Assembly: GCF_014696435.1 (NCBI RefSeq)
Contig: NZ_JACJQG010000012.1
Coordinates: 62,001-126,000, forward strand
Reading direction: 5' to 3'
DNA length: 64,000 nt
DNA from: Calothrix anomala FACHB-343
GTDB lineage: Bacteria > Cyanobacteriota > Cyanobacteriia > Cyanobacteriales > Nostocaceae
The translations under genes were made by a program, and so were the position numbers. Positions 1 to 64,000 of the stretch are shown here, piece after piece. Below the pieces are notes generated by a model that was given only the letters and a program-made list of their open reading frames with translations, ran no database searches and was not told the origin of the DNA. Each line of letters begins with the position of its first letter. Position 1 is the stretch's first letter.

Positions 1-884
1 AAACACAAGCAGACTATAGCCATAAATAATTTGGTAGGAAAGCCAATTACTGCTTGGGCGATAAAACTATTAATTTTTTCAATATCTCTGACTCTGCTTG
101 ATACTTCGCCACTACGACGGGCTTCATAGTATTTCAAAGGTAAATTTAAGATTTTTTGCCCAAATTCTAACATCAGCTTTAACTGTAAGCGTTGAGCAAA
201 ATTAGCAATCAGGATATTTTGCACTAACTCTAAGCTACTGTTAACAATGTGCATTACAATTACTGCTAATACTACAGATATTAGCAAATCGTAATCGCGG
301 CGGACTAACACATCATCAGTAAGAATCTGCACCAGGAAAGGAGAGGCTAAAGAAAGTAAGCCGATTAATTGGGAAATTACCAAGGCTTCTATAATCACAC
401 CTCGGTGTGGCAAAATACCCTGAATAAACTTTTCAAAAGTATTAACTTTGTCATCTGGTTCTGCAAAAAAACGATTTGCATCTGGTTGGAGTAATAAAAC
501 GACTCCATTTTGCCAACCCTCAATTAGTTCCTGCTGAGACAGATAACGAATACCTATTGCGGGATCGCCAATAATATATTGTTTACCACGCTGTCCATAC
601 AAAACTACCCAATGATATCCTTGCCAATGGATAATCGCAGGTAGTGGCATTTTTGAGAGATTTTTGAGAAAATTTTCTGATGCTTTGCCAGTTCGAGTAT
701 AAAGACCTAAAGCTTCTGTACCACGTCTTAAACCTAGCAAAGTAGTTCCCAGTTGACCGCTACCTATAGCTTCGCGGATACGGTTTATAGTTAAGTTACG
801 TCCATAAAATTTGAGAATAGACGCAACACAAGCTGCACCACAGTCTTCTTCACTGTGCTGCATTATAACTGGGTATTTCTTCAT
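1..884 (-). CDS. C39-peptidase ABC exporter (partial, runs off left edge)
   Basis: Peptidase-containing ABC transporter that would cleave double-glycine leader peptides and export the released peptide across the inner membrane. Translating the minus strand from the ATG at 884 gives MKKYPVIMQHSEEDCGAAC: the C39 peptidase motif with Gln9 (oxyanion hole) and catalytic Cys15, then His91 in GYHWVVLYG and Asp107 in IIGDPAIG. Residues from about 155 on are hydrophobic and match the type-1 ABC membrane domain (QLIGLLSLASPF, RRSGEVSSRVRDIEKI). The ATPase domain lies beyond the window. It is on the same strand as the peptide precursor at 1479-1679 and about 600 bp downstream of it, so the two are likely functionally linked. 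The family call is secure; the substrate is inferred. Confidence 0.93.
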   Translation of the reverse strand, partial: MKKYPVIMQHSEEDCGAACVASILKFYGRNLTINRIREAIGSGQLGTTLLGLRRGTEALGLYTRTGKASENFLKNLSKMPLPAIIHWQGYHWVVLYGQRGKQYIIGDPAIGIRYLSQQELIEGWQNGVVLLLQPDANRFFAEPDDKVNTFEKFIQGILPHRGVIIEALVISQLIGLLSLASPFLVQILTDDVLVRRDYDLLISVVLAVIVMHIVNSSLELVQNILIANFAQRLQLKLMLEFGQKILNLPLKYYEARRSGEVSSRVRDIEKINSFIAQAVIGFPTKLFMAIVCLC

Positions 885-1478
885 AGTTAAAATTTAGTTT
901 TTATGTGGCGATTGATCCTAAAAATTAAATGATTATATAGCTGTTATATTTGATATTGTAATTTTTCATGTCAAGTTTTTAACTTGAGTGTAGTTGATAT
1001 AGATAGTAGCAAGATAAAAACACTCAACAGACAGCTTTTTTCCCTAGCTCAACGAATGCAATAAACTTTCTTATATAATCGTAGCCGCGTTTTTTGGAAG
1101 TAGATTTTAATGAATTTTGATTAATAAATTTTTATTTTTAATATGTAAGAATCCAAAACCTAAACTAGTTAAGACATCAGCTGGCTGTAAATATTAGCTA
1201 AAAATATAGCTTTTACAACCAGCTAATGCTATTGTATGCATAAGCCATTAGATTAATAAGGCGATATAGAGTGCGGCTATCCCTATTAGCCGCGTCTCTT
1301 CCTCAAGCTTATGCGATCCATTTTCAATTACACCCAAGGGACTATTGGGACTGGCAAATCACAAAACATCCAAATTATTTTTTGTGGGATGGAATTTTTG
1401 TCTTTCCAAGGTAAGAATAAGACAAGATTCTTGCACCACAAAGTTAGATGATTGATTGTTGCTATACCCTTGCCTTGA
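885..1478. other. Intergenic region between peptide gene and exporter, with two inverted repeats
   Basis: No convincing gene is seen on either strand. Two stem-loops are visible: 1179-1190 pairs with 1213-1224 (12 bp, one mismatch, AGCTGG...CCAGCT) and 1273-1279 pairs with 1287-1293 (GCGGCTA/TAGCCGC, 7-nt loop). Neither is followed by a clear T-run, so they may be processing or attenuation structures in a peptide-exporter transcript rather than simple terminators. Confidence 0.5.
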
Positions 1479-1679
1479 TTAATGGTGAGGATGGGGAGGC
1501 TCGTAAGGTTTATGTACTGGGGGCTGGGGTGCTGGATGCCATTTCCACCATTTCTTCTTCAAAAGCAAACCCAGTAACAAGAAAGTACCACCAGAAATTG
1601 TTGCTTGATTTTCATCAGACAATTCAGAAAGGCAGCTTTCGTCAATAGACAACAATTTATTTTCAGAGTCGATCATCAT
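1479..1679 (-). CDS. Double-glycine leader peptide precursor (bacteriocin-like)
   Basis: A 66-residue precursor. Residues 1-31 form an acidic leader ending ELSDENQATISGG, the classic C39-peptidase recognition pattern, with cleavage expected after Gly31. The 35-residue core starts TFLLLGLLLKKKWWKW and ends in a Pro/His-rich tail (HPAPQPP...PPHPHH). The core has no Cys or Ser and only one Thr, so it is unlikely to be a lanthipeptide; it looks like an unmodified cationic amphipathic peptide with possible metal-binding histidines. AGGAAG lies a few bases before the ATG pair at 1676-1679, so the start is well supported. The C39 exporter is downstream on the same strand and an HlyD-type adaptor is divergent. 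Activity (antimicrobial, signal, or other) is not shown by sequence. Confidence 0.85.
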   Translation of the reverse strand: MMIDSENKLLSIDESCLSELSDENQATISGGTFLLLGLLLKKKWWKWHPAPQPPVHKPYEPPHPHH

Positions 1680-2545
1680 GATAAACTTCCTAATTTTGGA
1701 ATGTTAATTTTGATGTTGATGAGCCTTTAAACATTTTTATTAATTACAGATTTTAGAAAATTTATCTGCAAATAAACAAAAATGTTTGCATAACATAAAT
1801 TGCCAAAAGATTAAGCCAAAATGGCTATTTTTTTGAGCAATTACTGTTATTTCGTAAGCTCATGGCTATAAAACTACAGCATCTTCAAAAAAAAGTACAG
1901 TCTTTTTGAAGTTTTTAAATACCATGCTTTTAAGTAATAATTTAAGCATGATTTATTCAGCGATCATCGGCAGTCAACAATAAATATATATAGCGTTAAT
2001 AATTGATTATTAAAGGATTCCGCAGGTTTGAATATTTATCTTTTCACTAGTGATATTTCAATTATCTAATGTTTGTTTTTATACATAAAAACACGTTTAT
2101 TTGTTGTAAAAATAAAATATGAAATTTAATAAATTTTTGCCAACGATAAAAAAATATCCAGGATAATATATTTTTTTGTGATAGAAAAATAACGGTTCGC
2201 AAAGAAGAAATAATCTAAAGTTGTGATGTGGAAATGTGGGATTTTATTTGCAGGTACTTTAGTACTACAAATTAAGTGTGTGTAAAAATTTTGTTTAATT
2301 TTTTTAACTTATTGACTATATGATTAAATAACAAGTAGGCTGTACGACCATCACTTTTTGATGCCATAGTAGAAAAATTTTGCTAGATGGTTAGTCAAGA
2401 AAATAAATTTTGTTCCATATTTTTTAACCTATTGACTATATGCTTAAATAACAAAGAGGCTTTATCATCTCTGAGTTTTTGATGCAATAGCAGAGAAATG
2501 CTGTTTAATAGTTATTAAAAAAATAAATTTTTCATATCACAATAT
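1680..2545. other. Long AT-rich divergent intergenic region
   Basis: 866 bp separate the peptide gene (minus) from the receiver-HlyD gene (plus). The region is strongly AT-rich with no open frame worth calling. Its right third is an imperfect 120-bp tandem duplication, listed separately. It must hold the promoters for both directions, but no clear sigma-70 box can be singled out. No good Shine-Dalgarno precedes the ATG at 2546. Confidence 0.6.
2301..2540. repeat. Imperfect 120-bp tandem duplication upstream of receiver-HlyD gene
   Basis: Two consecutive units with a period of exactly 120 bp (2301-2420 and 2421-2540). Shared blocks include TATTGACTATATG, TTAAATAACAA, AGGCT, TTTTTGATGC and AAATAAATTTT at matching offsets, with scattered differences between. 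The second copy ends just before the start codon at 2546. The conserved TTGACTATATG block occurs once per unit and could be a duplicated promoter or operator element. Confidence 0.8.
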
Positions 2546-4522
2546 ATGATTAGAGTTTTGCTGGTTGATGACCAACAAGCTGTGAGAGATTACTTAAGAT
2601 CGTTGATTGAGAAAGAAACAGATCTTGAAGTAGTTGGTGTAGCAGATAATGGAAAGACTGCTATTACCAAAGTCGCTAATTTACAGCCGGATGTAGTGAT
2701 TATCGATATGGTAATGCCGGAGATGGATGGGATTAATGCGACAAAGATTATTAGTGAAAGATTTCCTAAAACAAAAGTTTTGGTATTAAGTGGTTATGAC
2801 AAGCATCAATATATCCAAGCATCGCTAAATGCGGGAGCAAGTGGTTATATACTCAAAGATGCATCGCCAGAAGAACTGAGAGATTCGATTCGTTTGGTTG
2901 AAAAAGGCTATACACAGTTAGCACCTGGTTTAATTAGTAAAATTATTCCGCAACAGCCAATATCGGATGGAGAAATTGTTAGTATTCAAAAAGTTTCGGA
3001 TGTTCAGAGTTCAGGAATAGTTCTTCAAGAAAGTACTCCTACTTTCTTGGATGTAATTCAAACAGAGGAACTTTTACCGAATACAACTCGTTGGGTAGAA
3101 GTAGGAGGGCTGTTTTTAATTGCAACTGTTGCTACAGGGGTAATTTTATCTGCGGTGATTCAATATAAAGTAGTTGTGAAAGCACCTGCAAATGTCCGTC
3201 CATCTGGAGAAATACGTTTAGTACAAGCAGCACAAGAAGGAACTGTGACAAAGATTCTTGTGCAAGAAAATCAAGTGGTGAAAGCACAAGATATTATCGC
3301 CGTTATTGATGATAGCCAACTACAAATTAAAAAAAGTCAGTTGCTAGGTAATATTCAGCAGAATGAGATGCAACTGATGCAACTGGATGGTCAAATTCGG
3401 GCTGTGGATAGACAAATAGTAGCAGAAACAGAGCGTAATCAAAGAGCGATCGCATCGGCGACAGCAGATTTACAACGCACCCAAAGAGAACATCAGCAAA
3501 CTACTGTATCAAGTAGCGGACAACTAGAAGAAGTTAAGGCGAATATTAAAATTGCTCAGGATGAATTACAAAAAGCCGAATTTGATTTTAAATCAATGCA
3601 AGCGAATTTGAAAGCCACAGAAGCAGCCTGGAAAGCGGCGAAACTGAAACGCGATCGCTATTTGAGTATTGCGACATCTGGCTCAATTTCTAAAAATCAA
3701 TTGGAAGAGGTGGAATTAGCATTAGAGCAGCAACAACAATCGTTATTATCACAAAAAGCAAGTTTAGAAGCTCAAAAGCAAGTTATTGAAAGACAACAAC
3801 AAGCTGTAGCAGCAGCTACTAGTAAATATAAACCAGCAGCCGCAGCAACTAATCCTAGTGATGCTATTCTGGCAATGGCTCAGGAAAAAATTGCCCAAGA
3901 ACGTGCTGCAGGTGCAGGAAGTTTAGCAAGATTGAAGCAAGAAGAAAACAGTTTGAAGCAACGAAAACTGGAAATTCAAAATACAATTAACAGTGCAAAA
4001 AAAGACTTAGGACAAATAGAAAAACAACTGCAATTAACAGTAATTCGTTCTCCGGAGACAGGAACTATTTTGAAGTTAGAACTGCGAAATCCGCAGCAAT
4101 TAGTACGCCCAGGAGAAGCGATCGCGCAAATAGCACCTTCTGAGGCTCCTTTGGTAGTCAAAGCTAATGTCAATGTCAAGGATATTAGCAAAGTAAAAGT
4201 TTGTAAATCGCCAAAAGTTGCTGATTGCCAAGAAGGTAAAGTGCAAATGCGAATTTCTGCTTATCCTTATCCAGATTACGGGATATTGCACGGTGCTGTG
4301 AGGAGTATTAGTGGGGATGTGATTGAACCTCAAAATAATGCTAGCGCTGCAACTGAAGCATATTATGAGGTGACTATTGAACCGGAAAAACTTTATTTAA
4401 AAAAAGGCGATCGCTCTTATCCTATTCAACCAGGAATGGAAGTAACGGCGGAAATTATTTCCCAAAAAGAAACTTTATTAACATTTATTCTGCGGAAAGC
4501 ACGGTTGCTGACTAATTTATAG
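2546..4522 (+). CDS. Receiver-domain/HlyD membrane-fusion protein fusion
   Basis: A single 658-residue frame joins two families. Residues 1-118 are a NarL-type receiver: acidic pair Asp8-Asp9, phosphoacceptor Asp54 in IIDMVMPEMDG, Ser82 and Lys104 (YILKDAS). After a linker of about 65 residues comes one membrane span (about 186-208, GGLFLIATVATGVILSAVI). Then follows an HlyD/membrane-fusion protein: a first half-lipoyl segment (QEGTVTKILVQENQVVKAQD), a long Gln/Lys/Glu-rich coiled coil (about 265-505), and the returning lipoyl and beta-barrel part (VIRSPETGTILKLELRNPQQLVRPGE). The topology fits a cytoplasmic receiver and periplasmic adaptor. It is divergent from the double-glycine peptide and C39 exporter, so it probably serves that type I system. 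No DNA-binding output domain is present. The architecture is certain from sequence; phosphorylation control of export is inferred. Confidence 0.92.
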   Translation: MIRVLLVDDQQAVRDYLRSLIEKETDLEVVGVADNGKTAITKVANLQPDVVIIDMVMPEMDGINATKIISERFPKTKVLVLSGYDKHQYIQASLNAGASGYILKDASPEELRDSIRLVEKGYTQLAPGLISKIIPQQPISDGEIVSIQKVSDVQSSGIVLQESTPTFLDVIQTEELLPNTTRWVEVGGLFLIATVATGVILSAVIQYKVVVKAPANVRPSGEIRLVQAAQEGTVTKILVQENQVVKAQDIIAVIDDSQLQIKKSQLLGNIQQNEMQLMQLDGQIRAVDRQIVAETERNQRAIASATADLQRTQREHQQTTVSSSGQLEEVKANIKIAQDELQKAEFDFKSMQANLKATEAAWKAAKLKRDRYLSIATSGSISKNQLEEVELALEQQQQSLLSQKASLEAQKQVIERQQQAVAAATSKYKPAAAATNPSDAILAMAQEKIAQERAAGAGSLARLKQEENSLKQRKLEIQNTINSAKKDLGQIEKQLQLTVIRSPETGTILKLELRNPQQLVRPGEAIAQIAPSEAPLVVKANVNVKDISKVKVCKSPKVADCQEGKVQMRISAYPYPDYGILHGAVRSISGDVIEPQNNASAATEAYYEVTIEPEKLYLKKGDRSYPIQPGMEVTAEIISQKETLLTFILRKARLLTNL

Positions 4523-4557
4523 TTGAGTGTTGATTGTTGACTGTTGACTGTTGATTG
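4523..4557. repeat. Heptamer short tandem repeat (TTGACTG type), 5 units
   Basis: Five consecutive 7-bp units of TTGA(C/T/G)TG directly after the stop codon of the receiver-HlyD gene. The same heptamer family recurs at about 10.26, 15.35, 33.5, 53.5 and 61.1 kb in this window and matches the STRR heptamers known from heterocystous cyanobacteria. Confidence 0.85.
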
Positions 4558-4876
4558 TATGAAAAATACAGCGTATTTCAGGAAAATGAGGTACGCGCTT
4601 CGGGGCATGGCAGTGCCAGTGCCCCTACAATAGACGATAATCTGTACCTCACCAACTTGCAATCTGCTGTATCTAGTATCAGCGAGAAGACTGCAGCGAT
4701 CGCGACTATTATTGAATGTCAGTCCCGCATCCGCGCCTGTTGTGGCTGTGTGGGACTTGTTTTTGTTGCAGATCAAAGTCTTCCTGTGGTTGCTCTGAAG
4801 CCTGATTTCATCAAAATACATCAATTTTTTATCGCGCACTCATGGCACAGTAAACACCATTGACTTGCAGCTTTAT
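4558..4876. other. Intergenic region with a dispersed repeat fragment
   Basis: No gene is called. An open frame over 4555-4863 lacks a recognisable product. The stretch around 4601-4680 (GGGGCATGGCAGTGCC..., CTGTACCTCACCAAC, CTGCTGTAT) is shared with 63723-63795 near the right end of the window, so this is dispersed repeat DNA rather than coding sequence. Confidence 0.6.
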
Positions 4877-4992
4877 CAAAAATTTGGGTCTAAAACCCCG
4901 TCTACTTCGGGTGTAGCTCTCAGTGCGCCGCTTCTAGGACAGCTTTATGTGTTTTGTGTTAACATAAAGATGTGGTTAATTGGTCGATACCC

Positions 4993-6165
4993 ATGATTGT
5001 TTACGAGTTTAAAGTTAAAGGGAAAGACAAGCAATATCAAGCGATAGATGAGGCTATCCGCACATCACAATTCATTCAAAACAAGTGCTTGCGCTATTGG
5101 ATGGATAACAAAGATGTGGGTAGATATGACCTCAATAAATACTGTGCAGTATTAGCCTCTGAATTTCCTTTTGCTGATGATTTGAACTCGATGGCTAGAC
5201 AATCTGCGGCTGAACGTTCTTGGAGTGCAATAGCTCGATTTCATGATAACTGTAAGAAGAAGATTAAGGGTAAAAAGGGTTTTCCGAAGTTTAAGAAAAA
5301 CTGCCGTTCTGTTGAGTATAAATCAACTGGATGGAAGCTTTCAGTAAATCGAAAAGCCATAACTTTCTCGGACAAAAAAGGTATTGGAACCCTGAAATTA
5401 AAGGGAACCTACGACCTGAATTACTATGACATCAAACAGATTAAGCGAGTGCGCTTAGTTCGTCGTGCTGATGGGTATTATGCCCAATTTGCAATAGATA
5501 TTAATGTCAGGATAGAAACTCAACCGACTAATCAAGTGGTTGGTATTGACTTGGGGTTAAAATACTTCATTGCTGACAATAAAGGCAATATTGAACCATC
5601 GCCCCAGTTCTACCGCAAATCAGAGAAACAGTTAAACCGAGCCAACCGCAAGAAGTCTAAAAAGTTCAGTTTAGCCAAAAGGAAAGCCAAACAACGGCAA
5701 TCAAACAATTACCACAAAGCTAGAAATAGATATGCTCGGAAACATTTAAAAGTAAGTAGGCAACGAAAAGAGTATTGCAAGAGACTAGCATACTCCGTCA
5801 TCCAATCTAACGATTTGGTAGCCTATGAAGATTTAAATGTCAAAGGGCTGGTAAAAAATCGACATCTAGCTAAATCCATCTCTGATGCTGGTTGGTACAC
5901 TTTTCGCAGTTGGTTAGAGTATTTTGGGCATAAATATAGAAAGGCAACTGTTGCAGTGCCTCCCCATAACACAAGCCAAGACTGCTCTAACTGTGGCTCT
6001 AAAGTGAGAAAATCTCTGTCCACCAGGACTCATGTTTGTCCTCATTGCGGATATGTGGAGGATAGGGATATCAATGCAGCAATTAACATTTTGAGACTAG
6101 GACTCAGTACCGTGGGGCACACGGGAACTTACGCTACAGGAGATTTGCCACGCCACTTGCTTTAA
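4993..6165 (+). CDS. tnpB: RNA-guided nuclease TnpB (IS200/IS605 family)
   Basis: TnpB, the RuvC-type nuclease ancestral to Cas12 that in studied IS605 elements uses an omega RNA from the element's right end. From the ATG at 4993 it is 390 residues; an upstream in-frame ATG at 4972 would add seven residues lacking family similarity. RuvC acidic residues are all present: Asp186 (VVGIDLGLKYF), Glu279 (VAYEDLNVKG) and Asp359 (EDRDINAAINIL). The zinc ribbon is intact (CSNC...CPHC). The frame stays open for 36 more codons after the TAA at 6163-6165 and encodes a tail (AGEPVQRSG..., SWAVGVTLLSNGES...), so this stop may be recent, or the tail may reflect RNA constraint. It appears catalytically competent. 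Confidence 0.93.
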   Translation: MIVYEFKVKGKDKQYQAIDEAIRTSQFIQNKCLRYWMDNKDVGRYDLNKYCAVLASEFPFADDLNSMARQSAAERSWSAIARFHDNCKKKIKGKKGFPKFKKNCRSVEYKSTGWKLSVNRKAITFSDKKGIGTLKLKGTYDLNYYDIKQIKRVRLVRRADGYYAQFAIDINVRIETQPTNQVVGIDLGLKYFIADNKGNIEPSPQFYRKSEKQLNRANRKKSKKFSLAKRKAKQRQSNNYHKARNRYARKHLKVSRQRKEYCKRLAYSVIQSNDLVAYEDLNVKGLVKNRHLAKSISDAGWYTFRSWLEYFGHKYRKATVAVPPHNTSQDCSNCGSKVRKSLSTRTHVCPHCGYVEDRDINAAINILRLGLSTVGHTGTYATGDLPRHLL

Positions 6166-6280
6166 GCCGGGGAACCCGTCCAACGCAGTGGCTCCTCTTG
6201 GGCGGTTGGGGTAACCCTGCTGTCTAACGGCGAGTCGTTGAATGTAGAAGCCCCGCCCTTATAGGGCGGTGGAGTGTCAA
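6166..6280 (+). ncRNA. Putative omega RNA scaffold / right end of TnpB element
   Basis: In characterised IS605-family elements the guide RNA for TnpB is made from the 3' part of tnpB and the right end, with the guide being the flanking DNA past the terminal TCAA. Here the segment after the tnpB stop is GC-rich and structured, with a terminal hairpin at 6251-6270 and TCAA at 6277-6280. The guide would then start ATCCTCAAATTGCTG. The assignment rests on position and structure only; no transcript boundary can be seen. Confidence 0.45.
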
Positions 6281-6543
6281 ATCCTCAAATTGCTGAAGAT
6301 AACGGATTTACCTGAAAAAAATTTTAACTTTGTCCGGTGAAATACAATAAAGTGTGTTAACAAAGGTGATTTACGACAAATACAAAACTGGTGAAATAGT
6401 TGGGAAATGAGATGCTCGAAGGAGCAAGATTATTAAGGGTAGATAAATTAATCTATTTAATTAACTGCCCGATAAGATGGGAAACCTTTTGGTTTACTTG
6501 ATCAATCAAGTAATGAATTCGTAAGTATGAGGTATAGGTTTTA

Positions 6544-8244
6544 ATGCCACTGCCTATTGTGTCTGTTCCGATAAAGAAAACCAAGAAACCGTCTTTGCTG
6601 CTGATACTGTCTTGTGCTTGGATATTAATAGGTTTAGGAAGTGCGGCATATTGGCTATTAACTCGGTTTCAACTATTGTCTCGAGATTTGCCAGTAGGTG
6701 CCACAATTATTCCTCAAGATGCTTTATTGACGGTTTCTTTAACTACAGATCCGAAACAATGGCAGCAATTGCGACAGTATGGGACAAAAGAAACCCAAGC
6801 AGAACTGGATCGAAATTTAGTGAAGCTGCGCGATCGCTTTTTGACTAATAATGGTTATGATTTCCAAAAAGATATTCAACCTTGGGTAGGTAATGAAGTC
6901 ACTTTAGCAATTCTCGCACCCCAAGCTAGTCAACCGCCACCTAAACCAGTTTCGACTAACGCAGAGGCTTTTGGTAGCCAGCAGTCGATGGTGATGGTTC
7001 TGCCAATCAAAAACCCAGAAAAGGCGAAAAGCCTGTTAGCACAACCGAAAACTTTAAAACAAAGTCAATGGATTGACCGCACATATCAGGGTTTTACAAT
7101 TAAACAAACTGATGGTCAAACTGGGGAAAATATTTCCGCTACAGTATTAAATGGGCAATTCTTAATTATTACTGATAATCCCAAAGCTACAGAAAGAGCA
7201 ATTGATGCTTATAAAAATAAAACTTCCTTAGCTAATACAGCCGGATTCGCATCCAACTTGCCGAAAATTGCTAATTATCAACCTTTTGCTCAGTTTTATA
7301 TTAATGTACCCACAGCTGCGAGGATAGCCGCAGCAGCACCCAACCGCCAATTACCTGCCCAAGTTTTGGCGCAATTGCAAAATAATCAAGGTTTGGCAGG
7401 GACAATTAACTTAGAACCAGAAGGAATACGTTTAAAAGGCGTTTCTTGGCTAAATCCGAATAGTCAGCGAGTGCTGGCAGTGGAAAATAACGCTGGGAGA
7501 ATGCAAAGCCTAGTCCCTGCTGAAACCTTAATGATGCTTTCTGGTGGGAATTTACAAAGGCTGTGGGATGACTATGAGAGAACATCGCGAGGAAATCCCC
7601 AGTCGCCAATTATCCCCGAACAATTACGAGGTGGAGTGAAATCCCTGACAACCCTGGATTTGGATCGGGATTTGCTGCGGTGGATGAAAGGCGAGTTTTC
7701 TTTATCGGTAATTCCCAACACCCCAAAAGATGCGGCGACAGCAGATTTTCGGGCTGGATTGCTGTTTATGGTACAGGCAAGCGATCGCAATTTAGCGGAA
7801 GCATCCATCAAACAGCTTGATGAAGTGATGAAAAATCAATACCAGTTCCAAATTAAACCCGCTACGGTTGCAGGTAAAACCGTTACCAACTGGGTTGCGC
7901 CTTATGGTACTTTAACGGCTACTCATGGCTGGTTAGATGGAGACATTGCTTTTTTAATCGTGGGTGCGCCAATTGCCGATAAAATCGTTCCCAAGCCTAG
8001 TATTACTTTAGCTAGCACCATACCTTTTAAACAAACAGTACCGACAGAACCCAATCCCACAAACGGTCAATTTTTCTTGGATGTAGAACAGACAGCGAAA
8101 AATTTCCCTTTACCAAGTTTATTTCCTAATCAACAAACTTGGTTAGCTGCCACCCGTTCGATTGGTGTAACAACAGCTGTCAGCGATAATCGCAGTACCC
8201 GCTATGATATATTTTTCGCCCTGAAGAAAGCGGATCGTTCTTAG
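6544..8244 (+). CDS. DUF3352 domain membrane-anchored protein
   Basis: A 566-residue protein with one N-terminal membrane anchor (about residues 17-40, SLLLILSCAWILIGLGSAAYWLL) and a large extracytoplasmic part. It matches the cyanobacterial DUF3352 family as I recognise it: the opening LPVGATIIPQDALLTVSLTTDPKQWQQL, a PWVGNEVTLAIL motif and a repeated two-lobed layout. No catalytic residues are known for the family and the function is undefined. The ATG at 6544 is the only sensible start. The gene stands alone, with no close operon partner; a block of short repeats follows it. Confidence 0.85.
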   Translation: MPLPIVSVPIKKTKKPSLLLILSCAWILIGLGSAAYWLLTRFQLLSRDLPVGATIIPQDALLTVSLTTDPKQWQQLRQYGTKETQAELDRNLVKLRDRFLTNNGYDFQKDIQPWVGNEVTLAILAPQASQPPPKPVSTNAEAFGSQQSMVMVLPIKNPEKAKSLLAQPKTLKQSQWIDRTYQGFTIKQTDGQTGENISATVLNGQFLIITDNPKATERAIDAYKNKTSLANTAGFASNLPKIANYQPFAQFYINVPTAARIAAAAPNRQLPAQVLAQLQNNQGLAGTINLEPEGIRLKGVSWLNPNSQRVLAVENNAGRMQSLVPAETLMMLSGGNLQRLWDDYERTSRGNPQSPIIPEQLRGGVKSLTTLDLDRDLLRWMKGEFSLSVIPNTPKDAATADFRAGLLFMVQASDRNLAEASIKQLDEVMKNQYQFQIKPATVAGKTVTNWVAPYGTLTATHGWLDGDIAFLIVGAPIADKIVPKPSITLASTIPFKQTVPTEPNPTNGQFFLDVEQTAKNFPLPSLFPNQQTWLAATRSIGVTTAVSDNRSTRYDIFFALKKADRS

Positions 8245-8258
8245 GAAGGGGGACAAAC

Positions 8259-8380
8259 AATTCAAAATTCAAAATTCAAAATTCAAAATTAGGAATTATA
8301 TTTAACTCTTGACTCTTACCCAATGCCCAATGCCCAATGCCCAATGCCCAATGCCCCATGCCCAATGCCCAATGCCCAAT
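8259..8380. repeat. Two short tandem repeat blocks (ATTCAAA and CCCAATG)
   Basis: 8259-8290 holds repeats of the ATTCAAAA unit, and 8319-8380 holds about eight copies of the heptamer CCCAATG with a CCCCATG variant. They sit between the DUF3352 gene and ccsA. Related CCCAATG/CCCCATG arrays occur at 19.3, 31.3, 40.1 and 48.5 kb. Confidence 0.9.
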
Positions 8381-8450
8381 ATAACCGCTAAACAGATAGG
8401 ATCAGAACAGTCAGAATAAATAATTAAAGAATGACTGGGGAGAACACTTT

Positions 8451-9506
8451 ATGAATCTGGTTGTACTCCAGAACTGGCTGGATAATGCTTCCTTTGCTGT
8501 CTTATTCCTCACTATGCTGGTGTATTGGGTAGGGGCGGCTTTTCCGAATCTGCCGGCCTTTGCTGCTTTGGGGACAGCTGGAATGGCGATCGCTAATTTG
8601 TGTATAGCTACCTTATTAGGGGCGCGATGGATCGAAGCTGGCTATTTTCCCCTGAGTAATTTGTATGAATCGCTGTTTTTCTTGACTTGGGGGATTACGA
8701 CAATTCATTTGATTGCCGAAAATTCTAGTCGCAGTCGCTTGGTGGGTGTGGTTACTGCGCCTGTGGCGATGGGGATTACAGCTTTTGCGGCTTTAACATT
8801 ACCATCGCAAATGCAAGTGTCAGAACCTTTGGTACCGGCACTCAAGTCTAACTGGCTGATGATGCACGTAAGTGTGATGATGTTAAGTTACGCTACTTTG
8901 ATGGTGGGTTCTTTGTTAGCGATCGCATTTCTTATTGTCACTCGCGGTCAAAATATCCAACTCCAAGGCAGTTCTGTTGGTACTGGTGGCTATCGCAGCA
9001 ATGGTTATAAGTTACGCAAAGCCGGTGAATTAGTCACAGAACCACAAGTACCTGCGGCGGATAATAATGGTTTTGTGCGCTACGAAAGCAATAGTAATGG
9101 CAATGGTAAAACCGCCGTTTTAGATTTAGTTACTGCACCTCAATCAGAAACTATTACATCTGCTGAACCTCTTTCACCTCAGCGTCTAAATTTAGCTGAA
9201 ACTCTAGATAACATCAGTTATCGCATTATTGGTTTGGGATTTCCTTTATTAACAATTGGAATTATTGCTGGTGCGGTTTGGGCTAATGAAGCATGGGGTT
9301 CTTATTGGAGTTGGGACCCGAAAGAAACTTGGGCATTAATTACTTGGTTATTTTTTGCGGCTTATCTTCATGCGAGAATTACTCGTGGTTGGCAAGGTCG
9401 TCGTCCGGCAATTTTAGCGGCTAGTGGTTTGGTGGTAATTTGGATTTGCTATTTGGGTGTGAATCTTTTAGGTAAGGGTTTACATTCTTACGGTTGGTTT
9501 TTCTAA
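8451..9506 (+). CDS. ccsA: Cytochrome c biogenesis protein CcsA (Ycf5; also named CcsB/ResC type)
   Basis: System II cytochrome c maturation: works with Ccs1 to move haem and attach it to apocytochromes on the lumenal/periplasmic side, supplying cytochromes f, c6 and c550. The 351-residue protein has multiple membrane spans and the diagnostic tryptophan-rich haem-handling motif [18 protein letters not shown] (about residues 282-299), with conserved histidines before and after ([28 protein letters not shown]). A hydrophilic, Asn/Gly-rich stretch of about 75 residues (about 165-240) separates the N- and C-terminal spans, as in other cyanobacterial copies. Databases name this WWD protein either CcsA or CcsB; the symbol follows the chloroplast usage. 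No partner ccs1 gene is adjacent. Confidence 0.92.
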
Positions 9507-9513
9507 GGAATTT

Positions 9514-9543
9514 ATCCCTTTCTCTGGTAGCGGAGAAGGGGAT
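9514..9543 (+). terminator. Putative terminator after ccsA
   Basis: ATCCCTTTCTC (9514-9524) pairs with GAGAAGGGGAT (9533-9543) around an 8-nt loop, with one mismatch, and is followed by a T-rich tract (TTTATTTTTT). It lies 8 bp past the ccsA stop. Confidence 0.6.
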
Positions 9544-9637
9544 GATTTATTTTTTAAACGCAGAGTATCGCGGAGTTAAGCGCAAAGTAACGCAGATTTT
9601 TGAGGAGATTAGATTCTGTATTTAGTTGTGAATAAAT

Positions 9638-10258
9638 ATGGTTCAAATTCCAGTTCAGAAATTAAGTTTTGCAGATTTTTTAGAACAGTATCCTGATGGT
9701 TCTGGGATTTATGAATTGGTAAATGGAGAGATTATCAAAGTGGAACCGACTAGGGCGCATAAGAATGTAGCAAGATTTATTATGTTGGGCTTTAATGATG
9801 AAATTAGGCGCTTAAATCTTGACTATATTGCTGATAAAGATGTGGTTGTGAGAACATTTTCAACTACGGGGGAAGAACAAGGTAGAAATCCTGATGTGGG
9901 TGTAGTTAAAGCATCTCAGTGGAATAGTAATGTGCTAGCTTATGGGGCGTTAATTGAGCCGATTCAACTGGCTGTAGAAGTGACTTCAACTAATTGGGAT
10001 GATGATTATATTGATAAATTAGATGAGTATCAACGCCTTGGTATTCTTGAATATTGGATTGTGGATTATTTAGCCATTGCTTCTCGTGCTTATCTCGGTA
10101 ATCCTAAACTACCTACGGTGTTTGTTTATCAATTAATTGATGGACAATATCAAGTGCAAAAGTTTACAGGTAATGACCGAATTATCTCTGTCACTTTCCC
10201 AGAATTACAAATTACTGTTAAACAAATTGTAGATTCTAGTCAAATCCAAAAACTTTAA
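9638..10258 (+). CDS. Uma2 family (DUF820) PD-(D/E)xK endonuclease-like protein
   Basis: A 206-residue member of the Uma2/DUF820 family, which is greatly expanded in cyanobacteria and carries a restriction-endonuclease-like fold of unknown biological substrate. The family layout is clear: FLEQYPDGSGIYELVNGEIIKVEPT near the N-terminus, then RNPDVGVV (the PD), then IQLAVEVTSTNWDDDYIDKLDEY with the catalytic Glu and Lys, then LGILEYWIVDY. All candidate active-site residues are intact. It stands alone between ccsA and a small minus-strand gene. Many members occur as isolated single genes near mobile DNA; the role here is unknown. Confidence 0.88.
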   Translation: MVQIPVQKLSFADFLEQYPDGSGIYELVNGEIIKVEPTRAHKNVARFIMLGFNDEIRRLNLDYIADKDVVVRTFSTTGEEQGRNPDVGVVKASQWNSNVLAYGALIEPIQLAVEVTSTNWDDDYIDKLDEYQRLGILEYWIVDYLAIASRAYLGNPKLPTVFVYQLIDGQYQVQKFTGNDRIISVTFPELQITVKQIVDSSQIQKL

Positions 10259-10263
10259 TTATA

Positions 10264-10300
10264 ACTGTTGACTGTTGACTGTTGACTGTTGACTGTTGAC
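10264..10300. repeat. Heptamer short tandem repeat (ACTGTTG), 5 units
   Basis: Five perfect ACTGTTG units directly after the Uma2 stop codon; same family as the arrays at 4.5 and 61.1 kb. Confidence 0.9.
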
Positions 10301-10393
10301 AGGCTAGAAAGCATTTATTGTCAGGGTTTTATCTTAGCTTAATGTTCTAATTTATCTGACTACAGCTATTTTATTTTATAATAAACGACTGTT

Positions 10394-10645
10394 TTACCAC
10401 TTCAAATAAGCAGCGTCTATTCCTTGTTCGCGCTTAATTTTGCTATCTTTTTCAAACCAAGCAATTACTTGTGCTGTGGTTAATTCTTCTATAGTCACAC
10501 CATATTCTTGGGCGATATGTTTTAAAAGCTTCAGGGATGAAATTGTTAATCTTGTTAAAAATTTTTCTGAAGAAGATAACAAAGCTGCGTCTACTTTTGC
10601 AGACTCTTCCAAATTTAAAAATTGTTCTGATGGAGAATTTGTCAT
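10394..10645 (-). CDS. Small hypothetical protein
   Basis: An 83-residue protein starting MTNSPSEQFLNLEESAKVDAALL. It is predicted to be mostly helical, with no signal peptide or membrane span. The C-terminal half (IAQEYGVTIEELTTAQVIAWFEKDSKIKREQG) looks like a short helix-turn-helix or a small alpha-helical module, but no family can be named. The start codon lies next to a heptamer array. Composition and codon use look like real coding sequence, and the plus-strand frame opposite looks less natural. The role is unknown. Confidence 0.6.
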   Translation of the reverse strand: MTNSPSEQFLNLEESAKVDAALLSSSEKFLTRLTISSLKLLKHIAQEYGVTIEELTTAQVIAWFEKDSKIKREQGIDAAYLKW

Positions 10646-10646
10646 T

Positions 10647-10750
10647 GGTCAGTAGTCAGTAGTCAGTGGTCAGTGGTCAGTGGTCATTATATCTTCCTTG
10701 TCCTCCCTGTCCTCCTTGTCCTCCTTGTCCTCCTTGTCCCCCTTGTCCTT
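10647..10750. repeat. Short tandem repeat blocks (GTCAGT and TTGTCCTCC) between small gene and sufR
   Basis: 10647-10686 is an array of (G/A)GTCAGT heptamers; 10694-10750 is an array of about six 9-bp TTGTCCTCC units. The second array runs up to and just overlaps the sufR stop codon at 10749-10751. Confidence 0.9.
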
Positions 10751-11429
10751 ATTCCCGCGCTTGGACTAAGTATCCACAACGATGCTCACCATTTATAATC
10801 CAGTGGGTGCGCTCGACTGTACAATCGGGGAGGACGGCGGCGAACATTTCTAGTTCATGACCGCAAACGCTAGGAAAGGATTCGGCAACATTAGAAATAG
10901 CACATTTATGCTCGATGAAGAGAAAGCGATCGCTCTTTTTGGAATCATCAGGCTCTACAGCATGATACTCTGCCATGAAGCCTTCTGCTTTTCTAAATTC
11001 CACTAAGTTGGCGACTCGTTCTTTAAGGGAACCGTTACCCAGGCGATCGCGATATTCTTGGGCTTTGCGTTCCCATTGTTTTTGTAAAATGGTTTTAACT
11101 TGGTCTTTACCTACGGTTTCTGCTAAAGTATCCAGCAGGGAAACAGCAAAATTTCCGTAACTATCACCCAAGCGATCGCTATCTTGACGATACAGGCGAT
11201 CGCGTCCTCTAGAACTCAGTTGATATACATGCTGCGGTCTCCCCATCCCCGCTTGTACCATTGTTGAATATAAAATTAACTCTTCCGCCTCCAAATCTTT
11301 AAGATGGCGGCGAATCGCTTGTGGACTAATATCCAACACTTCGGCTAGCTCAAAAGCGGTGGCTTGTGAGTGTTTCAGGAGATACTCTAGAATATCTTGC
11401 TTCGTTGAGGACTGGTGGGTAGTCGTCAT
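10749..11429 (-). CDS. sufR: Iron-sulfur cluster regulator SufR
   Basis: A DeoR/winged-helix repressor of the suf operon that senses Fe-S status through its own cluster. The 226-residue protein has an N-terminal winged HTH (TKQDILEYLLKHSQATAFELAEVLDISPQAIRRHLKDLE is the recognisable segment) and the four-cysteine signature CX12CX13CX14C in the C-terminal quarter, exactly as described for cyanobacterial SufR; the first Cys is in HKCAIS and the last in EHRC. It is divergent from sufBCDS, and two CAAC-N6-GTTG palindromes lie between. This allows autorepression and control of sufB. The stop codon abuts a 9-bp repeat array. Confidence 0.97.
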   Translation of the reverse strand: MTTTHQSSTKQDILEYLLKHSQATAFELAEVLDISPQAIRRHLKDLEAEELILYSTMVQAGMGRPQHVYQLSSRGRDRLYRQDSDRLGDSYGNFAVSLLDTLAETVGKDQVKTILQKQWERKAQEYRDRLGNGSLKERVANLVEFRKAEGFMAEYHAVEPDDSKKSDRFLFIEHKCAISNVAESFPSVCGHELEMFAAVLPDCTVERTHWIINGEHRCGYLVQARE

Positions 11430-11488
11430 CTTCTCTGCTAGACGCTGCGCGAACGTCTCAAAAAATTTATTTGAAAATTTGACTTTAA

Positions 11489-11502
11489 CAACATTGTTGT
11501 TG
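11489..11502. promoter_or_regulatory. SufR operator 1 (CAAC-N6-GTTG)
   Basis: CAACATTGTTGTTG matches the CAAC-N6-GTTG palindrome reported as the SufR site in Synechocystis. It lies 60 bp upstream of the sufR start, on the sufR side of the divergent region, and probably mediates autorepression. Confidence 0.85.
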
Positions 11503-11533
11503 TTAATCTAGCGTAAAATGAAGATAAGTTAAA

Positions 11534-11547
11534 CAACATGCTTGTTG
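11534..11547. promoter_or_regulatory. SufR operator 2 (CAAC-N6-GTTG)
   Basis: CAACATGCTTGTTG, a second perfect half-site pair within the longer symmetric AAACAACATGCTTGTTGTTT. It lies 45 bp from operator 1 (centre to centre) and 127 bp before the sufB ATG, so it is placed to repress sufB transcription. Confidence 0.85.
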
Positions 11548-11673
11548 TTTTATTCTCCATCCTTATTCTAACAGCCGTGTAACCACTCTGTAACCCCAGA
11601 TGGGAATCGGCTACAAAACAAGTCCGTCTCCCATCCTTGAAGAGATTTTCACGAACACGAGAGATTACTACCG

Positions 11674-13113
11674 ATGAGCGCCACTGTCAAAACCTTAGTC
11701 AACCAACCTTACAAGTACGGCTTTGTCACTGATATTGAAGCCGACACTATTCCGCGTGGACTAAACGAGGACATTATCCGCTTGATATCCGCCAAGAAGA
11801 ACGAGCCGGAATTCATGCTGGAGTTTCGCCTCAGAGCGTATCGCCAGTGGCTGAAAATGACAGAACCAACTTGGCCTAATGTCAAGTATCCCCCCATAGA
11901 TTATCAGGATATCATCTACTATTCCGCGCCGAAACAGAAAAAACAAAAGCTGGAAAGTTTGGATGAGGTAGATCCCACTCTCCTAGAAACCTTTGAGAAG
12001 CTAGGTATTCCCTTATCTGAACAAAAGCGTCTAGCCAACGTCGCTGTTGATGCAATTTTTGATAGCGTTTCTGTCGCCACTACATTTAAGGAAAAGCTAG
12101 CTAAAGATGGCGTGATTTTCTGTTCGATTTCTGAAGCACTGCGGGAACATCCAGAACTGATCAAAAAATATCTGGGTAGCGTTGTTCCAGTAGCTGATAA
12201 TTATTTTGCGGCTTTGAATGCTGCTGTATTTAGCGATGGTTCTTTTGTCTATATTCCTAAAGGCGTAAAATGCCCAATGGAACTGTCTACCTACTTCCGC
12301 ATCAACTCTGGTGATACGGGACAATTTGAGCGCACGTTGATTGTGGCTGAAGAAGGTAGCTATGTTTCCTACCTGGAAGGTTGTACCGCGCCAATGTATG
12401 ACAGCAACCAACTCCATGCGGCAGTTGTGGAATTGGTAGCGTTAGATAATGCGGAAATTAAATATTCCACAGTGCAAAACTGGTACGCTGGTGATGCTAA
12501 CGGCAAAGGTGGAATTTATAACTTTGTAACCAAGCGCGGTTTGTGTCAGGGTGTGAATTCTAAGATTTCCTGGACGCAAGTAGAAACAGGTTCAGCTATT
12601 ACTTGGAAGTATCCTAGCTGTGTGTTGGTGGGTGATAATTCTGTGGGTGAATTTTACTCGGTGGCGCTGACAAATAATATGCAGCAAGCTGACACCGGGA
12701 CTAAGATGATTCATGTCGGGAAAAATACTCGCAGTACAATTATTTCTAAGGGTATCTCTGCTGGTAACTCTAGTAACAGCTATCGCGGTTTGGTGAAGGT
12801 TAATCCGAAAGCTGAAGGCGCGAGAAACTATTCCCAGTGCGACTCGATGCTGATTGGCGATAATGCCCATGCCAATACTTTCCCTTATATTCAGGTACAA
12901 AATAATACTGCGAAGGTAGAGCATGAGGCTTCGACTTCTAAGATTGGCGAAGATCAGTTATTCTACTTTGCGCAACGAGGGATTTCTGCGGAAGATGCTG
13001 TTTCGATGATGATTAGCGGCTTCTGTAAGGATGTGTTTAATCAGCTACCGATGGAATTTGCAGTAGAAGCTGATAAGTTATTGAGCCTGAAGTTAGAAGG
13101 TTCTGTTGGGTAA
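11674..13113 (+). CDS. sufB: Fe-S cluster assembly scaffold SufB
   Basis: Core scaffold subunit of the SufBCD complex, on which Fe-S clusters are built for photosystem I and other plastid-type targets. The 479 residues match the SufB family in full: [20 protein letters not shown] near the middle-left, [16 protein letters not shown], the beta-helix stretch [19 protein letters not shown], and the C-terminal [26 protein letters not shown] with the Cys in SGFCKDVF. First gene of sufBCDS under two SufR operators. A 105-bp spacer with a purine-rich GAAGAG run separates it from sufC. No irregularity is seen. Confidence 0.98.
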
Positions 13114-13166
13114 GATTTAAATCGCAGATTCACACTGATAAATTTGTGTTTGTGGTTGGATTAACG

Positions 13167-13218
13167 AACCGCGAAGGCGCGAAGAACACGAAGAGAAGAG
13201 AGAGAAGAGAGAGAGAAC
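13167..13218. repeat. Dispersed GAACCGCGAAG.CGCGAAGAACACGAAG repeat in sufB-sufC spacer
   Basis: The sequence ACCGCGAAGGCGCGAAGAACACGAAG followed by AGAGAAGAGAGAG fills the spacer before the sufC ATG. Almost the same sequence is found in frame inside sufD at 14630-14668. The purine run directly before the ATG supplies GAGAG as a ribosome-binding context. Confidence 0.75.
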
Positions 13219-14007
13219 ATGATTATTGAAAATAGTGAAGTTGTGCTGTCAGTTAAGGATCTGACAGCAACGGTTGATGGAACGCCGATTCTTAAGGGTG
13301 TGAATCTGGAAGTTCGTGCGGGCGAAATTCATGCGATTATGGGGCCGAATGGTTCTGGTAAAAGTACTTTTTCTAAAGTATTGGCGGGACATCCAGCATA
13401 TCAGGTGACTGGTGGTGAGGTAATTTTTCAAGGACAAAATCTGCTGGAATTGGAACCGGAGGAACGCGCGAGAACGGGTGTATTTTTGGCGTTTCAATAT
13501 CCTTTAGAAATTCCTGGCGTTAGCAATTTGGATTTCTTGCGGGTGGCTTATAATTCTCGCCGCAAAGCACAGGGTTTAGAAGAACTAGATGCTTTTGATT
13601 TTGACGATTTGGTAGAGGAAAAGTTGGAAGTGGTGAAGATGAATCCCGCTTTCCTCAACCGCAGTGTGAATGAAGGTTTTTCTGGTGGTGAGAAAAAGCG
13701 CAATGAAATTTTGCAAATGGCGCTGCTGGAACCGAAGTTAGCAATTTTGGATGAAACCGATTCTGGTTTGGATATTGATGCGCTGAAAATTGTGGCGAAT
13801 GGGGTGAATCAATTAGCCAGTCCGGAAAATGCCACGATTATGATTACCCACTATCAGCGCTTGCTTGACTATATTGTGCCCGACTTTGTGCATGTGATGG
13901 CGCACGGAAGAATTCTTACTAGTGGTGGTAAGGAGTTGGCGCTAGAGTTGGAGTCTCGCGGTTATGACTGGATTTTGGAAGAAGCTGCGGTTGAGGTGGG
14001 TGTGTAA
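13219..14007 (+). CDS. sufC: Fe-S assembly ATPase SufC
   Basis: ABC-type ATPase that powers the SufBCD scaffold. In 262 residues it shows Walker A ([17 protein letters not shown], about residues 42-58), the Q-loop in [11 protein letters not shown], the SufC-type signature [17 protein letters not shown], Walker B ([14 protein letters not shown]) and the H-switch ([13 protein letters not shown]). There is no membrane domain, as expected for SufC. It begins right after the purine-rich repeat spacer and its stop overlaps the sufD start (TAATG at 14005-14009), pointing to translational coupling. Confidence 0.98.
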
Positions 14008-15359
14008 TGACTATTCAAGTTTCCCCCAGTTCGATTGCTAATTTGTTGGATAAGGATGATTATCTGACTGGGTTATTAAGTCGGGTAAGTCAAGAAACAG
14101 CAGCAGGTTGGTTAGAAGGTTTACGTCAAGGTGCTGCTAATTGGGTAAGTCACTCGCATATCCCTACCACCCGTGAGGAAGAATGGCGCTTTACTGATTT
14201 GTCAGGTTTGCGCAAGGTGGAATTTCAGTTAGGGAAGCAAGTTCTTACTGATATTTCGGCGCTGGCTTTACCGGAAGCGGCGAATAGTCGTTTGGTGTTT
14301 GTTAATGGTGTATATGCGCCGGAGTTGTCGGCTATTGATTTACCTCAGGATGTGGTTGTCGGCAATTTGACAGCTTTGTCGGATGAGGTAAAAGCAGAGA
14401 TTAGCAAGTATTTGGCTAAAACTGAGGGTGCGCAAGAGGTTTTTACGGCGCTGAATACTGCTGGCTTGGCTGATGTGGCAGTGGTATTGGTGAGAAAGAA
14501 TGTAGTGGTTGACACGCCAATTCATTTGTTGTTTGTTTCTGTTGTTGGGGAAGAAGCGACGATTTCTCAGCCGCGTTGTTTGGTGGTAGCGGAAAGTGGT
14601 TCGCAGGTGAGTTTGGTTGAGGAATATACGAACCGCGAAGACACGAAGAACACGAAGGAAGAGGAGAAGGTTTATTTTACGAATGCGGTGACGGAGATTT
14701 GGCTGGCGGAGAATGCCCAGGTGAGTCACACTAGGGTTGAGAGGGAAGGTGGAGAGGCTTTTCATGTTGGGAAGACGGCGATCGCTCAGGCGCGTGATAG
14801 TCGCTATACTTGTAACGCGATTAGTTTTGGTGGGAAGCTGTCACGCCATAATTTAGAGGTTTTGCAAACTGGTGAGCAAACGGAAACCACACTCAACGGT
14901 TTGACGATGATTTTTGGCAATCAGTTAGCGGATACTCACAGTGCGATCGCGCTGAATCATCCCTATGGTAAAAGTGAACAATTGCATAAGTGTATTGTAG
15001 GCGATCGCGCTCATGCAGTATTCAACGGTAAGGTTTTTGTTCCCAAACCAGCACAGCTAACAAACGCAGCCCAATTAAACCGGAATTTGCTACTATCATC
15101 GAAAGCGAGAGTTGATACCAAACCTCAACTGGAAATTACCGCAGATAATGTGAAGTGCGCTCACGGTGCTACTGTTAGCCAGTTAGAGGATGATGAAATA
15201 TTCTATCTGCAAAGCCGGGGAATCGACCAAAATGCCGCCCGTAATTTATTAATTAACGCTTTTGCTGCCGAAATCATCAATAAAATCCCCGTTGCTTCCC
15301 TGCGACAAAGCCTATTAACCACAGTCAATAATCTCAAGTCAATTTCTCTTGACTCTTGA
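14007..15359 (+). CDS. sufD: Fe-S cluster assembly protein SufD (with in-frame repeat insert)
   Basis: SufD pairs with SufB in the SufBC2D complex. The family hallmarks are all present: TREEEWRFTDLSGL near residue 55, the beta-helix core, and the C-terminal KCAHGATVSQLEDDEIFYLQSRGID with the conserved Cys/His. At about residues 208-222 the chain holds NREDTKNTKEEEK, encoded by the dispersed DNA repeat also seen before sufC (13167-13218). This looks like a non-coding repeat that entered the gene in frame on a surface loop. The last codons (SISLDS and stop) are themselves made by TTGACT heptamers. The start overlaps the sufC stop by the TAATG arrangement. Confidence 0.96.
   Translation: MTIQVSPSSIANLLDKDDYLTGLLSRVSQETAAGWLEGLRQGAANWVSHSHIPTTREEEWRFTDLSGLRKVEFQLGKQVLTDISALALPEAANSRLVFVNGVYAPELSAIDLPQDVVVGNLTALSDEVKAEISKYLAKTEGAQEVFTALNTAGLADVAVVLVRKNVVVDTPIHLLFVSVVGEEATISQPRCLVVAESGSQVSLVEEYTNREDTKNTKEEEKVYFTNAVTEIWLAENAQVSHTRVEREGGEAFHVGKTAIAQARDSRYTCNAISFGGKLSRHNLEVLQTGEQTETTLNGLTMIFGNQLADTHSAIALNHPYGKSEQLHKCIVGDRAHAVFNGKVFVPKPAQLTNAAQLNRNLLLSSKARVDTKPQLEITADNVKCAHGATVSQLEDDEIFYLQSRGIDQNAARNLLINAFAAEIINKIPVASLRQSLLTTVNNLKSISLDS
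14630..14668 (+). repeat. Dispersed repeat copy inside sufD coding sequence
   Basis: ACCGCGAAGACACGAAGAAC followed by ACGAAGGAAGAGGAG repeats the spacer sequence upstream of sufC with few changes and keeps the sufD frame, encoding a charged, probably disordered loop. Confidence 0.75.
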
Positions 15360-15382
15360 CTATTGACTCTTGACTATTGACT
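15347..15382. repeat. Heptamer repeats TTGACT(C/A) across the sufD-sufS junction
   Basis: Five TTGACTC/TTGACTA units running from the last codons of sufD into the spacer before sufS. The TTG at 15377, a possible alternative sufS start, belongs to this array, which argues against it being the real start. Confidence 0.85.
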
Positions 15383-15391
15383 AAATCACCA

Positions 15392-16654
15392 ATGACATTT
15401 ACTTCTACCAAAACCCTAGCCGATTTAGTTCGTGCTGACTTCCCGATTTTGCATCAGGAAGTCAATGGTAAACCCCTCGTTTACCTAGATAATGCTGCTA
15501 CTTCCCAAAAACCTCTGTCAGTACTAAATACTCTGCGAGATTATTACGAAAAGTATAATGCCAACGTGCATCGAGGCGCGCATATTCTCAGCGCTCAAGC
15601 TACTGATGCTTATGAAGGTGCTAGAGATAAAGTTGCTAAATTTATCAATGCTGCTTCGCGTCAAGAAATTGTTTACACCCGCAACGCGAGTGAAGCAATT
15701 AACTTGGTAGCTTACAGCTGGGGAATGAATAATTTACAGCCAGGAGATGAGATTATTCTGTCGGTGATGGAACACCACAGTAATATAGTTCCTTGGCAAT
15801 TTGTAGCACAAAAAACGGGTGCGGTACTCAAATTTGTCGAACTGACTCCAGAACAAACTTTTGATTTTGAGCAGTTCAAAACACTAATTTCTGCTAAAAC
15901 TAAATTAGTGTCAGTCGTTCATGTTTCTAACACCTTGGGTTGCATAAATCCAGTGAAAGAAATAGCTGCGATCGCTCACAGATACGGTGCGAAATTCTTA
16001 ATGGATGCTTGCCAAAGTGTCCCTCATATGCATATTGATGTACAGGATATTGACTGTGATTGGTTAGTCGCCTCCGGTCATAAAATGTGCGCCCCAACTG
16101 GGATAGGCTTTTTGTATGGCAAATTAGAACTGTTAGAATCTATGCCACCATTTTTTGGTGGTGGTGAGATGATTGCTGAAGTATATTTAGACCATTCCAC
16201 CTATGCAGAATTACCCCATAAATTTGAAGCGGGTACACCTGCAATTGGGGAAGCGATCGCACTTGGTGCAGCAGTAGATTATCTTACTAATATAGGTATG
16301 GATAAAATCCATACTTATGAAGCCGAATTAACAGCTTATTTGTTTCAACAATTAGCGCAAATTCCCCAAATTCAAATTTACGGGCCGAAACCAGATGCTA
16401 AAGGAGAAGGTAGAGCCGCTTTAGCCTCGTTTACGGTAACAGATATTCATGCCAATGACCTATCTACATTATTAGATCAAGAAGGCGTTGCCATCCGTTC
16501 TGGACATCACTGCACTCAACCATTACACCGTTACTTAAATGTAGCGGGAACTGCAAGAGCCAGTTTATATTTCTACAATACCCGTGAGGAAATTGATATT
16601 TTTATCAAGGCTTTGAAGGAGACTATTGACTTTTTTGCCGGAATATTTGCTTAA
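15392..16654 (+). CDS. sufS: Cysteine desulfurase SufS
   Basis: PLP-dependent group II cysteine desulfurase giving persulfide sulfur to SufE/SufBCD. From the ATG at 15392 it is 420 residues; an in-frame TTG at 15377 lies in repeat DNA and is less likely. Key features are [11 protein letters not shown] at the N-terminus, [10 protein letters not shown], the PLP-lysine segment [18 protein letters not shown], and the active-site cysteine in [14 protein letters not shown]. Last gene of sufBCDS and followed at once by a strong hairpin terminator. All catalytic residues are present and the length is normal. Confidence 0.97.
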
Positions 16655-16658
16655 TTTT

Positions 16659-16682
16659 AGCTGGGCAATGCCCAGCTTTTTT
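16659..16682 (+). terminator. Rho-independent terminator of the suf operon
   Basis: Perfect 8-bp stem AGCTGGGC/GCCCAGCT with a 3-nt loop AAT, followed by TTTTT, five bases after the sufS stop. It may also serve the convergent gene at 16695-16991. Confidence 0.95.
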
Positions 16683-16694
16683 AATCTGCAAATA

Positions 16695-16991
16695 TTAAAC
16701 TTTCTCTAACTGTTCAACCTCTGCACCTGCAATTAAATTCTTCAGATAGTCGCGGGTTTCAGCGAAGGTTAAATACAAAAAATTGTTGTATTGAACAAGA
16801 ATTTCGTATTGATCGAGAATGACATTATTAGCATCTTCACGCCAACTCAAACCGTAAATTAATCCTAAATTACAAGCCTTGCTTCCCAACTCCCCGATTT
16901 CTAAGAGTATCTCTTTATATTCCGGCTTGAGTTTACCGGTTCTAATCATCTCATCAAGTAGGGCTTGATATTCAGTATTCGTTTCGCTCAT
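16695..16991 (-). CDS. Hypothetical protein
   Basis: A 98-residue protein from the ATG at 16991 (MSETNTEYQALLDEMIRTGKLKPEYKEILLE). A longer reading to 17072 adds a Cys/Phe-rich stretch unlike the rest and is less likely. The protein is acidic, helical and soluble, with no membrane span. The C-terminal part (YEILVQYNNFLYLTFAETRDYLKNLIAGAEVEQLEKV) looks like a helical protein-interaction domain. No family can be named. It is convergent with sufS and shares the terminator region with it. Confidence 0.65.
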   Translation of the reverse strand: MSETNTEYQALLDEMIRTGKLKPEYKEILLEIGELGSKACNLGLIYGLSWREDANNVILDQYEILVQYNNFLYLTFAETRDYLKNLIAGAEVEQLEKV

Positions 16992-17127
16992 AAATCGTAT
17001 AAAATTTAGCAACAAGCAACAGTAATTATAACCGCTAAAAATAAAAATTATGGAATTTGAGCAACTTCCCATTTGCTTAAGCAGTTAAAAGCTAACCCTA
17101 AACCTGTGCGTTGCCAGAGATCTATTA

Positions 17128-17261
17128 TTTACAGCAGTTTTCACCTATTTGAACCACATCTGTCGTAGGGGCACGGCACCAGTAAGATTATTGTATATAC
17201 GAGAAGATTGTGGATGCCGTGCCACTACAGTGTTGTCTATTTACCTGAAAATTGCTGTAAA
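17128..17261. repeat. Palindromic repeat, family B copy 1 (134 bp)
   Basis: Ends in inverted repeats TTTACAGCAGTTTTCA (17128-17143) and TGAAAATTGCTGTAAA (17246-17261, one mismatch). Inside is a second inverted pair, GTAGGGGCACGGCACC and GGATGCCGTGCCACTAC. Two more copies lie at 36293-36794 (split by a mobile element) and 41578-41709, and a half copy at 63372. The non-coding, palindromic, dispersed structure fits a MITE-like element. Confidence 0.85.
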
Positions 17262-17313
17262 AGGTAAAATTCAGCAAAAAATACTTATAATCCGATGATC
17301 AACTTGATAAGTA

Positions 17314-18617
17314 CAGGACTTACGCAACTGGCACAGGCGATCGCTAAAATATAGTGCTTTTGTACTATATGAGTGACGCAACAGGTAAAGGGCGATCGCT
17401 AGTTGATAGTACATAGGTATTAATTGAATCCGATTCCGAAAGCTTGATCAACGCATAAGAAGTCGCTGTATTAGAAACACTATTGAAATATTCATGAGAA
17501 AATAGGTAGAGGTTGTATTAGATAAATGTTGCTTAAGGTAATGAGATTTACTAAGCTTAATTACTGCCAATACTTATTAAGTAGTCAAATTAATTATACG
17601 ATGACCAATTTGGCAGAGCATTTAGAGACTATAAGCCATGATGCAATTAACTACTATTTGAAGAGAGAAAAGTTAACACCTCGATTACTATGGGATAACG
17701 TGAAAGAGGTAGTTGAGCCTGATACCAATGGTTACATAATATTTGATGATAGCGTTTTAGATAAAAGGTATTCTGAAGAAATAGAAATAGTCAGGAGGCA
17801 ATATAGTGGTAATGAGCATGGTGTCCTCAAAGGTATTGGTGTAGTTAGTTGCGTGTATGTCAACCCTAATATTCAAAGATTTTGGGTAATAGATTACCGT
17901 ATTTTTAATCCTGATGTCGATGGTAAAACCAAGATAGACCATGTGAAAGACATGCTGCAAAACCTTGTATATCATAAACTTTTACCATTTGATACTGTTT
18001 TGATGGACACATGGTATGCCGTACATAGTTTAATGCTTTATATTGATAGTCTAGAAAAAATTTATTATTGCCCTTTAAAAAATAATCGGTTAGTTGATGA
18101 TACATTTGCTAAAGAAAAATATAAACGTATTGAATTATTAGAATGGAGTAATGAAGAGTTAGAATGTGGTAAAATCATAAAAATTAAAGGGTTTCCGCAA
18201 GAGAAAAAAGTGAAGCTATTCCGGGTTACTGTTTCTACCAACAGAACGGATTTTATCGCCACTAACGATTTATCTCAAAGCTCCACGGATGTTGTACAAG
18301 AGGTGTGCAAAATCGGAGCGAAAATCGAGGAGTTTCACCGAGAAATTAAACAACTAACAGGCATTGAATCTTGTCAATGTCGTAAAGCTAGGCTTCAAAG
18401 AAATCATATTGCTTGTGCAATGTTGGTTTGGGTTAGATTAAAGAATTTAGCCTATAAAACTGGACAAACTGTTTATCAAATCAAGCATAATTTGCTTTCT
18501 AATTATTTAATTCAGCAACTAAAACGCCCAAGTATTCCTATGTGCTTGGTTTGATTTAAATTGTTGCGTGGCGGGGTGTAGCCCCGCCTGCTATTTGTGC
18601 CAGTTGCGTAAGTCCTG
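17314..18617 (+). mobile_element. Complete insertion sequence, 1304 bp, 5-bp target duplication
   Basis: Terminal inverted repeats start CAGGACTTACGCAACTGG and are perfect over 22 bp (17314-17335 and 18596-18617). AAGTA flanks both sides (17309-17313 and 18618-18622), the signature of a recent insertion. It carries one full-length DDE transposase. Short inner hairpins occur near the right end (GCGGGG...CCCCGC). The IS family is not certain; the transposase resembles cyanobacterial IS701/IS4-superfamily members. Confidence 0.92.
17526..18554 (+). CDS. DDE transposase (IS701/IS4-superfamily-like)
   Basis: A 342-residue transposase. Acidic catalytic residues are visible as Asp in YIIFDDSVLDK, Asp in TVLMDTWYAVHSLM and Glu in IEEFHREIKQLTG, followed by the tail CQCRKARLQRNHIACAMLVWVRLK common in cyanobacterial copies. 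The N-terminus (NYCQYLLSSQINYTMTNLAEHLE) is the usual DNA-binding segment, so the gene seems complete. The ATG at 17526 is the first start; an ATG five codons later is possible. It lies wholly between intact inverted repeats, so the element may still be active. Confidence 0.9.
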   Translation: MLLKVMRFTKLNYCQYLLSSQINYTMTNLAEHLETISHDAINYYLKREKLTPRLLWDNVKEVVEPDTNGYIIFDDSVLDKRYSEEIEIVRRQYSGNEHGVLKGIGVVSCVYVNPNIQRFWVIDYRIFNPDVDGKTKIDHVKDMLQNLVYHKLLPFDTVLMDTWYAVHSLMLYIDSLEKIYYCPLKNNRLVDDTFAKEKYKRIELLEWSNEELECGKIIKIKGFPQEKKVKLFRVTVSTNRTDFIATNDLSQSSTDVVQEVCKIGAKIEEFHREIKQLTGIESCQCRKARLQRNHIACAMLVWVRLKNLAYKTGQTVYQIKHNLLSNYLIQQLKRPSIPMCLV

Positions 18618-18656
18618 AAGTATATTATGAGTATAGTTGACTTATGAATGGCAAAA

Positions 18657-19286
18657 CTATTGCAATGTCCATGCAGCTTGAAAAAAGTCACGCTCGCAGA
18701 ACATCGCATAACGATAGGTAGATTGTACCAACGGCGTAGCGATCGCGTAATTGTCAACTAAAGTTTCTAATTGTGGTGCTAAAGGTTGAAATTCCGCACT
18801 GCTGTAAGTCTGAATCCAGTTTGCATATGCATGATTAGGAATACCATTAACAGCTAACTGTTCTCCCAAAAAAGCATACAGGCGCATACATGGAGACATC
18901 GCCGCCGCCGTTAAACCCACATCTCCACCCCAAGCAGTCGCTAATAAAAAGTCAGTGTAGCGGCGGGTAGCTGCGCCTGGTTCGACAGCCTGTAAGTTAA
19001 CTCCCCATTGCGCAGCATAGCCTTCATGGAGCTTGAGTTCCTGCAAAACGCCATCAGCTAGGGCGTGAAATGTAGTGAATCCCTGCCAATCTGGTGCTTT
19101 AGCGGCGGCGACACTGTAAGCACGGGCAAAAGCTTCTAAGAAAAAAGCATCTTGTCCGACATAATAAGCAAATTTTTCTGCCTCTAGACTACCATCAGCT
19201 ATGCCTTGCACAAAAGGATGCTCTAGACAAGCTAGGGCTAAATCTTGATTAGCTGTCCATAATTCAAGGGATAGGGCATGGGGCAT
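18657..19286 (-). CDS. TenA/thiaminase II family protein
   Basis: TenA-type protein of the haem-oxygenase-like fold, which in studied members hydrolyses aminopyrimidines in thiamin salvage. From the ATG at 19286 it is 209 residues. Family marks are LACLEHPFVQGIADGSL, YYVGQDAFFLEAFARAYSVAAAKAP, ELKLHEGYAAQWGV and AAMSPCMRLYAFLG with a Cys at the place of the TenA nucleophile; the C-terminal Glu region is also present. Upstream in-frame codons are translated short-repeat DNA (CCCAATG array), so a longer N-terminus is improbable; even the chosen start lies inside that array. No thiamin genes and no TPP riboswitch are visible nearby. Substrate uncertain. Confidence 0.88.
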   Translation of the reverse strand: MPHALSLELWTANQDLALACLEHPFVQGIADGSLEAEKFAYYVGQDAFFLEAFARAYSVAAAKAPDWQGFTTFHALADGVLQELKLHEGYAAQWGVNLQAVEPGAATRRYTDFLLATAWGGDVGLTAAAMSPCMRLYAFLGEQLAVNGIPNHAYANWIQTYSSAEFQPLAPQLETLVDNYAIATPLVQSTYRYAMFCERDFFQAAWTLQ

Positions 19287-19332
19287 TGGGCATTGGGCAT
19301 GGGGTATTGGGCATTGGGCATTGGGCATCCCT
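19275..19332. repeat. Short tandem repeat (GGGCATT/GGGCATG) over the tenA start
   Basis: About eight heptamers of GGGCAT(T/G) on the plus strand. The array includes the start codon of the TenA-like gene, so its length can change the upstream leader and possibly the N-terminus. Confidence 0.85.
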
Positions 19333-19374
19333 TGGGCTTTTTTCCTCCTTTTCTCCCTTGTCTTCCTTGTCGCC

Positions 19375-20160
19375 CTAGAAGGGAAAGAACTGTAACAATA
19401 CAGAACCAAGACTACCTAAGAAGTCAAAAAAGCTGGGTTTGCCAACATTTACTTTACCATCTGGAGGTGTTTGTAATTCTTTAATAAATGCTTGGGCTGT
19501 TTGGGTACCAGGAGCGTTTTTTTGCTCTGTAAAGACTTTAGCGGCAATTTCCGCATCTTTGAATGCGCCTTGTCTATCTAATATTTGGTAACGAGCAACA
19601 CCACGGGCTAAGTAGGCTTCACCGTAATCGGTTTTGGTGGCGATCGCTTGATTAAAATAATCAATAGCCTGTTGTGTATTGCCTTTTTGGGCTTCTGCTA
19701 TCCCCCAAGCATAAAATTCTTCTGGGGTGGCAATTTGTGTAGGTATGCCAATTGCACCTTGTAGATAAGTACTATTGAGATTGACGCCAGTTAATTCTGC
19801 ATTGACTAGATAGGAGTTTCTGAAGTCTGCACTGGCTAAATTTGCACCAGCAAGTCTAGCGGCGTTGAGGTTCGCGCCAAATAAACTCGCACCTGCTAAG
19901 TTTGCACCGCGCAAATCAGCACCAGTTAAGTTTGCACGGCTAAGGTTCGCACCTGCGAGATTAGCGCCGCTTAAATTTGCTCCAGTTAAGTCAGCCAAAA
20001 CTAAACCTGCACCTACTAAGTCACAGTTTTGACATTGTTTTGTCGATAATAATTGTCTGATATGTTCGGAATTTGCTGCTTCGACTCGCGTTGTCAAGCT
20101 AATTATTGTTAAAAATAGGGTTGTGGCTAAAACTTGGCTTTTCATACTCTTTGCCGCCAT
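19375..20160 (-). CDS. Secreted pentapeptide-repeat and TPR protein
   Basis: A 261-residue protein. It starts with a signal peptide (KSMKSQVLATTLFLTIISLTTRVEA, cleavage near residue 28), then a CxxC (KQCQNCDL), then about 12 pentapeptide repeats of the A(N/D)LxG type (residues 48-135), which form a right-handed beta-helix. One to two TPR motifs follow (PEEFYAWGIAEAQKGNTQQAIDYFNQAI, residues 145-190). The C-terminus is hydrophobic (FFDFLGSLGSVLLQFFPF). The protein is probably periplasmic or lumenal; such proteins are common in cyanobacteria with no known enzymatic role. A start at Met6 is also possible. It lies 88 bp upstream of the TenA gene on the same strand; linkage is unproven. Confidence 0.85.
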   Translation of the reverse strand: MAAKSMKSQVLATTLFLTIISLTTRVEAANSEHIRQLLSTKQCQNCDLVGAGLVLADLTGANLSGANLAGANLSRANLTGADLRGANLAGASLFGANLNAARLAGANLASADFRNSYLVNAELTGVNLNSTYLQGAIGIPTQIATPEEFYAWGIAEAQKGNTQQAIDYFNQAIATKTDYGEAYLARGVARYQILDRQGAFKDAEIAAKVFTEQKNAPGTQTAQAFIKELQTPPDGKVNVGKPSFFDFLGSLGSVLLQFFPF

Positions 20161-20243
20161 ATTGATGACTGAGTTCTCAACTTTCGCTGAGATATATTTA
20201 TACTTCAGCCTATGATATGAACAATATTAGCTAGTCGCCACAA

Positions 20244-20399
20244 TTAGTATGAAATATTACTAAAGACTTGAGTATAATTAAAGGCTTGTTGAGAATTTAA
20301 GTTAATATTGCCAGTTTGTTTAGGATTGGACAAATTCAATCCTGTAAATAAACTAAGGCTGAGTGTCAAACCAAAAGCTAGTAATAATTTTTCGAGCAT
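20244..20399 (-). CDS. Small secreted hypothetical peptide
   Basis: From the ATG at 20399 it encodes 51 residues: MLEKLLLAFGLTLSLSLFTGL is a good signal peptide or anchor, then a short Asn/Gln-rich tail (NLNSQQAFNYTQVF). An in-frame start at 20432 would add 11 residues. AGAGTTACTC before the ATG is a modest ribosome-binding context. No family is recognised. It sits 83 bp upstream of the pentapeptide gene, in the same direction. Confidence 0.45.
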   Translation of the reverse strand: MLEKLLLAFGLTLSLSLFTGLNLSNPKQTGNINLNSQQAFNYTQVFSNISY

Positions 20400-20553
20400 A
20401 AGAGTTACTCCACATAGTTGCCAAAAAAACACCGAAGATGAGGTTGATTGTAAGTATTATTTATTTTTCGGCAACGCTAAGTGATAACTGCTGCTATTTA
20501 CTGTGATATATGTCTAGTCAGGTTGTGATTGCGATCGCAATTTTAGGGGCTAG

Positions 20554-20690
20554 GGCGTGTTTTCAAACCCCGAAAGCCTTCAGGCTGGAAGCCTGGGGCT
20601 ATCGTTACAAAGCCCACGAAGGTGGGCTTCGTGTGATTAGCCCCACCCTTGAGGGTGAGGGCGTTAATGTGCAGCCTTGCGTAAAACTGG
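20554..20690. repeat. Multi-hairpin dispersed repeat (family C core)
   Basis: Three hairpins in a row: GCCTTCAGGC..., AAGCCCACGAAGGTGGGCTT and the CCCACCCTTGAGGGTGAGGG hairpin. The same order and partly the same sequence appear at 46675-46780 and 63472-63585. The repeat lies just past the stop codon of the 1049-residue membrane protein and may act as its 3' structure. Confidence 0.8.
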
Positions 20691-20692
20691 TA

Positions 20693-23600
20693 TTAACTGA
20701 TGAAGTTTAAACCACCTGTGGCGGCGATGACACCAGCGATCGCACTTGCAACTAGCGAAGTCAAAGCGGTTCCAAATAGCCACCAGGCAGCAGTTGCAAC
20801 GCTTTTCTTGGTTTCTTCGACTTGCTTTTTGGCTTGGTGTTGGATGGCTTTGATGCGTTTTTGCGTTTCTTGTTGAATGCGTTCGGCGCGGTGTAATACG
20901 CTATCTCGTGCGGCTTCTACGCGATCGATAATCTTGTTCGCATCTTCCTGGGAAATATCGCTGCGCGAACTGAGTAACGCTACTAGGGTATCGCGATCGA
21001 AGTTGCTGAGGCGATCGCGTAAGGCTTCAAATCCAGCTTGGGGATCGTCAAACAATTTCGCAAAGTCTTGCTGAATGTTTTCGTAGTTCAATTCTGGACG
21101 ATCTAAGGAGTTGAGATAGTCGCGAATTCGGCTAGTGGAGTTATCTAGCACTGATTGTACTCTTTGCTGAATTTGCTGATATTGCTTACTTAAGGAGTCG
21201 CGTACAGATTCGATTTGATCCACAATGCGGTTGGCTTCTTCTTCGGAGATGTCTTCCCGTTGAGATAGTAAGCTGACAATTGTGGAACGATCGAATTTGG
21301 ATAAGCGATCGCTTAAATTTCCTATTCCCAATCTTGGATCTTGCAGCAGTAATTGTAAATCGCGCTTGATACCTTCAGGGTTGAGTTCTTCTTTATTGGT
21401 GTGACGCAGGTAATTTTCTAAAGTCTTACCAAAGTCTACAACTCTTTGGGTAGTACGCTTTGCTAAACGTTGCGGCGCGTTGACAATATTATTAATCGCT
21501 GTTTGGAATTGATCGATAGTACGATTAATTTGTTCTTCGCTGAGGTTTCCTTGCTGGCTGAGGAGTTGTACCAAGGTATCGCGATCGAATTGCGATAGGC
21601 GTTCTCTTAAGGCTATAGCACCTTCTTGCGGATCTGCGAGTAAGGTTTCTAAATCTTGGCGAATACCTTCGGGGTTGAGTTCTTCTAAATTGGTATTGCG
21701 GAGATATTCAGCGATTTTAGCGCTAGTTTGTTCGTATTGTTCTTTGGCTTTACCTGCTAAGGCTTGCGGTGCTTGTAAGATGTTATCTCTAACTTCTTCT
21801 AAGCGATCGATAGTTTGATTAATTTGTTCTTCGCTCAAATCTTGGCGCTGAGATAGCAATTGTACCAATGTATCGCGGTCAAATTGCGATAGGCGTTCTC
21901 TTAACGCAGAAATCCCCGCTTGTGGGTCTTCTAATAAAGTTCTAAAATCGCGTTTGATACCTTCAGGATTGAGTTCATCCTTATTGGTATTGCGCAGATA
22001 ATCTTCTACTCGTTGACGCAGTTCAGCAGTTTTAGCTTGTGCTTGTTCTTGCAGTTCTCTCGCATTATTTAATACAGAGTCGCGAGTGCTTTCGAGTTGG
22101 TTAATAATATTATTAACTTGCTCATCGCTTAAGTCTTGACGTTGCTGCAGCACTTGGATAAATGTGTCGCGATTCAATTGTGAGAACCGCTCTTGTAAAT
22201 CTTCTAAACCTGCTTCTGAATCTGATAACAAGTCAGAAAAATTCTGCTGAATATTTTCTGGCGTGAGTTCTTCTTTCCCTGTAGAACGCAGATAATTTTC
22301 AATTTGCGTTCTCACATCTTGCCATTGTTTTTTAGCTGTACCTTGTTGTACAGTTGCTAAAACTTCTTGGCGAATACTTTCTAGCTGTTGGACAATTTCT
22401 TTAACTCGCGCTTCGCTCAGATCGCTGCGTCTAATTAGCAAGTTTGTTAGATAGTCTGGATCGATTTCTGCTAATTCTCGGCGCGTAGTTTCTGGATCGG
22501 CTTGTGGATCGTAGATGATATCTTGAAATTCATCTTTAATTGTCAAGCGGTTAAAATGCCAAGGGAAGGAATTAGAAATATAATCCTCGACATCTGTTTT
22601 AATATTATTGCGGTTTGATTGTGGTAAATTCTCAGATATTTGTTCGCTAGTTTTATCTGTGAATTTTTGCAGTTCGGTTGTGATTTTATCCACATCGATG
22701 TCTTGAACTTTATCTTTCAGTTTTTGCAACTGATTGGTAATTTTATTCACATCGATATCAGAAAGGTTAACTCTATCTAATACTAAGGGAACCGCCGCAC
22801 CTACACCATATTGTACAGCTTGCTTGAGTCCACCGTTGCTACCATTACCATTTCCGCCACCAACTGTAACTAATTCCTGAAGGCGTTCGCCTAAGTTTTC
22901 TGATTTTAATTCTTCAGGTGTGGCAGATTTGAGAATGTTAATTACTTGCTCTGTGGGATTTGTGCGCGATGCAGCTTGTTTCCAAACAGCTTCTAATTGA
23001 TCGGCAATTTTGTTAATATCGCCTGAAGATAAATTGAGGCGAGAGCTAATTAAATCCACAAAGGTTTGGCGATTGATATTGCGGATTGCATCGCTATTAG
23101 CAATATCCTGGAAATTGACATCTTTGAGTATCTGCTGAAATTGATTGCCAATTTCTTTGACATTCAGGTTTGGTACTTGCAGAGAACTTAAAGAACTTTG
23201 TAGCGTATTCCGAATAGTATCAGCATCAAAACCTGAAGTTAATTCTCGGCGTACAGCTGCTGTGATTTCTTCAGCAGTGGAAACCATTTGTCTTTGGGCT
23301 AAATTTCCACCGATACCCGCAGTTGCAGCGCCAGTTAGGGTTTGCAAACCAGAAGTAAATGTATTAGCGAGAGAACCAATTAAGGAACCTACGGTAGATG
23401 AACCTAACCAAACTACCACAAAGAAAAAGGTAGACCAGATAACTATACCGATAATGGCTCCAAATAGGGCACTTTGGATTAAACTTAGTTTCACCGCTAA
23501 AAAACTAGCAGCAAATATAGAAATTGTCGAAGTAATTAATGCCCAAATGCCAATTTTAGATTCTACTTCGCGAATTTTATGCCCCAAACTTTCTGAGCGA

Positions 23601-23842
23601 TCGCTATCATCGTCATCATCAATATCCCACGAGGAAATCCCCGCAGCTACAGAAAAGTTTGTTAATAGTAACTGGAAGGCTAATGCCATTAAAGTACCAG
23701 CCAAGAATGCCACAAAAAACTTTGGGCTAGAAAAAATAATCGGCAATCTTTCTTGACTGATAACTTCTGGTATACCGTTAGCAGGTGTTACTCCCAACGA
23801 TAGCCAATCCCATCTCAACATAGTTTCAAGATTTTGAAACAT
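20693..23842 (-). CDS. Giant membrane protein with tandem ~105-residue helical repeats
   Basis: 1049 residues. An N-terminal membrane span lies near residues 42-62 (FFVAFLAGTLMALAFQLLLTNF), two more lie at about 97-150, and a C-terminal span (ATAAWWLFGTALTSLVASAIAGVIAATGG) closes the chain. Between them are six clear tandem units, each with a Y(L/I)xxTxxxELxPEGI block, a DPQAG...LRERLSQFDRDTLVQLLSQR block and a LSEEQINxxIDxLExxRDxxL block, plus an older degenerate copy near residue 200-300. The repeats are charged, helical and rich in Arg/Glu, predicting long coiled bundles. No enzymatic motif is seen and I do not recognise a named family. It may be an envelope or thylakoid structural protein. 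The ATG at 23842 opens directly into the first hydrophobic region. Confidence 0.8.
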   Translation of the reverse strand: MFQNLETMLRWDWLSLGVTPANGIPEVISQERLPIIFSSPKFFVAFLAGTLMALAFQLLLTNFSVAAGISSWDIDDDDDSDRSESLGHKIREVESKIGIWALITSTISIFAASFLAVKLSLIQSALFGAIIGIVIWSTFFFVVVWLGSSTVGSLIGSLANTFTSGLQTLTGAATAGIGGNLAQRQMVSTAEEITAAVRRELTSGFDADTIRNTLQSSLSSLQVPNLNVKEIGNQFQQILKDVNFQDIANSDAIRNINRQTFVDLISSRLNLSSGDINKIADQLEAVWKQAASRTNPTEQVINILKSATPEELKSENLGERLQELVTVGGGNGNGSNGGLKQAVQYGVGAAVPLVLDRVNLSDIDVNKITNQLQKLKDKVQDIDVDKITTELQKFTDKTSEQISENLPQSNRNNIKTDVEDYISNSFPWHFNRLTIKDEFQDIIYDPQADPETTRRELAEIDPDYLTNLLIRRSDLSEARVKEIVQQLESIRQEVLATVQQGTAKKQWQDVRTQIENYLRSTGKEELTPENIQQNFSDLLSDSEAGLEDLQERFSQLNRDTFIQVLQQRQDLSDEQVNNIINQLESTRDSVLNNARELQEQAQAKTAELRQRVEDYLRNTNKDELNPEGIKRDFRTLLEDPQAGISALRERLSQFDRDTLVQLLSQRQDLSEEQINQTIDRLEEVRDNILQAPQALAGKAKEQYEQTSAKIAEYLRNTNLEELNPEGIRQDLETLLADPQEGAIALRERLSQFDRDTLVQLLSQQGNLSEEQINRTIDQFQTAINNIVNAPQRLAKRTTQRVVDFGKTLENYLRHTNKEELNPEGIKRDLQLLLQDPRLGIGNLSDRLSKFDRSTIVSLLSQREDISEEEANRIVDQIESVRDSLSKQYQQIQQRVQSVLDNSTSRIRDYLNSLDRPELNYENIQQDFAKLFDDPQAGFEALRDRLSNFDRDTLVALLSSRSDISQEDANKIIDRVEAARDSVLHRAERIQQETQKRIKAIQHQAKKQVEETKKSVATAAWWLFGTALTSLVASAIAGVIAATGGLNFIS

Positions 23843-24542
23843 AGAATTATCTCTCTTGCGTGCGATGGTTGAAAATCCATTTATTGAAAAAATGGCTTAT
23901 TTATCAGTCTAGAAAGTAGTTGTTGTGATATACACTTTCCGAAGTCATAAATCTATCAATCAAAAGGTATACTTATTCTTGGATAAGTATATATTTCAAT
24001 ACGGTTCATTTAAGGATAATTGTAGGTTGGGTTTCGTTCCTCAATCCAACATTTCCAGGGGTTTGTTGGGTTTCACTTCGTTCAACCCAACCTACACAGC
24101 TTGACAAGGAGAGGTTAATCCAAAATCGTAAATCCAAAATCTAAAATTGAATGCCTACCCTACAATTTAGATAATTTTTGTTAATTATCTCAATAGTAGA
24201 TATTCATAAACAGAGTTTGGCATCCGGAACAAACCAAAGCAATCTTATAAATTAATTTCGATAAAATATATTTATCTTCTATATTAGATTTATTATGCCT
24301 AATCTCATAATCTTTGCAAATATTTACAATTCAATTTTAATTGAAAAGCAATTCATAAAATCAGATTGATTAACTATATATTCGGACAGAATTTAGCTAT
24401 TTTCTAATTATCTATATCCAATGATAGATAAATAATTTCTCCCAAATGATTGATGAAAATTGATTTAAAAAAAAGCATAAATAGGCTTAGAGAGCTTACA
24501 TAATTTAGCTGTTTAAGTAATTTTCTTATTCGGGAGAAACAA
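23843..24542. other. Long intergenic region with one palindromic repeat
   Basis: 700 bp between divergent genes. It contains the dispersed palindrome at 23997-24100; the rest (24101-24542) is AT-rich with no gene seen. GGGAG precedes the ATG of the next gene. The promoters of both neighbours should lie here. Confidence 0.6.
23997..24100. repeat. Palindromic repeat, family A copy 1
   Basis: Contains the inverted pair GTAGGTTGGGTT (24022-24033) and AACCCAACCTAC, with TTCGTT...CTTCGTTCAACCC between. The left border CAATACGGTTCA matches the terminal inverted repeat of the complete copy at 47888-48023, but the right terminal repeat is missing here. Confidence 0.8.
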
Positions 24543-26486
24543 ATGGCTGTAGTAACTAGACGTGCTATAGGCGTATTTCATAATCGTAGTGATGTTGAAC
24601 AAGCTCTGCGCGAGTTAGGTAAAGCTGGCATTGTTATGGATAGAGTATCCGTAATTGCCAGAGATAGAGACCATAACGGTGAAATTGCTGGCGCTCCAGT
24701 GACCGAAAAGGTAGGCGATAAATCTGATGAAGGTGCAAAAGTCGGCGCAGTTTCCGGTGGTGCATTGGGTGGTTTAACAGGCTTATTGGTAGGCCTTGGT
24801 AGTTTAGCCATCCCCGGAATAGGCCCAATCATGCTAGCTGGTGCAGCCGCTACCGCTTTAGCGACAACTATCGCCGGTGGTGCGATTGGTGCGGCGGCTG
24901 GTAGTTTGCTTGGTGGATTAATTGGTTTAGGAATCCCCGAAGAACGCGCCAGAGTTTACAACGAACGAGTCGAACGAGGCGGTTATTTAGTCATAGTTGA
25001 TGGTACAGACGAAGACATTGCTAGAGTCGAACCGATTCTGCGGCGGTGGAATGTCGAAGAATTCAATGTATACGACCGTCCACGCAGTGAATATGATGTT
25101 CCTGGTACTCCTGTTGGTGCTGTAGGTACTGGAGTTGCTCATACTCCTGTTGCTACTCATGGAGATGTGCGCGCCAATAGAAGAGCGATTGGGGTGTTTG
25201 CACACCGTCGCGATGCAGAAGCAGCACTGACAGAACTGCGCGATGCTGGTTTCCCCATGAACCGAGTTTCGCTGATTGCAAAAAATTCAGATGGCGATCG
25301 CATTGCTGGCGTTAATACTCATACCAACACAGGTATAGATAGAAACGTTGACAGAGGTAATAAAGCCGATGAAGGTGCGAAAGCAGGTGCAGCTACAGGC
25401 GCAGCTTTAGGTGGTTTAGGCGGTTTATTGGTAGGTTTGGGTGCATTAGCTATCCCCGGAGTCGGCCCTGTAATTGCAGGTGGTGCAGCCGCTACAGCTT
25501 TGGCTACAGCAGTTACAGGTGGCGCGATTGGTGCTGCTGCTGGTGGGATTACAGGTGGTTTGGTTGGTTTAGGTATTCCCGAAAATCGCGCCAAAGTCTA
25601 TAGCGATCGCTTTAATCGCGGCGACTATATTGTTATCGTTGATGGTACAGAATCGGAAATCCATCAAGCTGAAACTATCCTCAAACGTCGGGGAATTGAA
25701 GAATTCGCAGTTTATGACGCTACTGATTTAGATCGAGTAGGTCATCATGACCGACCAGTAGGTGAAGTTCATCACGGTGGCGTTCATTCTGGGGATCTTC
25801 ATCCTAGTAACGTCCGCGCTCATAGAAGAGCGATTGGCGTATTTGCGCACCGTCGCGATGCAGAAGCTGCACTGACAGAACTGCGCGATGCTGGTTTCCC
25901 CATGAACCGAGTTTCGCTGATTGCAAAAAATACAGATGGCGATCGCATTGCTGGCGTTAATACTCATACCAACACAGGTATAGATAGAAACGTTGACAGA
26001 GGCAATAAAGCCGATGAAGGTGCGAAAGCAGGTGCAGCTACAGGCGCAGCTTTAGGTGGTTTAGGTGGTTTATTGGTTGGTTTGGGTGCATTAGCTATCC
26101 CTGGAGTCGGCCCTGTAATTGCCGGTGGTGCAGCCGCTACAGCTTTGGCTACAGCCGTTACAGGTGGCGCGATTGGTGCTGCTGCTGGTGGGATTACAGG
26201 TGGTTTGGTTGGCTTAGGTATTCCCGAAAATCGCGCCAAAGTCTATAGCGATCGCTTTAATCGCGGCGACTATATTGTCATCGTTGATGGTACAGAATCG
26301 GAAATCCATCAAGCTGAAACTATCCTCAAACGTCGGGGAATTGAAGAATTCGGAGTTTTTGACGCTGCTGATTTAGATCGAGTACATCATAGCGATCGCC
26401 ATGTTGTAGATGCTTCTCATCCTGGTGACGTTAGTAGAGACGAGCCGGCTGTGGTGATTATCGATCGCCGTGATGAAACTCTCTAA
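24543..26486 (+). CDS. Triplicated GSP17M/YflT-like glycine-zipper stress protein
   Basis: A 647-residue protein of three copies of one module: a ferredoxin-like half (RRAIGVFxxRxDxExALxELxxAGxxMxRVSxIA), then a glycine-zipper hydrophobic core (GGLVGLGIPEN and Gly/Ala-rich spans), then a closing YIVIVDGT...AETILKRRGIEEF half. Copies begin near residues 6, 212 and 427. Copies 2 and 3 are almost identical in DNA with a period of 645 bp, so the last duplication is recent or kept by gene conversion. The domain matches the general-stress-protein 17M family. The hydrophobic zipper suggests membrane association. A good GGAG precedes the ATG. A BON lipoprotein gene lies downstream. Confidence 0.85.
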   Translation: MAVVTRRAIGVFHNRSDVEQALRELGKAGIVMDRVSVIARDRDHNGEIAGAPVTEKVGDKSDEGAKVGAVSGGALGGLTGLLVGLGSLAIPGIGPIMLAGAAATALATTIAGGAIGAAAGSLLGGLIGLGIPEERARVYNERVERGGYLVIVDGTDEDIARVEPILRRWNVEEFNVYDRPRSEYDVPGTPVGAVGTGVAHTPVATHGDVRANRRAIGVFAHRRDAEAALTELRDAGFPMNRVSLIAKNSDGDRIAGVNTHTNTGIDRNVDRGNKADEGAKAGAATGAALGGLGGLLVGLGALAIPGVGPVIAGGAAATALATAVTGGAIGAAAGGITGGLVGLGIPENRAKVYSDRFNRGDYIVIVDGTESEIHQAETILKRRGIEEFAVYDATDLDRVGHHDRPVGEVHHGGVHSGDLHPSNVRAHRRAIGVFAHRRDAEAALTELRDAGFPMNRVSLIAKNTDGDRIAGVNTHTNTGIDRNVDRGNKADEGAKAGAATGAALGGLGGLLVGLGALAIPGVGPVIAGGAAATALATAVTGGAIGAAAGGITGGLVGLGIPENRAKVYSDRFNRGDYIVIVDGTESEIHQAETILKRRGIEEFGVFDAADLDRVHHSDRHVVDASHPGDVSRDEPAVVIIDRRDETL

Positions 26487-26590
26487 GGCGTAAGAATTTC
26501 CCCTGTTGAGCAAGGATAAAAATGATACCAATTTTAAAAAAGAATGCTACAGATACACAATCTTAAATCCCTGTGATATCTAGCTTTCTG

Positions 26591-26687
26591 AATTTTGAAT
26601 TTTGCGGAAAGTCTGAGCGGAGGTTTCCTCCGTACACCGAAGGGGTTGCCGCAGGCATCAGAACTTTCCAAGAGAGAATTTTGAATT
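26591..26687. repeat. 97-bp dispersed repeat, copy 1
   Basis: Identical over all 97 bases to 31364-31460. It contains the hairpin CGGAGGTTTCCTCCG and AATTTTGAATT at each border. It lies between the triplicated gene and the BON lipoprotein gene. Confidence 0.95.
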
Positions 26688-26754
26688 GGTATCACTTGCT
26701 CCCACACACATCAGCACAAATCAAAATTCGCATATTGATCTCAAGAGTAAAGAA

Positions 26755-27225
26755 ATGAAAAAACTCACACCTATCTTAATTAGCAGTCTTCTACTTTTCG
26801 GTGCTGTTGCTTGTAATAATACTGAGAGAACCAGTGAATCAGCACCCGCTAATCCTAACGAAGCAGTAGAAAGACCTGATGCGCAAGCAACAGAAGCTGC
26901 ACAAAAAGATGCTCAAAGCGAGACTCGCCGCAGACAATTAAATGCTGATATTCGCGCTCGCGAACAGCGAAATAATGCTACCGGTGGCGATACTCAAAGA
27001 GCTACAGGCGACCTTGCTAGCGAAGTTCGCTCTAAATTAGAAGCGAATATTCCTAATGGCGCTCTCACAGTTGAAGCTGCTGAAAATGGTACAGTTACTG
27101 TTGGTGGAACTGTAAATAATCAGGATCAGTTAAATAAAATTGCACCTTTATCTAAGGAAATAAAAGGTGTAAAACAAGTAGTTGTTAAAGCAGTAGTTGC
27201 GCCACCAACTCAACAAAATCGATAA
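26755..27225 (+). CDS. BON-domain lipoprotein
   Basis: A 156-residue protein from the ATG at 26755. A lipoprotein signal (KKLTPILISSLLLFGAVAC, lipid-modified Cys20) is followed by a low-complexity Glu/Ala/Gln/Arg segment (about 25-85). A single BON domain closes the chain (SEVRSKLEANIPNGALTVEAAENGTVTVGGTVNNQDQLNKI is the recognisable stretch; then GVKQVVVKAVV). BON domains bind membranes and occur in osmotic-shock proteins such as OsmY. The upstream longer frame reads through repeat DNA and is not used. Location after the GSP17M-like gene fits a stress/envelope set. Confidence 0.88.
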   Translation: MKKLTPILISSLLLFGAVACNNTERTSESAPANPNEAVERPDAQATEAAQKDAQSETRRRQLNADIRAREQRNNATGGDTQRATGDLASEVRSKLEANIPNGALTVEAAENGTVTVGGTVNNQDQLNKIAPLSKEIKGVKQVVVKAVVAPPTQQNR

Positions 27226-27424
27226 TTATAAATCCCTGTTAATTTTAACTAGGATTTAGTTCTAAAATTTCATAATTATTAGAGCCTGTAATCATAAAAT
27301 TATGTATAATTGATTATAGGCTTTTGCCGCGATTGCAATGATTTTGAATTACAATCAAGGCTATTTTATTGATTGATATTCAATCAATAATGACAACTTG
27401 GGTGAAGCACACAATACAAAAGTT

Positions 27425-27859
27425 ATGACAACCGAACAACAGCAAATGGAATTCGCTAACTCTACCTCCCCAGAGGCTAGTGTAGCTATTACAGGTACAA
27501 ACAATCAAAATTTGCCAAAGCTACCTCCAGCAAATCAATCTAATGAGCAATGGCAACAAATTGGGCGTCAAGTTGCTGACTTTTTAGCACAGCTTCCTGA
27601 ATATGTAAGCAGATTTTTCAACCAATATAAACAGCCTTTAGTCACTGTATTTTTGATTTTGTCTGCATTTGTGACACTAAAAGTAGTGTTAGCACTTCTC
27701 AGTGCAATTAATACGATTCCTTTACTTGCGCCAACTTTTGAGTTAATTGGTATCGGTTACACAGCTTGGTTTGCTTCCCGTTATCTGATTAAAGCTGACA
27801 ATCGCCAAGAATTAACTCAAGAAATTCGCCGTTTTCAAAATCAGATTGTCGGCTCGTAA
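27425..27859 (+). CDS. Stand-alone CAAD/CURT1-type thylakoid membrane protein
   Basis: A 144-residue protein from the ATG at 27425. The N-terminal half is a polar, Gln/Asn/Pro-rich segment. The rest is a CAAD domain: an amphipathic helix (IGRQVADFLAQLPEYVSRFF), span 1 (PLVTVFLILSAFVTLKVVLALLSAI), span 2 (LLAPTFELIGIGYTAWFASRYL) and a final amphipathic helix (NRQELTQEIRRFQNQI). CAAD domains anchor some cyanobacterial aminoacyl-tRNA synthetases to thylakoids; stand-alone forms relate to CURT1, which bends thylakoid edges. The IleRS in this window has no CAAD tail. An earlier in-frame start at 27398 is possible but less natural. Confidence 0.88.
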   Translation: MTTEQQQMEFANSTSPEASVAITGTNNQNLPKLPPANQSNEQWQQIGRQVADFLAQLPEYVSRFFNQYKQPLVTVFLILSAFVTLKVVLALLSAINTIPLLAPTFELIGIGYTAWFASRYLIKADNRQELTQEIRRFQNQIVGS

Positions 27860-27898
27860 TTTATTGATAGCTTAATTTAATTCAATCATTTATTTAAA

Positions 27899-27927
27899 TG
27901 TAGCCTAGCAATAAAAAGGCTACATTT
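27899..27927 (+). terminator. Putative terminator after CAAD gene
   Basis: TGTAGCC (27899-27905) pairs with GGCTACA (27917-27923), followed by TTTT. A modest 7-bp stem. Confidence 0.55.
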
Positions 27928-28135
27928 TCTGGCGTCTATATTTATGACAAATGACTAATGACTTTTATATTTAATTACACCGACCAACTTAAAAGAAAAT
28001 AATATATCCCTGGGGATAGAGTAAATAGTTAATTATCCTCAGTAATGCACTTCTAAAGATAGTATCTTTATCTTGATGAAAAGTTTAATCTAGTCCCAGA
28101 AGTTATGAACAAAATGTTTAACGAGGGCGTAATTT

Positions 28136-28543
28136 ATGACTAATAAAGAAGTTAGAAAAGCAGTAGATTCTTCCGAGCGCGTTGAATCAGATGCATATGA
28201 TAGAGGTATTATTCCAGCAGAAACAGCAGCGCGTAAAGAAAGAGAAGGAGACTTATATAAAACAGTCCCCACCGAAGAAAGAGAAGCCAGCGCTCCCACC
28301 GACGATCAAACCCACTCTGATAGCATCCGCACTACAGATGGTTACACAGTTGATAAAGAAGGTTTATTAAACAATTATGCTGTTGAGCCAGAAATGTATT
28401 ATGAAGTACCTGGTGATGCACAAGAATCAGCAGCACAAGATACAGCTAACCGTGTGGAAGAACTAATTGAAGCAAATGAAGATAAAGAAGGTGAATTAAC
28501 AGATAAGAATGATACTCGCGGTAGAGGCCCGGGACTAGTGTAA
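28136..28543 (+). CDS. Acidic, probably disordered hypothetical protein
   Basis: 135 residues, rich in Glu, Asp, Thr and Ala, with no hydrophobic core, no signal and no Cys. Segments such as RVESDAYDRGIIPAETAARKEREGDLYKTVPTEERE and YEVPGDAQESAAQDTANRVEELIEANEDKEGEL suggest an intrinsically disordered, hydrophilin-like chain with one helical stretch. No family name is offered. Its place after the stress-type genes, its own terminator and its composition fit a desiccation- or stress-related protein, but this is inference only. GAGGGCG lies near the ATG as a weak ribosome-binding context. Confidence 0.7.
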   Translation: MTNKEVRKAVDSSERVESDAYDRGIIPAETAARKEREGDLYKTVPTEEREASAPTDDQTHSDSIRTTDGYTVDKEGLLNNYAVEPEMYYEVPGDAQESAAQDTANRVEELIEANEDKEGELTDKNDTRGRGPGLV

Positions 28544-28595
28544 CTGTTTTCCTGTCTATAAACTCTGAAATTTCTAGTGGTACTGTAATTATGAT

Positions 28596-28630
28596 GATGA
28601 GGATTTTTTTCCTCATCTTTATTTTTGTTT
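28596..28630 (+). terminator. Rho-independent terminator
   Basis: Perfect stem GATGAGGA/TCCTCATC with a T6 loop, followed by TTTATTTTTG; 53 bp after the acidic-protein gene stop. Confidence 0.85.
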
Positions 28631-28834
28631 TTAAATAAAACCTTTAATTGGTAAAATTTTTATGGCTTTTCGGATTTTTGTATAGGGAAAGTCCAGGTTA
28701 AACTAGGCATATGTTCTACTCTTGCTAGAAGAGAGGCTGTTAGCCGCCCTTTCAAAGCAATCACCCATAGAATCCTCATCGGTGGGTGGAACGAAGTAGA
28801 ACCCAACATATGTTATTGGTAAATTATCTTATTT

Positions 28835-29407
28835 ATGCCTCTTTCTCATTTTGATCGCTCAGATTTAATTATTAGAAAAGCAACTGTACAAGATTTACGC
28901 AAAAAAATAATAGAATCAGTTAATTATTGTATTGTTATATTAATTTCAATCTTGATTATTTCATTTTTTATTATTTCTTATTTTGCAGATGCATGGATTT
29001 TATTAATAGTATTTATACTACCTTTGATTTTAGCTTTGGTGTCAATTACTTATAATTTGGGGAGATTACAGGGTAAATTTCCAATACAACCCAGAGAGAT
29101 AACTTCTTGGGTTGCAATATATCAAGGGAAAGTTATTGGTTGGGTTGATATTAATACTCAGAAAGATTATTCAATTTTGGAAAATATACGAATTAAGCCT
29201 AATTTACGAAGAAAAAGAATAGGTTATTTATTAATTCAAACACTTTCACATGAAATAATAAAGCCTTTATATGTACAATCATCTAGTCATTCAGTAGCAT
29301 TTTATGAAAGTCTTGGGTTTACAGAAGTTTCCCAGAAAGATTTACCAAATAAAATAAAAGAATGCAGCGCGTTTTCATTAAGATTAAAAGATATGGTTTT
29401 GAAATAA
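28835..29407 (+). CDS. GNAT acetyltransferase with a two-helix membrane insert
   Basis: 190 residues. The first 25 residues (DLIIRKATVQDLRKKI) begin a GNAT fold. They are interrupted by two strong membrane spans (about 30-50 and 54-75; YCIVILISILIISFFIIS and WILLIVFILPLILALVS). The fold then resumes with WVAIYQGKVIGWVDINTQ, the acetyl-CoA pyrophosphate loop IKPNLRRKRIGYLLIQ (RxxRIG) and SVAFYESLGF. So the catalytic domain would be held at the cytoplasmic face of a membrane. The substrate is unknown. The region is AT-rich compared with neighbours, which may mean transfer or weak constraint. No partner gene is evident. Confidence 0.78.
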   Translation: MPLSHFDRSDLIIRKATVQDLRKKIIESVNYCIVILISILIISFFIISYFADAWILLIVFILPLILALVSITYNLGRLQGKFPIQPREITSWVAIYQGKVIGWVDINTQKDYSILENIRIKPNLRRKRIGYLLIQTLSHEIIKPLYVQSSSHSVAFYESLGFTEVSQKDLPNKIKECSAFSLRLKDMVLK

Positions 29408-29432
29408 AAACAGCCTATATCTAGATTTTATC

Positions 29433-29741
29433 TTGATGCAAATTATCTCAATTTCTAACTCACCTATTTATCAAATCCAGTATCTTACAGCAGCTTCTAG
29501 TGGTTTGGGTTTGATTGAAAGATATCTTCCCATTTTATTAGCAGAAGTTGATTTGCTACCTAATAATTTACATGCAATTATTATTACTAGCGATTTACAA
29601 GGAATTGACCCGAAAAATCACCAACTTCTTGCTTATCTACTCCTTGAAGAATTAGAAACCTTAAATAATGGTATCCAAGTTATTAAAGCAGATGGACGTG
29701 CAATTGTAATTCAGGTAAAAAATGAGAGCTTGCTGAATTAA
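29433..29741 (+). CDS. Small protein, possibly the N-terminal part of a metallophosphoesterase-type protein
   Basis: 102 residues: MMQIISISNSPIYQIQYLTAASSGLGLIERYLPILLAEV, then HAIIITSDLQGIDP, then helices ending at QVKNESLLN. The SDLQG segment recalls the start of a metallophosphoesterase family seen in cyanobacteria and other phyla, but the metal-binding motifs that should follow are absent. It may therefore be a truncated or stand-alone N-terminal module. Its stop overlaps by 4 bases the stop end of the convergent metallophosphoesterase gene. The family suggestion is from memory and weak. Confidence 0.55.
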   Translation: MMQIISISNSPIYQIQYLTAASSGLGLIERYLPILLAEVDLLPNNLHAIIITSDLQGIDPKNHQLLAYLLLEELETLNNGIQVIKADGRAIVIQVKNESLLN

Positions 29742-31300
29742 ATCTCAAACGGCTCAATTGAGTGATCGCACCATTGGCGTTGATACCATTCTGCAACTAA
29801 AGGACGGACAATAAATTTAGGCTGGCGATCGCCTTTGACATCAATGCGCAAACAGGAGTAAGGTCTATGTTTATGAGAACCCTGTCCGCTACGTCCGATG
29901 AAAAGTTGCGATCGCGCTACTAATTTCTCGCCATCTTCCCGAATTTCCTTTAAATCTGCACCCTCTGGACGTTGGCGGCGTAAACTAAAACCACTACCAC
30001 CACAAACAATCCAGGGGATATGAGAATCAGCATGTCCTGTATCTGTTGTTTGTAGATATTCTAAACAATGGGCGTGACCGTTAATCACTAAATCTACTAA
30101 AGGACGATTTTCCGTCAGAGAACCTAATTTTTCTGCTACCGCATCAAACACCCCACGCAACCGATTACGAATTGCTAAAGTTTGCGCTTGTTGCCATTTT
30201 GTCGCCTCAGTTACATAGGGTGGATGATGAAAGAAAATTATTCTTCCCCGCACTTGGGGATTTTGCCAAGATTCAATTAATCTTTGTCTTAACCAATCTA
30301 ATTGTTCAATATCAATAACTGTAGTTTTATTAAAATCTAATTGCTTTTCTATATCAACTATAATCTCTTCAATTTGTGTGAGTTTAACTTGCAAATCGTC
30401 TAATTGTTCAGCATCTTGAGGATTATTCGGATTAAGAATTGCTGAATCTGCCACAATTTGCTGCTTTTCTTGTTCTAAAGAAGTGCGGCGTTTTTCTAAA
30501 AATCTTCTATCAGCATCGCCTTCTCGCGTTTTTGGTATTGGTGGTGGTTCGTTAAATGTATTAGAATCCAAAGCAAAGAAATCAATGCCACCATAGCGAA
30601 AAGTATAATAACGATTAGGCAGGCGAGTAAAGCTTCCTGGCTGATAAGAAAGACAGCGACTATTATTGATTGTACTTGTATAATGTTGGTCTAAATGACT
30701 GGCTAAATCGCCTGGAAACTGCAAGGTGCAGAGATAGTCTAAAAACGCCCTCGCATAAGCATCACCAGTGCCCGAACCATATAAACCCACATCTAAATCT
30801 AGGCGCGATCGCAATAATCGCCTGATTGGTAAAGTACTAATAGAAACTAAGCCAAATAATAGGGGTAAATCGTAGTAATCATGATTTCCCGGTACAGGTA
30901 AAATTGGCAGTTTGAATACCATTTTGTCATAGGCAATTTTTTTCGCCTGTTCTCCATCAACGAGAAATTCTTGATAAGGCTGAATAAAATTTTGTTGATA
31001 ATATTCTTTCGACCCTACCAGATAAATTACATCGCCTGTGTGCAACATAAAACGGCATTCATGATGATGAGGTAGCATTAATTCCGCCACCTGACGTTGG
31101 GGGTTATGTCCCTTATGCGTCCCCGAACCACTATCCCCGACAACTAAAAATGAAAACTCCAAATCTTCTGTGCGATCGTCTTCGATTACTAGCTGAGTTT
31201 GGTCAATACCACGTTCAAGAATGAGCGGATCTTGCCATTTTACCCGTTGCTGCATCTTGCTAATTTTTTTGGCGATCGCTGGGTCAGAAACAAGTTTCAA
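29738..31300 (-). CDS. Metallophosphoesterase (calcineurin-like)
   Basis: A 520-residue calcineurin-like phosphoesterase with all five metal-site motifs in order: GDSGSG (about residue 54), HTGDVIY, PGNHDYYD, FFHHPPY and NGHAHCLEY. A Glu/Gln-rich coiled insert (about residues 255-320, RRTSLEQEKQQIVADS...) interrupts the domain. No signal peptide is present, so it is likely cytoplasmic. Its C-terminus overlaps the convergent small gene by 4 bp. The substrate is unknown; members act on phosphomono-, di- or nucleotide esters. The next genes upstream, past a repeat block, encode a lipid-kinase-like enzyme in the same direction. Confidence 0.88.
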   Translation of the reverse strand: MKLVSDPAIAKKISKMQQRVKWQDPLILERGIDQTQLVIEDDRTEDLEFSFLVVGDSGSGTHKGHNPQRQVAELMLPHHHECRFMLHTGDVIYLVGSKEYYQQNFIQPYQEFLVDGEQAKKIAYDKMVFKLPILPVPGNHDYYDLPLLFGLVSISTLPIRRLLRSRLDLDVGLYGSGTGDAYARAFLDYLCTLQFPGDLASHLDQHYTSTINNSRCLSYQPGSFTRLPNRYYTFRYGGIDFFALDSNTFNEPPPIPKTREGDADRRFLEKRRTSLEQEKQQIVADSAILNPNNPQDAEQLDDLQVKLTQIEEIIVDIEKQLDFNKTTVIDIEQLDWLRQRLIESWQNPQVRGRIIFFHHPPYVTEATKWQQAQTLAIRNRLRGVFDAVAEKLGSLTENRPLVDLVINGHAHCLEYLQTTDTGHADSHIPWIVCGGSGFSLRRQRPEGADLKEIREDGEKLVARSQLFIGRSGQGSHKHRPYSCLRIDVKGDRQPKFIVRPLVAEWYQRQWCDHSIEPFEI

Positions 31301-31316
31301 TGTAATTTACTCCTAA

Positions 31317-31345
31317 ATGGGCATGGGGCATGGGGCATTGGGCAA
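31317..31345. repeat. Short tandem repeat (GGGCATG)
   Basis: Four GGGCAT(G/T) heptamers between the metallophosphoesterase start and the 97-bp repeat copy 2. Confidence 0.85.
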
Positions 31346-31363
31346 AAGTCAAATAGAATTCTT

Positions 31364-31460
31364 AATTTTGAATTTTGCGGAAAGTCTGAGCGGAGGTTTC
31401 CTCCGTACACCGAAGGGGTTGCCGCAGGCATCAGAACTTTCCAAGAGAGAATTTTGAATT
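31364..31460. repeat. 97-bp dispersed repeat, copy 2
   Basis: Identical to 26591-26687. It is followed almost at once by the stop end of the lipid-kinase-like gene. Confidence 0.95.
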
Positions 31461-31465
31461 TTGAA

Positions 31466-32458
31466 TTATTTGTCCTCCTTGTTCCCTGAATTCTCTGCCG
31501 GATTTTTCATTTCAATTACCAAATTTGGTAGTCCATCTAACTTCTCTACTGGTACTACTTCATCTACTTGGGGCACAAAAATCTTTAATCCACATGGTAC
31601 ACATTTAACTTCAATTGGCGTGTTACCAATGATTTCGCCATCTAAAGCTACTTTTTGCGGGGGATTTGTGGTGATTTTAAATTGTTTGGCGCGGAGGTAG
31701 CCAATATCATCACGTTCTACGGGATTACCCGCAGAAGCGGTTTGGAATAAATGATATGTAGCTGCGATCGCGCCGGCTTTGTTTGCTGGTGCGACAATAG
31801 TTAAATCTAGCAGTCCATCATCATAAATAATCCCGGCTGGCCCTTGGGCTAAAACTGAAGTCGGGGGTGCTGCATTGGCAACAGTGACAGCCGCAGCTTG
31901 AGTTTTAATGATTCTGTCTTCGGTTTCAATTTCTACATCAAAACTCTCTAATTCTCGCAATTGCTGAATGCCGGCGAGGACGTAAGCTAAAATACCAAAG
32001 CGCTTTTTTGCTTCTCTGTCTGCACGTTCTACCGTTTCCGCTTCAAAACCGATACCTACTAGTAGTACCATCGGTAGATCGTTGCAATAGGCGACATCGA
32101 CATTCTTCGTTGCACCTTGGAGAATTGTCTCACAAGCAGCTTCAATGGTATCGGGAATAGTCAAAGCTGTGGCAAAGGCGTTCGCCGTTCCCCTGGAAAT
32201 GATGCCTAAGGGAATATTAGTATTAACTACAGCTGCGGCGGCGGCGGAGAGAGTTCCATCACCACCAGAAGCGATAATTTCATCTACTCCACGTTCCACT
32301 GCGGCATAAGCTAGTTTATCTGCACCAACTTCTTCGGTGGTAATGTAAATATCTAAATCAATTTCTGGCTCTAATATTGCCCGAATCTGTGCCAATTCTT
32401 GTTCTGAGTCACCTTGACCAGCTACGGGATTAAAGATGAGGCAAGCGGAACGCTTCAT
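31466..32458 (-). CDS. Diacylglycerol kinase-family protein (YegS/DagK type)
   Basis: 330 residues from the ATG at 32458 (MKRSACLIFNPVAGQGDSEQEL); an in-frame start 3 codons earlier is possible. The DAGK catalytic domain is clear: NPVAGQG, the nucleotide loop ASGGDGTLSAAAAAVV, and RGTANAFATALTIP. The C-terminal YegS-like beta domain contains DDGLLDLTIVAP and the acidic metal site. It would phosphorylate a lipid such as diacylglycerol or a related alcohol. A Pro/Glu-rich tail ends the chain. Same direction as the metallophosphoesterase downstream, though separated by repeats. Confidence 0.88.
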   Translation of the reverse strand: MKRSACLIFNPVAGQGDSEQELAQIRAILEPEIDLDIYITTEEVGADKLAYAAVERGVDEIIASGGDGTLSAAAAAVVNTNIPLGIISRGTANAFATALTIPDTIEAACETILQGATKNVDVAYCNDLPMVLLVGIGFEAETVERADREAKKRFGILAYVLAGIQQLRELESFDVEIETEDRIIKTQAAAVTVANAAPPTSVLAQGPAGIIYDDGLLDLTIVAPANKAGAIAATYHLFQTASAGNPVERDDIGYLRAKQFKITTNPPQKVALDGEIIGNTPIEVKCVPCGLKIFVPQVDEVVPVEKLDGLPNLVIEMKNPAENSGNKEDK

Positions 32459-32609
32459 AAGAATCAAAGCTTAAAATACAATATCGTTAAAAATTATCAA
32501 AATTATTCATACCATACCGATAAGATTGCCTCTTCCTCCTCACGGCAGGTTCTCAGCTATTGACACACTTGATGAAGGAAGGGGGGTAGCTTGAAAATAT
32601 TGTTGATTG

Positions 32610-32672
32610 TTGTAGGGGCGGGTTCACAGATATCCTCACCGATCAACAATGATCTAAATAAACCCGCCCCTA
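32610..32672. repeat. Inverted repeat TTGTAGGGGCGGGTT / AACCCGCCCCTACA
   Basis: A palindromic pair with about 38 bp between the arms. The same GTAGGGGCGGG motif forms a perfect hairpin at 45805-45841 and occurs in part at 63410. Confidence 0.75.
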
Positions 32673-32707
32673 CAGACTGTTGACTGGGAGGAGAAATTTT
32701 TCAGATT

Positions 32708-32959
32708 GCAATCGGATCGAGTTTGAATGCAATCGGATCGAGTTTGAATGCAATCGGATCAAGTTTGAATGCAATCGAATCGAGTTTGAATGCGATCAAA
32801 TCAAGTTTGAATGCAATCAAATCAAGTTTGAATGCAATCAAATCAAGTTTGAATGCAATCAAATCGAGTTTGAACGCGATCGAATCGAGTTTGAATGCAA
32901 TCAAATCGAGTTTGAATGCGATCAAATCGAGTTTGAACGCGATCGCATCGACTAACAAT
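32708..32959. repeat. 21-bp minisatellite, 12 units
   Basis: Twelve tandem 21-bp units of GCAATCGGATCGAGTTTGAA-T type; the last is degenerate. The unit length is a multiple of three, so several frames stay open: plus frames give CNRIEFE and SLNAIxS heptads, and the minus frame gives AFKLDxI. All differences between units are transitions (G/A or C/T) at five positions. Four of the five are synonymous in the SLNAIxS and AFKLDxI frames. No start codon with a convincing context opens any of them, so it is listed as a repeat. Confidence 0.95.
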
Positions 32960-33005
32960 GCTATTTTCTGCTATTTTGGTGCATACACGTACATTCTAAA
33001 ATATT

Positions 33006-33428
33006 ATGAATCGGTTTTTACCACATTTTTTCAGTATTATTGCCCTCAGTAGTTTGTCTGTTGCGACTGTGACAATGGCAAACACAACACCGGAAAATCC
33101 CAAGCTACAGTTAGCGCAAAAGCTTAACTGTAATAACGCGCAAACTCAAGTCGAAATTAATCAATGCGCTCAGTTATCCTATCAAAATGCTGATAAAAAA
33201 TTGAATCAAGTTTATAAAAAACTTCTGCCAACTTTATCTAGTTCCAGAAAACAGAAATTAATTACTGCACAGCAAGCCTGGATTAAGTTTCGCGATGCTA
33301 GTTGTGAGTTTGAACGCAGCCAATATGCAGGCGGAACTATTGCACCTACAATTTATTTAGGTTGTTTAGAACGCACTACACAACAACGTACTCAACAATT
33401 ACAGGATTACCTCAATTCAGATAATTAA
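33006..33428 (+). CDS. LprI-type (DUF1311) secreted protein
   Basis: 140 residues with a signal peptide (FLPHFFSIIALSSLSVATVTMA, cleavage near residue 25). The mature part carries the DUF1311/LprI pattern: LNCNNAQTQVEINQCAQLSYQNADKKLNQVYKKL, SRKQKLITAQQAWIKFRDASCEFE and YLGCLERTTQQRTQQLQ, with four cysteines that can form two disulfides. LprI of Mycobacterium is a lysozyme inhibitor; for most bacterial members the role is unproven. The gene starts 46 bp after the minisatellite. Confidence 0.85.
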   Translation: MNRFLPHFFSIIALSSLSVATVTMANTTPENPKLQLAQKLNCNNAQTQVEINQCAQLSYQNADKKLNQVYKKLLPTLSSSRKQKLITAQQAWIKFRDASCEFERSQYAGGTIAPTIYLGCLERTTQQRTQQLQDYLNSDN

Positions 33429-33500
33429 TCTTAACTGAAGGCTGAATCCTCGATCCTTTAAGCTAATACGCATCTAAATTGCGTAACTACTAATAAGGGC

Positions 33501-33580
33501 TATCAACAGTCAACAGTCAACAGTCAACCGTCAACAGCCCTCACAATGGATTGTGCAACTTCAAAGCAGATTAGCTTATC
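33501..33580. repeat. Heptamer array (CAGTCAA) plus a 50-bp dispersed repeat
   Basis: 33501-33536 holds CAGTCAA/CCGTCAA heptamers. 33531-33580 is the reverse complement (with few changes) of 61090-61142, which likewise abuts a heptamer array. Heptamers and the 50-bp unit thus travel together. Confidence 0.8.
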
Positions 33581-33715
33581 CTGTTATTTGGTAAATAAAT
33601 GTAAAGAAAATCGCAATTAAACTTAACTCAAATTAAGCAATTAGCATCCGGTAAGTCACTCACTGCGGTAGTCTAGATGAGAGTGAAATTATCGCCTTGT
33701 TTGACATTTTGTTTT

Positions 33716-34687
33716 ATGACTTCAACTGTTTCCAGTCCTGCACGCACAATCCGTATTGGTTCTCGTAAAAGTCAACTGGCTCTAGTTCAAACCCACTGGG
33801 TAAAAGAGCAACTGCAAAAAAGCTATCCTGAGATTGCTTTTGAAGTCCATACCATGTCTACCCAAGGCGACAAAATCCTGGATGTAGCATTAGCCAAAAT
33901 TGGTGATAAAGGATTATTTACCAAAGAATTAGAAGTTGGGATGCTCAACAAGGAGATTGATTTTGCGGTACATTCCCTCAAGGATCTGCCAACTAAATTA
34001 CCAGAAGGTTTAACATTGGCAGCAATTACCGAAAGGGAAAATCCAGCAGATGCTTTGGTACTGCACGAAAAGTATAAAGGTCAGCAAATTGATACTTTAC
34101 CAGCAGGTGCAGTAATTGGTACATCCTCTCTGCGGAGATTAGCCCAGTTACGCCATAAATTCCCCCATTTTACATTTAAAGATGTGCGGGGAAATTTGAA
34201 TACACGCATGGCTAAATTAGATGCGGGTGAATATGATGCTTTAATTTTGGCAGTTGCCGGGTTAGAGCGGTTGGGAATGAGCGATCGCGTTCATCAAATT
34301 TTACCTAAAGAAATCTCGCTCCATGCAGTTGGTCAAGGTGCTTTGGGTATAGAATGCCGTGCAGATGATACCGAATTGATATCTCTGCTCAAAGCGATCG
34401 AACATCCCGAAACCCGCGATCGCTGTTTAGCTGAACGTGCCTTTTTACGCGATCTCGAAGGCGGCTGTCAAGTACCCATTGGTGTAAATACGGAAATTAA
34501 TGGTGATACTTTAACCTTAACCGGGATAGTTGCTAGCGTCGATGGACAAAATCTAGTCAAAGACACCGTTACCGGAGAAGCCAAAAACGCCGAAAATCTG
34601 GGTACACAACTGGCGCATTTATTGCGAGAACAAGGCGCACAAGCAATCTTAGATGTGATTTTTACCGAAATCCAAAGAGGTTCTTAA
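33716..34687 (+). CDS. hemC: Porphobilinogen deaminase (hydroxymethylbilane synthase)
   Basis: Joins four porphobilinogen units into hydroxymethylbilane in the tetrapyrrole route to chlorophyll, haem and bilins. From the ATG at 33716 the protein is 323 residues, the usual family length; an in-frame ATG at 33677 would add 13 hydrophobic residues. Motifs: [39 protein letters not shown] (catalytic Asp), [12 protein letters not shown], and the dipyrromethane-binding Cys in [10 protein letters not shown]. It is a soluble cytoplasmic enzyme and complete. A heptamer array lies upstream; glgA follows in the same direction after 116 bp. Confidence 0.97.
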
Positions 34688-34803
34688 GCCAATCCGCACC
34701 CGGATATGGTTAGATAAGTAATCAGTGAACAGTGAAAAAGTCATGATTGAGTAACTAAAAACTGATTCACTGTGTAGGCAGAATCGGGGAAACATATATT
34801 ACC

Positions 34804-36237
34804 ATGCGGATTCTATTTGTTGCAGCAGAGGCAGCTCCAGTTGCAAAAGTTGGCGGAATGGGTGATGTTGTCGGCGCATTACCCAAAATCTTGAGAAAAA
34901 TGGGGCATGATGTACGGATATTCTTGCCCTACTATGGCTTTCTCCCAGACAAAATGGAGATTCCTAAAGAACCCATTTGGCGGGGATATGCCATGTTTCA
35001 GGACTTTGCTGTTTACGAAAGCATCCTTCCTGGTACTGATGTTCCCTTGTATTTATTTGGACATCCTGCCTTTATGCCTCGACGGATTTATTCGGGAGAG
35101 GATGAAGACTGGCGGTTCACCTTGTTTGCCAACGGTGCAGCCGAATTTTGCTGGAATTATTGGAAGCCACAGATTGTCCACTGTCACGATTGGCACACAG
35201 GGATGATTCCCGTATGGATGAACCAAGATCCAGATATCACCAGCGTGTTCACCATTCATAACTTGGCTTATCAAGGGCCTTGGCGTTGGTATTTAGATAA
35301 AATTACTTGGTGTCCTTGGTATATGCAAGGACACAACACAATGGCGGCGGCGGTGCAATATGCAGACAGGGTAAATACTGTATCTCCCACCTACGCCGAG
35401 CAAATTAAAACACCTGCTTATGGCGAAACCATAGAAGGTTTATTGTCTTTTATTAGCGGTAAGTTATCCGGGATTATTAACGGTATAGATACTGAGGTTT
35501 ATAACCCAGAAAACGACAAATATATTGCCCAGACATTTACAAAGGATACTTTAGATCAACGTAAAGCCAATAAAATTGCCTTACAAGAAGAAGTTGGGTT
35601 AGAAGTTAATTCCAATGCCTTTTTAATTGGCATGGTAACCCGGTTAGTAGAGCAAAAAGGCTTAGATTTGGTGATCCAAATCCTCGATCGCTTTTTGGCA
35701 TATACTGATGCTCAATTCGTGTTGCTGGGAACAGGCGATCGCTATTACGAAACTCAAATGTGGCAGTTAGCATCCCGCTATCCCGGACGCATGGCTACTT
35801 ACCTGCTGTATAACGATGCTTTATCTCGCCGCATCTACGCTGGTACAGATGCTTTCTTAATGCCTAGCCGGTTTGAACCCTGCGGTATCAGTCAAATGAT
35901 GGCTTTGCGTTACGGTTCCGTCCCCATTGTTCGGCGTACAGGTGGGTTAGTTGATACAGTATCCCATTTCGACCCCATGAACGATGCCGGTACTGGTTAT
36001 TGTTTTGACCGTTATGAACCCCTAGATTTATTCACCTCCATGATTCGCGCCTGGGAAGGTTTCCGTTTCAAACCCCAATGGCAAGAATTACAAAAACGCG
36101 GTATGAGTCAGGATTTCAGCTGGTATCAATCAGCCAAGCAATATGTCAAGCTGTATAGATCCATTTACGGCTTACCAGAAGAAGAGGAAGCACCGCAACC
36201 AGAATTAGAGTTAAATCAGCCAGTAGCTACTAGTTGA
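34804..36237 (+). CDS. glgA: Glycogen synthase (ADP-glucose type)
   Basis: GT5 glycosyltransferase that extends alpha-1,4-glucan from ADP-glucose. The 477 residues include the ADP-glucose-binding [14 protein letters not shown] near the N-terminus, [23 protein letters not shown], the second-domain [15 protein letters not shown], and the nucleotide-site stretch [28 protein letters not shown]. The C-terminal tail is acidic ([12 protein letters not shown]). Cyanobacteria often have two glgA genes; this sequence alone does not tell which isoform. A strong symmetrical terminator follows 6 bp after the stop. Confidence 0.95.
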
Positions 36238-36243
36238 TAGCAC

Positions 36244-36274
36244 AAAAGTCTCTTCCTCTAGTGAAGAGACTTTT
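36244..36274 (+). terminator. Terminator after glgA
   Basis: Perfect 12-bp stem AAAAGTCTCTTC/GAAGAGACTTTT with a 7-nt loop. The A-tract before and T-tract after make it likely bidirectional. Confidence 0.9.
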
Positions 36275-36292
36275 AGTAACTCCCCCGACTGC

Positions 36293-36794
36293 TTACAGCT
36301 ATTTTCATCGAAAATTTGGGTAGAAACCCCGTCCTTGTAGGACGGCTTTATATTAAAATATAGATGGTCAATGACCCACCCGAGACGATGGATTCAGACA
36401 GCCTAACGAGCGAAGTCCAGTAAAATTGGCGGCGCAGACAAATCGGTAGACCGGGATGCATAGGATAGGGCAATGGCAAACATCCCTAGAATCAAAACAA
36501 CAGATAAGAATTCCTTTTGGGTATTCGACACATAAAACCGCTGGACTAGCGGGGTTAGTCTGTGGAGCGAACATAAGACCATAAAACTCCTTGAGGGTGG
36601 AGGCAGTTGCTATGAAGCAGAAACTCAAATCGTGAGGTTTGGGAATCACCGTTCCTTTAGGTCGGTGAGGATGTCAAGTAAATAGACCACGCTGTAGGGG
36701 CACGGCATCAGTAAAATTATTGTATGTACAAAAAGATTGTCGGTGCCGTGCCCCTACGATAGATGTGGTTCAAATAGGTGAAAACTGCTGTAAA
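36293..36794. repeat. Palindromic repeat, family B copy 2, split by a mini-IS605
   Basis: The left end TTACAGCTATTTTCA (36293-36307) and right end TGAAAACTGCTGTAAA (36779-36794) match copies at 17128-17261 and 41578-41709. Removing 36309-36677 gives a 133-bp unit of the expected length. The unbroken half copy at 63372 (TTACAGCTATTTTCAGGTAAATAG) supplies the empty-site sequence. Confidence 0.85.
36309..36677 (+). mobile_element. Internally deleted, non-autonomous IS605-type element (tnpB remnant, omega RNA end kept)
   Basis: 369 bp. The left end (CGAAAATTTGGG, then ACCCCGTCCTTGTAGGACGG hairpin) and right end (ACCGTTCCTTTAGGTCGGTGAGG hairpin, then TCAA at 36674-36677) match the TnpB element at 4877-6280. 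Borders are confirmed by the interrupted family B repeat around it. In one plus frame the right half reads ESKQQIRIPF..., TAGLAGLVCGANIRP and stop, which looks like the C-terminal tail of a cyanobacterial TnpB; catalytic regions are gone. What survives is mostly the sequence expected for the guide RNA scaffold. The minus-strand open frame across it is not regarded as a gene. Confidence 0.7.
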
Positions 36795-36913
36795 TATCGC
36801 CCTAGCTTGCGCCAACGCCTCGCAAATTAAAAACCATCCTTCTGTTATCTGCCCTCTGCCTTCCATCTTCTATAATTTATAAATCCTGCACAACTAATTC
36901 TAGGCATGAAACT

Positions 36914-39796
36914 GTGACAGAAACTGGAAGCTACAAAGATACTGTAAATCTACCTAAGACTAATTTTGATATGCGGGCAAACGCACTCAAGCGCGAGCCG
37001 GAAATTCAAAAGTTTTGGGAAGAAAATAAAATTTACGATCGCCTCAGTGAAAAGAACCCCGGCAAATTATTTATACTACATGACGGGCCTCCCTACGCAA
37101 ACGGCTCGTTACATACTGGTCATGCCTTAAATAAAATTCTCAAAGATATTATTAACCGCTACCAACTGCTACGGGGGCGGAAGGTGCGTTATGTGCCTGG
37201 TTGGGACTGCCACGGCTTGCCAATTGAACTGAAAGTTTTACAAAATATGAAGTCCGCAGAACGGCAAAACCTCACACCGTTACAACTGCGCCAAAAAGCC
37301 AAGGAATTTGCCCTCGCTACCGTAGATGCCCAACGCCAAAGTTTTAAACGTTATGGTGTTTGGGGAAATTGGGAAGATCCTTATTTAACCTTGAAGCCGG
37401 AATACGAAGCGGCGCAAATTGGCGTGTTCGGGCAGATGGTGTTAAAAGGTTACATCTATCGCGGTTTGAAGCCTGTACACTGGAGTCCTAGCTCCAAGAC
37501 GGCTTTAGCGGAAGCTGAATTAGAATATCCTGAAGGTCATACTTCTCGCAGTATTTATGCAGCTTTCCCCGTTACCAGTCTTTCTGAATCTGCTCAACCA
37601 TTGCTAGGGGATTATTTACCAGATTTGGGTGTGGCGGTTTGGACAACTACACCTTGGACAATTCCCGGTAACTTGGCGGTAGCGGTAAATGCTGACCTCA
37701 ATTATGCTGTGGTGGAAGTTTCACGCAGAGACGCAGAGGCGCAGAGTAATTTTAAATACCTAATTGTCGCGGCTGATTTGGTGGAACGATTAACGGCAAC
37801 TTTGGGAGTTGAGTTAACCGTAAAATCCACATTTAAAGGGCAAGAATTAGAACATATTACTTACCGTCATCCATTATACGATCGGGAAAGTCCGGTGGTG
37901 ATTGGTGGCGATTACATTACCACTGAGTCCGGTACGGGGTTAGTACATACAGCCCCCGGACACGGTCAAGAAGACTACATTGTCGGTCAGCGCTATGGTT
38001 TACCTATCCTCGCGCCAGTGGATGATAACGGTAACTTTACTGCCGAAGCGGGAGAGTTTGCTGGGTTGAATGTGCTGGGTGATGGAAATCAGGCGGTAAT
38101 TGATGCCTTAGCTGGGGCTGGTTCCTTACTCAAGGAAGAACCTTATCAGCACAAATATCCTTACGACTGGCGGACGAAAAAACCAACGATTTTCCGCGCT
38201 ACTGAACAGTGGTTTGCTTCGGTGGAAGGATTTAGAGAAGAAGCACTAAAAGCGATCGCATCAGTAAGATGGATTCCCGCTCAAGGTGAAAACCGCATTA
38301 CACCAATGGTAGCGGAACGTTCTGATTGGTGTATTTCTCGTCAGCGTGCTTGGGGCGTGCCTATTCCGGTATTCTATGATGAGGAAACTGGGGAACCCCT
38401 GCTAACAGAAGAAACCATCAACCACGTGCAAGCAATCATCGCTGAGAAAGGTTCAGATGCTTGGTGGGAAATGTCGATAGAGGAATTGTTACCCGAACAA
38501 TACCGCAATAATGGCAAGTCTTACCGCCGAGGTACAGACACAATGGATGTGTGGTTTGATTCTGGTTCTTCTTGGGCGGCTGTCGCTAAACAGCGATCGC
38601 AATTAGGCTACCCCGTAGATATGTATCTGGAAGGTTCCGATCAACATCGCGGTTGGTTCCAGTCGAGTTTGCTTACCAGTGTAGCGGTGAATGATATTGC
38701 ACCTTATAAAACTGTCTTAACTCATGGCTTTGTTCTGGATGAACAAGGGCGGAAAATGAGTAAATCACTGGGTAACGTAGTAGATCCCCAAGTGATGATT
38801 GTCGGCGGTAAAGATCAGAAAAAAGAACCCCCCTATGGTGCTGACGTATTGCGGTTGTGGGTGTCGTCTGTTGATTACACCTCCGATGTCCGTATCGGGA
38901 ACAACATCATCAAGCAGCTAAATGATGTTAGGGGTAAAATTCGCAATACAGCGCGGTTCTTGCTGGGTAGCTTGCATGATTTCGATCCCGAAAAAGATGC
39001 AGTACCTTTAGCAGAATTACCAGAACTCGATCGCTATATGCTGCATCGGATGACAGAAGTATTTCAGGAAGTAACCGAAGCCTTTGACAGCTTCCAATTC
39101 TTCCGCTTCTTTCAAACAGTGCAGAATTTCTGCGTCGTCGATTTATCTAACTTTTATCTCGACGCTGCCAAAGATAGACTTTATATCAGCACCCCTGATG
39201 GTTTCCGCCGTCGCAGTTGTCAAACAGTGCTGAGAATAGCTTTAGAGAATTTAGCACGAGCGATCGCTCCCGTGTTATGTCACACGGCTGAAGATATTTG
39301 GCAACATCTCCCTTATAAAACACCGTATAAATCGGTGTTTGAAGCAGGTTGGGTACAATTAGACGAAGCATGGCAAAATCCCGCCATTGCAGAATTCTGG
39401 CAACAAATTCGCCAACTGCGTACTGAGGTAAACAAGGTATTAGAACAAGCAAGAATCGAGAAGTTAATCGGTTCTTCCTTAGAAGCCAAAGTCTTACTAT
39501 ATATCAATGACGAGCAGTTACGCGCCTCTGTAAAAACACTGAATCCAGACAAAGGTAACGGTATCGATGAACTCCGCTATTTGTTCATCACCTCCCAAGT
39601 GGAAGTATTAGACACACCCGCAGCCTTAGAAGGATTGAAATATAACCTACAATCGGATACTTGGGCTATAGGTGTAGTTAATGCAGATGGCGAAAAATGC
39701 GATCGCTGTTGGAATTATTCAGTTCATGTAGGAGAATCAAAAGAGCATCCTCTATTGTGCGAAAGGTGTGTTGATGCCTTAGCAGGTGAATTTTAA
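36914..39796 (+). CDS. ileS: Isoleucyl-tRNA synthetase
   Basis: Class Ia aminoacyl-tRNA synthetase of 960 residues starting at a GTG (36914). HIGH motif PPYANGSLHTGHALNK (about residue 58), the CP1 editing domain with GTGLVHTAPGHGQEDY, KMSKS in GRKMSKSLGN, the anticodon-binding region, and a C-terminal zinc finger (CDRCWNYSVHVG...LLCERC). There is no CAAD tail, unlike some cyanobacterial synthetases. At about residues 270-280 in CP1 the chain reads SRRDAEAQSNF, encoded by ACGCAGAGACGCAGAGGCGC, a common dispersed cyanobacterial repeat (compare the non-coding AACGCAGAG tract near 9556). It looks like an in-frame repeat insertion. A hairpin follows the stop. Confidence 0.97.
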   Translation: MTETGSYKDTVNLPKTNFDMRANALKREPEIQKFWEENKIYDRLSEKNPGKLFILHDGPPYANGSLHTGHALNKILKDIINRYQLLRGRKVRYVPGWDCHGLPIELKVLQNMKSAERQNLTPLQLRQKAKEFALATVDAQRQSFKRYGVWGNWEDPYLTLKPEYEAAQIGVFGQMVLKGYIYRGLKPVHWSPSSKTALAEAELEYPEGHTSRSIYAAFPVTSLSESAQPLLGDYLPDLGVAVWTTTPWTIPGNLAVAVNADLNYAVVEVSRRDAEAQSNFKYLIVAADLVERLTATLGVELTVKSTFKGQELEHITYRHPLYDRESPVVIGGDYITTESGTGLVHTAPGHGQEDYIVGQRYGLPILAPVDDNGNFTAEAGEFAGLNVLGDGNQAVIDALAGAGSLLKEEPYQHKYPYDWRTKKPTIFRATEQWFASVEGFREEALKAIASVRWIPAQGENRITPMVAERSDWCISRQRAWGVPIPVFYDEETGEPLLTEETINHVQAIIAEKGSDAWWEMSIEELLPEQYRNNGKSYRRGTDTMDVWFDSGSSWAAVAKQRSQLGYPVDMYLEGSDQHRGWFQSSLLTSVAVNDIAPYKTVLTHGFVLDEQGRKMSKSLGNVVDPQVMIVGGKDQKKEPPYGADVLRLWVSSVDYTSDVRIGNNIIKQLNDVRGKIRNTARFLLGSLHDFDPEKDAVPLAELPELDRYMLHRMTEVFQEVTEAFDSFQFFRFFQTVQNFCVVDLSNFYLDAAKDRLYISTPDGFRRRSCQTVLRIALENLARAIAPVLCHTAEDIWQHLPYKTPYKSVFEAGWVQLDEAWQNPAIAEFWQQIRQLRTEVNKVLEQARIEKLIGSSLEAKVLLYINDEQLRASVKTLNPDKGNGIDELRYLFITSQVEVLDTPAALEGLKYNLQSDTWAIGVVNADGEKCDRCWNYSVHVGESKEHPLLCERCVDALAGEF

Positions 39797-39824
39797 GTCT
39801 GAGGGATAGTTATTTTCTAACAAA

Positions 39825-39860
39825 GTCTGAACAGAGGTTTTCTCCGTTCAGACTTTGTGC
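39825..39860 (+). terminator. Hairpin after ileS
   Basis: AAAGTCTGAAC pairs with GTTCAGACTTT across a partly paired loop (AGAGGTTTTCTCC). It lies 29 bp after the ileS stop, with only a short T-tract. It partly resembles the AAAGTCTGAGCGGAGG hairpin of the 97-bp repeat. Confidence 0.65.
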
Positions 39861-40134
39861 TTTATTGGCTTTGTACTTAATTATTTATCGTTTCTCTTCC
39901 TCATTCAATGCTAAGAAGTGGTTTTAAAAGTGATTGGCTATGATTTAGATAATTTTTCACCCCCTAACCCCCGCAAACAGGGGTATTTAGGGTAATCCAA
40001 CAAAATTTGCTAAATCACCCCAGACTTTTAAAACATCCTCTCAGCCAAAGACGCAGGAAAGAAATCATAAATCATTCCTTATACCCCATGCCCAATGCCC
40101 CATGCCCCATGCCCAATTCTAATTGGAGAAAATT
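39861..40134. repeat. Intergenic region with a CCCATGC short tandem repeat
   Basis: No gene is seen. An array of (A)TGCCC(A/C)A heptamers occupies 40086-40116. TTGGAG at 40123-40128 gives the following gene a good ribosome-binding site. Confidence 0.7.
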
Positions 40135-41484
40135 ATGGAAACTAAAGATAAAATCCTCAAAGGACACAAACGCCAAATACGGCTTTCACGTTGGCTTGCC
40201 AAAGTTGGTTATAACAGCCCCATTGGCAAGTTCCTCCGCTTAATAATGTATTATCAGGATGGTTTTATCTTACTCAAAGCCTGGAGAGATTTTCTGAACA
40301 TCCGTCGAGAAAATATTGGCGACAAATTCTTTGCAGTAGATCATGCAATTATACATGCCTCTCACACTTTGGTAAGAGATTTGATGCATGTCGAGCCACA
40401 ATTGCGGGGTAATGATTTAGGGATTATTAGAATCTACGCTTCTAGCTACATGCTCAATAATCCCTTAAGTTTAGGAATGAATGGTAACGAACATACAGGA
40501 GTACGGGCTGTATTTTTACAAGCATTACCAAATCCCTATTCCCAAGCAGAATTATTAGGACAATTAGTCGATCAATCCCTAGCAAAAGCTGCCGATAGGC
40601 GTCAGTTACATGTTGGTAATGATTTACCAAAAATGATGTTAGAGATTTTGCACCAACTTGTTTTTCAAATTTCCTTATCTGAAGAAGAACTTGCTGGATC
40701 GGGTGCTTATATTAAAGGGTTGGTACTTTCATCCTTACCAACTTTTGTCAGCAAATATCTTCTATTTTCCAAAACAGGGCCAAATATTCGCCATCGCCAA
40801 CGCTTAATTGAACGCTATAAACAATCCCCCAAATGGGCATCATACATGCAAATTGCTGCCCAATATCGGCTGAACGAACACCAAATTGCTAACAGCTTAT
40901 TTGATATGATTCATATTGCTGGTACTGCGGGAACTAGTGCCCTTTTAGGTTCTGTAATTGGTGTTCTTTGCCTAGATGATAATCTCAAAAATGATGTATT
41001 AGCAGAGATTAATACTGTCTGGAATGGACAAAATACTCCCAACGGTTCTGCTTTAGAACAGTCAACACTAACTAATAGAATAGTTTTAGAAACCTCTCGC
41101 CTATATCCCCCAGTACGCTTTGTTAGCCAACTCACGACTAACAAGGGAACAGTAGAAATTGGCGGACAACAATGTCCATTTCAAAAAGGGACTCGTTTAC
41201 TTGGCTCTATCTTTAATGCTAATCGAGATCCTCAAAGATACCAAAACCCCAATGATTTTGATGTAACGCGAGATTTCTCTGATATTTTATCTTGGAATGG
41301 CGAAGGACATGAACGAGTTTGTCCTGGTAAATCCTTATCCATTGGTATAATTCAAATGTTCTGTTTCTATTTGTTGAAAAAATATCAATGGAACTCAATT
41401 ACAGAAGTAAAGTGGGATTTTGAAAAAGTAACTGCTGTGACTCCTAATAATTTAATCTTACAAGGCTTTACTCATCAACAGTAA
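40135..41484 (+). CDS. Cytochrome P450 family protein
   Basis: 449 residues from the ATG at 40135, with GGAG 7 bases before it; a TTG at 40123 is less likely. Motifs: I-helix IAGTAGTS, ExxR as ETSRLYPPV, the NANRDPQRYQNPNDFD segment, and the haem loop SWNGEGHERVCPGKSL with Cys396 as the proximal ligand. The haem loop lacks the usual FxxGxxxC Phe (Trp is near that place) and is longer than in common bacterial P450s, recalling P450s that act on fatty-acid peroxides. No membrane anchor is present and no redox partner is adjacent. The gene at 41936 follows in the same direction. Family secure; substrate unknown. Confidence 0.88.
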   Translation: METKDKILKGHKRQIRLSRWLAKVGYNSPIGKFLRLIMYYQDGFILLKAWRDFLNIRRENIGDKFFAVDHAIIHASHTLVRDLMHVEPQLRGNDLGIIRIYASSYMLNNPLSLGMNGNEHTGVRAVFLQALPNPYSQAELLGQLVDQSLAKAADRRQLHVGNDLPKMMLEILHQLVFQISLSEEELAGSGAYIKGLVLSSLPTFVSKYLLFSKTGPNIRHRQRLIERYKQSPKWASYMQIAAQYRLNEHQIANSLFDMIHIAGTAGTSALLGSVIGVLCLDDNLKNDVLAEINTVWNGQNTPNGSALEQSTLTNRIVLETSRLYPPVRFVSQLTTNKGTVEIGGQQCPFQKGTRLLGSIFNANRDPQRYQNPNDFDVTRDFSDILSWNGEGHERVCPGKSLSIGIIQMFCFYLLKKYQWNSITEVKWDFEKVTAVTPNNLILQGFTHQQ

Positions 41485-41577
41485 AGAAACACTTCTCTTG
41501 CATAAACCTTATACCAATTCTCTGTAAACTTGCACTTAATAACTGCTTCTTTTCTCTTGGCGTACTTGGCGGTTCAT

Positions 41578-41709
41578 TACAGAAATTTTCAGGTAAATCG
41601 ACCACACTGTAGGGGCACGGCATCCATAATATTCTCATATATACAATAATCTTACTGGTGCCGTGCCCCTACTACGATTGTGGTTCAAATGCATGAAAAC
41701 TGCTGTAAA
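41578..41709. repeat. Palindromic repeat, family B copy 3
   Basis: Left end TTACAGAAATTTTCAGGTAA, right end TGAAAACTGCTGTAAA, with inner arms TGTAGGGGCACGGCATCC and GGTGCCGTGCCCCTAC. It fills much of the 451-bp gap between the P450 gene and the next gene; the rest holds no gene. Confidence 0.85.
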
Positions 41710-41935
41710 TAAATATTTAGTGCATCATAGTGAATTGGTATTAGTATTTTCAAGGTGAATAACAACATCTCGCCCATGATTCCTGAGTCATCTCTTCCTC
41801 TGTGTTCTCTGTGGTTAAATAAAGAAATCTCAACCGCACCAGACGCAGAGTAGGCAGAGAAAAAAATAGATTTTATTTCACCTTGAAAAGCTACTTCTAA
41901 GCTCTAACCTCTATTTTCTACACTGGAATTAACTA

Positions 41936-42493
41936 ATGATTAAACCTATTGAGAAAAAGCAACTCGACAATATTGCTACCTGGATGGTTCCCACTGTCGA
42001 AACCAAATTACCGACCATTCTTCAAGGTGTATTCTTTATGGATGGCAATCCCTTACCTGATGATTGCATCACATTTTACAACCTAGAATGGGACACCCAA
42101 GACCTCAGCTTACTCCTTCCTGTTTTTGCACCTTTGCAATGGACTTTTCATAATTCCTTTGCAGGCTGGCTATTACTAATAGGCGCGCAAATATCCCGAT
42201 TTACCTACAAAGTTCAATTTGAAGATGAAACCTTACAGCGATCGCAAATTATCGCCTTTGCTTTTGGCATCCCAATTCCTAAGTGGATACTAGATTTTAC
42301 AATGATCCAAGACGAGAATTCTCCTAATGGCGATATTTGGTATCGTAAAAACACTTTTTTCGGCAGATTTTCCGGGATGGGAAACTATACACTACGTAAA
42401 GTTGTTGATGCTGAAGGCAAATATACACCCGCCTTCTCAGATATGCTGAGTAAGGTTAACAATGAATGTTTAGTAATTGTGAATTATTCTTAA
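41936..42493 (+). CDS. Hypothetical protein, possible P450 partner
   Basis: 185 residues, not assigned to any family I recognise. The N-terminus (MIKPIEKKQLDNIATWMVPTVETKLPTILQGVFFMDGNPLPDD) is soluble. A hydrophobic segment (FHNSFAGWLLLIGAQISRFTYKVQF) and FAFGIPIPKWILDFTMIQDE may form a lipid-facing surface. It is rich in Trp and Phe, with no signal peptide. It is downstream of the P450 gene in the same direction, 451 bp away with a repeat between, so co-transcription is possible but unproven. Confidence 0.7.
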   Translation: MIKPIEKKQLDNIATWMVPTVETKLPTILQGVFFMDGNPLPDDCITFYNLEWDTQDLSLLLPVFAPLQWTFHNSFAGWLLLIGAQISRFTYKVQFEDETLQRSQIIAFAFGIPIPKWILDFTMIQDENSPNGDIWYRKNTFFGRFSGMGNYTLRKVVDAEGKYTPAFSDMLSKVNNECLVIVNYS

Positions 42494-42597
42494 TAGTCAT
42501 TTGTCATTAGTCATTTGTGATTTGGTGGATTTACTGGGGCGGAGTCCAAGCTTCTTTCCAAGCCTTCCCCCTTGCTCCCTGCTCCCTGCTCCCCTGC

Positions 42598-44034
42598 CTA
42601 GCCCCTAGTCCCTATTGGTAAGGTGAGGGTAAAGGCTGTTTGCCCTGGAAATGTGCTATTTACAGTCAAATCGCCATGATGGGCGCGGGCGATTTCTCTA
42701 GCGAGGCTGAGTCCGAGTCCGATTCCTTCTACTTGGCGGGTACGTGCTGGATCGCCACGATAAAAGCGGTCGAATAGGCGATCGCGATCGCTTGCGGGAA
42801 TATCTTTTGATGCATTTGTAATGGTAATATGGAGTTGATTTTGCTGTTGTTGAGCGGAAATCTCAATCCAGCCATTGTCAGCGAGATTGTATTTGATGGC
42901 GTTACTCAAAAGATTTTGCAGTACTTGCATGAGTAAATCGCGATCGCCTTGTACTTTTAATCCAGAAAGAATGTGATTTTTAACAGTTAAATGAGGGGCT
43001 AATAATTCGACATCTTCTAGCATTTCCATTAGTAACTCAGACATATCCACCCCCACTAAATACAAACTCATCTGTCCCGCATCAGCTAGGGATAACAGCA
43101 AGAGTTTGCGCATAATTCCACTGAGACGACGCACTTCATCTAATAAATTGCTGAGGCGTTGTTGGACTTCACTACCGGGGTCAACTTGTTGTAGAGTTCT
43201 TTCTAATTCCCCTTGTAAAATAGTTAGGGGCGTTTTCAATTCGTGCGCTGCATCAGCACTAAAGCGGGAAGCTTGGGTAAAACTGCGTTCTAGGCGTGAC
43301 AGCATTTGATTAAACACCTGAATCAGTTCGACAAATTCTACATCTGTTGTCCCAATGGGGATGCGCTGATCTAGTCCTTTGACTGTTACCTGTTGAATTA
43401 CACCTGTTAATTGAGCGATGGGACGTAACGCACCACCAGAAATTAACCATGCTCCCACTGCTATAAGTAGCAAAGCGATGGGAATGGAAACCAAGAAAAT
43501 ATTGCTAATACTTGCCATTTCTTGATTGACAGCTTGCAAACTAACTGCGATCGCAACTTGACTGTGGGGAGATTTCATCACACCGATTCGCCAGTGAGCT
43601 TTTGCTGTTTTTTCTGTGACAAATGGCGGCGGATCTGGGCGAAATGGTCGAGAATCTCGTCTTTCTCGCGGTGGTAGTATTAAAGGCGTTAATTGCAGAC
43701 GTTTAACTAATAAGCCCTGCACCTGTGTATCTTCCGGGAGGGAGTTAAATTCAGTCAATGTGTTGCTATTGCTATCAACTACTAAAGCGGCGACGGGAAT
43801 TGTTGTATGGTTACCCCAATCAAAGGATAATAATTCTGGGCGAGGATGCAATCGCTCTGGTTCTGGGGGACGACTAGTCCGCATTAACTGATTTAATAAT
43901 TGTGCATCCAAGCGGCTGATTTTAGCATTGTAAATCTGAAACCAGGAGACAACCGCAAACCCAAGCAAGGTGCTACCCGCCAAAGCTGCAGATAATAGCG
44001 CCATCCGTAAGCGAAACGATCGCAGTTGTTTCAC
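42598..44034 (-). CDS. Sensor histidine kinase (HAMP, EnvZ/OmpR-type system)
   Basis: A 478-residue membrane kinase: span 1 (about 10-30), a periplasmic sensor region of about 145 residues rich in Pro/Arg, span 2 (about 178-198, FLVSIPIALLLIAVGAWLISGG), HAMP, HisKA with FSADAAHELKTPLTILQGE, and HATPase_c with NLLSNAIKYN (N box) and GIGLGLSLAREIARAH (G2 box). The catalytic set is complete. Its start overlaps by 4 bp the stop of the response-regulator gene at 44031-44711, which is transcribed first; this is a coupled two-component pair. It may be related to the Rpp/heavy-metal type by layout, but the signal is unknown. Confidence 0.93.
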   Translation of the reverse strand: MKQLRSFRLRMALLSAALAGSTLLGFAVVSWFQIYNAKISRLDAQLLNQLMRTSRPPEPERLHPRPELLSFDWGNHTTIPVAALVVDSNSNTLTEFNSLPEDTQVQGLLVKRLQLTPLILPPRERRDSRPFRPDPPPFVTEKTAKAHWRIGVMKSPHSQVAIAVSLQAVNQEMASISNIFLVSIPIALLLIAVGAWLISGGALRPIAQLTGVIQQVTVKGLDQRIPIGTTDVEFVELIQVFNQMLSRLERSFTQASRFSADAAHELKTPLTILQGELERTLQQVDPGSEVQQRLSNLLDEVRRLSGIMRKLLLLSLADAGQMSLYLVGVDMSELLMEMLEDVELLAPHLTVKNHILSGLKVQGDRDLLMQVLQNLLSNAIKYNLADNGWIEISAQQQQNQLHITITNASKDIPASDRDRLFDRFYRGDPARTRQVEGIGLGLSLAREIARAHHGDLTVNSTFPGQTAFTLTLPIGTRG

Positions 44035-44711
44035 GATGGTTCTGGTTTGCGAAACCGATAACCAACACCGCGAATACTTTCAATCCAACTCGGTTCGTCA
44101 CTGGGGTCAATTTTTTTGCGAATGCGCTGAATACAGACATCCACCACATTTGTATTCGGGTTAAAGTCGTAACCCCAAATATGTTCCAGGATTTGGGTAC
44201 GGGTGAAAACTCGTCCAGGCGATCGCATGAGATATTCTAAAAGATTAAATTCCCGACTGGTAAGTTCAATTGCTTTTTGATTGCAAGTAACTTCGCGAGC
44301 AATGCGATCGAGTTTAATCGGCCCTACTGTGAGTATATTTTGGCGATCGCCCACACTGCGACGTACCACCGCATGAATCCGCGCGGCTAACTCTTCGACA
44401 AAGAAAGGTTTAGCAATATAATCATCGGCTCCCAAGTTCAAACCTTGCAAGCGATCGTCTAATTCATTCCGCGCCGTCAACAAAATTACGGGAGCATTGC
44501 GTCCTTCTCGCCGCAATTGTTTGAGAATTGATAGTCCATCTTTTCCCGGAACCATGATATCAAGAATAATCGCATCATATTCGTTATCTAATGCCCGGAG
44601 ATAGCCATCATCGCCATTGTCGCAATAGTCTACGACAAATCCTTGCTCCTTCAGTCCAGCCCGGACGAAGTTAGCAATTTTTGCTTCATCTTCGACAAAC
44701 AGAACATTCAC
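44031..44711 (-). CDS. OmpR/PhoB-family response regulator
   Basis: 226 residues: receiver (VEDEAKIANFV, phosphoacceptor Asp51 in AIILDIMVPGKDG, Thr in LLTARN, Lys in YIAKPF) and a C-terminal winged helix (ELTSREFNLLEYLMRSPGRVFTRTQILEHIWG, VVDVCIQRIRKKID, IRGVGYRF). It is the first gene of the pair with the kinase at 42598-44034, overlapping it by 4 bp. A divergent DUF6748 gene begins 300 bp away and could be a target; this is inference. Confidence 0.95.
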   Translation of the reverse strand: MNVLFVEDEAKIANFVRAGLKEQGFVVDYCDNGDDGYLRALDNEYDAIILDIMVPGKDGLSILKQLRREGRNAPVILLTARNELDDRLQGLNLGADDYIAKPFFVEELAARIHAVVRRSVGDRQNILTVGPIKLDRIAREVTCNQKAIELTSREFNLLEYLMRSPGRVFTRTQILEHIWGYDFNPNTNVVDVCIQRIRKKIDPSDEPSWIESIRGVGYRFRKPEPS

Positions 44712-45010
44712 AAGCTTTTATGAGTTGATCTATAGGTTCTATTTTAAATTGATTAATCTTTAGCTGAAATTACAAAAATGTAATTTAAAAACTAGAGCAT
44801 CTGTCATTTTTGTTCTAATATGGCTTAGTCCTTAAAATTCTTTTAAGGTTTCCCGCAAGGTTTTTTTAACCTATTGTCAGTATTGTAAAAGTTATGGCAT
44901 TTTAACTTATCTTGTCAAATAAGAGCTTACTATATGATAATTTTGCCAAAAATTCTGTCAACTCGGCTCTTAACAAAGGTATTGAACTCTCAAAAAAAAA
45001 TAAACCTACC
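44712..45010. other. Divergent intergenic region
   Basis: AT-rich and without a gene. The in-frame extension of the next gene to a TTG at 44912 reads a polar Asn/Lys-rich stretch and is not favoured. CTTTTAAGGTTTCCCGCAAGG contains a possible small inverted repeat. Confidence 0.4.
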
Positions 45011-45775
45011 ATGAACAAAAGACTGTTTGACTACAAACACCCATTTATTCTCCTATTCAGTGCTTTAATTGTTAGCTACGGATTTTTCTCCAAAGTATCT
45101 GCTCAAAACATTGCTGCTCCAGACACTACAGATTCTGAAGCAACCACTGTCAACAACCAAGAGTTTCCACAGTGGGGATATTACACGGTAAGAAGAGATT
45201 TTCGCAAATGTGTTTCTCCTATATGTGGGGGATATTTCATTAAGCAGGTTAACTTGAAAGCTACTCCTTGCATCGATGGTGTTTTTCGTGAGGAATGCTA
45301 TGTGTCTGCAATTGATTGGAGTTCCCTAAAAGTAGCATCTTCCGAACTGGCAAAAATCCAAAGTGATGATGGTAGCCGTGTGATTCTTCGAGGTAGCATA
45401 GTTCCAGTGGAATTTCCTGGATTTGGTGAGTTTGGGAATTTGAGAGTTAAAGAAGCCTTCATCGCTGCTACAGCTGCGCCACCAAAAGGTACTTTTGTGG
45501 GACTCAAAAACAATGGCATTGTCTGCATCACTACCCCTTGCTTCTCCACAAATCAACTGGTTTTGAATAAGCCTAACATTTCTCAAGTTTCGTCAATCGA
45601 TTTAAGTCAAACGGGTGCAACAAAGAAACAAATTGAAGCAGCAACAAGAGAAATTTTTGCTAAAGGTTTAATTACTGTAGGTAGAACTGAGGTAGTAAAC
45701 AACTTAGATCCGACCAAGAGAGATATTAAGTTTGTGGGTACACAATTTTATCTGAGAGTAGAACCGAAATTTTGA
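45011..45775 (+). CDS. Secreted DUF6748-type protein
   Basis: 254 residues from the ATG at 45011. A signal peptide (FILLFSALIVSYGFFSKVSA) is followed by the segment GYYTVRRDFRKCVSPICGGYFIKQVN, which I recognise from the DUF6748 family. Six further cysteines in pairs (CIDGVFREEC; CITTPC) suggest disulfide-bonded beta structure outside the cytoplasm. The C-terminus ends VGTQFYLRVEPKF. The function is unknown. It is divergent from the two-component pair. Confidence 0.82.
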   Translation: MNKRLFDYKHPFILLFSALIVSYGFFSKVSAQNIAAPDTTDSEATTVNNQEFPQWGYYTVRRDFRKCVSPICGGYFIKQVNLKATPCIDGVFREECYVSAIDWSSLKVASSELAKIQSDDGSRVILRGSIVPVEFPGFGEFGNLRVKEAFIAATAAPPKGTFVGLKNNGIVCITTPCFSTNQLVLNKPNISQVSSIDLSQTGATKKQIEAATREIFAKGLITVGRTEVVNNLDPTKRDIKFVGTQFYLRVEPKF

Positions 45776-45804
45776 TTAGGGAACTCCAAAAATTAAATTA
45801 TCCC

Positions 45805-45841
45805 AAATTGTAGGGGCGGGGTTACCCCGCCCCTACAATTT
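45805..45841. repeat. Perfect 17-bp hairpin (GTAGGGGCGGGG)
   Basis: AAATTGTAGGGGCGGGG (45805-45821) and its perfect complement (45825-45841) around a TTA loop, 30 bp after the DUF6748 stop. It may act as a transcription barrier; it also belongs to the GTAGGGGC(G/A) palindrome group spread in this genome. Confidence 0.9.
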
Positions 45842-45900
45842 GCGGATTTGGTAAGTAATAATTGGAATATTTTTTTATTTGGAAATCCCTTAGGAGTCGT

Positions 45901-45983
45901 GTAAAAATAAGTTGAACAATTTAATATTTGTAGTGCGGGCATCTTGCCCGCGCGAGCAAGATGCTCGCACTACTTATTTTTAC
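45901..45983. repeat. 83-bp MITE-like palindrome
   Basis: Terminal inverted repeats GTAAAAATAAGT (45901-45912) and ACTTATTTTTAC (45972-45983). Inside, AGTGCGGGCATCTTGC pairs with GCAAGATGCTCGCACT (one mismatch). The GGGCATCTTGCCCGCC motif recurs near 47820. Confidence 0.85.
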
Positions 45984-46174
45984 TTGATGCCTTAGTCTGA
46001 TCCGGGGTGAAATGAGCAGTAATAGCGAAAGTTAGGCGCTGGGAATTGATGAGTCACTTTCAATAACTGCGATCGCCTTTTCCTCTGTCGAAACTTGCTT
46101 TTGTTTCATAGGTGCAACAAAAAGCCCCAGCTTGGTAGCTCTGTAATTAGGAGAAGTCTTTTGGCCATTGCATT

Positions 46175-46588
46175 TTAATCAATGATCTGCCTTCTACTGG
46201 ATTTAATCTGTCCGCGCTTGGTTTTACTATCAAGGCGTTTTTTTTGCGAACTGCGTGTTGGCTTAGTAGATTTGCGTTTTTTCTTGAGTACAACTGCGCT
46301 TTTAATCAGTTCTTTAAGTCTTTCTAAAGCCTCCTCTCGGTTCTGCTCCTGGCTGCGGTGTTCTTGGGCTTTGATGACAATTACTCCCTCTTGGGTAATG
46401 CGTCTGTCGTTTAGCGTCAAAAGCTGCTGTTTATAGAAAGCGGGTAAAGATGAAGCTCCAATATCAAAGCGTAAGTGAATGGCGGTAGCAACCTTGTTGA
46501 CGTTTTGACCACCTGCGCCTTGGGAGCGAATCGCGCTAATTTCGAGTTCGCTATCTGAGATGAGAATTTTATGAGAAATTTGCAGCAT
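46175..46588 (-). CDS. arfB: Peptidyl-tRNA hydrolase ArfB (YaeJ), ribosome rescue
   Basis: 137 residues. The catalytic GGQ motif lies in SQGAGGQNVNKVATAIHLRFDI (about residues 24-29), with the rest of the release-factor domain 3-like fold after it. The basic C-terminal tail (KKKRKSTKPTRSSQKKRLDSKTKRGQIKSSRRQ) is the part that enters the empty mRNA channel of stalled ribosomes in ArfB. Length and layout are typical. It is a cytoplasmic single gene, with repeat elements on both sides. Confidence 0.93.
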   Translation of the reverse strand: MLQISHKILISDSELEISAIRSQGAGGQNVNKVATAIHLRFDIGASSLPAFYKQQLLTLNDRRITQEGVIVIKAQEHRSQEQNREEALERLKELIKSAVVLKKKRKSTKPTRSSQKKRLDSKTKRGQIKSSRRQIID

Positions 46589-46641
46589 ACCTTATATATA
46601 GCGTTATTAGGGCGGTCTTTGTTTGTCACAGTTGTATTTTG

Positions 46642-46802
46642 GGGAGCATCCCAATTTTGACGCAATACCCTAGAAGGGTATTGCTATACCAACAAAGCCT
46701 GCCTTGGCAGGCTAAAAGTTTGATAGCCTGCCAAGGCAGGCTTCGTATTTCTAGCCCCACCCTTATAGGGTGAGGGCGTTTTTGCACATTTGGGATGCTC
46801 CC
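46642..46802. repeat. 161-bp MITE-like element with 13-bp terminal inverted repeats
   Basis: Ends GGGAGCATCCCAA (46642-46654) and TTGGGATGCTCCC (46790-46802) are perfect. Inside are the hairpins AATACCCTAGAAGGGTATT, AGCCTGCC...GGCAGGCT in two copies, and CCCACCCTTATAGGGTGAGGG. The inner core is shared with 20554-20690 and 63472-63585, although those have different ends. Confidence 0.88.
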
Positions 46803-46989
46803 GTACTTTGATGATGCAATGAGCGATCGCATCTACAGTCAAGCACCCTACAACAGCAAGGGACAACGCACGCTGAAAAATGCCGATGACGGAATTTTTC
46901 AAGATGGTGGCGAACAAATGTTACTCAAGCTTACCCAAAACGGGCAAGGCTATACAGCTACCTTTGATGTGGGACTACAAATCGCCTAG
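46803..46989 (+). pseudogene. 3' fragment of an unknown gene, cut by the MITE-like element
   Basis: Directly after the element an open frame runs to a stop at 46987-46989: DDAMSDRIYSQAPYNSKGQR, then LKNADDGIFQDGGEQMLLKLTQNGQGYTATFDVGLQIA. It looks like ordinary coding sequence with no start, so the 5' part seems to be lost. A read-in start within the element's right end (46795) is possible. No family is recognised. Confidence 0.45.
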
Positions 46990-47090
46990 AAAAATTACAA
47001 AAATGTAATCCACAAGCAAGGCGAACTGTAATTTTGAGTCGATTAAATCATAAATATCAACACACAACACAAGTCACACGGGGAAAGATT

Positions 47091-47723
47091 ATGAAGGTTA
47101 ATAAAACAGTTGTCGTAGCAGCTATTTCTATTCTTGCAGGTACATTTAGTTTAATTTCTCTCAATTCAGTCAATGCTGCCAAGCCATCCCACCGCATTGC
47201 CCAAGGTTCACAACAACCTAATCAACAACAACAGGATGGACAACGGCGTCCACCTCACCCTGATTTTAAAGCAGCAGCCGCCAAACTGGGTGTAACTGAA
47301 CAGCAATTAAAAGATGCCTTAGGCGTTCCCGCTAATCCTCCGGCTCAAGGTGACAGAAATCAAAGACCACCCCGTCCCGATTTTAAAGCAGCAGCTGCCA
47401 AGTTAGGCGTGACTGAACAAAAATTAAAGGATGCCTTAGGCGTTCCCGCTAATCCTCCCGGTGAAGGTGACAAAAATCAAAGACCACCCCGTCCCGATTT
47501 TAAAGCAGCCGCAGCCAAGTTAGGCGTAACTGAACAAAAATTAAAGGATGCGTTAGGCGTTCCCGCTAATCCTCCCAGTGAAGGCCAGCGCCCACCCCGC
47601 CCTGATTTTAAAGCCGCAGCCGCCAAATTAGGTGTGACTGAACAGCAATTAAAAGATGCCTTAGGCGTTCCTCCCCATCCTCCCGGCGAAGGCGATCGCC
47701 CAGAGTCTTCCCAAAATAGATAG
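47091..47723 (+). CDS. Secreted protein with four tandem 37-residue repeats
   Basis: 210 residues from the ATG at 47091. A signal peptide (MKVNKTVVVAAISILAGTFS, with a cleavage site near SVNA-AK) is followed by four near-identical units RPPRPDFKAAAAKLGVTEQ(Q/K)LKDALGVPANPPxxGD. Each unit is a small two-helix segment joined by Pro-rich linkers; the DNA period is about 108-111 bp. The repeat KLGVTExxLKxAL occurs in many secreted bacterial proteins of unknown role. A start at 47034 would add 19 residues before the signal. Similarity of the repeats in DNA implies recent expansion. Confidence 0.82.
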   Translation: MKVNKTVVVAAISILAGTFSLISLNSVNAAKPSHRIAQGSQQPNQQQQDGQRRPPHPDFKAAAAKLGVTEQQLKDALGVPANPPAQGDRNQRPPRPDFKAAAAKLGVTEQKLKDALGVPANPPGEGDKNQRPPRPDFKAAAAKLGVTEQKLKDALGVPANPPSEGQRPPRPDFKAAAAKLGVTEQQLKDALGVPPHPPGEGDRPESSQNR

Positions 47724-47887
47724 TTTACAAACAAAGGCAGAGGGACGAGGGCAGAAGGTGAAGAGTAACCTCAAACACATCTAATTTGCGGATTAAATTT
47801 TATCAATCTCTTGTGGGGTGGGCATCTTGCCCGCCCAAATTATACAACTACCCCATTTATATTTGGTATATTGGAGCTGTTATGAAT

Positions 47888-48023
47888 CAATACGGTTCAG
47901 TTAGCCTCAAAAAACTGATTTGGTGTAGGTTGGGTTGAGGAACGAAACCCAACATTTTCGGCGCTTTGTTGGGTTTCACTTCGTTCAACCCAACCTACAT
48001 TTATCCTTAACTGAACCGTATTG
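47888..48023. repeat. Palindromic repeat, family A complete copy, with 11-bp direct repeats
   Basis: Terminal inverted repeats CAATACGGTTCAGTTA (47888-47903) and TAACTGAACCGTATTG (48008-48023) are perfect over 16 bp, with inner arms GTAGGTTGGGTT and AACCCAACCTAC. The direct repeat TGTTATGAATC flanks it at 47878-47888 and 48024-48034. The direct repeat holds the start codon of the next gene. Confidence 0.9.
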
Positions 48024-48027
48024 TGTT

Positions 48028-48312
48028 ATGAATCGCTTTTTTCGCAAATATCATCGTTGGTTGGCAATTGTCTGTGCCCTACCGTTAATGCTAACAGTCA
48101 TCACTGGTATGACTTTTCCCATCGCTAAAGCTCTACATCAACGAGAATTAGCAGGTTTCCTCATCCACCTGCACACCCTAGAAACTTTTGGACTCGATGG
48201 GATTTTCCCCATAATTAACGGATTTGGTTTACTAGGCTTATTAGTGAGCGGAATTTATATGACAAGTTTATTTCGCGATCGCCGTTTACCTGGTAATAGA
48301 CTTGATGTTTAA
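48028..48312 (+). CDS. PepSY-associated transmembrane protein
   Basis: 94 residues: MNRFFRKYHRWLAIVCALPLMLTVITGM is the typical start of small PepSY-TM proteins, with two membrane spans (about 12-33 and 62-82, GIFPIINGFGLLGLLVSGIYMTSLF) and conserved RKYHRW and HLHTLE segments. It is likely an inner membrane or thylakoid protein of unknown role. The ATG at 48028 has no Shine-Dalgarno; the expected TTGGAG (47871-47876) lies in front of a duplicated ATG at 47882, separated by a palindromic insertion. The longer upstream frame from 47935 runs through repeat DNA. Confidence 0.82.
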   Translation: MNRFFRKYHRWLAIVCALPLMLTVITGMTFPIAKALHQRELAGFLIHLHTLETFGLDGIFPIINGFGLLGLLVSGIYMTSLFRDRRLPGNRLDV

Positions 48313-48506
48313 TATTCGCGACACATCAATATATTCTAGAGGGCAAAGCAGTGCCTAGCCCCTACTATATTAAAAAATGTAAATAGGATTGCAACCCTTA
48401 TCAATGACAAATGACAAATAACTATTAAATTTGCCTGATATATTTCATCTTCATGCTCCAGGCTTTGACAATCATCGTCAAGCCTTTTCTTATTCATCGC
48501 AACGCT

Positions 48507-48547
48507 CCAATGCCCCATGCCCAATGCCCAATGCCCCATGCCCATTA
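48507..48547. repeat. Short tandem repeat (TGCCCCA/TGCCCAA)
   Basis: Five heptamers ending at the stop codon of the kinase gene that begins at 50314. Confidence 0.85.
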
Positions 48548-50314
48548 TCCTATAGGTAACGTAAACCAAAATGTCGCACCGGCGGATAATGCGCTAGTAA
48601 CACCAATTTCCCCACCATGCGCTTGGATAATTTGCTTGCACAGATATAACCCTAATCCTAAGCTGACAGAATTGCGGGTGTTTGTACCTCGATAATAAAG
48701 GTCAAATAAGCGTTCGCTTTGCTGTTGACTGATTCCCACACCGTTATCGCTGACAGTGCAATAAATTTTGTCTCCGGCAACGGTAGCGTTAATGGTTAAC
48801 ATTAAACCAGGGGGATTGTGTTTAATTGCATTGGCAATTAGGTTAGAAAAAACTCGCCATAGTTGCGTCGGATCGGCGTTAATGTATGGTAAATCTGCAC
48901 TAACTAAATTGGTGAGGGTGGCTTGATTTTCCCCTAGCATCGGTTCTAAATCTGCGATCGCGGCTTCGACCACTGTATGTAATTGTACTGATTGTAATTG
49001 TAAGATTACGCCTTGAACTGCACTGATATGAGCTTCGAGCAAGGAATTAATTAAATTGAGTTGGCGATCGCTACTTTTCACCATTCGTTCTAAAATTGAC
49101 CGAGAAATAGTGATTTTACTCTCTGGGTTAGCTAGCAAGTTTTTCAACACCATTAAAGTTCCTAATACGGGGTTGCGTAAGTCGTGGGAAACCGCATGAA
49201 AAAATACCCGCACTGCTTCCTCTGCTTGCTTGCGCTTGGTGATATCTTCTGTCATTCCCTCGTAGTAAAGCAGTTTTCCTTGTTCGTCACGTACTGCGTA
49301 GGCTTTTTCCGAAATCCACACAATGCTTCCGTCTTGGCGATAAATTTGCGATTCAAATTCCGAGAGACTACCATATTTTTCGATTAAGCGAACAAACTCG
49401 GCTCTCCGCTTAGGGTCAACATATAATTGATGTTCGATATCTGTTAATTTGGCTGTGACTTCTTGGGGCGATGCATAGCCGTAAATCTTCGCTAAAGCGG
49501 GATTAGCTGTAATATACTTACCATCAGCACTACTTTGGAAAATCCCTTCGATGGCGTTTTCTACGATACTGCGATATTTAGCTTCTGCAACTTGCAGTTT
49601 TTGATAAGCTAATTCTAGTTCTTGATGGGCATAAAAATCTGAGCGTTGTAGGCGATCGTAAAGATAAACGCCGATGTCACAGATAGCACATAGCCAAAAA
49701 ACATATAAGATAAAAGTTACATCATAAAGTTCTGGATGTTCGGGTAGGAATGTTTTCAGTCCTAAGACTTGATTCACACCAAAATAGTAAATTAGCAAAC
49801 CCACCTGTGAAGTTAAATGTAAATGCCAACACACAGGTATAAATGTAGCTTGACTGACAAATAGCAATGACCAAGATAAAGGATCGCGTAGGGCATAGCC
49901 TTGAATTGTAGCGAAAAACTGCGTTCCTAGACTAATTGACCAAGAAGACCCCAATAATAGCATTCCCGGATAACGTTGACCAAACCGGGTTTTATGCACA
50001 ATAAAACAAACCAGTAGAATCAAGAACATGGCAAAATTAATACATAATGCTTGGGTTCTCAATGGTTGGGGTAGTTTGTCTAACTCTTTTAAGGGAAAAT
50101 AAACATCATAAATACTACGCAAAGTAAAAGTAAATAAGCAGACTAATCCTACTAATAACCATAACTGCAATCTTTGCCATAAAAAGCTTCTTCTAGCATT
50201 CAGCCATTGTTCATCGCGAACAGCATTTATCGCCACATCCGCCGTTATTTTTGATGTTGAGGCTGGAAAGGCTTTTTTCCCCCACCTTTGCAGTGTTTTC
50301 CAGAAGGTAGCCAT
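48545..50314 (-). CDS. Membrane PAS sensor histidine kinase
   Basis: 589 residues: six membrane spans (about 45-225) forming an integral sensor, a coiled linker (YDRLQRSDFYAHQELELAYQKLQ), one PAS/PAC domain (about 245-370, IVENAIEGIFQSSADGKYITANPALAKIYGY), HisKA (FFHAVSHDLRNPVLGTLMVLKNLL) and HATPase_c with NLIANAIKHN, DNGVGIS and SLGLGLYLCKQIIQAHGG. All catalytic boxes are intact. It resembles its upstream neighbour (50761-53442) in the kinase core, so the two are paralogues from duplication. It is the last gene of a four-kinase minus-strand cluster, 446 bp after the previous one. Confidence 0.92.
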   Translation of the reverse strand: MATFWKTLQRWGKKAFPASTSKITADVAINAVRDEQWLNARRSFLWQRLQLWLLVGLVCLFTFTLRSIYDVYFPLKELDKLPQPLRTQALCINFAMFLILLVCFIVHKTRFGQRYPGMLLLGSSWSISLGTQFFATIQGYALRDPLSWSLLFVSQATFIPVCWHLHLTSQVGLLIYYFGVNQVLGLKTFLPEHPELYDVTFILYVFWLCAICDIGVYLYDRLQRSDFYAHQELELAYQKLQVAEAKYRSIVENAIEGIFQSSADGKYITANPALAKIYGYASPQEVTAKLTDIEHQLYVDPKRRAEFVRLIEKYGSLSEFESQIYRQDGSIVWISEKAYAVRDEQGKLLYYEGMTEDITKRKQAEEAVRVFFHAVSHDLRNPVLGTLMVLKNLLANPESKITISRSILERMVKSSDRQLNLINSLLEAHISAVQGVILQLQSVQLHTVVEAAIADLEPMLGENQATLTNLVSADLPYINADPTQLWRVFSNLIANAIKHNPPGLMLTINATVAGDKIYCTVSDNGVGISQQQSERLFDLYYRGTNTRNSVSLGLGLYLCKQIIQAHGGEIGVTSALSAGATFWFTLPIG

Positions 50315-50516
50315 CAGCTTTTACCAAGTTTGCCTATATGCTATTGTCTCCTATTCTGAATTGGGCGATGAAGTCGTGAGTTAGAGACGCGATGAACCCT
50401 TGTCTGTACAAGTTTGATTGGTAAGGGTTTTTGGGATATTGCTATGATTTTGCGATCGCCTAATTATGCTAAATTCTACTCATTTTCAAACAGAATGCCA
50501 CAGATGGTAGGGCATA

Positions 50517-50712
50517 GGTGTCAACTCAAGTTAAAAATAGCCTATGTCTTGGCTTTGTCACCCGCCTGAGAATGAATTCTCAGGGCCAAAGCTCAAGTCT
50601 ACTAAAGTAGACTCAAGATTTGGAAGATATTTAGTCATCTTGAGATGACTTTGGCTATTAGCAAGGAACTTCAGTTCCTTGCGGTAGCTGGGTTTTGCGT
50701 TAAGTTGACACT
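50517..50712. repeat. MITE-like element with GGTGTCAACT ends, copy 1
   Basis: Left end GGTGTCAACTCAAGTT, right end TTAAGTTGACACT, with imperfect inverted repeats. Inner hairpins are TGAGAATGAATTCTCA, AGTCTACTAAAGTAGACT, AGTCATCTTGAGATGACT and AAGGAACTTCAGTTCCTT. Copy 2 is at 63422-63663. It lies in the gap between two kinase genes, and AAGGGCATGGC-type sequence follows both copies. Confidence 0.85.
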
Positions 50713-50760
50713 AATGGGCACTGCCATGCCCTCTAGAATATATTGATATGCATGGTGATT

Positions 50761-53442
50761 TTAAGGGCGAACTGTGGAATTTGGGGTAGCGAGGGGTAAT
50801 GTAAACCAAAATGTTAAACCACGCTGGCGATGACTAATAATTCCAATTTCCCCACCATGCGCTTGGATCACTTGGCGACTCAAATACATTTTTAAAGCAA
50901 TACTGCTAGAACAACAAGCTTGTGGTTCGGGAATGTACAAATCAAACAAGCGATCGCACTCTAGTTTACTTAGAGTAATGCCATTATCTTGAATCTCGGT
51001 GCGAATGATGTCGCCTTCAACTTTGGTTTTTAGGGTAAAAGTCAGTCCTGGTGGGTTGTTTTGCAAACTATATGTGAATATATTGGCGAGAACTTTTTGC
51101 AACCGCGTCGGATCGGCCATGACTAAGGGTAAATCGTCAGGGACTAAATTATTTAATATGGCTTGATTGTGGTTAAGTAATGGCTGCAAATCTTTGATAA
51201 TTGAGTCTAGCAGCGTGTTATAATGTACTAGCTCTCGACGCAGATTAATTCCTTGAGCTTCACAACTATGAATTTCTAGCAAAGAGTCGAGCATTGCTAG
51301 TTGGCGATCGTTACCTTGAATCATGCGTTCAATCACCGAACGCGATACAGGAATAAAGGATTGAGAATTGGGAAGGCGATTTTGGGTTGCTTCTTTAGCT
51401 AGTTCCCACTCACTATTGCCTAAACTTTGAGTTTTGAGTAAATTCTTCAATACCATTAAGTTACCCATAACCGCAGTCCGCAAATCGTGGGCTACAGTAT
51501 GTAAAACTACATTTTTCACCCGTTGCATTTCTTCTAGTTCCTGCATTTTCTGCTGGAGTTGGGCGGTGCGTTCTTCTACTTGACGTTCTAAATTAGAATT
51601 AAGTGCAGCTAATTCTTGATATAATTGAGCTTGTTGAATAGCGATCGCTAATTGCTCTGACATTTGCTGCAATAAATCAATTTCGATAGTTTGCCATTGC
51701 CGAGGCCCAGAACATTGATTAGCTACTAACGCCCCAAATAATTGCTGATTGAGCATAATCGGTACAGCTAAGGTAGCTCTTGTCTGAAATTGTTGATAGT
51801 GCGTTCTAATTTTGGGAGAAACAACAGTTTTATTCACATCTTCCACTAACCGCACGCTATTAGTGATCAGGAGATTTTTTAATTCCTGGAGATAACTTTC
51901 ATCGTCAGTAGTCCAACCTAAGACTGCGGGATATTGGGGATTGACTGATTCGGCGACAGTTTTCGCTTTCCCTTGACAATCGCTAATCCCAATAAATACG
52001 CGATCTGCTTGCAAAAATTGCCGAACTTCGGTGACTGTAGTTTGGAGAATTTGCTCTAGATTCAGGGAAGAACGAATTCGCGCTAATGTTTCTGTTAATA
52101 AGCGATCGCGCTGTACAGTCAGGTGTAATTGTGCTTCTACTTGCTTGCGTTCGGTAATATCGTGAATTACAGCCAGTATGCAGGGAATATTTTCTAATTC
52201 GATGATTTCGGCTGATACTAGGGTTGTAATGATTTTCCCCGATTTGACGCGGAAGTTGAGTTCTAAGTTACGCGCAAAGCCTTCCATTTGCAATTGTTGC
52301 AACAACGCCATGCGATCGCGCTTATCTAGCCAAATATTTAATTCAAAAGCTGTACGTCCAATCACTTCCTCTTGCTGATACTCAGAAAGCTTGACAAAAC
52401 TCTCGTTCACTTCTAAGAAAAGTCCTTCTTCCACAGTGCTGAGGAGAATTGGATCGGGACTGCAACGAAAAGCTTTAGCATATTTTTGGGCGAGACTTTG
52501 TAAGTTAGTTTCCCCTTGTTTGCGTTCTGTAATATCCCGCACAATGGCTAAAACTTCGTCGCTACCACTAACTACCAAGCGTGCTTCATAATCGCGAACG
52601 CCTACAGGTGTTGCTAATTGATATTCACAAATTTGTAAATTTTGCGAATCCAAAGTTTTAGCGATCGCTTCTTGACTAATTGCGGCGACATCAGAAGGTA
52701 ATAAATCTCCTACTTTTTTGCCTAAAATCTCTTCTTTAGGTAGCAGCAAACTGTCTACATCTTCTTTTAAATCTAAATATTCGCCTTCCCGGCTGAGGCG
52801 AAACATCAAATCGGGAATTGCATCTACAATTGCTTTATAGCGCCTCTCACTGTGACGCAATTGTTCTTCTACCTGCTTGCGGTCTGTAATATCCATTACC
52901 AAACCCTCCCATAGCCAATCACCGTTAGCTTGTCTTTCCAATTGGGAAGCACCTTGAATCCACTTGATTTTGCCACTTGGTGTAATGATGCGACCTTCCC
53001 AACGCCAAGGTGATAATGTAGCTTTCGCAACTTCTATAGATTTCGCTAACGATTGCACATCTTCTGGATGAACTAGTCGATCTAAAACCTGCAAATTTGC
53101 TTGGATAACTTCTGGTTCTAACTCATATAATTCGCGACAACCAGAACTTACATACATCACCAATTCCGAACCATCCTGCCGTTGCAGGATTTGAAAAATC
53201 ATTCCCGGTAAATTAGCAGCAATTTTTTCCAACAAAGTGTGATTCCCCTGTGGAAAATCTGGTTTATGCAGTAATTTTACAATTTCATCCACTTTTTGTG
53301 CCTTGATAAAACCAGCAAATAATCTGATTGTGACAATTTCTGCCAGCCTGACAACTTTGACGCTGCATAAATCATCATTGTCAGCAGCAAAAATGCCTCT
53401 TACTTCAGAGTAATTCTGGATGCGGCGATCGCATTCACCCAA
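50761..53442 (-). CDS. PAS/GAF histidine-kinase-like protein with degenerate ATP-binding boxes
   Basis: 893 residues read from a TTG at 53442; the true start may be up to about 40 codons later. The order is three PAS/PAC domains (about 70-190, 195-315, 320-445), a GAF domain (about 455-615, ETLARIRSSLNLEQILQTTVTEVRQFLQADRVFI), HisKA (HTVAHDLRTAVMGNLMVLKNLL) and HATPase_c. The phosphoacceptor His is present. However, the G1 box reads DNGITLS instead of DxGxGI, and the G2 box reads SSSIALKMYLSR instead of GxGLGL. The closest paralogue, at 48545-50314, has both boxes intact. It may bind ATP poorly, or act as a phosphotransfer or partner subunit. No membrane span; soluble. Confidence 0.88.
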   Translation of the reverse strand: MGECDRRIQNYSEVRGIFAADNDDLCSVKVVRLAEIVTIRLFAGFIKAQKVDEIVKLLHKPDFPQGNHTLLEKIAANLPGMIFQILQRQDGSELVMYVSSGCRELYELEPEVIQANLQVLDRLVHPEDVQSLAKSIEVAKATLSPWRWEGRIITPSGKIKWIQGASQLERQANGDWLWEGLVMDITDRKQVEEQLRHSERRYKAIVDAIPDLMFRLSREGEYLDLKEDVDSLLLPKEEILGKKVGDLLPSDVAAISQEAIAKTLDSQNLQICEYQLATPVGVRDYEARLVVSGSDEVLAIVRDITERKQGETNLQSLAQKYAKAFRCSPDPILLSTVEEGLFLEVNESFVKLSEYQQEEVIGRTAFELNIWLDKRDRMALLQQLQMEGFARNLELNFRVKSGKIITTLVSAEIIELENIPCILAVIHDITERKQVEAQLHLTVQRDRLLTETLARIRSSLNLEQILQTTVTEVRQFLQADRVFIGISDCQGKAKTVAESVNPQYPAVLGWTTDDESYLQELKNLLITNSVRLVEDVNKTVVSPKIRTHYQQFQTRATLAVPIMLNQQLFGALVANQCSGPRQWQTIEIDLLQQMSEQLAIAIQQAQLYQELAALNSNLERQVEERTAQLQQKMQELEEMQRVKNVVLHTVAHDLRTAVMGNLMVLKNLLKTQSLGNSEWELAKEATQNRLPNSQSFIPVSRSVIERMIQGNDRQLAMLDSLLEIHSCEAQGINLRRELVHYNTLLDSIIKDLQPLLNHNQAILNNLVPDDLPLVMADPTRLQKVLANIFTYSLQNNPPGLTFTLKTKVEGDIIRTEIQDNGITLSKLECDRLFDLYIPEPQACCSSSIALKMYLSRQVIQAHGGEIGIISHRQRGLTFWFTLPLATPNSTVRP

Positions 53443-53458
53443 TCGGGTTATTTATTAT

Positions 53459-53531
53459 TGGTCAATAGTCAATAGTCAATAGTCAATAGTCAACCGTCAA
53501 CAGTCAACGGTCAAGGGTCAACGGTCAACAG
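53459..53531. repeat. Heptamer array (GTCAATA, GTCAACG and variants), 10 units
   Basis: Continuous TCAATAG/TCAACGG/TCAACAG heptamers between two kinase genes, reaching the stop codon of the gene that begins at 54649. Confidence 0.9.
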
Positions 53532-54649
53532 CTAATGGGTAAACTAATATTTACAGTTGTTTCTTGTTTGTAAACGCTGCTAATTGAGAATTGCCCACCA
53601 TAACGTTCAACGATTTTTTTAACTAAATTTAAGCCCATACCTAAGCCTTGCTGTTCATAGGTTTTGCGCTCAAATTGCATGAAAGCAGCAATTTTAGAAA
53701 TCTGTTCTGCTGTCATTCCCCGTCCCCAATCGTGAACGTAGACATTGAGCATTCCTGAATCTACTTGACTAGTAATCTTGATGGCTGTCCCCGGTTGGGA
53801 GAATTTCAAGGCATTATCCACTAATTCATAGAGGATAATTGCGAGATATTCAGCTGATATTGACACTTCAGCCTCGGCGATCGCAAACATTAGATCGTGA
53901 TTGCGATTTAAACTGCGAGCCAGAGCTTGCAAAGGTGGAGCGATCGCGGCTAGAGAAAATTTAGTTGACTGCGGTTTGCTAATCGGCTTTTTCGGCGTTG
54001 ATAGTTCAAATTCTAAATAAATCAACAATTTTTGCGTTAATTTTTCTAGCCTTCGTGCGGATTCATCAGCCCAGCCTAGTAATTCTCGAATTTCCTCAGT
54101 ATGCATATTTTCCAGATCGGCTATGAGGAGGTTGAGGGTACCGACGATACCATGTAGCGGTGTATTCAGTTCATGGGGTACAGTCACAGCTAAATTACCG
54201 CGCAGTTCATTCAGGGTATTTTCTAAAAATTTAATACTATTAGCTTGGATATTCGCTAAATTTTGAATTTTATCGTACTGTTGCTTAATTCTCAGCATAG
54301 ACTGAACACGTGCCCGTAATTCTACTTGATTTACAGGCTTACTAATAAAGTCTTCAGCACCCGTATCTAAGCAACGAGCTAGGTCTTCTTTGCCTGTGAG
54401 CGCAGTTACCATAATGATGGGAACTGACTGCCATTGAGGAATGGCTTTAATTTTTCGGCAAACTTCGATACCATCCATTCCTGGCATCATGACATCGAGC
54501 AAAATTACATCTGGCTGAAATAAGTTGAGTGAGGCGATCGCTTGTTGACCGCTGGCAGCGTAATGTAACAAATAATCTTGTTCGCTTAATAGCGTTTCAA
54601 TCACATCAAAGTTATCGGGGTCATCATCAATGACTAAAATAGAAGGCAT
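53525..54649 (-). CDS. Receiver-histidine kinase protein
   Basis: 374 residues from the ATG at 54649 (MPSILVIDDDPDNFDV); a TTG five codons upstream lies in repeat DNA. It starts with a receiver (Asp phosphoacceptor in VILLDVMMPGMDG, Lys in FISKPV), then a short linker, a HisKA-type segment VTVPHELNTPLHGIVGTLNLL and HATPase_c with ELVDNALKF, DWGRGMT and GLGMGLNLVKKIVERYGG. No membrane span or separate sensor domain is present, so it would act as an intermediate in a phosphorelay. It lies between the giant hybrid kinase (upstream) and the degenerate kinase, all on the minus strand. Confidence 0.92.
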   Translation of the reverse strand: MPSILVIDDDPDNFDVIETLLSEQDYLLHYAASGQQAIASLNLFQPDVILLDVMMPGMDGIEVCRKIKAIPQWQSVPIIMVTALTGKEDLARCLDTGAEDFISKPVNQVELRARVQSMLRIKQQYDKIQNLANIQANSIKFLENTLNELRGNLAVTVPHELNTPLHGIVGTLNLLIADLENMHTEEIRELLGWADESARRLEKLTQKLLIYLEFELSTPKKPISKPQSTKFSLAAIAPPLQALARSLNRNHDLMFAIAEAEVSISAEYLAIILYELVDNALKFSQPGTAIKITSQVDSGMLNVYVHDWGRGMTAEQISKIAAFMQFERKTYEQQGLGMGLNLVKKIVERYGGQFSISSVYKQETTVNISLPISC

Positions 54650-54657
54650 ATTAATAA

Positions 54658-54778
54658 AATTCAAAATTCAAAATTCAAAATTCAAAATTCAAAATTTCCC
54701 AACGATTGTTGACTATTCTAGAGACGCGATGAATCGCGTCTCTACAAGATAGACGCGATGAATTGCGTCTCTACAATT
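54658..54778. repeat. ATTCAAA repeats and AGACGCGATGAATCGCGTCT hairpins
   Basis: 54658-54697 holds four TTCAAAATTCAAA-type units. 54719-54776 holds two hairpins of GACGCGAT(G)AATCGCGTC. The same double hairpin occurs at 62105-62177. Confidence 0.85.
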
Positions 54779-57700
54779 TATTGATGATGGGTTAACAACT
54801 GCTGAATGGTGGTAGATAATTGCTTGAGCTTGACGGGTTTACTGAGGTAATCGTTGGCTCCTGCTTCGAGACAGCGATCGCGATCGCCTGCCATTGTTAA
54901 GGCGGTGAGTGCGACAATCGGAGTCTCACGCAATTGCGGATCTTGGCGGATCTTGCTGATAGCTTCTAAACCGTCCATTCCTGGCATTTGAATATCCATT
55001 AAAATCAAGTCGGGCTGATGCATTTTAGCTTGATCGATGGCTTCTTGACCGTTATATGCCAAGATAATGCAATAGCCTTTGGCAGTGAGGTAGCTAGAAA
55101 CTGTACTGATATTAGCTTCGTTATCTTCTACCAGCAAAATTGTGGGCGCAAGGCTAACGGCTGGGTCAACTGTTACGCAATTCAGTTCTAAAGTAGTGGC
55201 TGGTTGAATATCTAGTGTGAGGAGAGAAGCGGGATCGTAGGGAAGTTCGATAGTAAAGCAACTACCTGCACCTAGTTCGCTAGTTAGCCCCACTCTACCA
55301 CCATGAAGTTCAACAATTCGCTTGACTAAAGCTAGTCCCAAACCTGTACCACTATATTGACGGTTTAAGGCGGTATCAATTTGGATAAAAGGCTTAAATA
55401 GTTTTTTGCTATCTTCTGCGGAGATGCCAATACCTGTATCGCTCACAGCAATTTGCAGGAAGTTTTGCTTTGAGACATCGCTAGTAGTAATTTCTGAGGC
55501 AAGTTTGCTAACTTCTAGGGTAATGAGTCCCCCTTCTGGGGTGAATTTAACTGCATTATTCAGCAAGTTAATTAATACCTGACGAATACGTCGTTCATCT
55601 ACAAGTAAGTCTGGTAGTTTGGGCTGAAGTTTGATTTCTATCTGAATGCGTTTTTGCAATGCCTGCTGTTTAATAAATGCCAAACTAGATTGGCAGAGAT
55701 TAGCTACAGAAATTGAGGTGCAATTTAGTTCAATTTGTCCGGCTTCGATTTTGGCGACATCGAGGATATCGTTGATTAACTCTAGCAAATGAGAGCCACT
55801 GCGCTCGATGGTTTGCAAGGCTTTGCGTTGTTGATCGTTAATCGTGCCAAAAACCTCGTCTTGTAGCCCTTCTGTCATACCGAGAATGGCATTTAGGGGA
55901 GTACGAAGTTCGTGACTCATATTCGCCAGAAATTCGTCTTTGAGGCGGGTAGCACGGGCGAGTTCTTGATTAGACAAGGCTAGCTGTTGATTAGCTTCGG
56001 TGAGCTTGGCTTCGGCTTGTTGGCGTTCAGCGAGTTCTTGCTGTAATTGCTCAAATAAACTCGCTTGCTGAATGGCGATCGCTAATTGGTTGGCAATTTG
56101 TTGCAGCAGTTGAGCTTCTGAGTCTCGCCAAACGCGCTTTTCTTGGCAAGCATGAACCACTAAAATTCCCCAAAGCTTGTTTTGAGTCCAAGGCGCAACC
56201 CAGCGATGATTTTGGTTGTGGACTTCTTGCAGAATGGGTGCGACAATTTTTGACTGAATTTGACCTTGACGAGAATATTCTACTAGGCAATCCGTCCAGA
56301 TATCATCCATAACATCAGGGACGATGCGGGGTTTACCTTTCCAGTAGCAATCTAGGATTTCTTGTGACCAAACTTCGTTTTGCCAACCCAGGTTTTTCAA
56401 GCGGGGAAACTCAGCAGATACGGCTTCTTCGGCAATGTGACTGCTACCATCGGCAAACAGTCGAAACACAATGACGCGATCGCACTGCATTACGTCTTTT
56501 ACCTGCTGAGTCACTGTTGCTAATATCTCATGAATATCCAGGGACTGGCGTATTTGTTCGATAATCGCCCCTAGAGTTTGCTGTCGCCGCAGTTGTATGG
56601 CAATTTTCGCTTCGGCTTGCTCCCGCACTAACAGTTCTGATTGAATTTGCTCGTAGAGACTGGCTTGTTGAATCGCGATCGCTAACTGACTAGCAATTTG
56701 TTGCAATAATTCAATTTCCCATGTTGTCCAGGTATAAGGCTGAAGATTTTGGTACATCGCCAACAGCCCCCAGAGCGCTCCATTCACAAATATAGATGTA
56801 ATTACATAAGCTTTGGCTTGAAACTGTTCTAAAAGTTCTACATGACATGGCTTTAAGCCTGCTTGATAAATATCAGGGACAATAAGTGTTTCCCCTGTTT
56901 GAAAGCGTCCGCCTTGAGTTTCTTGGAGATAGGTATCTTCCCATACTTGTTGCACATCAGCGCCTACAAGTTTTACCCAATCGCCAGTTACAGCTTCTGC
57001 AATAAATTCACCGCTCCAATCTGCTCCAAAGCGGTAAAGTGCTACCCGATCTACTGCTAATATCTGCCTAACTTCCTGTACGGCAGCATTAATAATGACT
57101 TCAATTTCTAAAGATTGGCGAATTGTTTGGGTAATATTCCAGAGTAACTGTTTGTGTCTTGCTTGTTGTTGTAGTTGCGCTTGTGCTTTTTCTCGTTCTT
57201 GCTGTGCGGCTTTCTGCTTGCTAATATCAACTACTACACAAATGGTTTGATTATCTGAACCTGAGAGGATTGCAGCACCCAACAAGACAGGAATCCGACT
57301 GCCATCTTTACGGTAATATTCTTTTTCCCAAGGATCGATTTCGCCATATTGCATGAGATGTTGCATTGCGGCAAAATCTGCAGGTAAATGTTCGGGTGGA
57401 GTCATTGCTTGCCAATTCATCGCCCCTGCATTGAGTTCTTCCCTGGTGTAGCCTACCATTTCTAAAAAATGATCGTTGGTATCGATTACGTTGCCTTGAA
57501 AATCAGCAAAGATCATCCCGACTACATGGGAATCAAAAATTCGCCGGAAACGAATTTCACTACTTTGTAAAGCCAGTTCGGCGCGTTTGCGTTGCGTAGC
57601 TTGCCGATAGGCATCGCTTAAATCGAAGTGAACGCCAATCATTTTCTGGGGATTTCCCCGCTCATCTCGTACTAATACCCCACAGGCTTTAATATAGTAA

Positions 57701-60060
57701 ATGCTCGAATTATCATGTACTACTCGAAACTCAGTATTGTACTCTGCCAGTCCTAAAACTGCCTGCTGTAGCAAGGTTTCTGTAGACTTACGGTCATCTG
57801 GATGTAGTCTATTCGACCAAACTTCATAAGTTAGATTAATATCAGGTTGTGGCGTCACTCCATAGAGTTCGTACATCCGCTCATCCCACAGGATGGTGTT
57901 CTCGACAATATCCCATTCCCAACAGCCAAACGCCCCAGATTTCAAGGCCAAGCTGAGGCGTTCTGATATTCTCCGCAGTTCGGCTTTACGGGCTTTTATT
58001 TCTTGGGTGCGTTGTTCTACCCTGATTTCTAAGTCTTGGTTTAAGCGATGTAGAGCATCGATAGCTGCTTGGCGTTGTAATTCTGCTGCTGCTCTGGCTG
58101 CAAATACTTGGAGAATGGCGATCGCTTGGTTGCGTTTAGTTTGGGATAAGGGCTGTCGATGGAGAATACAAAGGTTACCAATGATATTACCGAGATCGTC
58201 TTTTAACGCTATTCCTACATAGCTTTCTGCTTGCATTCTCACCAAGTCTAAATCATCAGGAAAAGATGTTTGCACTTGGTTGTCACAGTAAAATTCCCCA
58301 TATTTCAGGCTAGATTCACAGGGAGTGCAATTGGGATCGTAGATAATTTGTGGCTCTAAGGTACGATTTGCCCAGAATCCCAAGGTGTGGAGTTTGTTAT
58401 CCACCAATTCGCTAACGATCGCATAGGAGACATCCAAGGCTTCGGCAATATGGCGGACTAAGGCGGGAAAAAAATCGTCTCCGGTGACTGCTGCTGTACC
58501 GTTGACTAGTTTTTGCAGTGTTAATTCAGCTTGCTGGCGATCGCGCAGTTCTTCCTGCAATTTGTGGTGGGTGGTGGCTTGGTGCAGAGCAATTTCTAGA
58601 TGCACTGATAATGCTTCTAGCAGTTCGATTTCTGACTGTTGCCATTCACGGGGTTGGTGGCTTTCGCTGACATTAAGTAAGCCCCACAGTTGATCGTCAC
58701 AGAGCAAAGGTACCAAAATTTTGGCACGAATTTGCAGATTCTGCAGCATTTCTCGATGGCATTCAGCCATTTCCATCTGATATATATCGGAAACAACGCG
58801 AATCCGCCCCTGACGATAAAGCTCTTGGTAGTCCTGAAAGCAGGTGTCTTTGACTCGTTCGCCCAAAACAGACAAAGAAGAATTGGTAGATTCTGCAACG
58901 ACTATCGCTTCGCCATCGGCTTCTAAGCGTGTAATCATGACGCGATCGCAGTTCAACAATTGCTGCACTTGGGCTACTGTGGTATCAAGAATTGTTTGCA
59001 AACTCAAAGATGAGCGAATTTGCATGGCAATATCAGATACCAGTTGCGCCTGTTCGACTTTCTTGTTGAGGGCGTTTGTCCGGGCTGCAACTTGCTGCTC
59101 TAATTCCATGTTACGCGCTTCTAGCAGTTGCACTTTCTCTGTTTCTAGCTGCACGACTTTCTTCTCTAACACTTGTGCTAGTTTGTATAGTTCTAAAGGG
59201 TTGAGGGCTTGGAGCAAACTGCTTTGAGTCACAATCCCTAATAATTCTCCCTGCACTCCTGTCACTACCAACCGTCGAATCAAGCGCTGCTCGACAATCT
59301 CCTGTATAGTCCACAAAGAATCATCAGGTTTGACGGTAAAGATGGGGCTACTCATTACCGTTTGTGCTGTATAGGTAGCCAAGTTCAATTCTAAAGACTG
59401 AAATTGCACAATATCCCCCTCGGTGACAATTCCCACAGGTATATTGAGGGTTTTGTCTGGATTACCGCCAGGTTCAACAATAATTACAGAACTAACTCGG
59501 TTAGCTGTCATCAATTGCGCGATCGCTAACAGAGAACTATCTGGTGCAGCACAAATTACTTCCCGCGTCATTACCTCACCAGCCAAGCGCAAGCGCAAGA
59601 TCTTGGTAAAACTAGAAGAATGACGCAAGCTTTCATTCGTCAGCAACCCCACCACCTGTCCTTGTTCATCTAAAATCGGTAGGTGACGTATGTGATACTG
59701 CTGGAGCAAATTTACCGCAAAAAAGAAATCGCTAAATTCAGACTCTTCTAGGGTGATGACTGGATGTATCATCACATCCCCTATCCTTAAATTTTCGAGA
59801 TGTCGCTGTTGTGCGCATAAACGCACTATATCTCGTTCTGTGAGGATACCTACCAATCGCCCATTGTCAACAACTAACACGCAACTCGACCTAGCATTGA
59901 GATGGAGTTCATCGATTTTTGTCCTATCGCATACCGCCCGAACGCTACTCATTTGAGCGATCGCGTCTATGACCAGAGTATCTAATTTAACTATTATGGG
60001 ATCGCGGACGATTGCCGATTTCAGTTCTAATGGAATCAGAGAATTTGTGCTGTTAAACAT
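54778..60060 (-). CDS. Giant hybrid sensor kinase: CBS x4, GAF x4, PAS x2, HisKA, HATPase, receiver
   Basis: 1760 residues. The N-terminus has two CBS pairs (about 1-290; CVLVVDNGRLVGILTERDIVRLCAQQ, QYHIRHLPILDEQGQVVGLLT, MTREVICAAPDSSLLAIAQLMTANRVSSVIIVEP, VTGVQGELLGIVT), then a coiled coil. Next come GAF (about 340-490), a GAF-like domain (about 505-670), a coiled segment, PAS (about 700-825), PAS (about 845-960), GAF (about 975-1125) and GAF (about 1145-1320). The kinase core follows: HisKA FLANMSHELRTPLNAILGMTEGL, HATPase_c with NLLNNAVKF, DTGIGIS, GTGLGLALVKRIVELHGG. The C-terminal receiver has Asp in LILMDIQMPGMDG. No membrane span. CBS pairs can bind adenosyl nucleotides; GAFs may bind bilins, but no clear chromophore Cys motif was verified. 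First gene of the four-kinase cluster. Confidence 0.94.
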   Translation of the reverse strand: MFNSTNSLIPLELKSAIVRDPIIVKLDTLVIDAIAQMSSVRAVCDRTKIDELHLNARSSCVLVVDNGRLVGILTERDIVRLCAQQRHLENLRIGDVMIHPVITLEESEFSDFFFAVNLLQQYHIRHLPILDEQGQVVGLLTNESLRHSSSFTKILRLRLAGEVMTREVICAAPDSSLLAIAQLMTANRVSSVIIVEPGGNPDKTLNIPVGIVTEGDIVQFQSLELNLATYTAQTVMSSPIFTVKPDDSLWTIQEIVEQRLIRRLVVTGVQGELLGIVTQSSLLQALNPLELYKLAQVLEKKVVQLETEKVQLLEARNMELEQQVAARTNALNKKVEQAQLVSDIAMQIRSSLSLQTILDTTVAQVQQLLNCDRVMITRLEADGEAIVVAESTNSSLSVLGERVKDTCFQDYQELYRQGRIRVVSDIYQMEMAECHREMLQNLQIRAKILVPLLCDDQLWGLLNVSESHQPREWQQSEIELLEALSVHLEIALHQATTHHKLQEELRDRQQAELTLQKLVNGTAAVTGDDFFPALVRHIAEALDVSYAIVSELVDNKLHTLGFWANRTLEPQIIYDPNCTPCESSLKYGEFYCDNQVQTSFPDDLDLVRMQAESYVGIALKDDLGNIIGNLCILHRQPLSQTKRNQAIAILQVFAARAAAELQRQAAIDALHRLNQDLEIRVEQRTQEIKARKAELRRISERLSLALKSGAFGCWEWDIVENTILWDERMYELYGVTPQPDINLTYEVWSNRLHPDDRKSTETLLQQAVLGLAEYNTEFRVVHDNSSIYYIKACGVLVRDERGNPQKMIGVHFDLSDAYRQATQRKRAELALQSSEIRFRRIFDSHVVGMIFADFQGNVIDTNDHFLEMVGYTREELNAGAMNWQAMTPPEHLPADFAAMQHLMQYGEIDPWEKEYYRKDGSRIPVLLGAAILSGSDNQTICVVVDISKQKAAQQEREKAQAQLQQQARHKQLLWNITQTIRQSLEIEVIINAAVQEVRQILAVDRVALYRFGADWSGEFIAEAVTGDWVKLVGADVQQVWEDTYLQETQGGRFQTGETLIVPDIYQAGLKPCHVELLEQFQAKAYVITSIFVNGALWGLLAMYQNLQPYTWTTWEIELLQQIASQLAIAIQQASLYEQIQSELLVREQAEAKIAIQLRRQQTLGAIIEQIRQSLDIHEILATVTQQVKDVMQCDRVIVFRLFADGSSHIAEEAVSAEFPRLKNLGWQNEVWSQEILDCYWKGKPRIVPDVMDDIWTDCLVEYSRQGQIQSKIVAPILQEVHNQNHRWVAPWTQNKLWGILVVHACQEKRVWRDSEAQLLQQIANQLAIAIQQASLFEQLQQELAERQQAEAKLTEANQQLALSNQELARATRLKDEFLANMSHELRTPLNAILGMTEGLQDEVFGTINDQQRKALQTIERSGSHLLELINDILDVAKIEAGQIELNCTSISVANLCQSSLAFIKQQALQKRIQIEIKLQPKLPDLLVDERRIRQVLINLLNNAVKFTPEGGLITLEVSKLASEITTSDVSKQNFLQIAVSDTGIGISAEDSKKLFKPFIQIDTALNRQYSGTGLGLALVKRIVELHGGRVGLTSELGAGSCFTIELPYDPASLLTLDIQPATTLELNCVTVDPAVSLAPTILLVEDNEANISTVSSYLTAKGYCIILAYNGQEAIDQAKMHQPDLILMDIQMPGMDGLEAISKIRQDPQLRETPIVALTALTMAGDRDRCLEAGANDYLSKPVKLKQLSTTIQQLLTHHQ

Positions 60061-60415
60061 TCATGTTAAAAGGGTTTATGCTCTATGATTCCCGTGAAGA
60101 ATATCCAAGTTTCATAAAACATAAAGTTATTAAATATTGAGTTTGCTGGCATTATGGGTCAGTCTACATACTTTTACAGAGATGATTTCATCATCTGTAA
60201 TTGTCAATAATTCTTCAAAGGTATTAATTGTCAGATGATTGCTGATTTATTGGGCAAAATTAAGGCAAATTTAATAAATCAAAGATGATGGATCTATAAA
60301 AAGGGATTATTAATTTTCGATTTACATCTAATCTGGGCGATCAATACCTCCTGTCAATTCATATTATAGACAATTTGTAATTTTAAGCACCAAACATTGC
60401 TCTATAAGTAAGCAA
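60061..60415. other. Divergent intergenic region
   Basis: 355 bp, AT-rich, between the giant kinase (minus) and the glycosylase (plus). No gene, no clear hairpin array and no heptamer repeats are seen. It should hold both promoters. Confidence 0.5.
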
Positions 60416-61078
60416 ATGACTCAAACACCAGAAATACTCTGCTTGACACCTAAAACCTTTAACCATGCTTTGACGGTTTTAGCTGATTCTGACCCAGATT
60501 TTGCCGAGATTATCGCCGAATTTGGTCAGCCTCCTCTTTGGCAACGCCCTACAGGTTTTCCGACATTATTGCAAATTATTCTTGAACAGCAAGTATCCTT
60601 AGCCGCAGCAAAGGCTGTATTTAACCGTTTATGTAATCTGCTTTCGCCGCTAACACCAGAAAATTTTGTGCTATTAACAGATATACAATTAAGAAATATT
60701 GGATTTAGTCGCCAAAAAATACTTTATTGTCGTGAATTAGCCCAAGCCATTGTCAAAGGTCAGCTGAATTTAACCAAGCTAGAAACAATGGAGGAAATGA
60801 CAATTAGAAACGAATTAAAGCAGATCAAAGGCATTGGCGATTGGACAGTAGATATTTATTTATTAATGGCGCTACTACGTCCTGATGTCATGCCCAAAGG
60901 CGATTTAGGAATCGCGATCGCCATCCAAAATCTCAAAAGTTTGACAGCCCGTCCTACACCGACAGAAATCGCAGCGATCGCCCAACAATGGCGACCTTGG
61001 CGGGCAGTTGCTACGAGAATACTTTGGCACTATTATCTCGGTGAGATTACGGTTAAAGCAAAAGTAAATCAAGTTTAG
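60416..61078 (+). CDS. DNA-3-methyladenine glycosylase II type (HhH-GPD)
   Basis: 220 residues of the AlkA/HhH-GPD superfamily, which removes alkylated bases. The key part is the helix-hairpin-helix and catalytic segment: LKQIKGIGDWTVDIYLLMALLRPDVMPKGDLGI, where the Asp in GDLGI is the catalytic residue. LIILEQQVSLAAA-type sequence (TLLQIILEQQVSLAAAKAVFNRL) is the usual N-terminal helix. No Fe-S cysteine cluster is found at the C-terminus, which separates it from endonuclease III and MutY. It is a short form lacking the AlkA N-terminal domain. Single gene, followed by a repeat array. Confidence 0.9.
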   Translation: MTQTPEILCLTPKTFNHALTVLADSDPDFAEIIAEFGQPPLWQRPTGFPTLLQIILEQQVSLAAAKAVFNRLCNLLSPLTPENFVLLTDIQLRNIGFSRQKILYCRELAQAIVKGQLNLTKLETMEEMTIRNELKQIKGIGDWTVDIYLLMALLRPDVMPKGDLGIAIAIQNLKSLTARPTPTEIAAIAQQWRPWRAVATRILWHYYLGEITVKAKVNQV

Positions 61079-61089
61079 CAGATAGATAT

Positions 61090-61217
61090 GGATAAGCTAT
61101 TCTGCTTTTAAGTTGCACAATCCATGGTGAGGGCTGTTGACAGTCAACAGTCAACAGTCAACAGTCAACAGTCAACCGTCAACAGTCAACCGTCAACAGT
61201 CAACCGTCAACCGTCAA
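61090..61217. repeat. 50-bp dispersed repeat followed by a heptamer array of about 11 units
   Basis: 61090-61142 (GGATAAGCTATTCTGC... to GGGCTGTTGA) is the inverse partner of 33531-33580. 61137-61217 is a continuous run of CAGTCAA/CCGTCAA heptamers reaching the dapF stop codon. Confidence 0.9.
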
Positions 61218-61219
61218 CG

Positions 61220-62059
61220 CTATAACTTACCTGTAAACACTCTCTCAGCCGGGCCAGTCATGTAAACCCGTTGGTCAATTTCTGACCATTCGATTTCCAA
61301 GGGGCCACCAGGGAGTTCTACAGTTGCGGTGCGATCGCATTTTCCAGTCAAAACACCAGCAACTAAGGAAGCACAAGCACCAGTACCACAAGCTAAGGTA
61401 ATACCTGCACCCCGTTCCCAAACGCGCATTTTTAAGTAATTGCGGCTGACAACTTGTATAAATTCCGTATTTGTCCGTTGAGGGAAAACTGGGTGATGTT
61501 CAAATTGCGGCCCGATACTTTCTAAGGGAATAGCGGCGACATCATCCACAAAAGTAATACAGTGAGGATTACCCATACTGACACAGGTAACTTCCCAAGT
61601 TTTCCCCGCTACCTCTAGGGGCTGATTAATTACCTTGCTATCCCCAGCACTCAAGGTTGTAGGAATTTCTGCGGCTAGTAATTTGGGTAAACCCATATCT
61701 ACCTTAACTTGACCATCCGCCATCAGTTGAGGTGTAATCACGCCAGCTAAAGTATGAATGCGATATAAGTCTTTACTTCGCGATTCCCCTTCTAAATCGG
61801 CTAAAAATACACCTAAACAGCGAATTCCATTGCCGCACATTTCCGGCTCTGAACCATCAGAATTAAAAATCCGCATGGTGTAGTCAGTACCGTTTTCCCC
61901 AGGTAAAGCAAAAATAACACCATCAGCACCGATGCCAAAATGGCGATCGCACAATTTAATAGCTTGCTCTGGAGTGATTACCGGCACTGATGAAGAGCGA
62001 TTGTCAATGAGAATAAAATCATTCCCCAAACCGTGATACTTAGTAAATTCGATTGCCAT
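61220..62059 (-). CDS. dapF: Diaminopimelate epimerase
   Basis: Converts LL- to meso-diaminopimelate for peptidoglycan and lysine. The 279 residues start [23 protein letters not shown] and hold the two catalytic cysteines in [10 protein letters not shown] and [14 protein letters not shown], and the [14 protein letters not shown] motif. Length and order are typical. It is a cytoplasmic, PLP-independent racemase. It is divergent from hfq, an arrangement I associate with cyanobacterial genomes. A heptamer array touches its 3' end. Confidence 0.97.
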
Positions 62060-62102
62060 TTATCCCAGGATGAATTATCAAAGATTAGTTACTGTTGAAT
62101 GT

Positions 62103-62231
62103 CAGTTGTCAGAAAAGAGACGCGATGAATCGCGTCTGTACAATTGTCAGAGACGCGATGAATCGCGTCTGTACAATTGTCCTCCTTGTCCTCCTTCTCT
62201 AGCCCCTAGTCCCTAGCCCCTATCCCCCATT
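62103..62231. repeat. Two AGACGCGATGAATCGCGTCT hairpins plus TCCTTGTCC/TAGCCCC repeats
   Basis: Two identical 39-bp units at 62105-62142 and 62144-62179 (GAGACGCGATGAATCGCGTC followed by TGTACAATTGTC). Then come TCCTCCTTG and CCCTAG(T/C)CCC repeats up to 62230, just before the hfq start. CCCTAGT is one of the STRR heptamers known from Nostocales. Confidence 0.85.
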
Positions 62232-62246
62232 ACACCATTTTCTCTT

Positions 62247-62483
62247 ATGCATCCATCACCAGCCAAAATGCCTACGGATTTTGATACTTCTCTACCGAGT
62301 ATTCGCCAAGTCCAAAATTTGATTAAAAATACAACTCACGTAGATTTGAAACTGATGACAGGCGATTTACTTACAGGGAGAATCATCTGGCAAGATCCCA
62401 ACTGTGTATGTATTTTAGATGAACACAGCGAGCAAACTACTATTTGGAAGCACGCGATCGCTTATATTAAACCAAAAAACTAG
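62247..62483 (+). CDS. hfq: Cyanobacterial Hfq homologue
   Basis: A 78-residue Sm-fold protein: SIRQVQNLIKNTTHVDLKLMTGDLLTGRIIWQDPNCVCILDEHSEQTTIWKHAIAYIKPKN is the recognisable body, with Sm1 and Sm2 strands and IWKHAIAYI in place of the enterobacterial YKHAIS motif. Cyanobacterial Hfq lacks good RNA-binding residues and in Synechocystis binds the pilus ATPase PilB and is needed for motility. Starts at 62247 or at Met8 (62268). It is divergent from dapF. The gene lies right after a block of hairpin and heptamer repeats. Confidence 0.93.
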   Translation: MHPSPAKMPTDFDTSLPSIRQVQNLIKNTTHVDLKLMTGDLLTGRIIWQDPNCVCILDEHSEQTTIWKHAIAYIKPKN

Positions 62484-62630
62484 CCCTGAATTCATATTTC
62501 TCAAAATTAACGGCATATACTCGCAGAATTGCGGGTGAATTTGATAACCCAAATTCTGCAGATGTCTGCCGCGATCGCTCTCTATAATCGTTAAAATATT
62601 AATTAATGTAAAGATATTTATGAAAAATCA

Positions 62631-63299
62631 ATGGCATTATTTGGATTTGGCAAGAAAACAGTAATACCCACTCCTGAGCAAGCTTTACCAGGAAGAACAG
62701 AACAAATGCACGTACCTGCGGCTCACTATGTCAATGGTAATCCGCTCAAACCACCTTTTCCCGATGGATTAGAAACAGCTGTATTTGGTTTAGGCTGTTT
62801 TTGGGGTGCAGAGCGTAAATTCTGGCAAGTTAAAGGTGTTTATTCTACGGCAGTTGGTTATGCTGCTGGCTACACACCAAACCCCACCTATGAAGAGGTA
62901 TGTACTGGATTAACCGGTCATAATGAAGTGGTATTGGTAGTGTTTGATCCGGCGGTGGTGAGTTATTCCCAATTGTTAAAGGTTTTTTGGGAAAGCCACA
63001 ACCCCACCCAAGGAATGCGTCAAGGTAATGATGTGGGAACTCAATACCGTTCGGGAATTTACTTCTATTCTGAAACCCAACGTCAACAAGCAGAAGCATC
63101 AAAGGCAGCTTATCAACAAGCCCTAACAGATGCAGGCTATGGAAACATTACCACAGAAATTTTACCTGCACCTGAGTTTTACTATGCTGAGAAATACCAT
63201 CAACAGTATTTAGCTAAAAACCCAAATGGCTATTGCGGTTTAGGCGGAACCAATGTTTCCTGTCCCGTAGGAATTGCTGAATCCCAACTCAGTGGTTAA
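62631..63299 (+). CDS. msrA: Peptide methionine sulfoxide reductase MsrA
   Basis: Reduces methionine-S-sulfoxide in proteins. The 222 residues contain the catalytic motif [13 protein letters not shown] (Cys at about 56), [42 protein letters not shown], and a C-terminal part with [14 protein letters not shown] whose cysteines can serve as resolving residues. The N-terminal 40 residues ([39 protein letters not shown]) are an extension common in cyanobacterial and plant MsrA. No signal peptide. The gene stands alone, followed by about 500 bp of repeats. Confidence 0.95.
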
Positions 63300-63371
63300 G
63301 CAATAATCAAATGGTAACTACGCTCCCTGAGCGAACTCAAAGGACGGAATGTAGGTTAACAAATGTGCGTA

Positions 63372-63421
63372 GTTACAGCTATTTTCAGGTAAATAGACCA
63401 CACTGTAGAGGCGGGGTTTAC
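63372..63421. repeat. Half copy of family B repeat (empty-site reference)
   Basis: TTACAGCTATTTTCAGGTAA then ATAGACCACACTGTAGAGGCGG matches the left half of family B; the right half is missing where the next element begins at 63422. This copy is uninterrupted at the point where the mini-IS605 sits at 36308. Confidence 0.8.
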
Positions 63422-63663
63422 CCCATTGGTGTCAACTTAAGTTCAAACGCTTACCCAACAAATCGCCCACAGGCTGTAAGCCTGGGGCTAACGCTACAAA
63501 GCCCACCTTTGTGGGCTAAGAAAATTTAGCCCACGCAGGTGGGCTTTGTTCAATTAGCCGCACCCTTACAGGGTGACGGCGGTTTATTGGGTAAGCGAGG
63601 GGTTGAGAGTGAGGACAAAACTTTGCAACCAAAAGGGTTTCACGTTAAGTTGACACCAATGGG
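63422..63663. repeat. MITE-like element with 19-bp perfect ends (copy 2)
   Basis: Ends CCCATTGGTGTCAACTTAA (63422-63440) and its perfect complement (63645-63663). Inside are hairpins CAGGCTGTAAGCCTG, AGCCCACCTTTGTGGGCT, AGCCCACGCAGGTGGGCT and GCACCCTTACAGGGTGACGGC. The inner hairpin order is that of family C (20554-20690, 46675-46780). Copy 1 with imperfect ends is at 50517-50712. Confidence 0.9.
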
Positions 63664-63715
63664 TTTCCCCCCCCTTACCCATTTTTTAGACAGCGCATTT
63701 CAGATAAATGAAGTA

Positions 63716-63795
63716 AGCAGACAGGGGCATAGCACTGCCATGCCCTTAAAATCAAAGATATCTGTACCTCACCAACCTGTATTTGCTGTACGTCG
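63716..63795. repeat. Dispersed repeat shared with 4600-4680
   Basis: GGGGCATAGCACTGCCATGCCC followed by CTGTACCTCACCAACCTGTA and TTGCTGTA; the 4.6 kb copy has GGGGCATGGCAGTGCC and CTGTACCTCACCAACTTGCA. Confidence 0.75.
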
Positions 63796-63800
63796 CTGAA

Positions 63801-64000
63801 TTACTGATGTGATACAGCTACCTTTTCATCAGCTACCTGCGCATGTTCAGCAACAATTTGGCGGAAGAGTTCGCCTTCAATTGTCTCTTGGTCAGATAAC
63901 AAATCTACCAGGCGTTCTAAAGCAACGCGGTTTTGTTCCAAGATTGATTTTGCAGTTTGGTAAGAACTACTGATAATTTCCCGGACTTGGGCATCAATTT
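63801..64000 (-). CDS. ftsH: ATP-dependent zinc metalloprotease FtsH, C-terminal end (partial)
   Basis: The minus strand from the right edge reads IDAQVREIISSSYQTAKSIL, then LERLVDLLSDQETIEGELFRQIVAEHAQVADEKVAVSHQ and stop (TTA at 63801-63803). This is the end of the FtsH M41 peptidase domain: DAxVREII...SYQxAKxIL, LLxxETIEGxxFR are hallmarks. FtsH complexes remove damaged D1 protein in thylakoids; which of the usual four paralogues this is cannot be told from 66 residues. The rest of the gene lies beyond the window. Confidence 0.92.
   Translation of the reverse strand, partial: IDAQVREIISSSYQTAKSILEQNRVALERLVDLLSDQETIEGELFRQIVAEHAQVADEKVAVSHQ

Follow-up and report, generated by a model that had tools for sequence, protein, structure and literature searches.

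A single open reading frame of the window, i.e. of the whole 64,000-nucleotide stretch of Calothrix anomala FACHB-343 DNA that was analysed, joins a response-regulator receiver to the adaptor of an export machine. The encoded protein of 658 aa (positions 2546-4522 of the forward strand, ATG start) is composed of a NarL/LiaR/DesR-type receiver, a linker predicted to be disordered, one membrane span and an HlyD-type adaptor, and it is the product of a real, conserved gene. With a probability of roughly one half, phosphorylation of D54 at the cytoplasmic foot of this adaptor may control export after translation, either up or down.

The receiver domain (residues 1-118, positions 2546..2899) was delimited by Pfam, where Response_reg matched residues 4-115 with 100.7 bits at a cut-off of 30.2, by the fold of the AlphaFold2 model, by Foldseek and by dN/dS. 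Its active-site residues are the acidic pocket D8/D9 (2567-2572), the predicted phospho-acceptor D54 (2705-2707), S82 (2789-2791) and K104 (2855-2857). The frame, Pfam and these residues agree with the complete NarL-type receiver that the initial annotation had placed in one frame. By sequence, the nearest solved receivers are those of LiaR/VraR and DesR, and the nearest in NCBIfam belong to MctR, UvrY/GacA and NarL, all scoring below their whole-protein cut-offs. The cytoplasmic linker (residues 119-181, 2900..3088), mostly disordered according to pLDDT, leads to the only predicted span (residues 187-205, 3104..3160), registered by the simple hydropathy scan that was used for membrane spans throughout. 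The rest of the protein (3161..4519) is the adaptor with its lipoyl part, alpha-hairpin (residues 257-496, 3314-4033), beta domains (residues 499-643, 4040-4474) and C-terminal helix, all encoded, like the preceding parts, on the plus strand. Pfam HlyD_3 was found at residues 499-630 (47.4 bits, cut-off 22.2), and a lipoyl-like stretch at residues 226-255 scored just below its threshold (26.5 vs 29.8). Against TIGR01843, the NCBIfam model of type I secretion adaptors, the protein reached 145.8 bits at a cut-off of 208.65; judging by these scores it is related to that family without formal membership. The PDB sequence match for the adaptor part was 8dck.

The AlphaFold2 model, built on an alignment of 32 sequences from the window and the fetched loci, has a pLDDT of about 92 in the receiver and below 50 at residues 135-183, and it continues with a helix at residues 182-204, a hairpin of 240 residues and then the beta domains. 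Mean pLDDT of the whole model is 81, and its pTM of only 0.41 makes the relative placement of the domains unsure. In Foldseek the receiver lay close to LiaR, DesR and VraR (1.2-1.8 A), and the adaptor found EmrA, MacA and AcrA by E-value with poor superposition of the whole (rmsd 27-54 A, TM of the target 0.32-0.48 among the matches listed). It is the combination of span, lipoyl part, hairpin, beta domains and HlyD_3 above its cut-off, registered by Pfam, the model and Foldseek, that identifies the adaptor as HlyD-type, and the earlier description of a single span followed by a membrane-fusion protein is borne out by hydropathy, HlyD_3 and the model alike.

Pfam registered only receiver, HlyD and lipoyl families in this protein, with neither a LuxR-type helix-turn-helix nor a PilZ domain, and since no DNA-binding domain is seen by Pfam, the fusion itself probably does not act as a transcription factor. 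This circumstance, together with the permissive topology, could speak for a signal running in the opposite direction, so that the state of adaptor or transporter alters phosphorylation of the receiver and reports export activity to the kinase network. However, no kinase of the NarL-partner type was found in 46 loci by phmmer with one query, a weak search that other kinase types could escape, and we consider such reporting very improbable.

Whole-protein search gave full-length matches without stops in 7/9 genomes of the genus, with identity of 76-100% when the window genome is included. The six further copies, among them those of Calothrix brevissima NIES-22, Nostoc linckia FACHB-104 and N. 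carneum NIES-2107, are intact and 76-94% identical. In all seven genomes the fusion lies between a conserved gene of 207-215 aa and a DUF3352 gene; in the other two (G381 and G393) the same flanking genes directly adjoin each other and the fusion is missing. Separate receiver and adaptor genes were seen at this place in none of the nine genomes by gene order, which rules out two genes misread as one, and no stop interrupts residues 118-186 in seven genomes, which rules out an assembly artefact or a hidden stop. Both outcomes had been named in advance as able to overturn the proposal, and neither was observed. The mean dN/dS over the seven orthologues is 0.093 for the receiver, 0.212 for the adaptor and 0.469 for the linker (here residues 119-180). 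The receiver is therefore the slowest-evolving and most constrained part, and the residues D, D, D, S and K are kept in the window fusion and all six orthologues. Complete absence of the gene from two genomes of the genus would suit a neutral or erroneous fusion, originating from a missed stop, an assembly error or a recent accident, but the seven stop-free copies, dN/dS far below 1 and the many further adaptors that have this architecture already contradict it, leaving this explanation hardly any probability.

The window begins with the 5' part of a divergently oriented gene (1..884, minus strand; L130:10738-12885) for a 715-aa ABC transporter of the order C39 - ABC_membrane - ABC_tran, the remainder of this peptidase-containing gene being upstream of the window. 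A double-glycine-leader peptide precursor of 66 aa is encoded at 1479..1679, also on the minus strand. C39 domains cut such leaders after GG. In the NIES-22 counterpart the leader is kept through SGGTF ('...CLSELSDENQSTISGGTF') and the sequence diverges beyond it; the peptide frame looks real, fits a secreted peptide with conserved leader and is a likely substrate of the divergent C39 transporter. Such a transporter and a double-glycine peptide frame accompany the fusion in 2/7 genomes, the window genome and NIES-22 (G388), and are absent from its vicinity in 5/7. Thus, peptide export as the output, assumed in the initial annotation, has a neighbourhood link in these two genomes only, while the other five have no adjacent peptide exporter. 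Strain FACHB-104 (G391) has elsewhere in its genome a C39 transporter without adjacent adaptor (L340), which might be the partner of its fusion, though this is speculation.

A sequence of about 120 bp stands in two diverged direct copies (2285..2532, plus strand) directly before the start codon of the fusion, where direct repeats of 60 and 57 nt with a spacing of 120-121 nt and identity of 80% and 74% were registered. Rfam gave no match in positions 1-12000 of the window, and the tRNA scan of the window gave none. Directly downstream of the fusion, at 4972-6165, there is a gene for a TnpB-type RNA-guided endonuclease (NCBIfam guided_TnpB, 267.7 bits); in NIES-22 no TnpB-type frame is present between the fusion and the DUF3352 gene. 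Further receiver matches are located at about 54302-55140 of the minus strand in large frames of 380 and 1760 aa (G000 C24:116302-116643 and 116799-117140), which possibly represent a hybrid signalling protein and are unlinked to the fusion.

The search for receiver-HlyD architectures and their neighbours that had been suggested at the outset revealed many such proteins beside several kinds of exporters, and the idea that the window fusion is a one-off was rejected, as the same architecture occurs on many other adaptors in the sampled genomes. A second fusion of the same genome (L131:2417-4237, G000 contig 112), with a receiver at 4-114, a predicted span at 205-223 and HlyD_D23, stands directly before a DUF3492 glycosyltransferase of PelF type. 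Its relatives are spread over four family groups (f1, f8, f20, f32) within the order, the receiver being absent or degenerate in some orthologues: 25 out of 388 genomes of the order matched the L131 protein at 1e-40 or better, and checking their open reading frames gave a receiver in 17; in 2 (G193, G037) it is degenerate, and in 6 no receiver was detected. With a fusion of genome G135 as a query, 22/27 genomes of its family matched at 1e-60, many through plain adaptors and others through receiver fusions; G135 itself has at least six envelope-protein fusions, including five adaptors and one Wzz-like protein. In L276:4426-6384, among glycosyltransferase genes, a receiver is joined to a part that matches Wzz only weakly (19.9 bits against a cut-off of 25.5).

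As to the neighbours, HetC-like, NHLM-type and PelF-like are labels which we take to suit their Pfam and neighbour content. Short C39 transporters are directly upstream of the fusion in L134 and L219 and nearby in L218 and L231; HetC-like C39 transporters of 878-1039 aa were found at the fusion loci L221-L228, L275, L278, L280 and L281, all of which (12/12 by phmmer) also have a third gene. An NHLM-type transporter pair stands beside the fusion of L270, a MacB/FtsX permease beside that of L229, and an RND pump beside that of L277 (Pfam ACR_tran) and, only by resemblance of the neighbour, L279. The restriction to peptide exporters implied in the initial annotation must therefore be abandoned, since fusions also adjoin an RND pump, a MacB permease and PelF-like EPS genes. 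For the fusions of L220, L268, L271-L273 and L283 neither of the two transporter types tested, ABC and C39, was detected among the neighbours. Three frames for double-glycine-leader peptides (L218:1315-1521, 1684-1869 and 2946-3221, minus strand, genome G162) lie between the C39 transporter and the fusion of that locus.

A HetC-type query matched 64 of 386 genomes of the phylum at 1e-50, and among the matches listed only the window protein and that of G607, which belongs to another order of the class and has one frame with both receiver and adaptor, reach into the receiver; four long frames examined (L310, L316, L321, L322) have no receiver. The initial annotation thought similar fusions possible in other Nostocales; they do occur in sampled relatives and are not confined to the order of the window genome. 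In the genome-collection scan the best 80 of 258 loci contained three full-length fusions, all from the genus, and no frame with both receiver and adaptor in the remaining 77. Among the plasmid matches listed (25 of 1735 matching records) two places covered at least 80% of the query, one having no receiver and the other being a degenerate Chondrocystis protein. Outside Cyanobacteria no receiver-adaptor fusion was seen either in these best 80 of 258 loci or among these plasmid matches. Since fused proteins served as queries for both the genomes and the receivers, the sample is biased towards relatives of fused receivers.

Within the sample, the fused receivers have as their nearest relatives receiver - linker - span proteins of 224-375 aa having no adaptor (L248, L251, L256, L263, L272:7202-8065, L286-L290, L292-L300, L302, L303). 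The linkers of these proteins are in many cases coiled-coil-like by eye, and L299 has an additional C-terminal part.

The final receiver tree comprised 86 of 144 pooled receivers (41 fused, 21 from receiver-span proteins and 24 from DNA-binding regulators) over 120 columns, a length that leaves its inner forks weak. Among the 58 receivers dropped were truncated copies of loci already present, rows more than 90% identical to a kept row, receivers of neither class (CheB-like L012, judged by eye, and single-domain or cut ones), long-branch LuxR rows (L019, L031, L034, L035) and the degenerate fused L180 and L182; rows L056-L075 (Chloroflexi and one Methylobacter) were thinned to six. All 62 tethered rows, fused and span-ending, lie on one side of a branch apart from the DNA-binding receivers. 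Its support is moderate (94/86, 92% of 200 bootstrap trees), and the boundary of this clade is provisional because the sample was drawn with fused queries. In the first tree (96 rows, most of the dropped rows included) all 43 fused rows fell into a clade of 49, whose other members were five receiver-span proteins and, on a long branch, the CheB-like row. Partner types are mixed within the tethered clade (16 changes over 11 types, minimum possible 10), with supported cross-type joins such as that of L134 (short PCAT) with L229 (MacB), 100/99, and that between two PelF types and the window type, 98/88. Strict inheritance of receivers with the exporter type was rejected by the monophyly constraint for the short-PCAT type C (p-AU 0.008), weakly for the HetC-like type D (0.036) and not for the PelF type B (0.261).

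The adaptor tree, obtained by a quick search, contained 89 rows: 62 plain adaptors, 21 with a receiver and 6 with another extension. The receiver label needs 10 changes on it, 7 of which supported branches make unavoidable; the window type, for which L050 and L051 stand, falls inside the plain adaptors. Since the receivers are one-sided and their adaptors scattered, the simplest reading would be that a single receiver lineage was captured several times by different adaptors, with some losses. The span begins at median residue 49 in the 62 plain rows vs 214 in the 21 with a receiver; in two fused proteins (L175, L176) the hydropathy scan registered no span above the threshold.

To count phosphorylation sites, the whole site was defined as D/E, D/E, D, S/T and K at positions 8, 9, 54, 82 and 104, and 54 distinct fused receiver sequences were used, 53 of them on adaptors and one on a Wzz-like protein; a separate set of 42 frames includes duplicates of the same gene. 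The whole site is kept in 50/54 fused receivers, the exceptions being L177, L180, L182 and L226, K104 is kept in 54/54, and 19/21 receiver-span proteins also have the whole site. BAZ47135.1, a protein of a Chondrocystis NIES-4102 plasmid with no annotation beyond 'HlyD family secretion protein', has a degenerate receiver (18.5 bits, Pfam cut-off 30.2). With site residues missing from four of the 54 and this degenerate homologue, phosphorylation is not needed in every member. Pseudo-receivers are known, CikA being an example, and the four exceptions together with the Chondrocystis remnant might suggest that the receiver is a constitutive interaction or dimerisation module, its phosphorylation being incidental; the prevalence of whole sites, the invariant K104 and the strongest constraint of the protein falling on the window-type receiver make this quite unlikely.

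Based on these data one can propose the following way in which phosphorylation would control export. The periplasmic adaptor of an ABC-type exporter would have received, on its cytoplasmic end, a receiver from the membrane-tethered family, and D54 would be phosphorylated by a histidine kinase encoded elsewhere. In LiaR, VraR and DesR phosphorylation promotes receiver pairing, and the same may happen here, as these are the nearest structural relatives. Adaptors work as oligomers around the transporter; for this reason pairing, or docking on the cytoplasmic domains of the transporter, could shift assembly or substrate engagement and in this way change export. Predicted disorder of the linker favours such pairing or docking at the adaptor's foot over rigid coupling across the membrane. 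The likely cargo in the window genome and NIES-22 would be the adjacent double-glycine-leader peptide, exported through the adjacent C39 transporter, and the remaining five genomes would have to rely on a transporter gene located elsewhere. Control of export is supported by the intact fusion in seven of nine genomes, its constrained receiver, the prevalence of whole sites, export machinery among the neighbours and both trees. Two likenesses point the same way: passages of PMC8277102 describe cytoplasmic regions of adaptors as essential, and those of PMC8461298 offer a precedent in Alg44. Against it count the five genomes of the genus with no adjacent transporter, several other fusions at which none was detected, the lack of a match to the one kinase query in the 46 loci, the four fused receivers with lost site residues and the related receiver-span proteins that have no adaptor.

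These same five genomes, in which the fusion persists beside no exporter, could be better understood if the receiver were a membrane-docked partner of kinase complexes, the adaptor being mainly an anchor or envelope sensor and the output being phosphate flow or localisation rather than export. The predicted disorder of the linker suits such docking as well, and the 21 adaptor-less receiver-span proteins among the nearest sampled relatives indicate that tethering may serve something other than export. An anchor alone, however, poorly explains why adaptors of several kinds of exporters, many of them encoded next to their transporter, captured the receiver, and the adaptor is itself constrained (dN/dS 0.21), so we regard docking without export control as unlikely.

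Compared with HlyD/TIGR01843 adaptors, the window fusion has the same span, lipoyl part, long hairpin and beta domains but, in place of their short N-terminus, the receiver and linker. With LiaR, VraR and DesR of the NarL/FixJ type it shares receiver sequence, fold and the full active site, differing by an envelope adaptor instead of the LuxR-type DNA-binding domain. Plain adaptors of cyanobacterial C39/HetC-like transporters are about 41-56% identical in the adaptor part, among the matches listed outside the genus fusions, and have no receiver. The assertion that membrane-fusion proteins usually have a short N-terminus is true for plain relatives (median of 48 residues before the span), but passages of PMC8277102 report that the adaptors used by ABC transporters and in type I secretion have sizable cytoplasmic domains, without which substrates are not recognised and assembly does not take place. 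Two-component control of tripartite and type I exporters is presented in those passages as control of gene expression.

A receiver-HlyD fusion was not found described in the titles and opening lines of abstracts listed by searches of open-access PubMed Central text, which cannot prove its absence, nor in term-matched passages of PMC4971617, PMC8277102, PMC8461298, PMC13125312, PMC10781874 and PMC12487129. In this respect the claim that no such system had been described agrees with the searches, but its logic of domain, span and adaptor has a counterpart working with c-di-GMP. As passages of PMC8461298 have it, Alg44 of Pseudomonas aeruginosa also consists of a cytoplasmic N-terminal regulatory domain, one span and a periplasmic membrane-fusion domain and is controlled after translation via c-di-GMP. 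Unlike the fusion, it binds c-di-GMP by PilZ, has the polymerase Alg8 as a partner and no receiver. Alg44 is an analogue only in the way it works, nearer to the PelF-linked L131 fusion; the window protein would be a peptide-exporter version. Within open-access PubMed Central text the parts are known, and their combination and the shared receiver lineage are new.

More broadly, and tentatively, at a little less than even odds, Cyanobacteria may own a distinct branch of two-component systems, in which receivers are tethered to the membrane, ending with a span or fused to adaptors, and histidine kinases directly gate export of peptides, export by multidrug (RND) and MacB-type pumps and that of exopolysaccharides, bypassing transcription, the module having moved repeatedly between unrelated exporters. 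If so, the kinase would act on the finished export machine, faster than through new transcription, and phospho-control would gain what Alg44 gives to c-di-GMP. One lineage serving many exporters predicts a shared rule, testable by point mutants in culturable cyanobacteria, and such receivers might find use as detachable modules for controlling secretion.

A different long N-terminal extension with a motif like LRGLLCGYSPxxIA was observed on adaptors of family f20 beside C39 transporters (L135:7631-9655, L137:9040-11181, L138, L139, L140, L230 and L232). It matched no Pfam family in L135, L137 and L138, and on the adaptor tree six adaptors of this type group into a single clade. Alongside receivers, this extension represents another type of cytoplasmic module for such adaptors.
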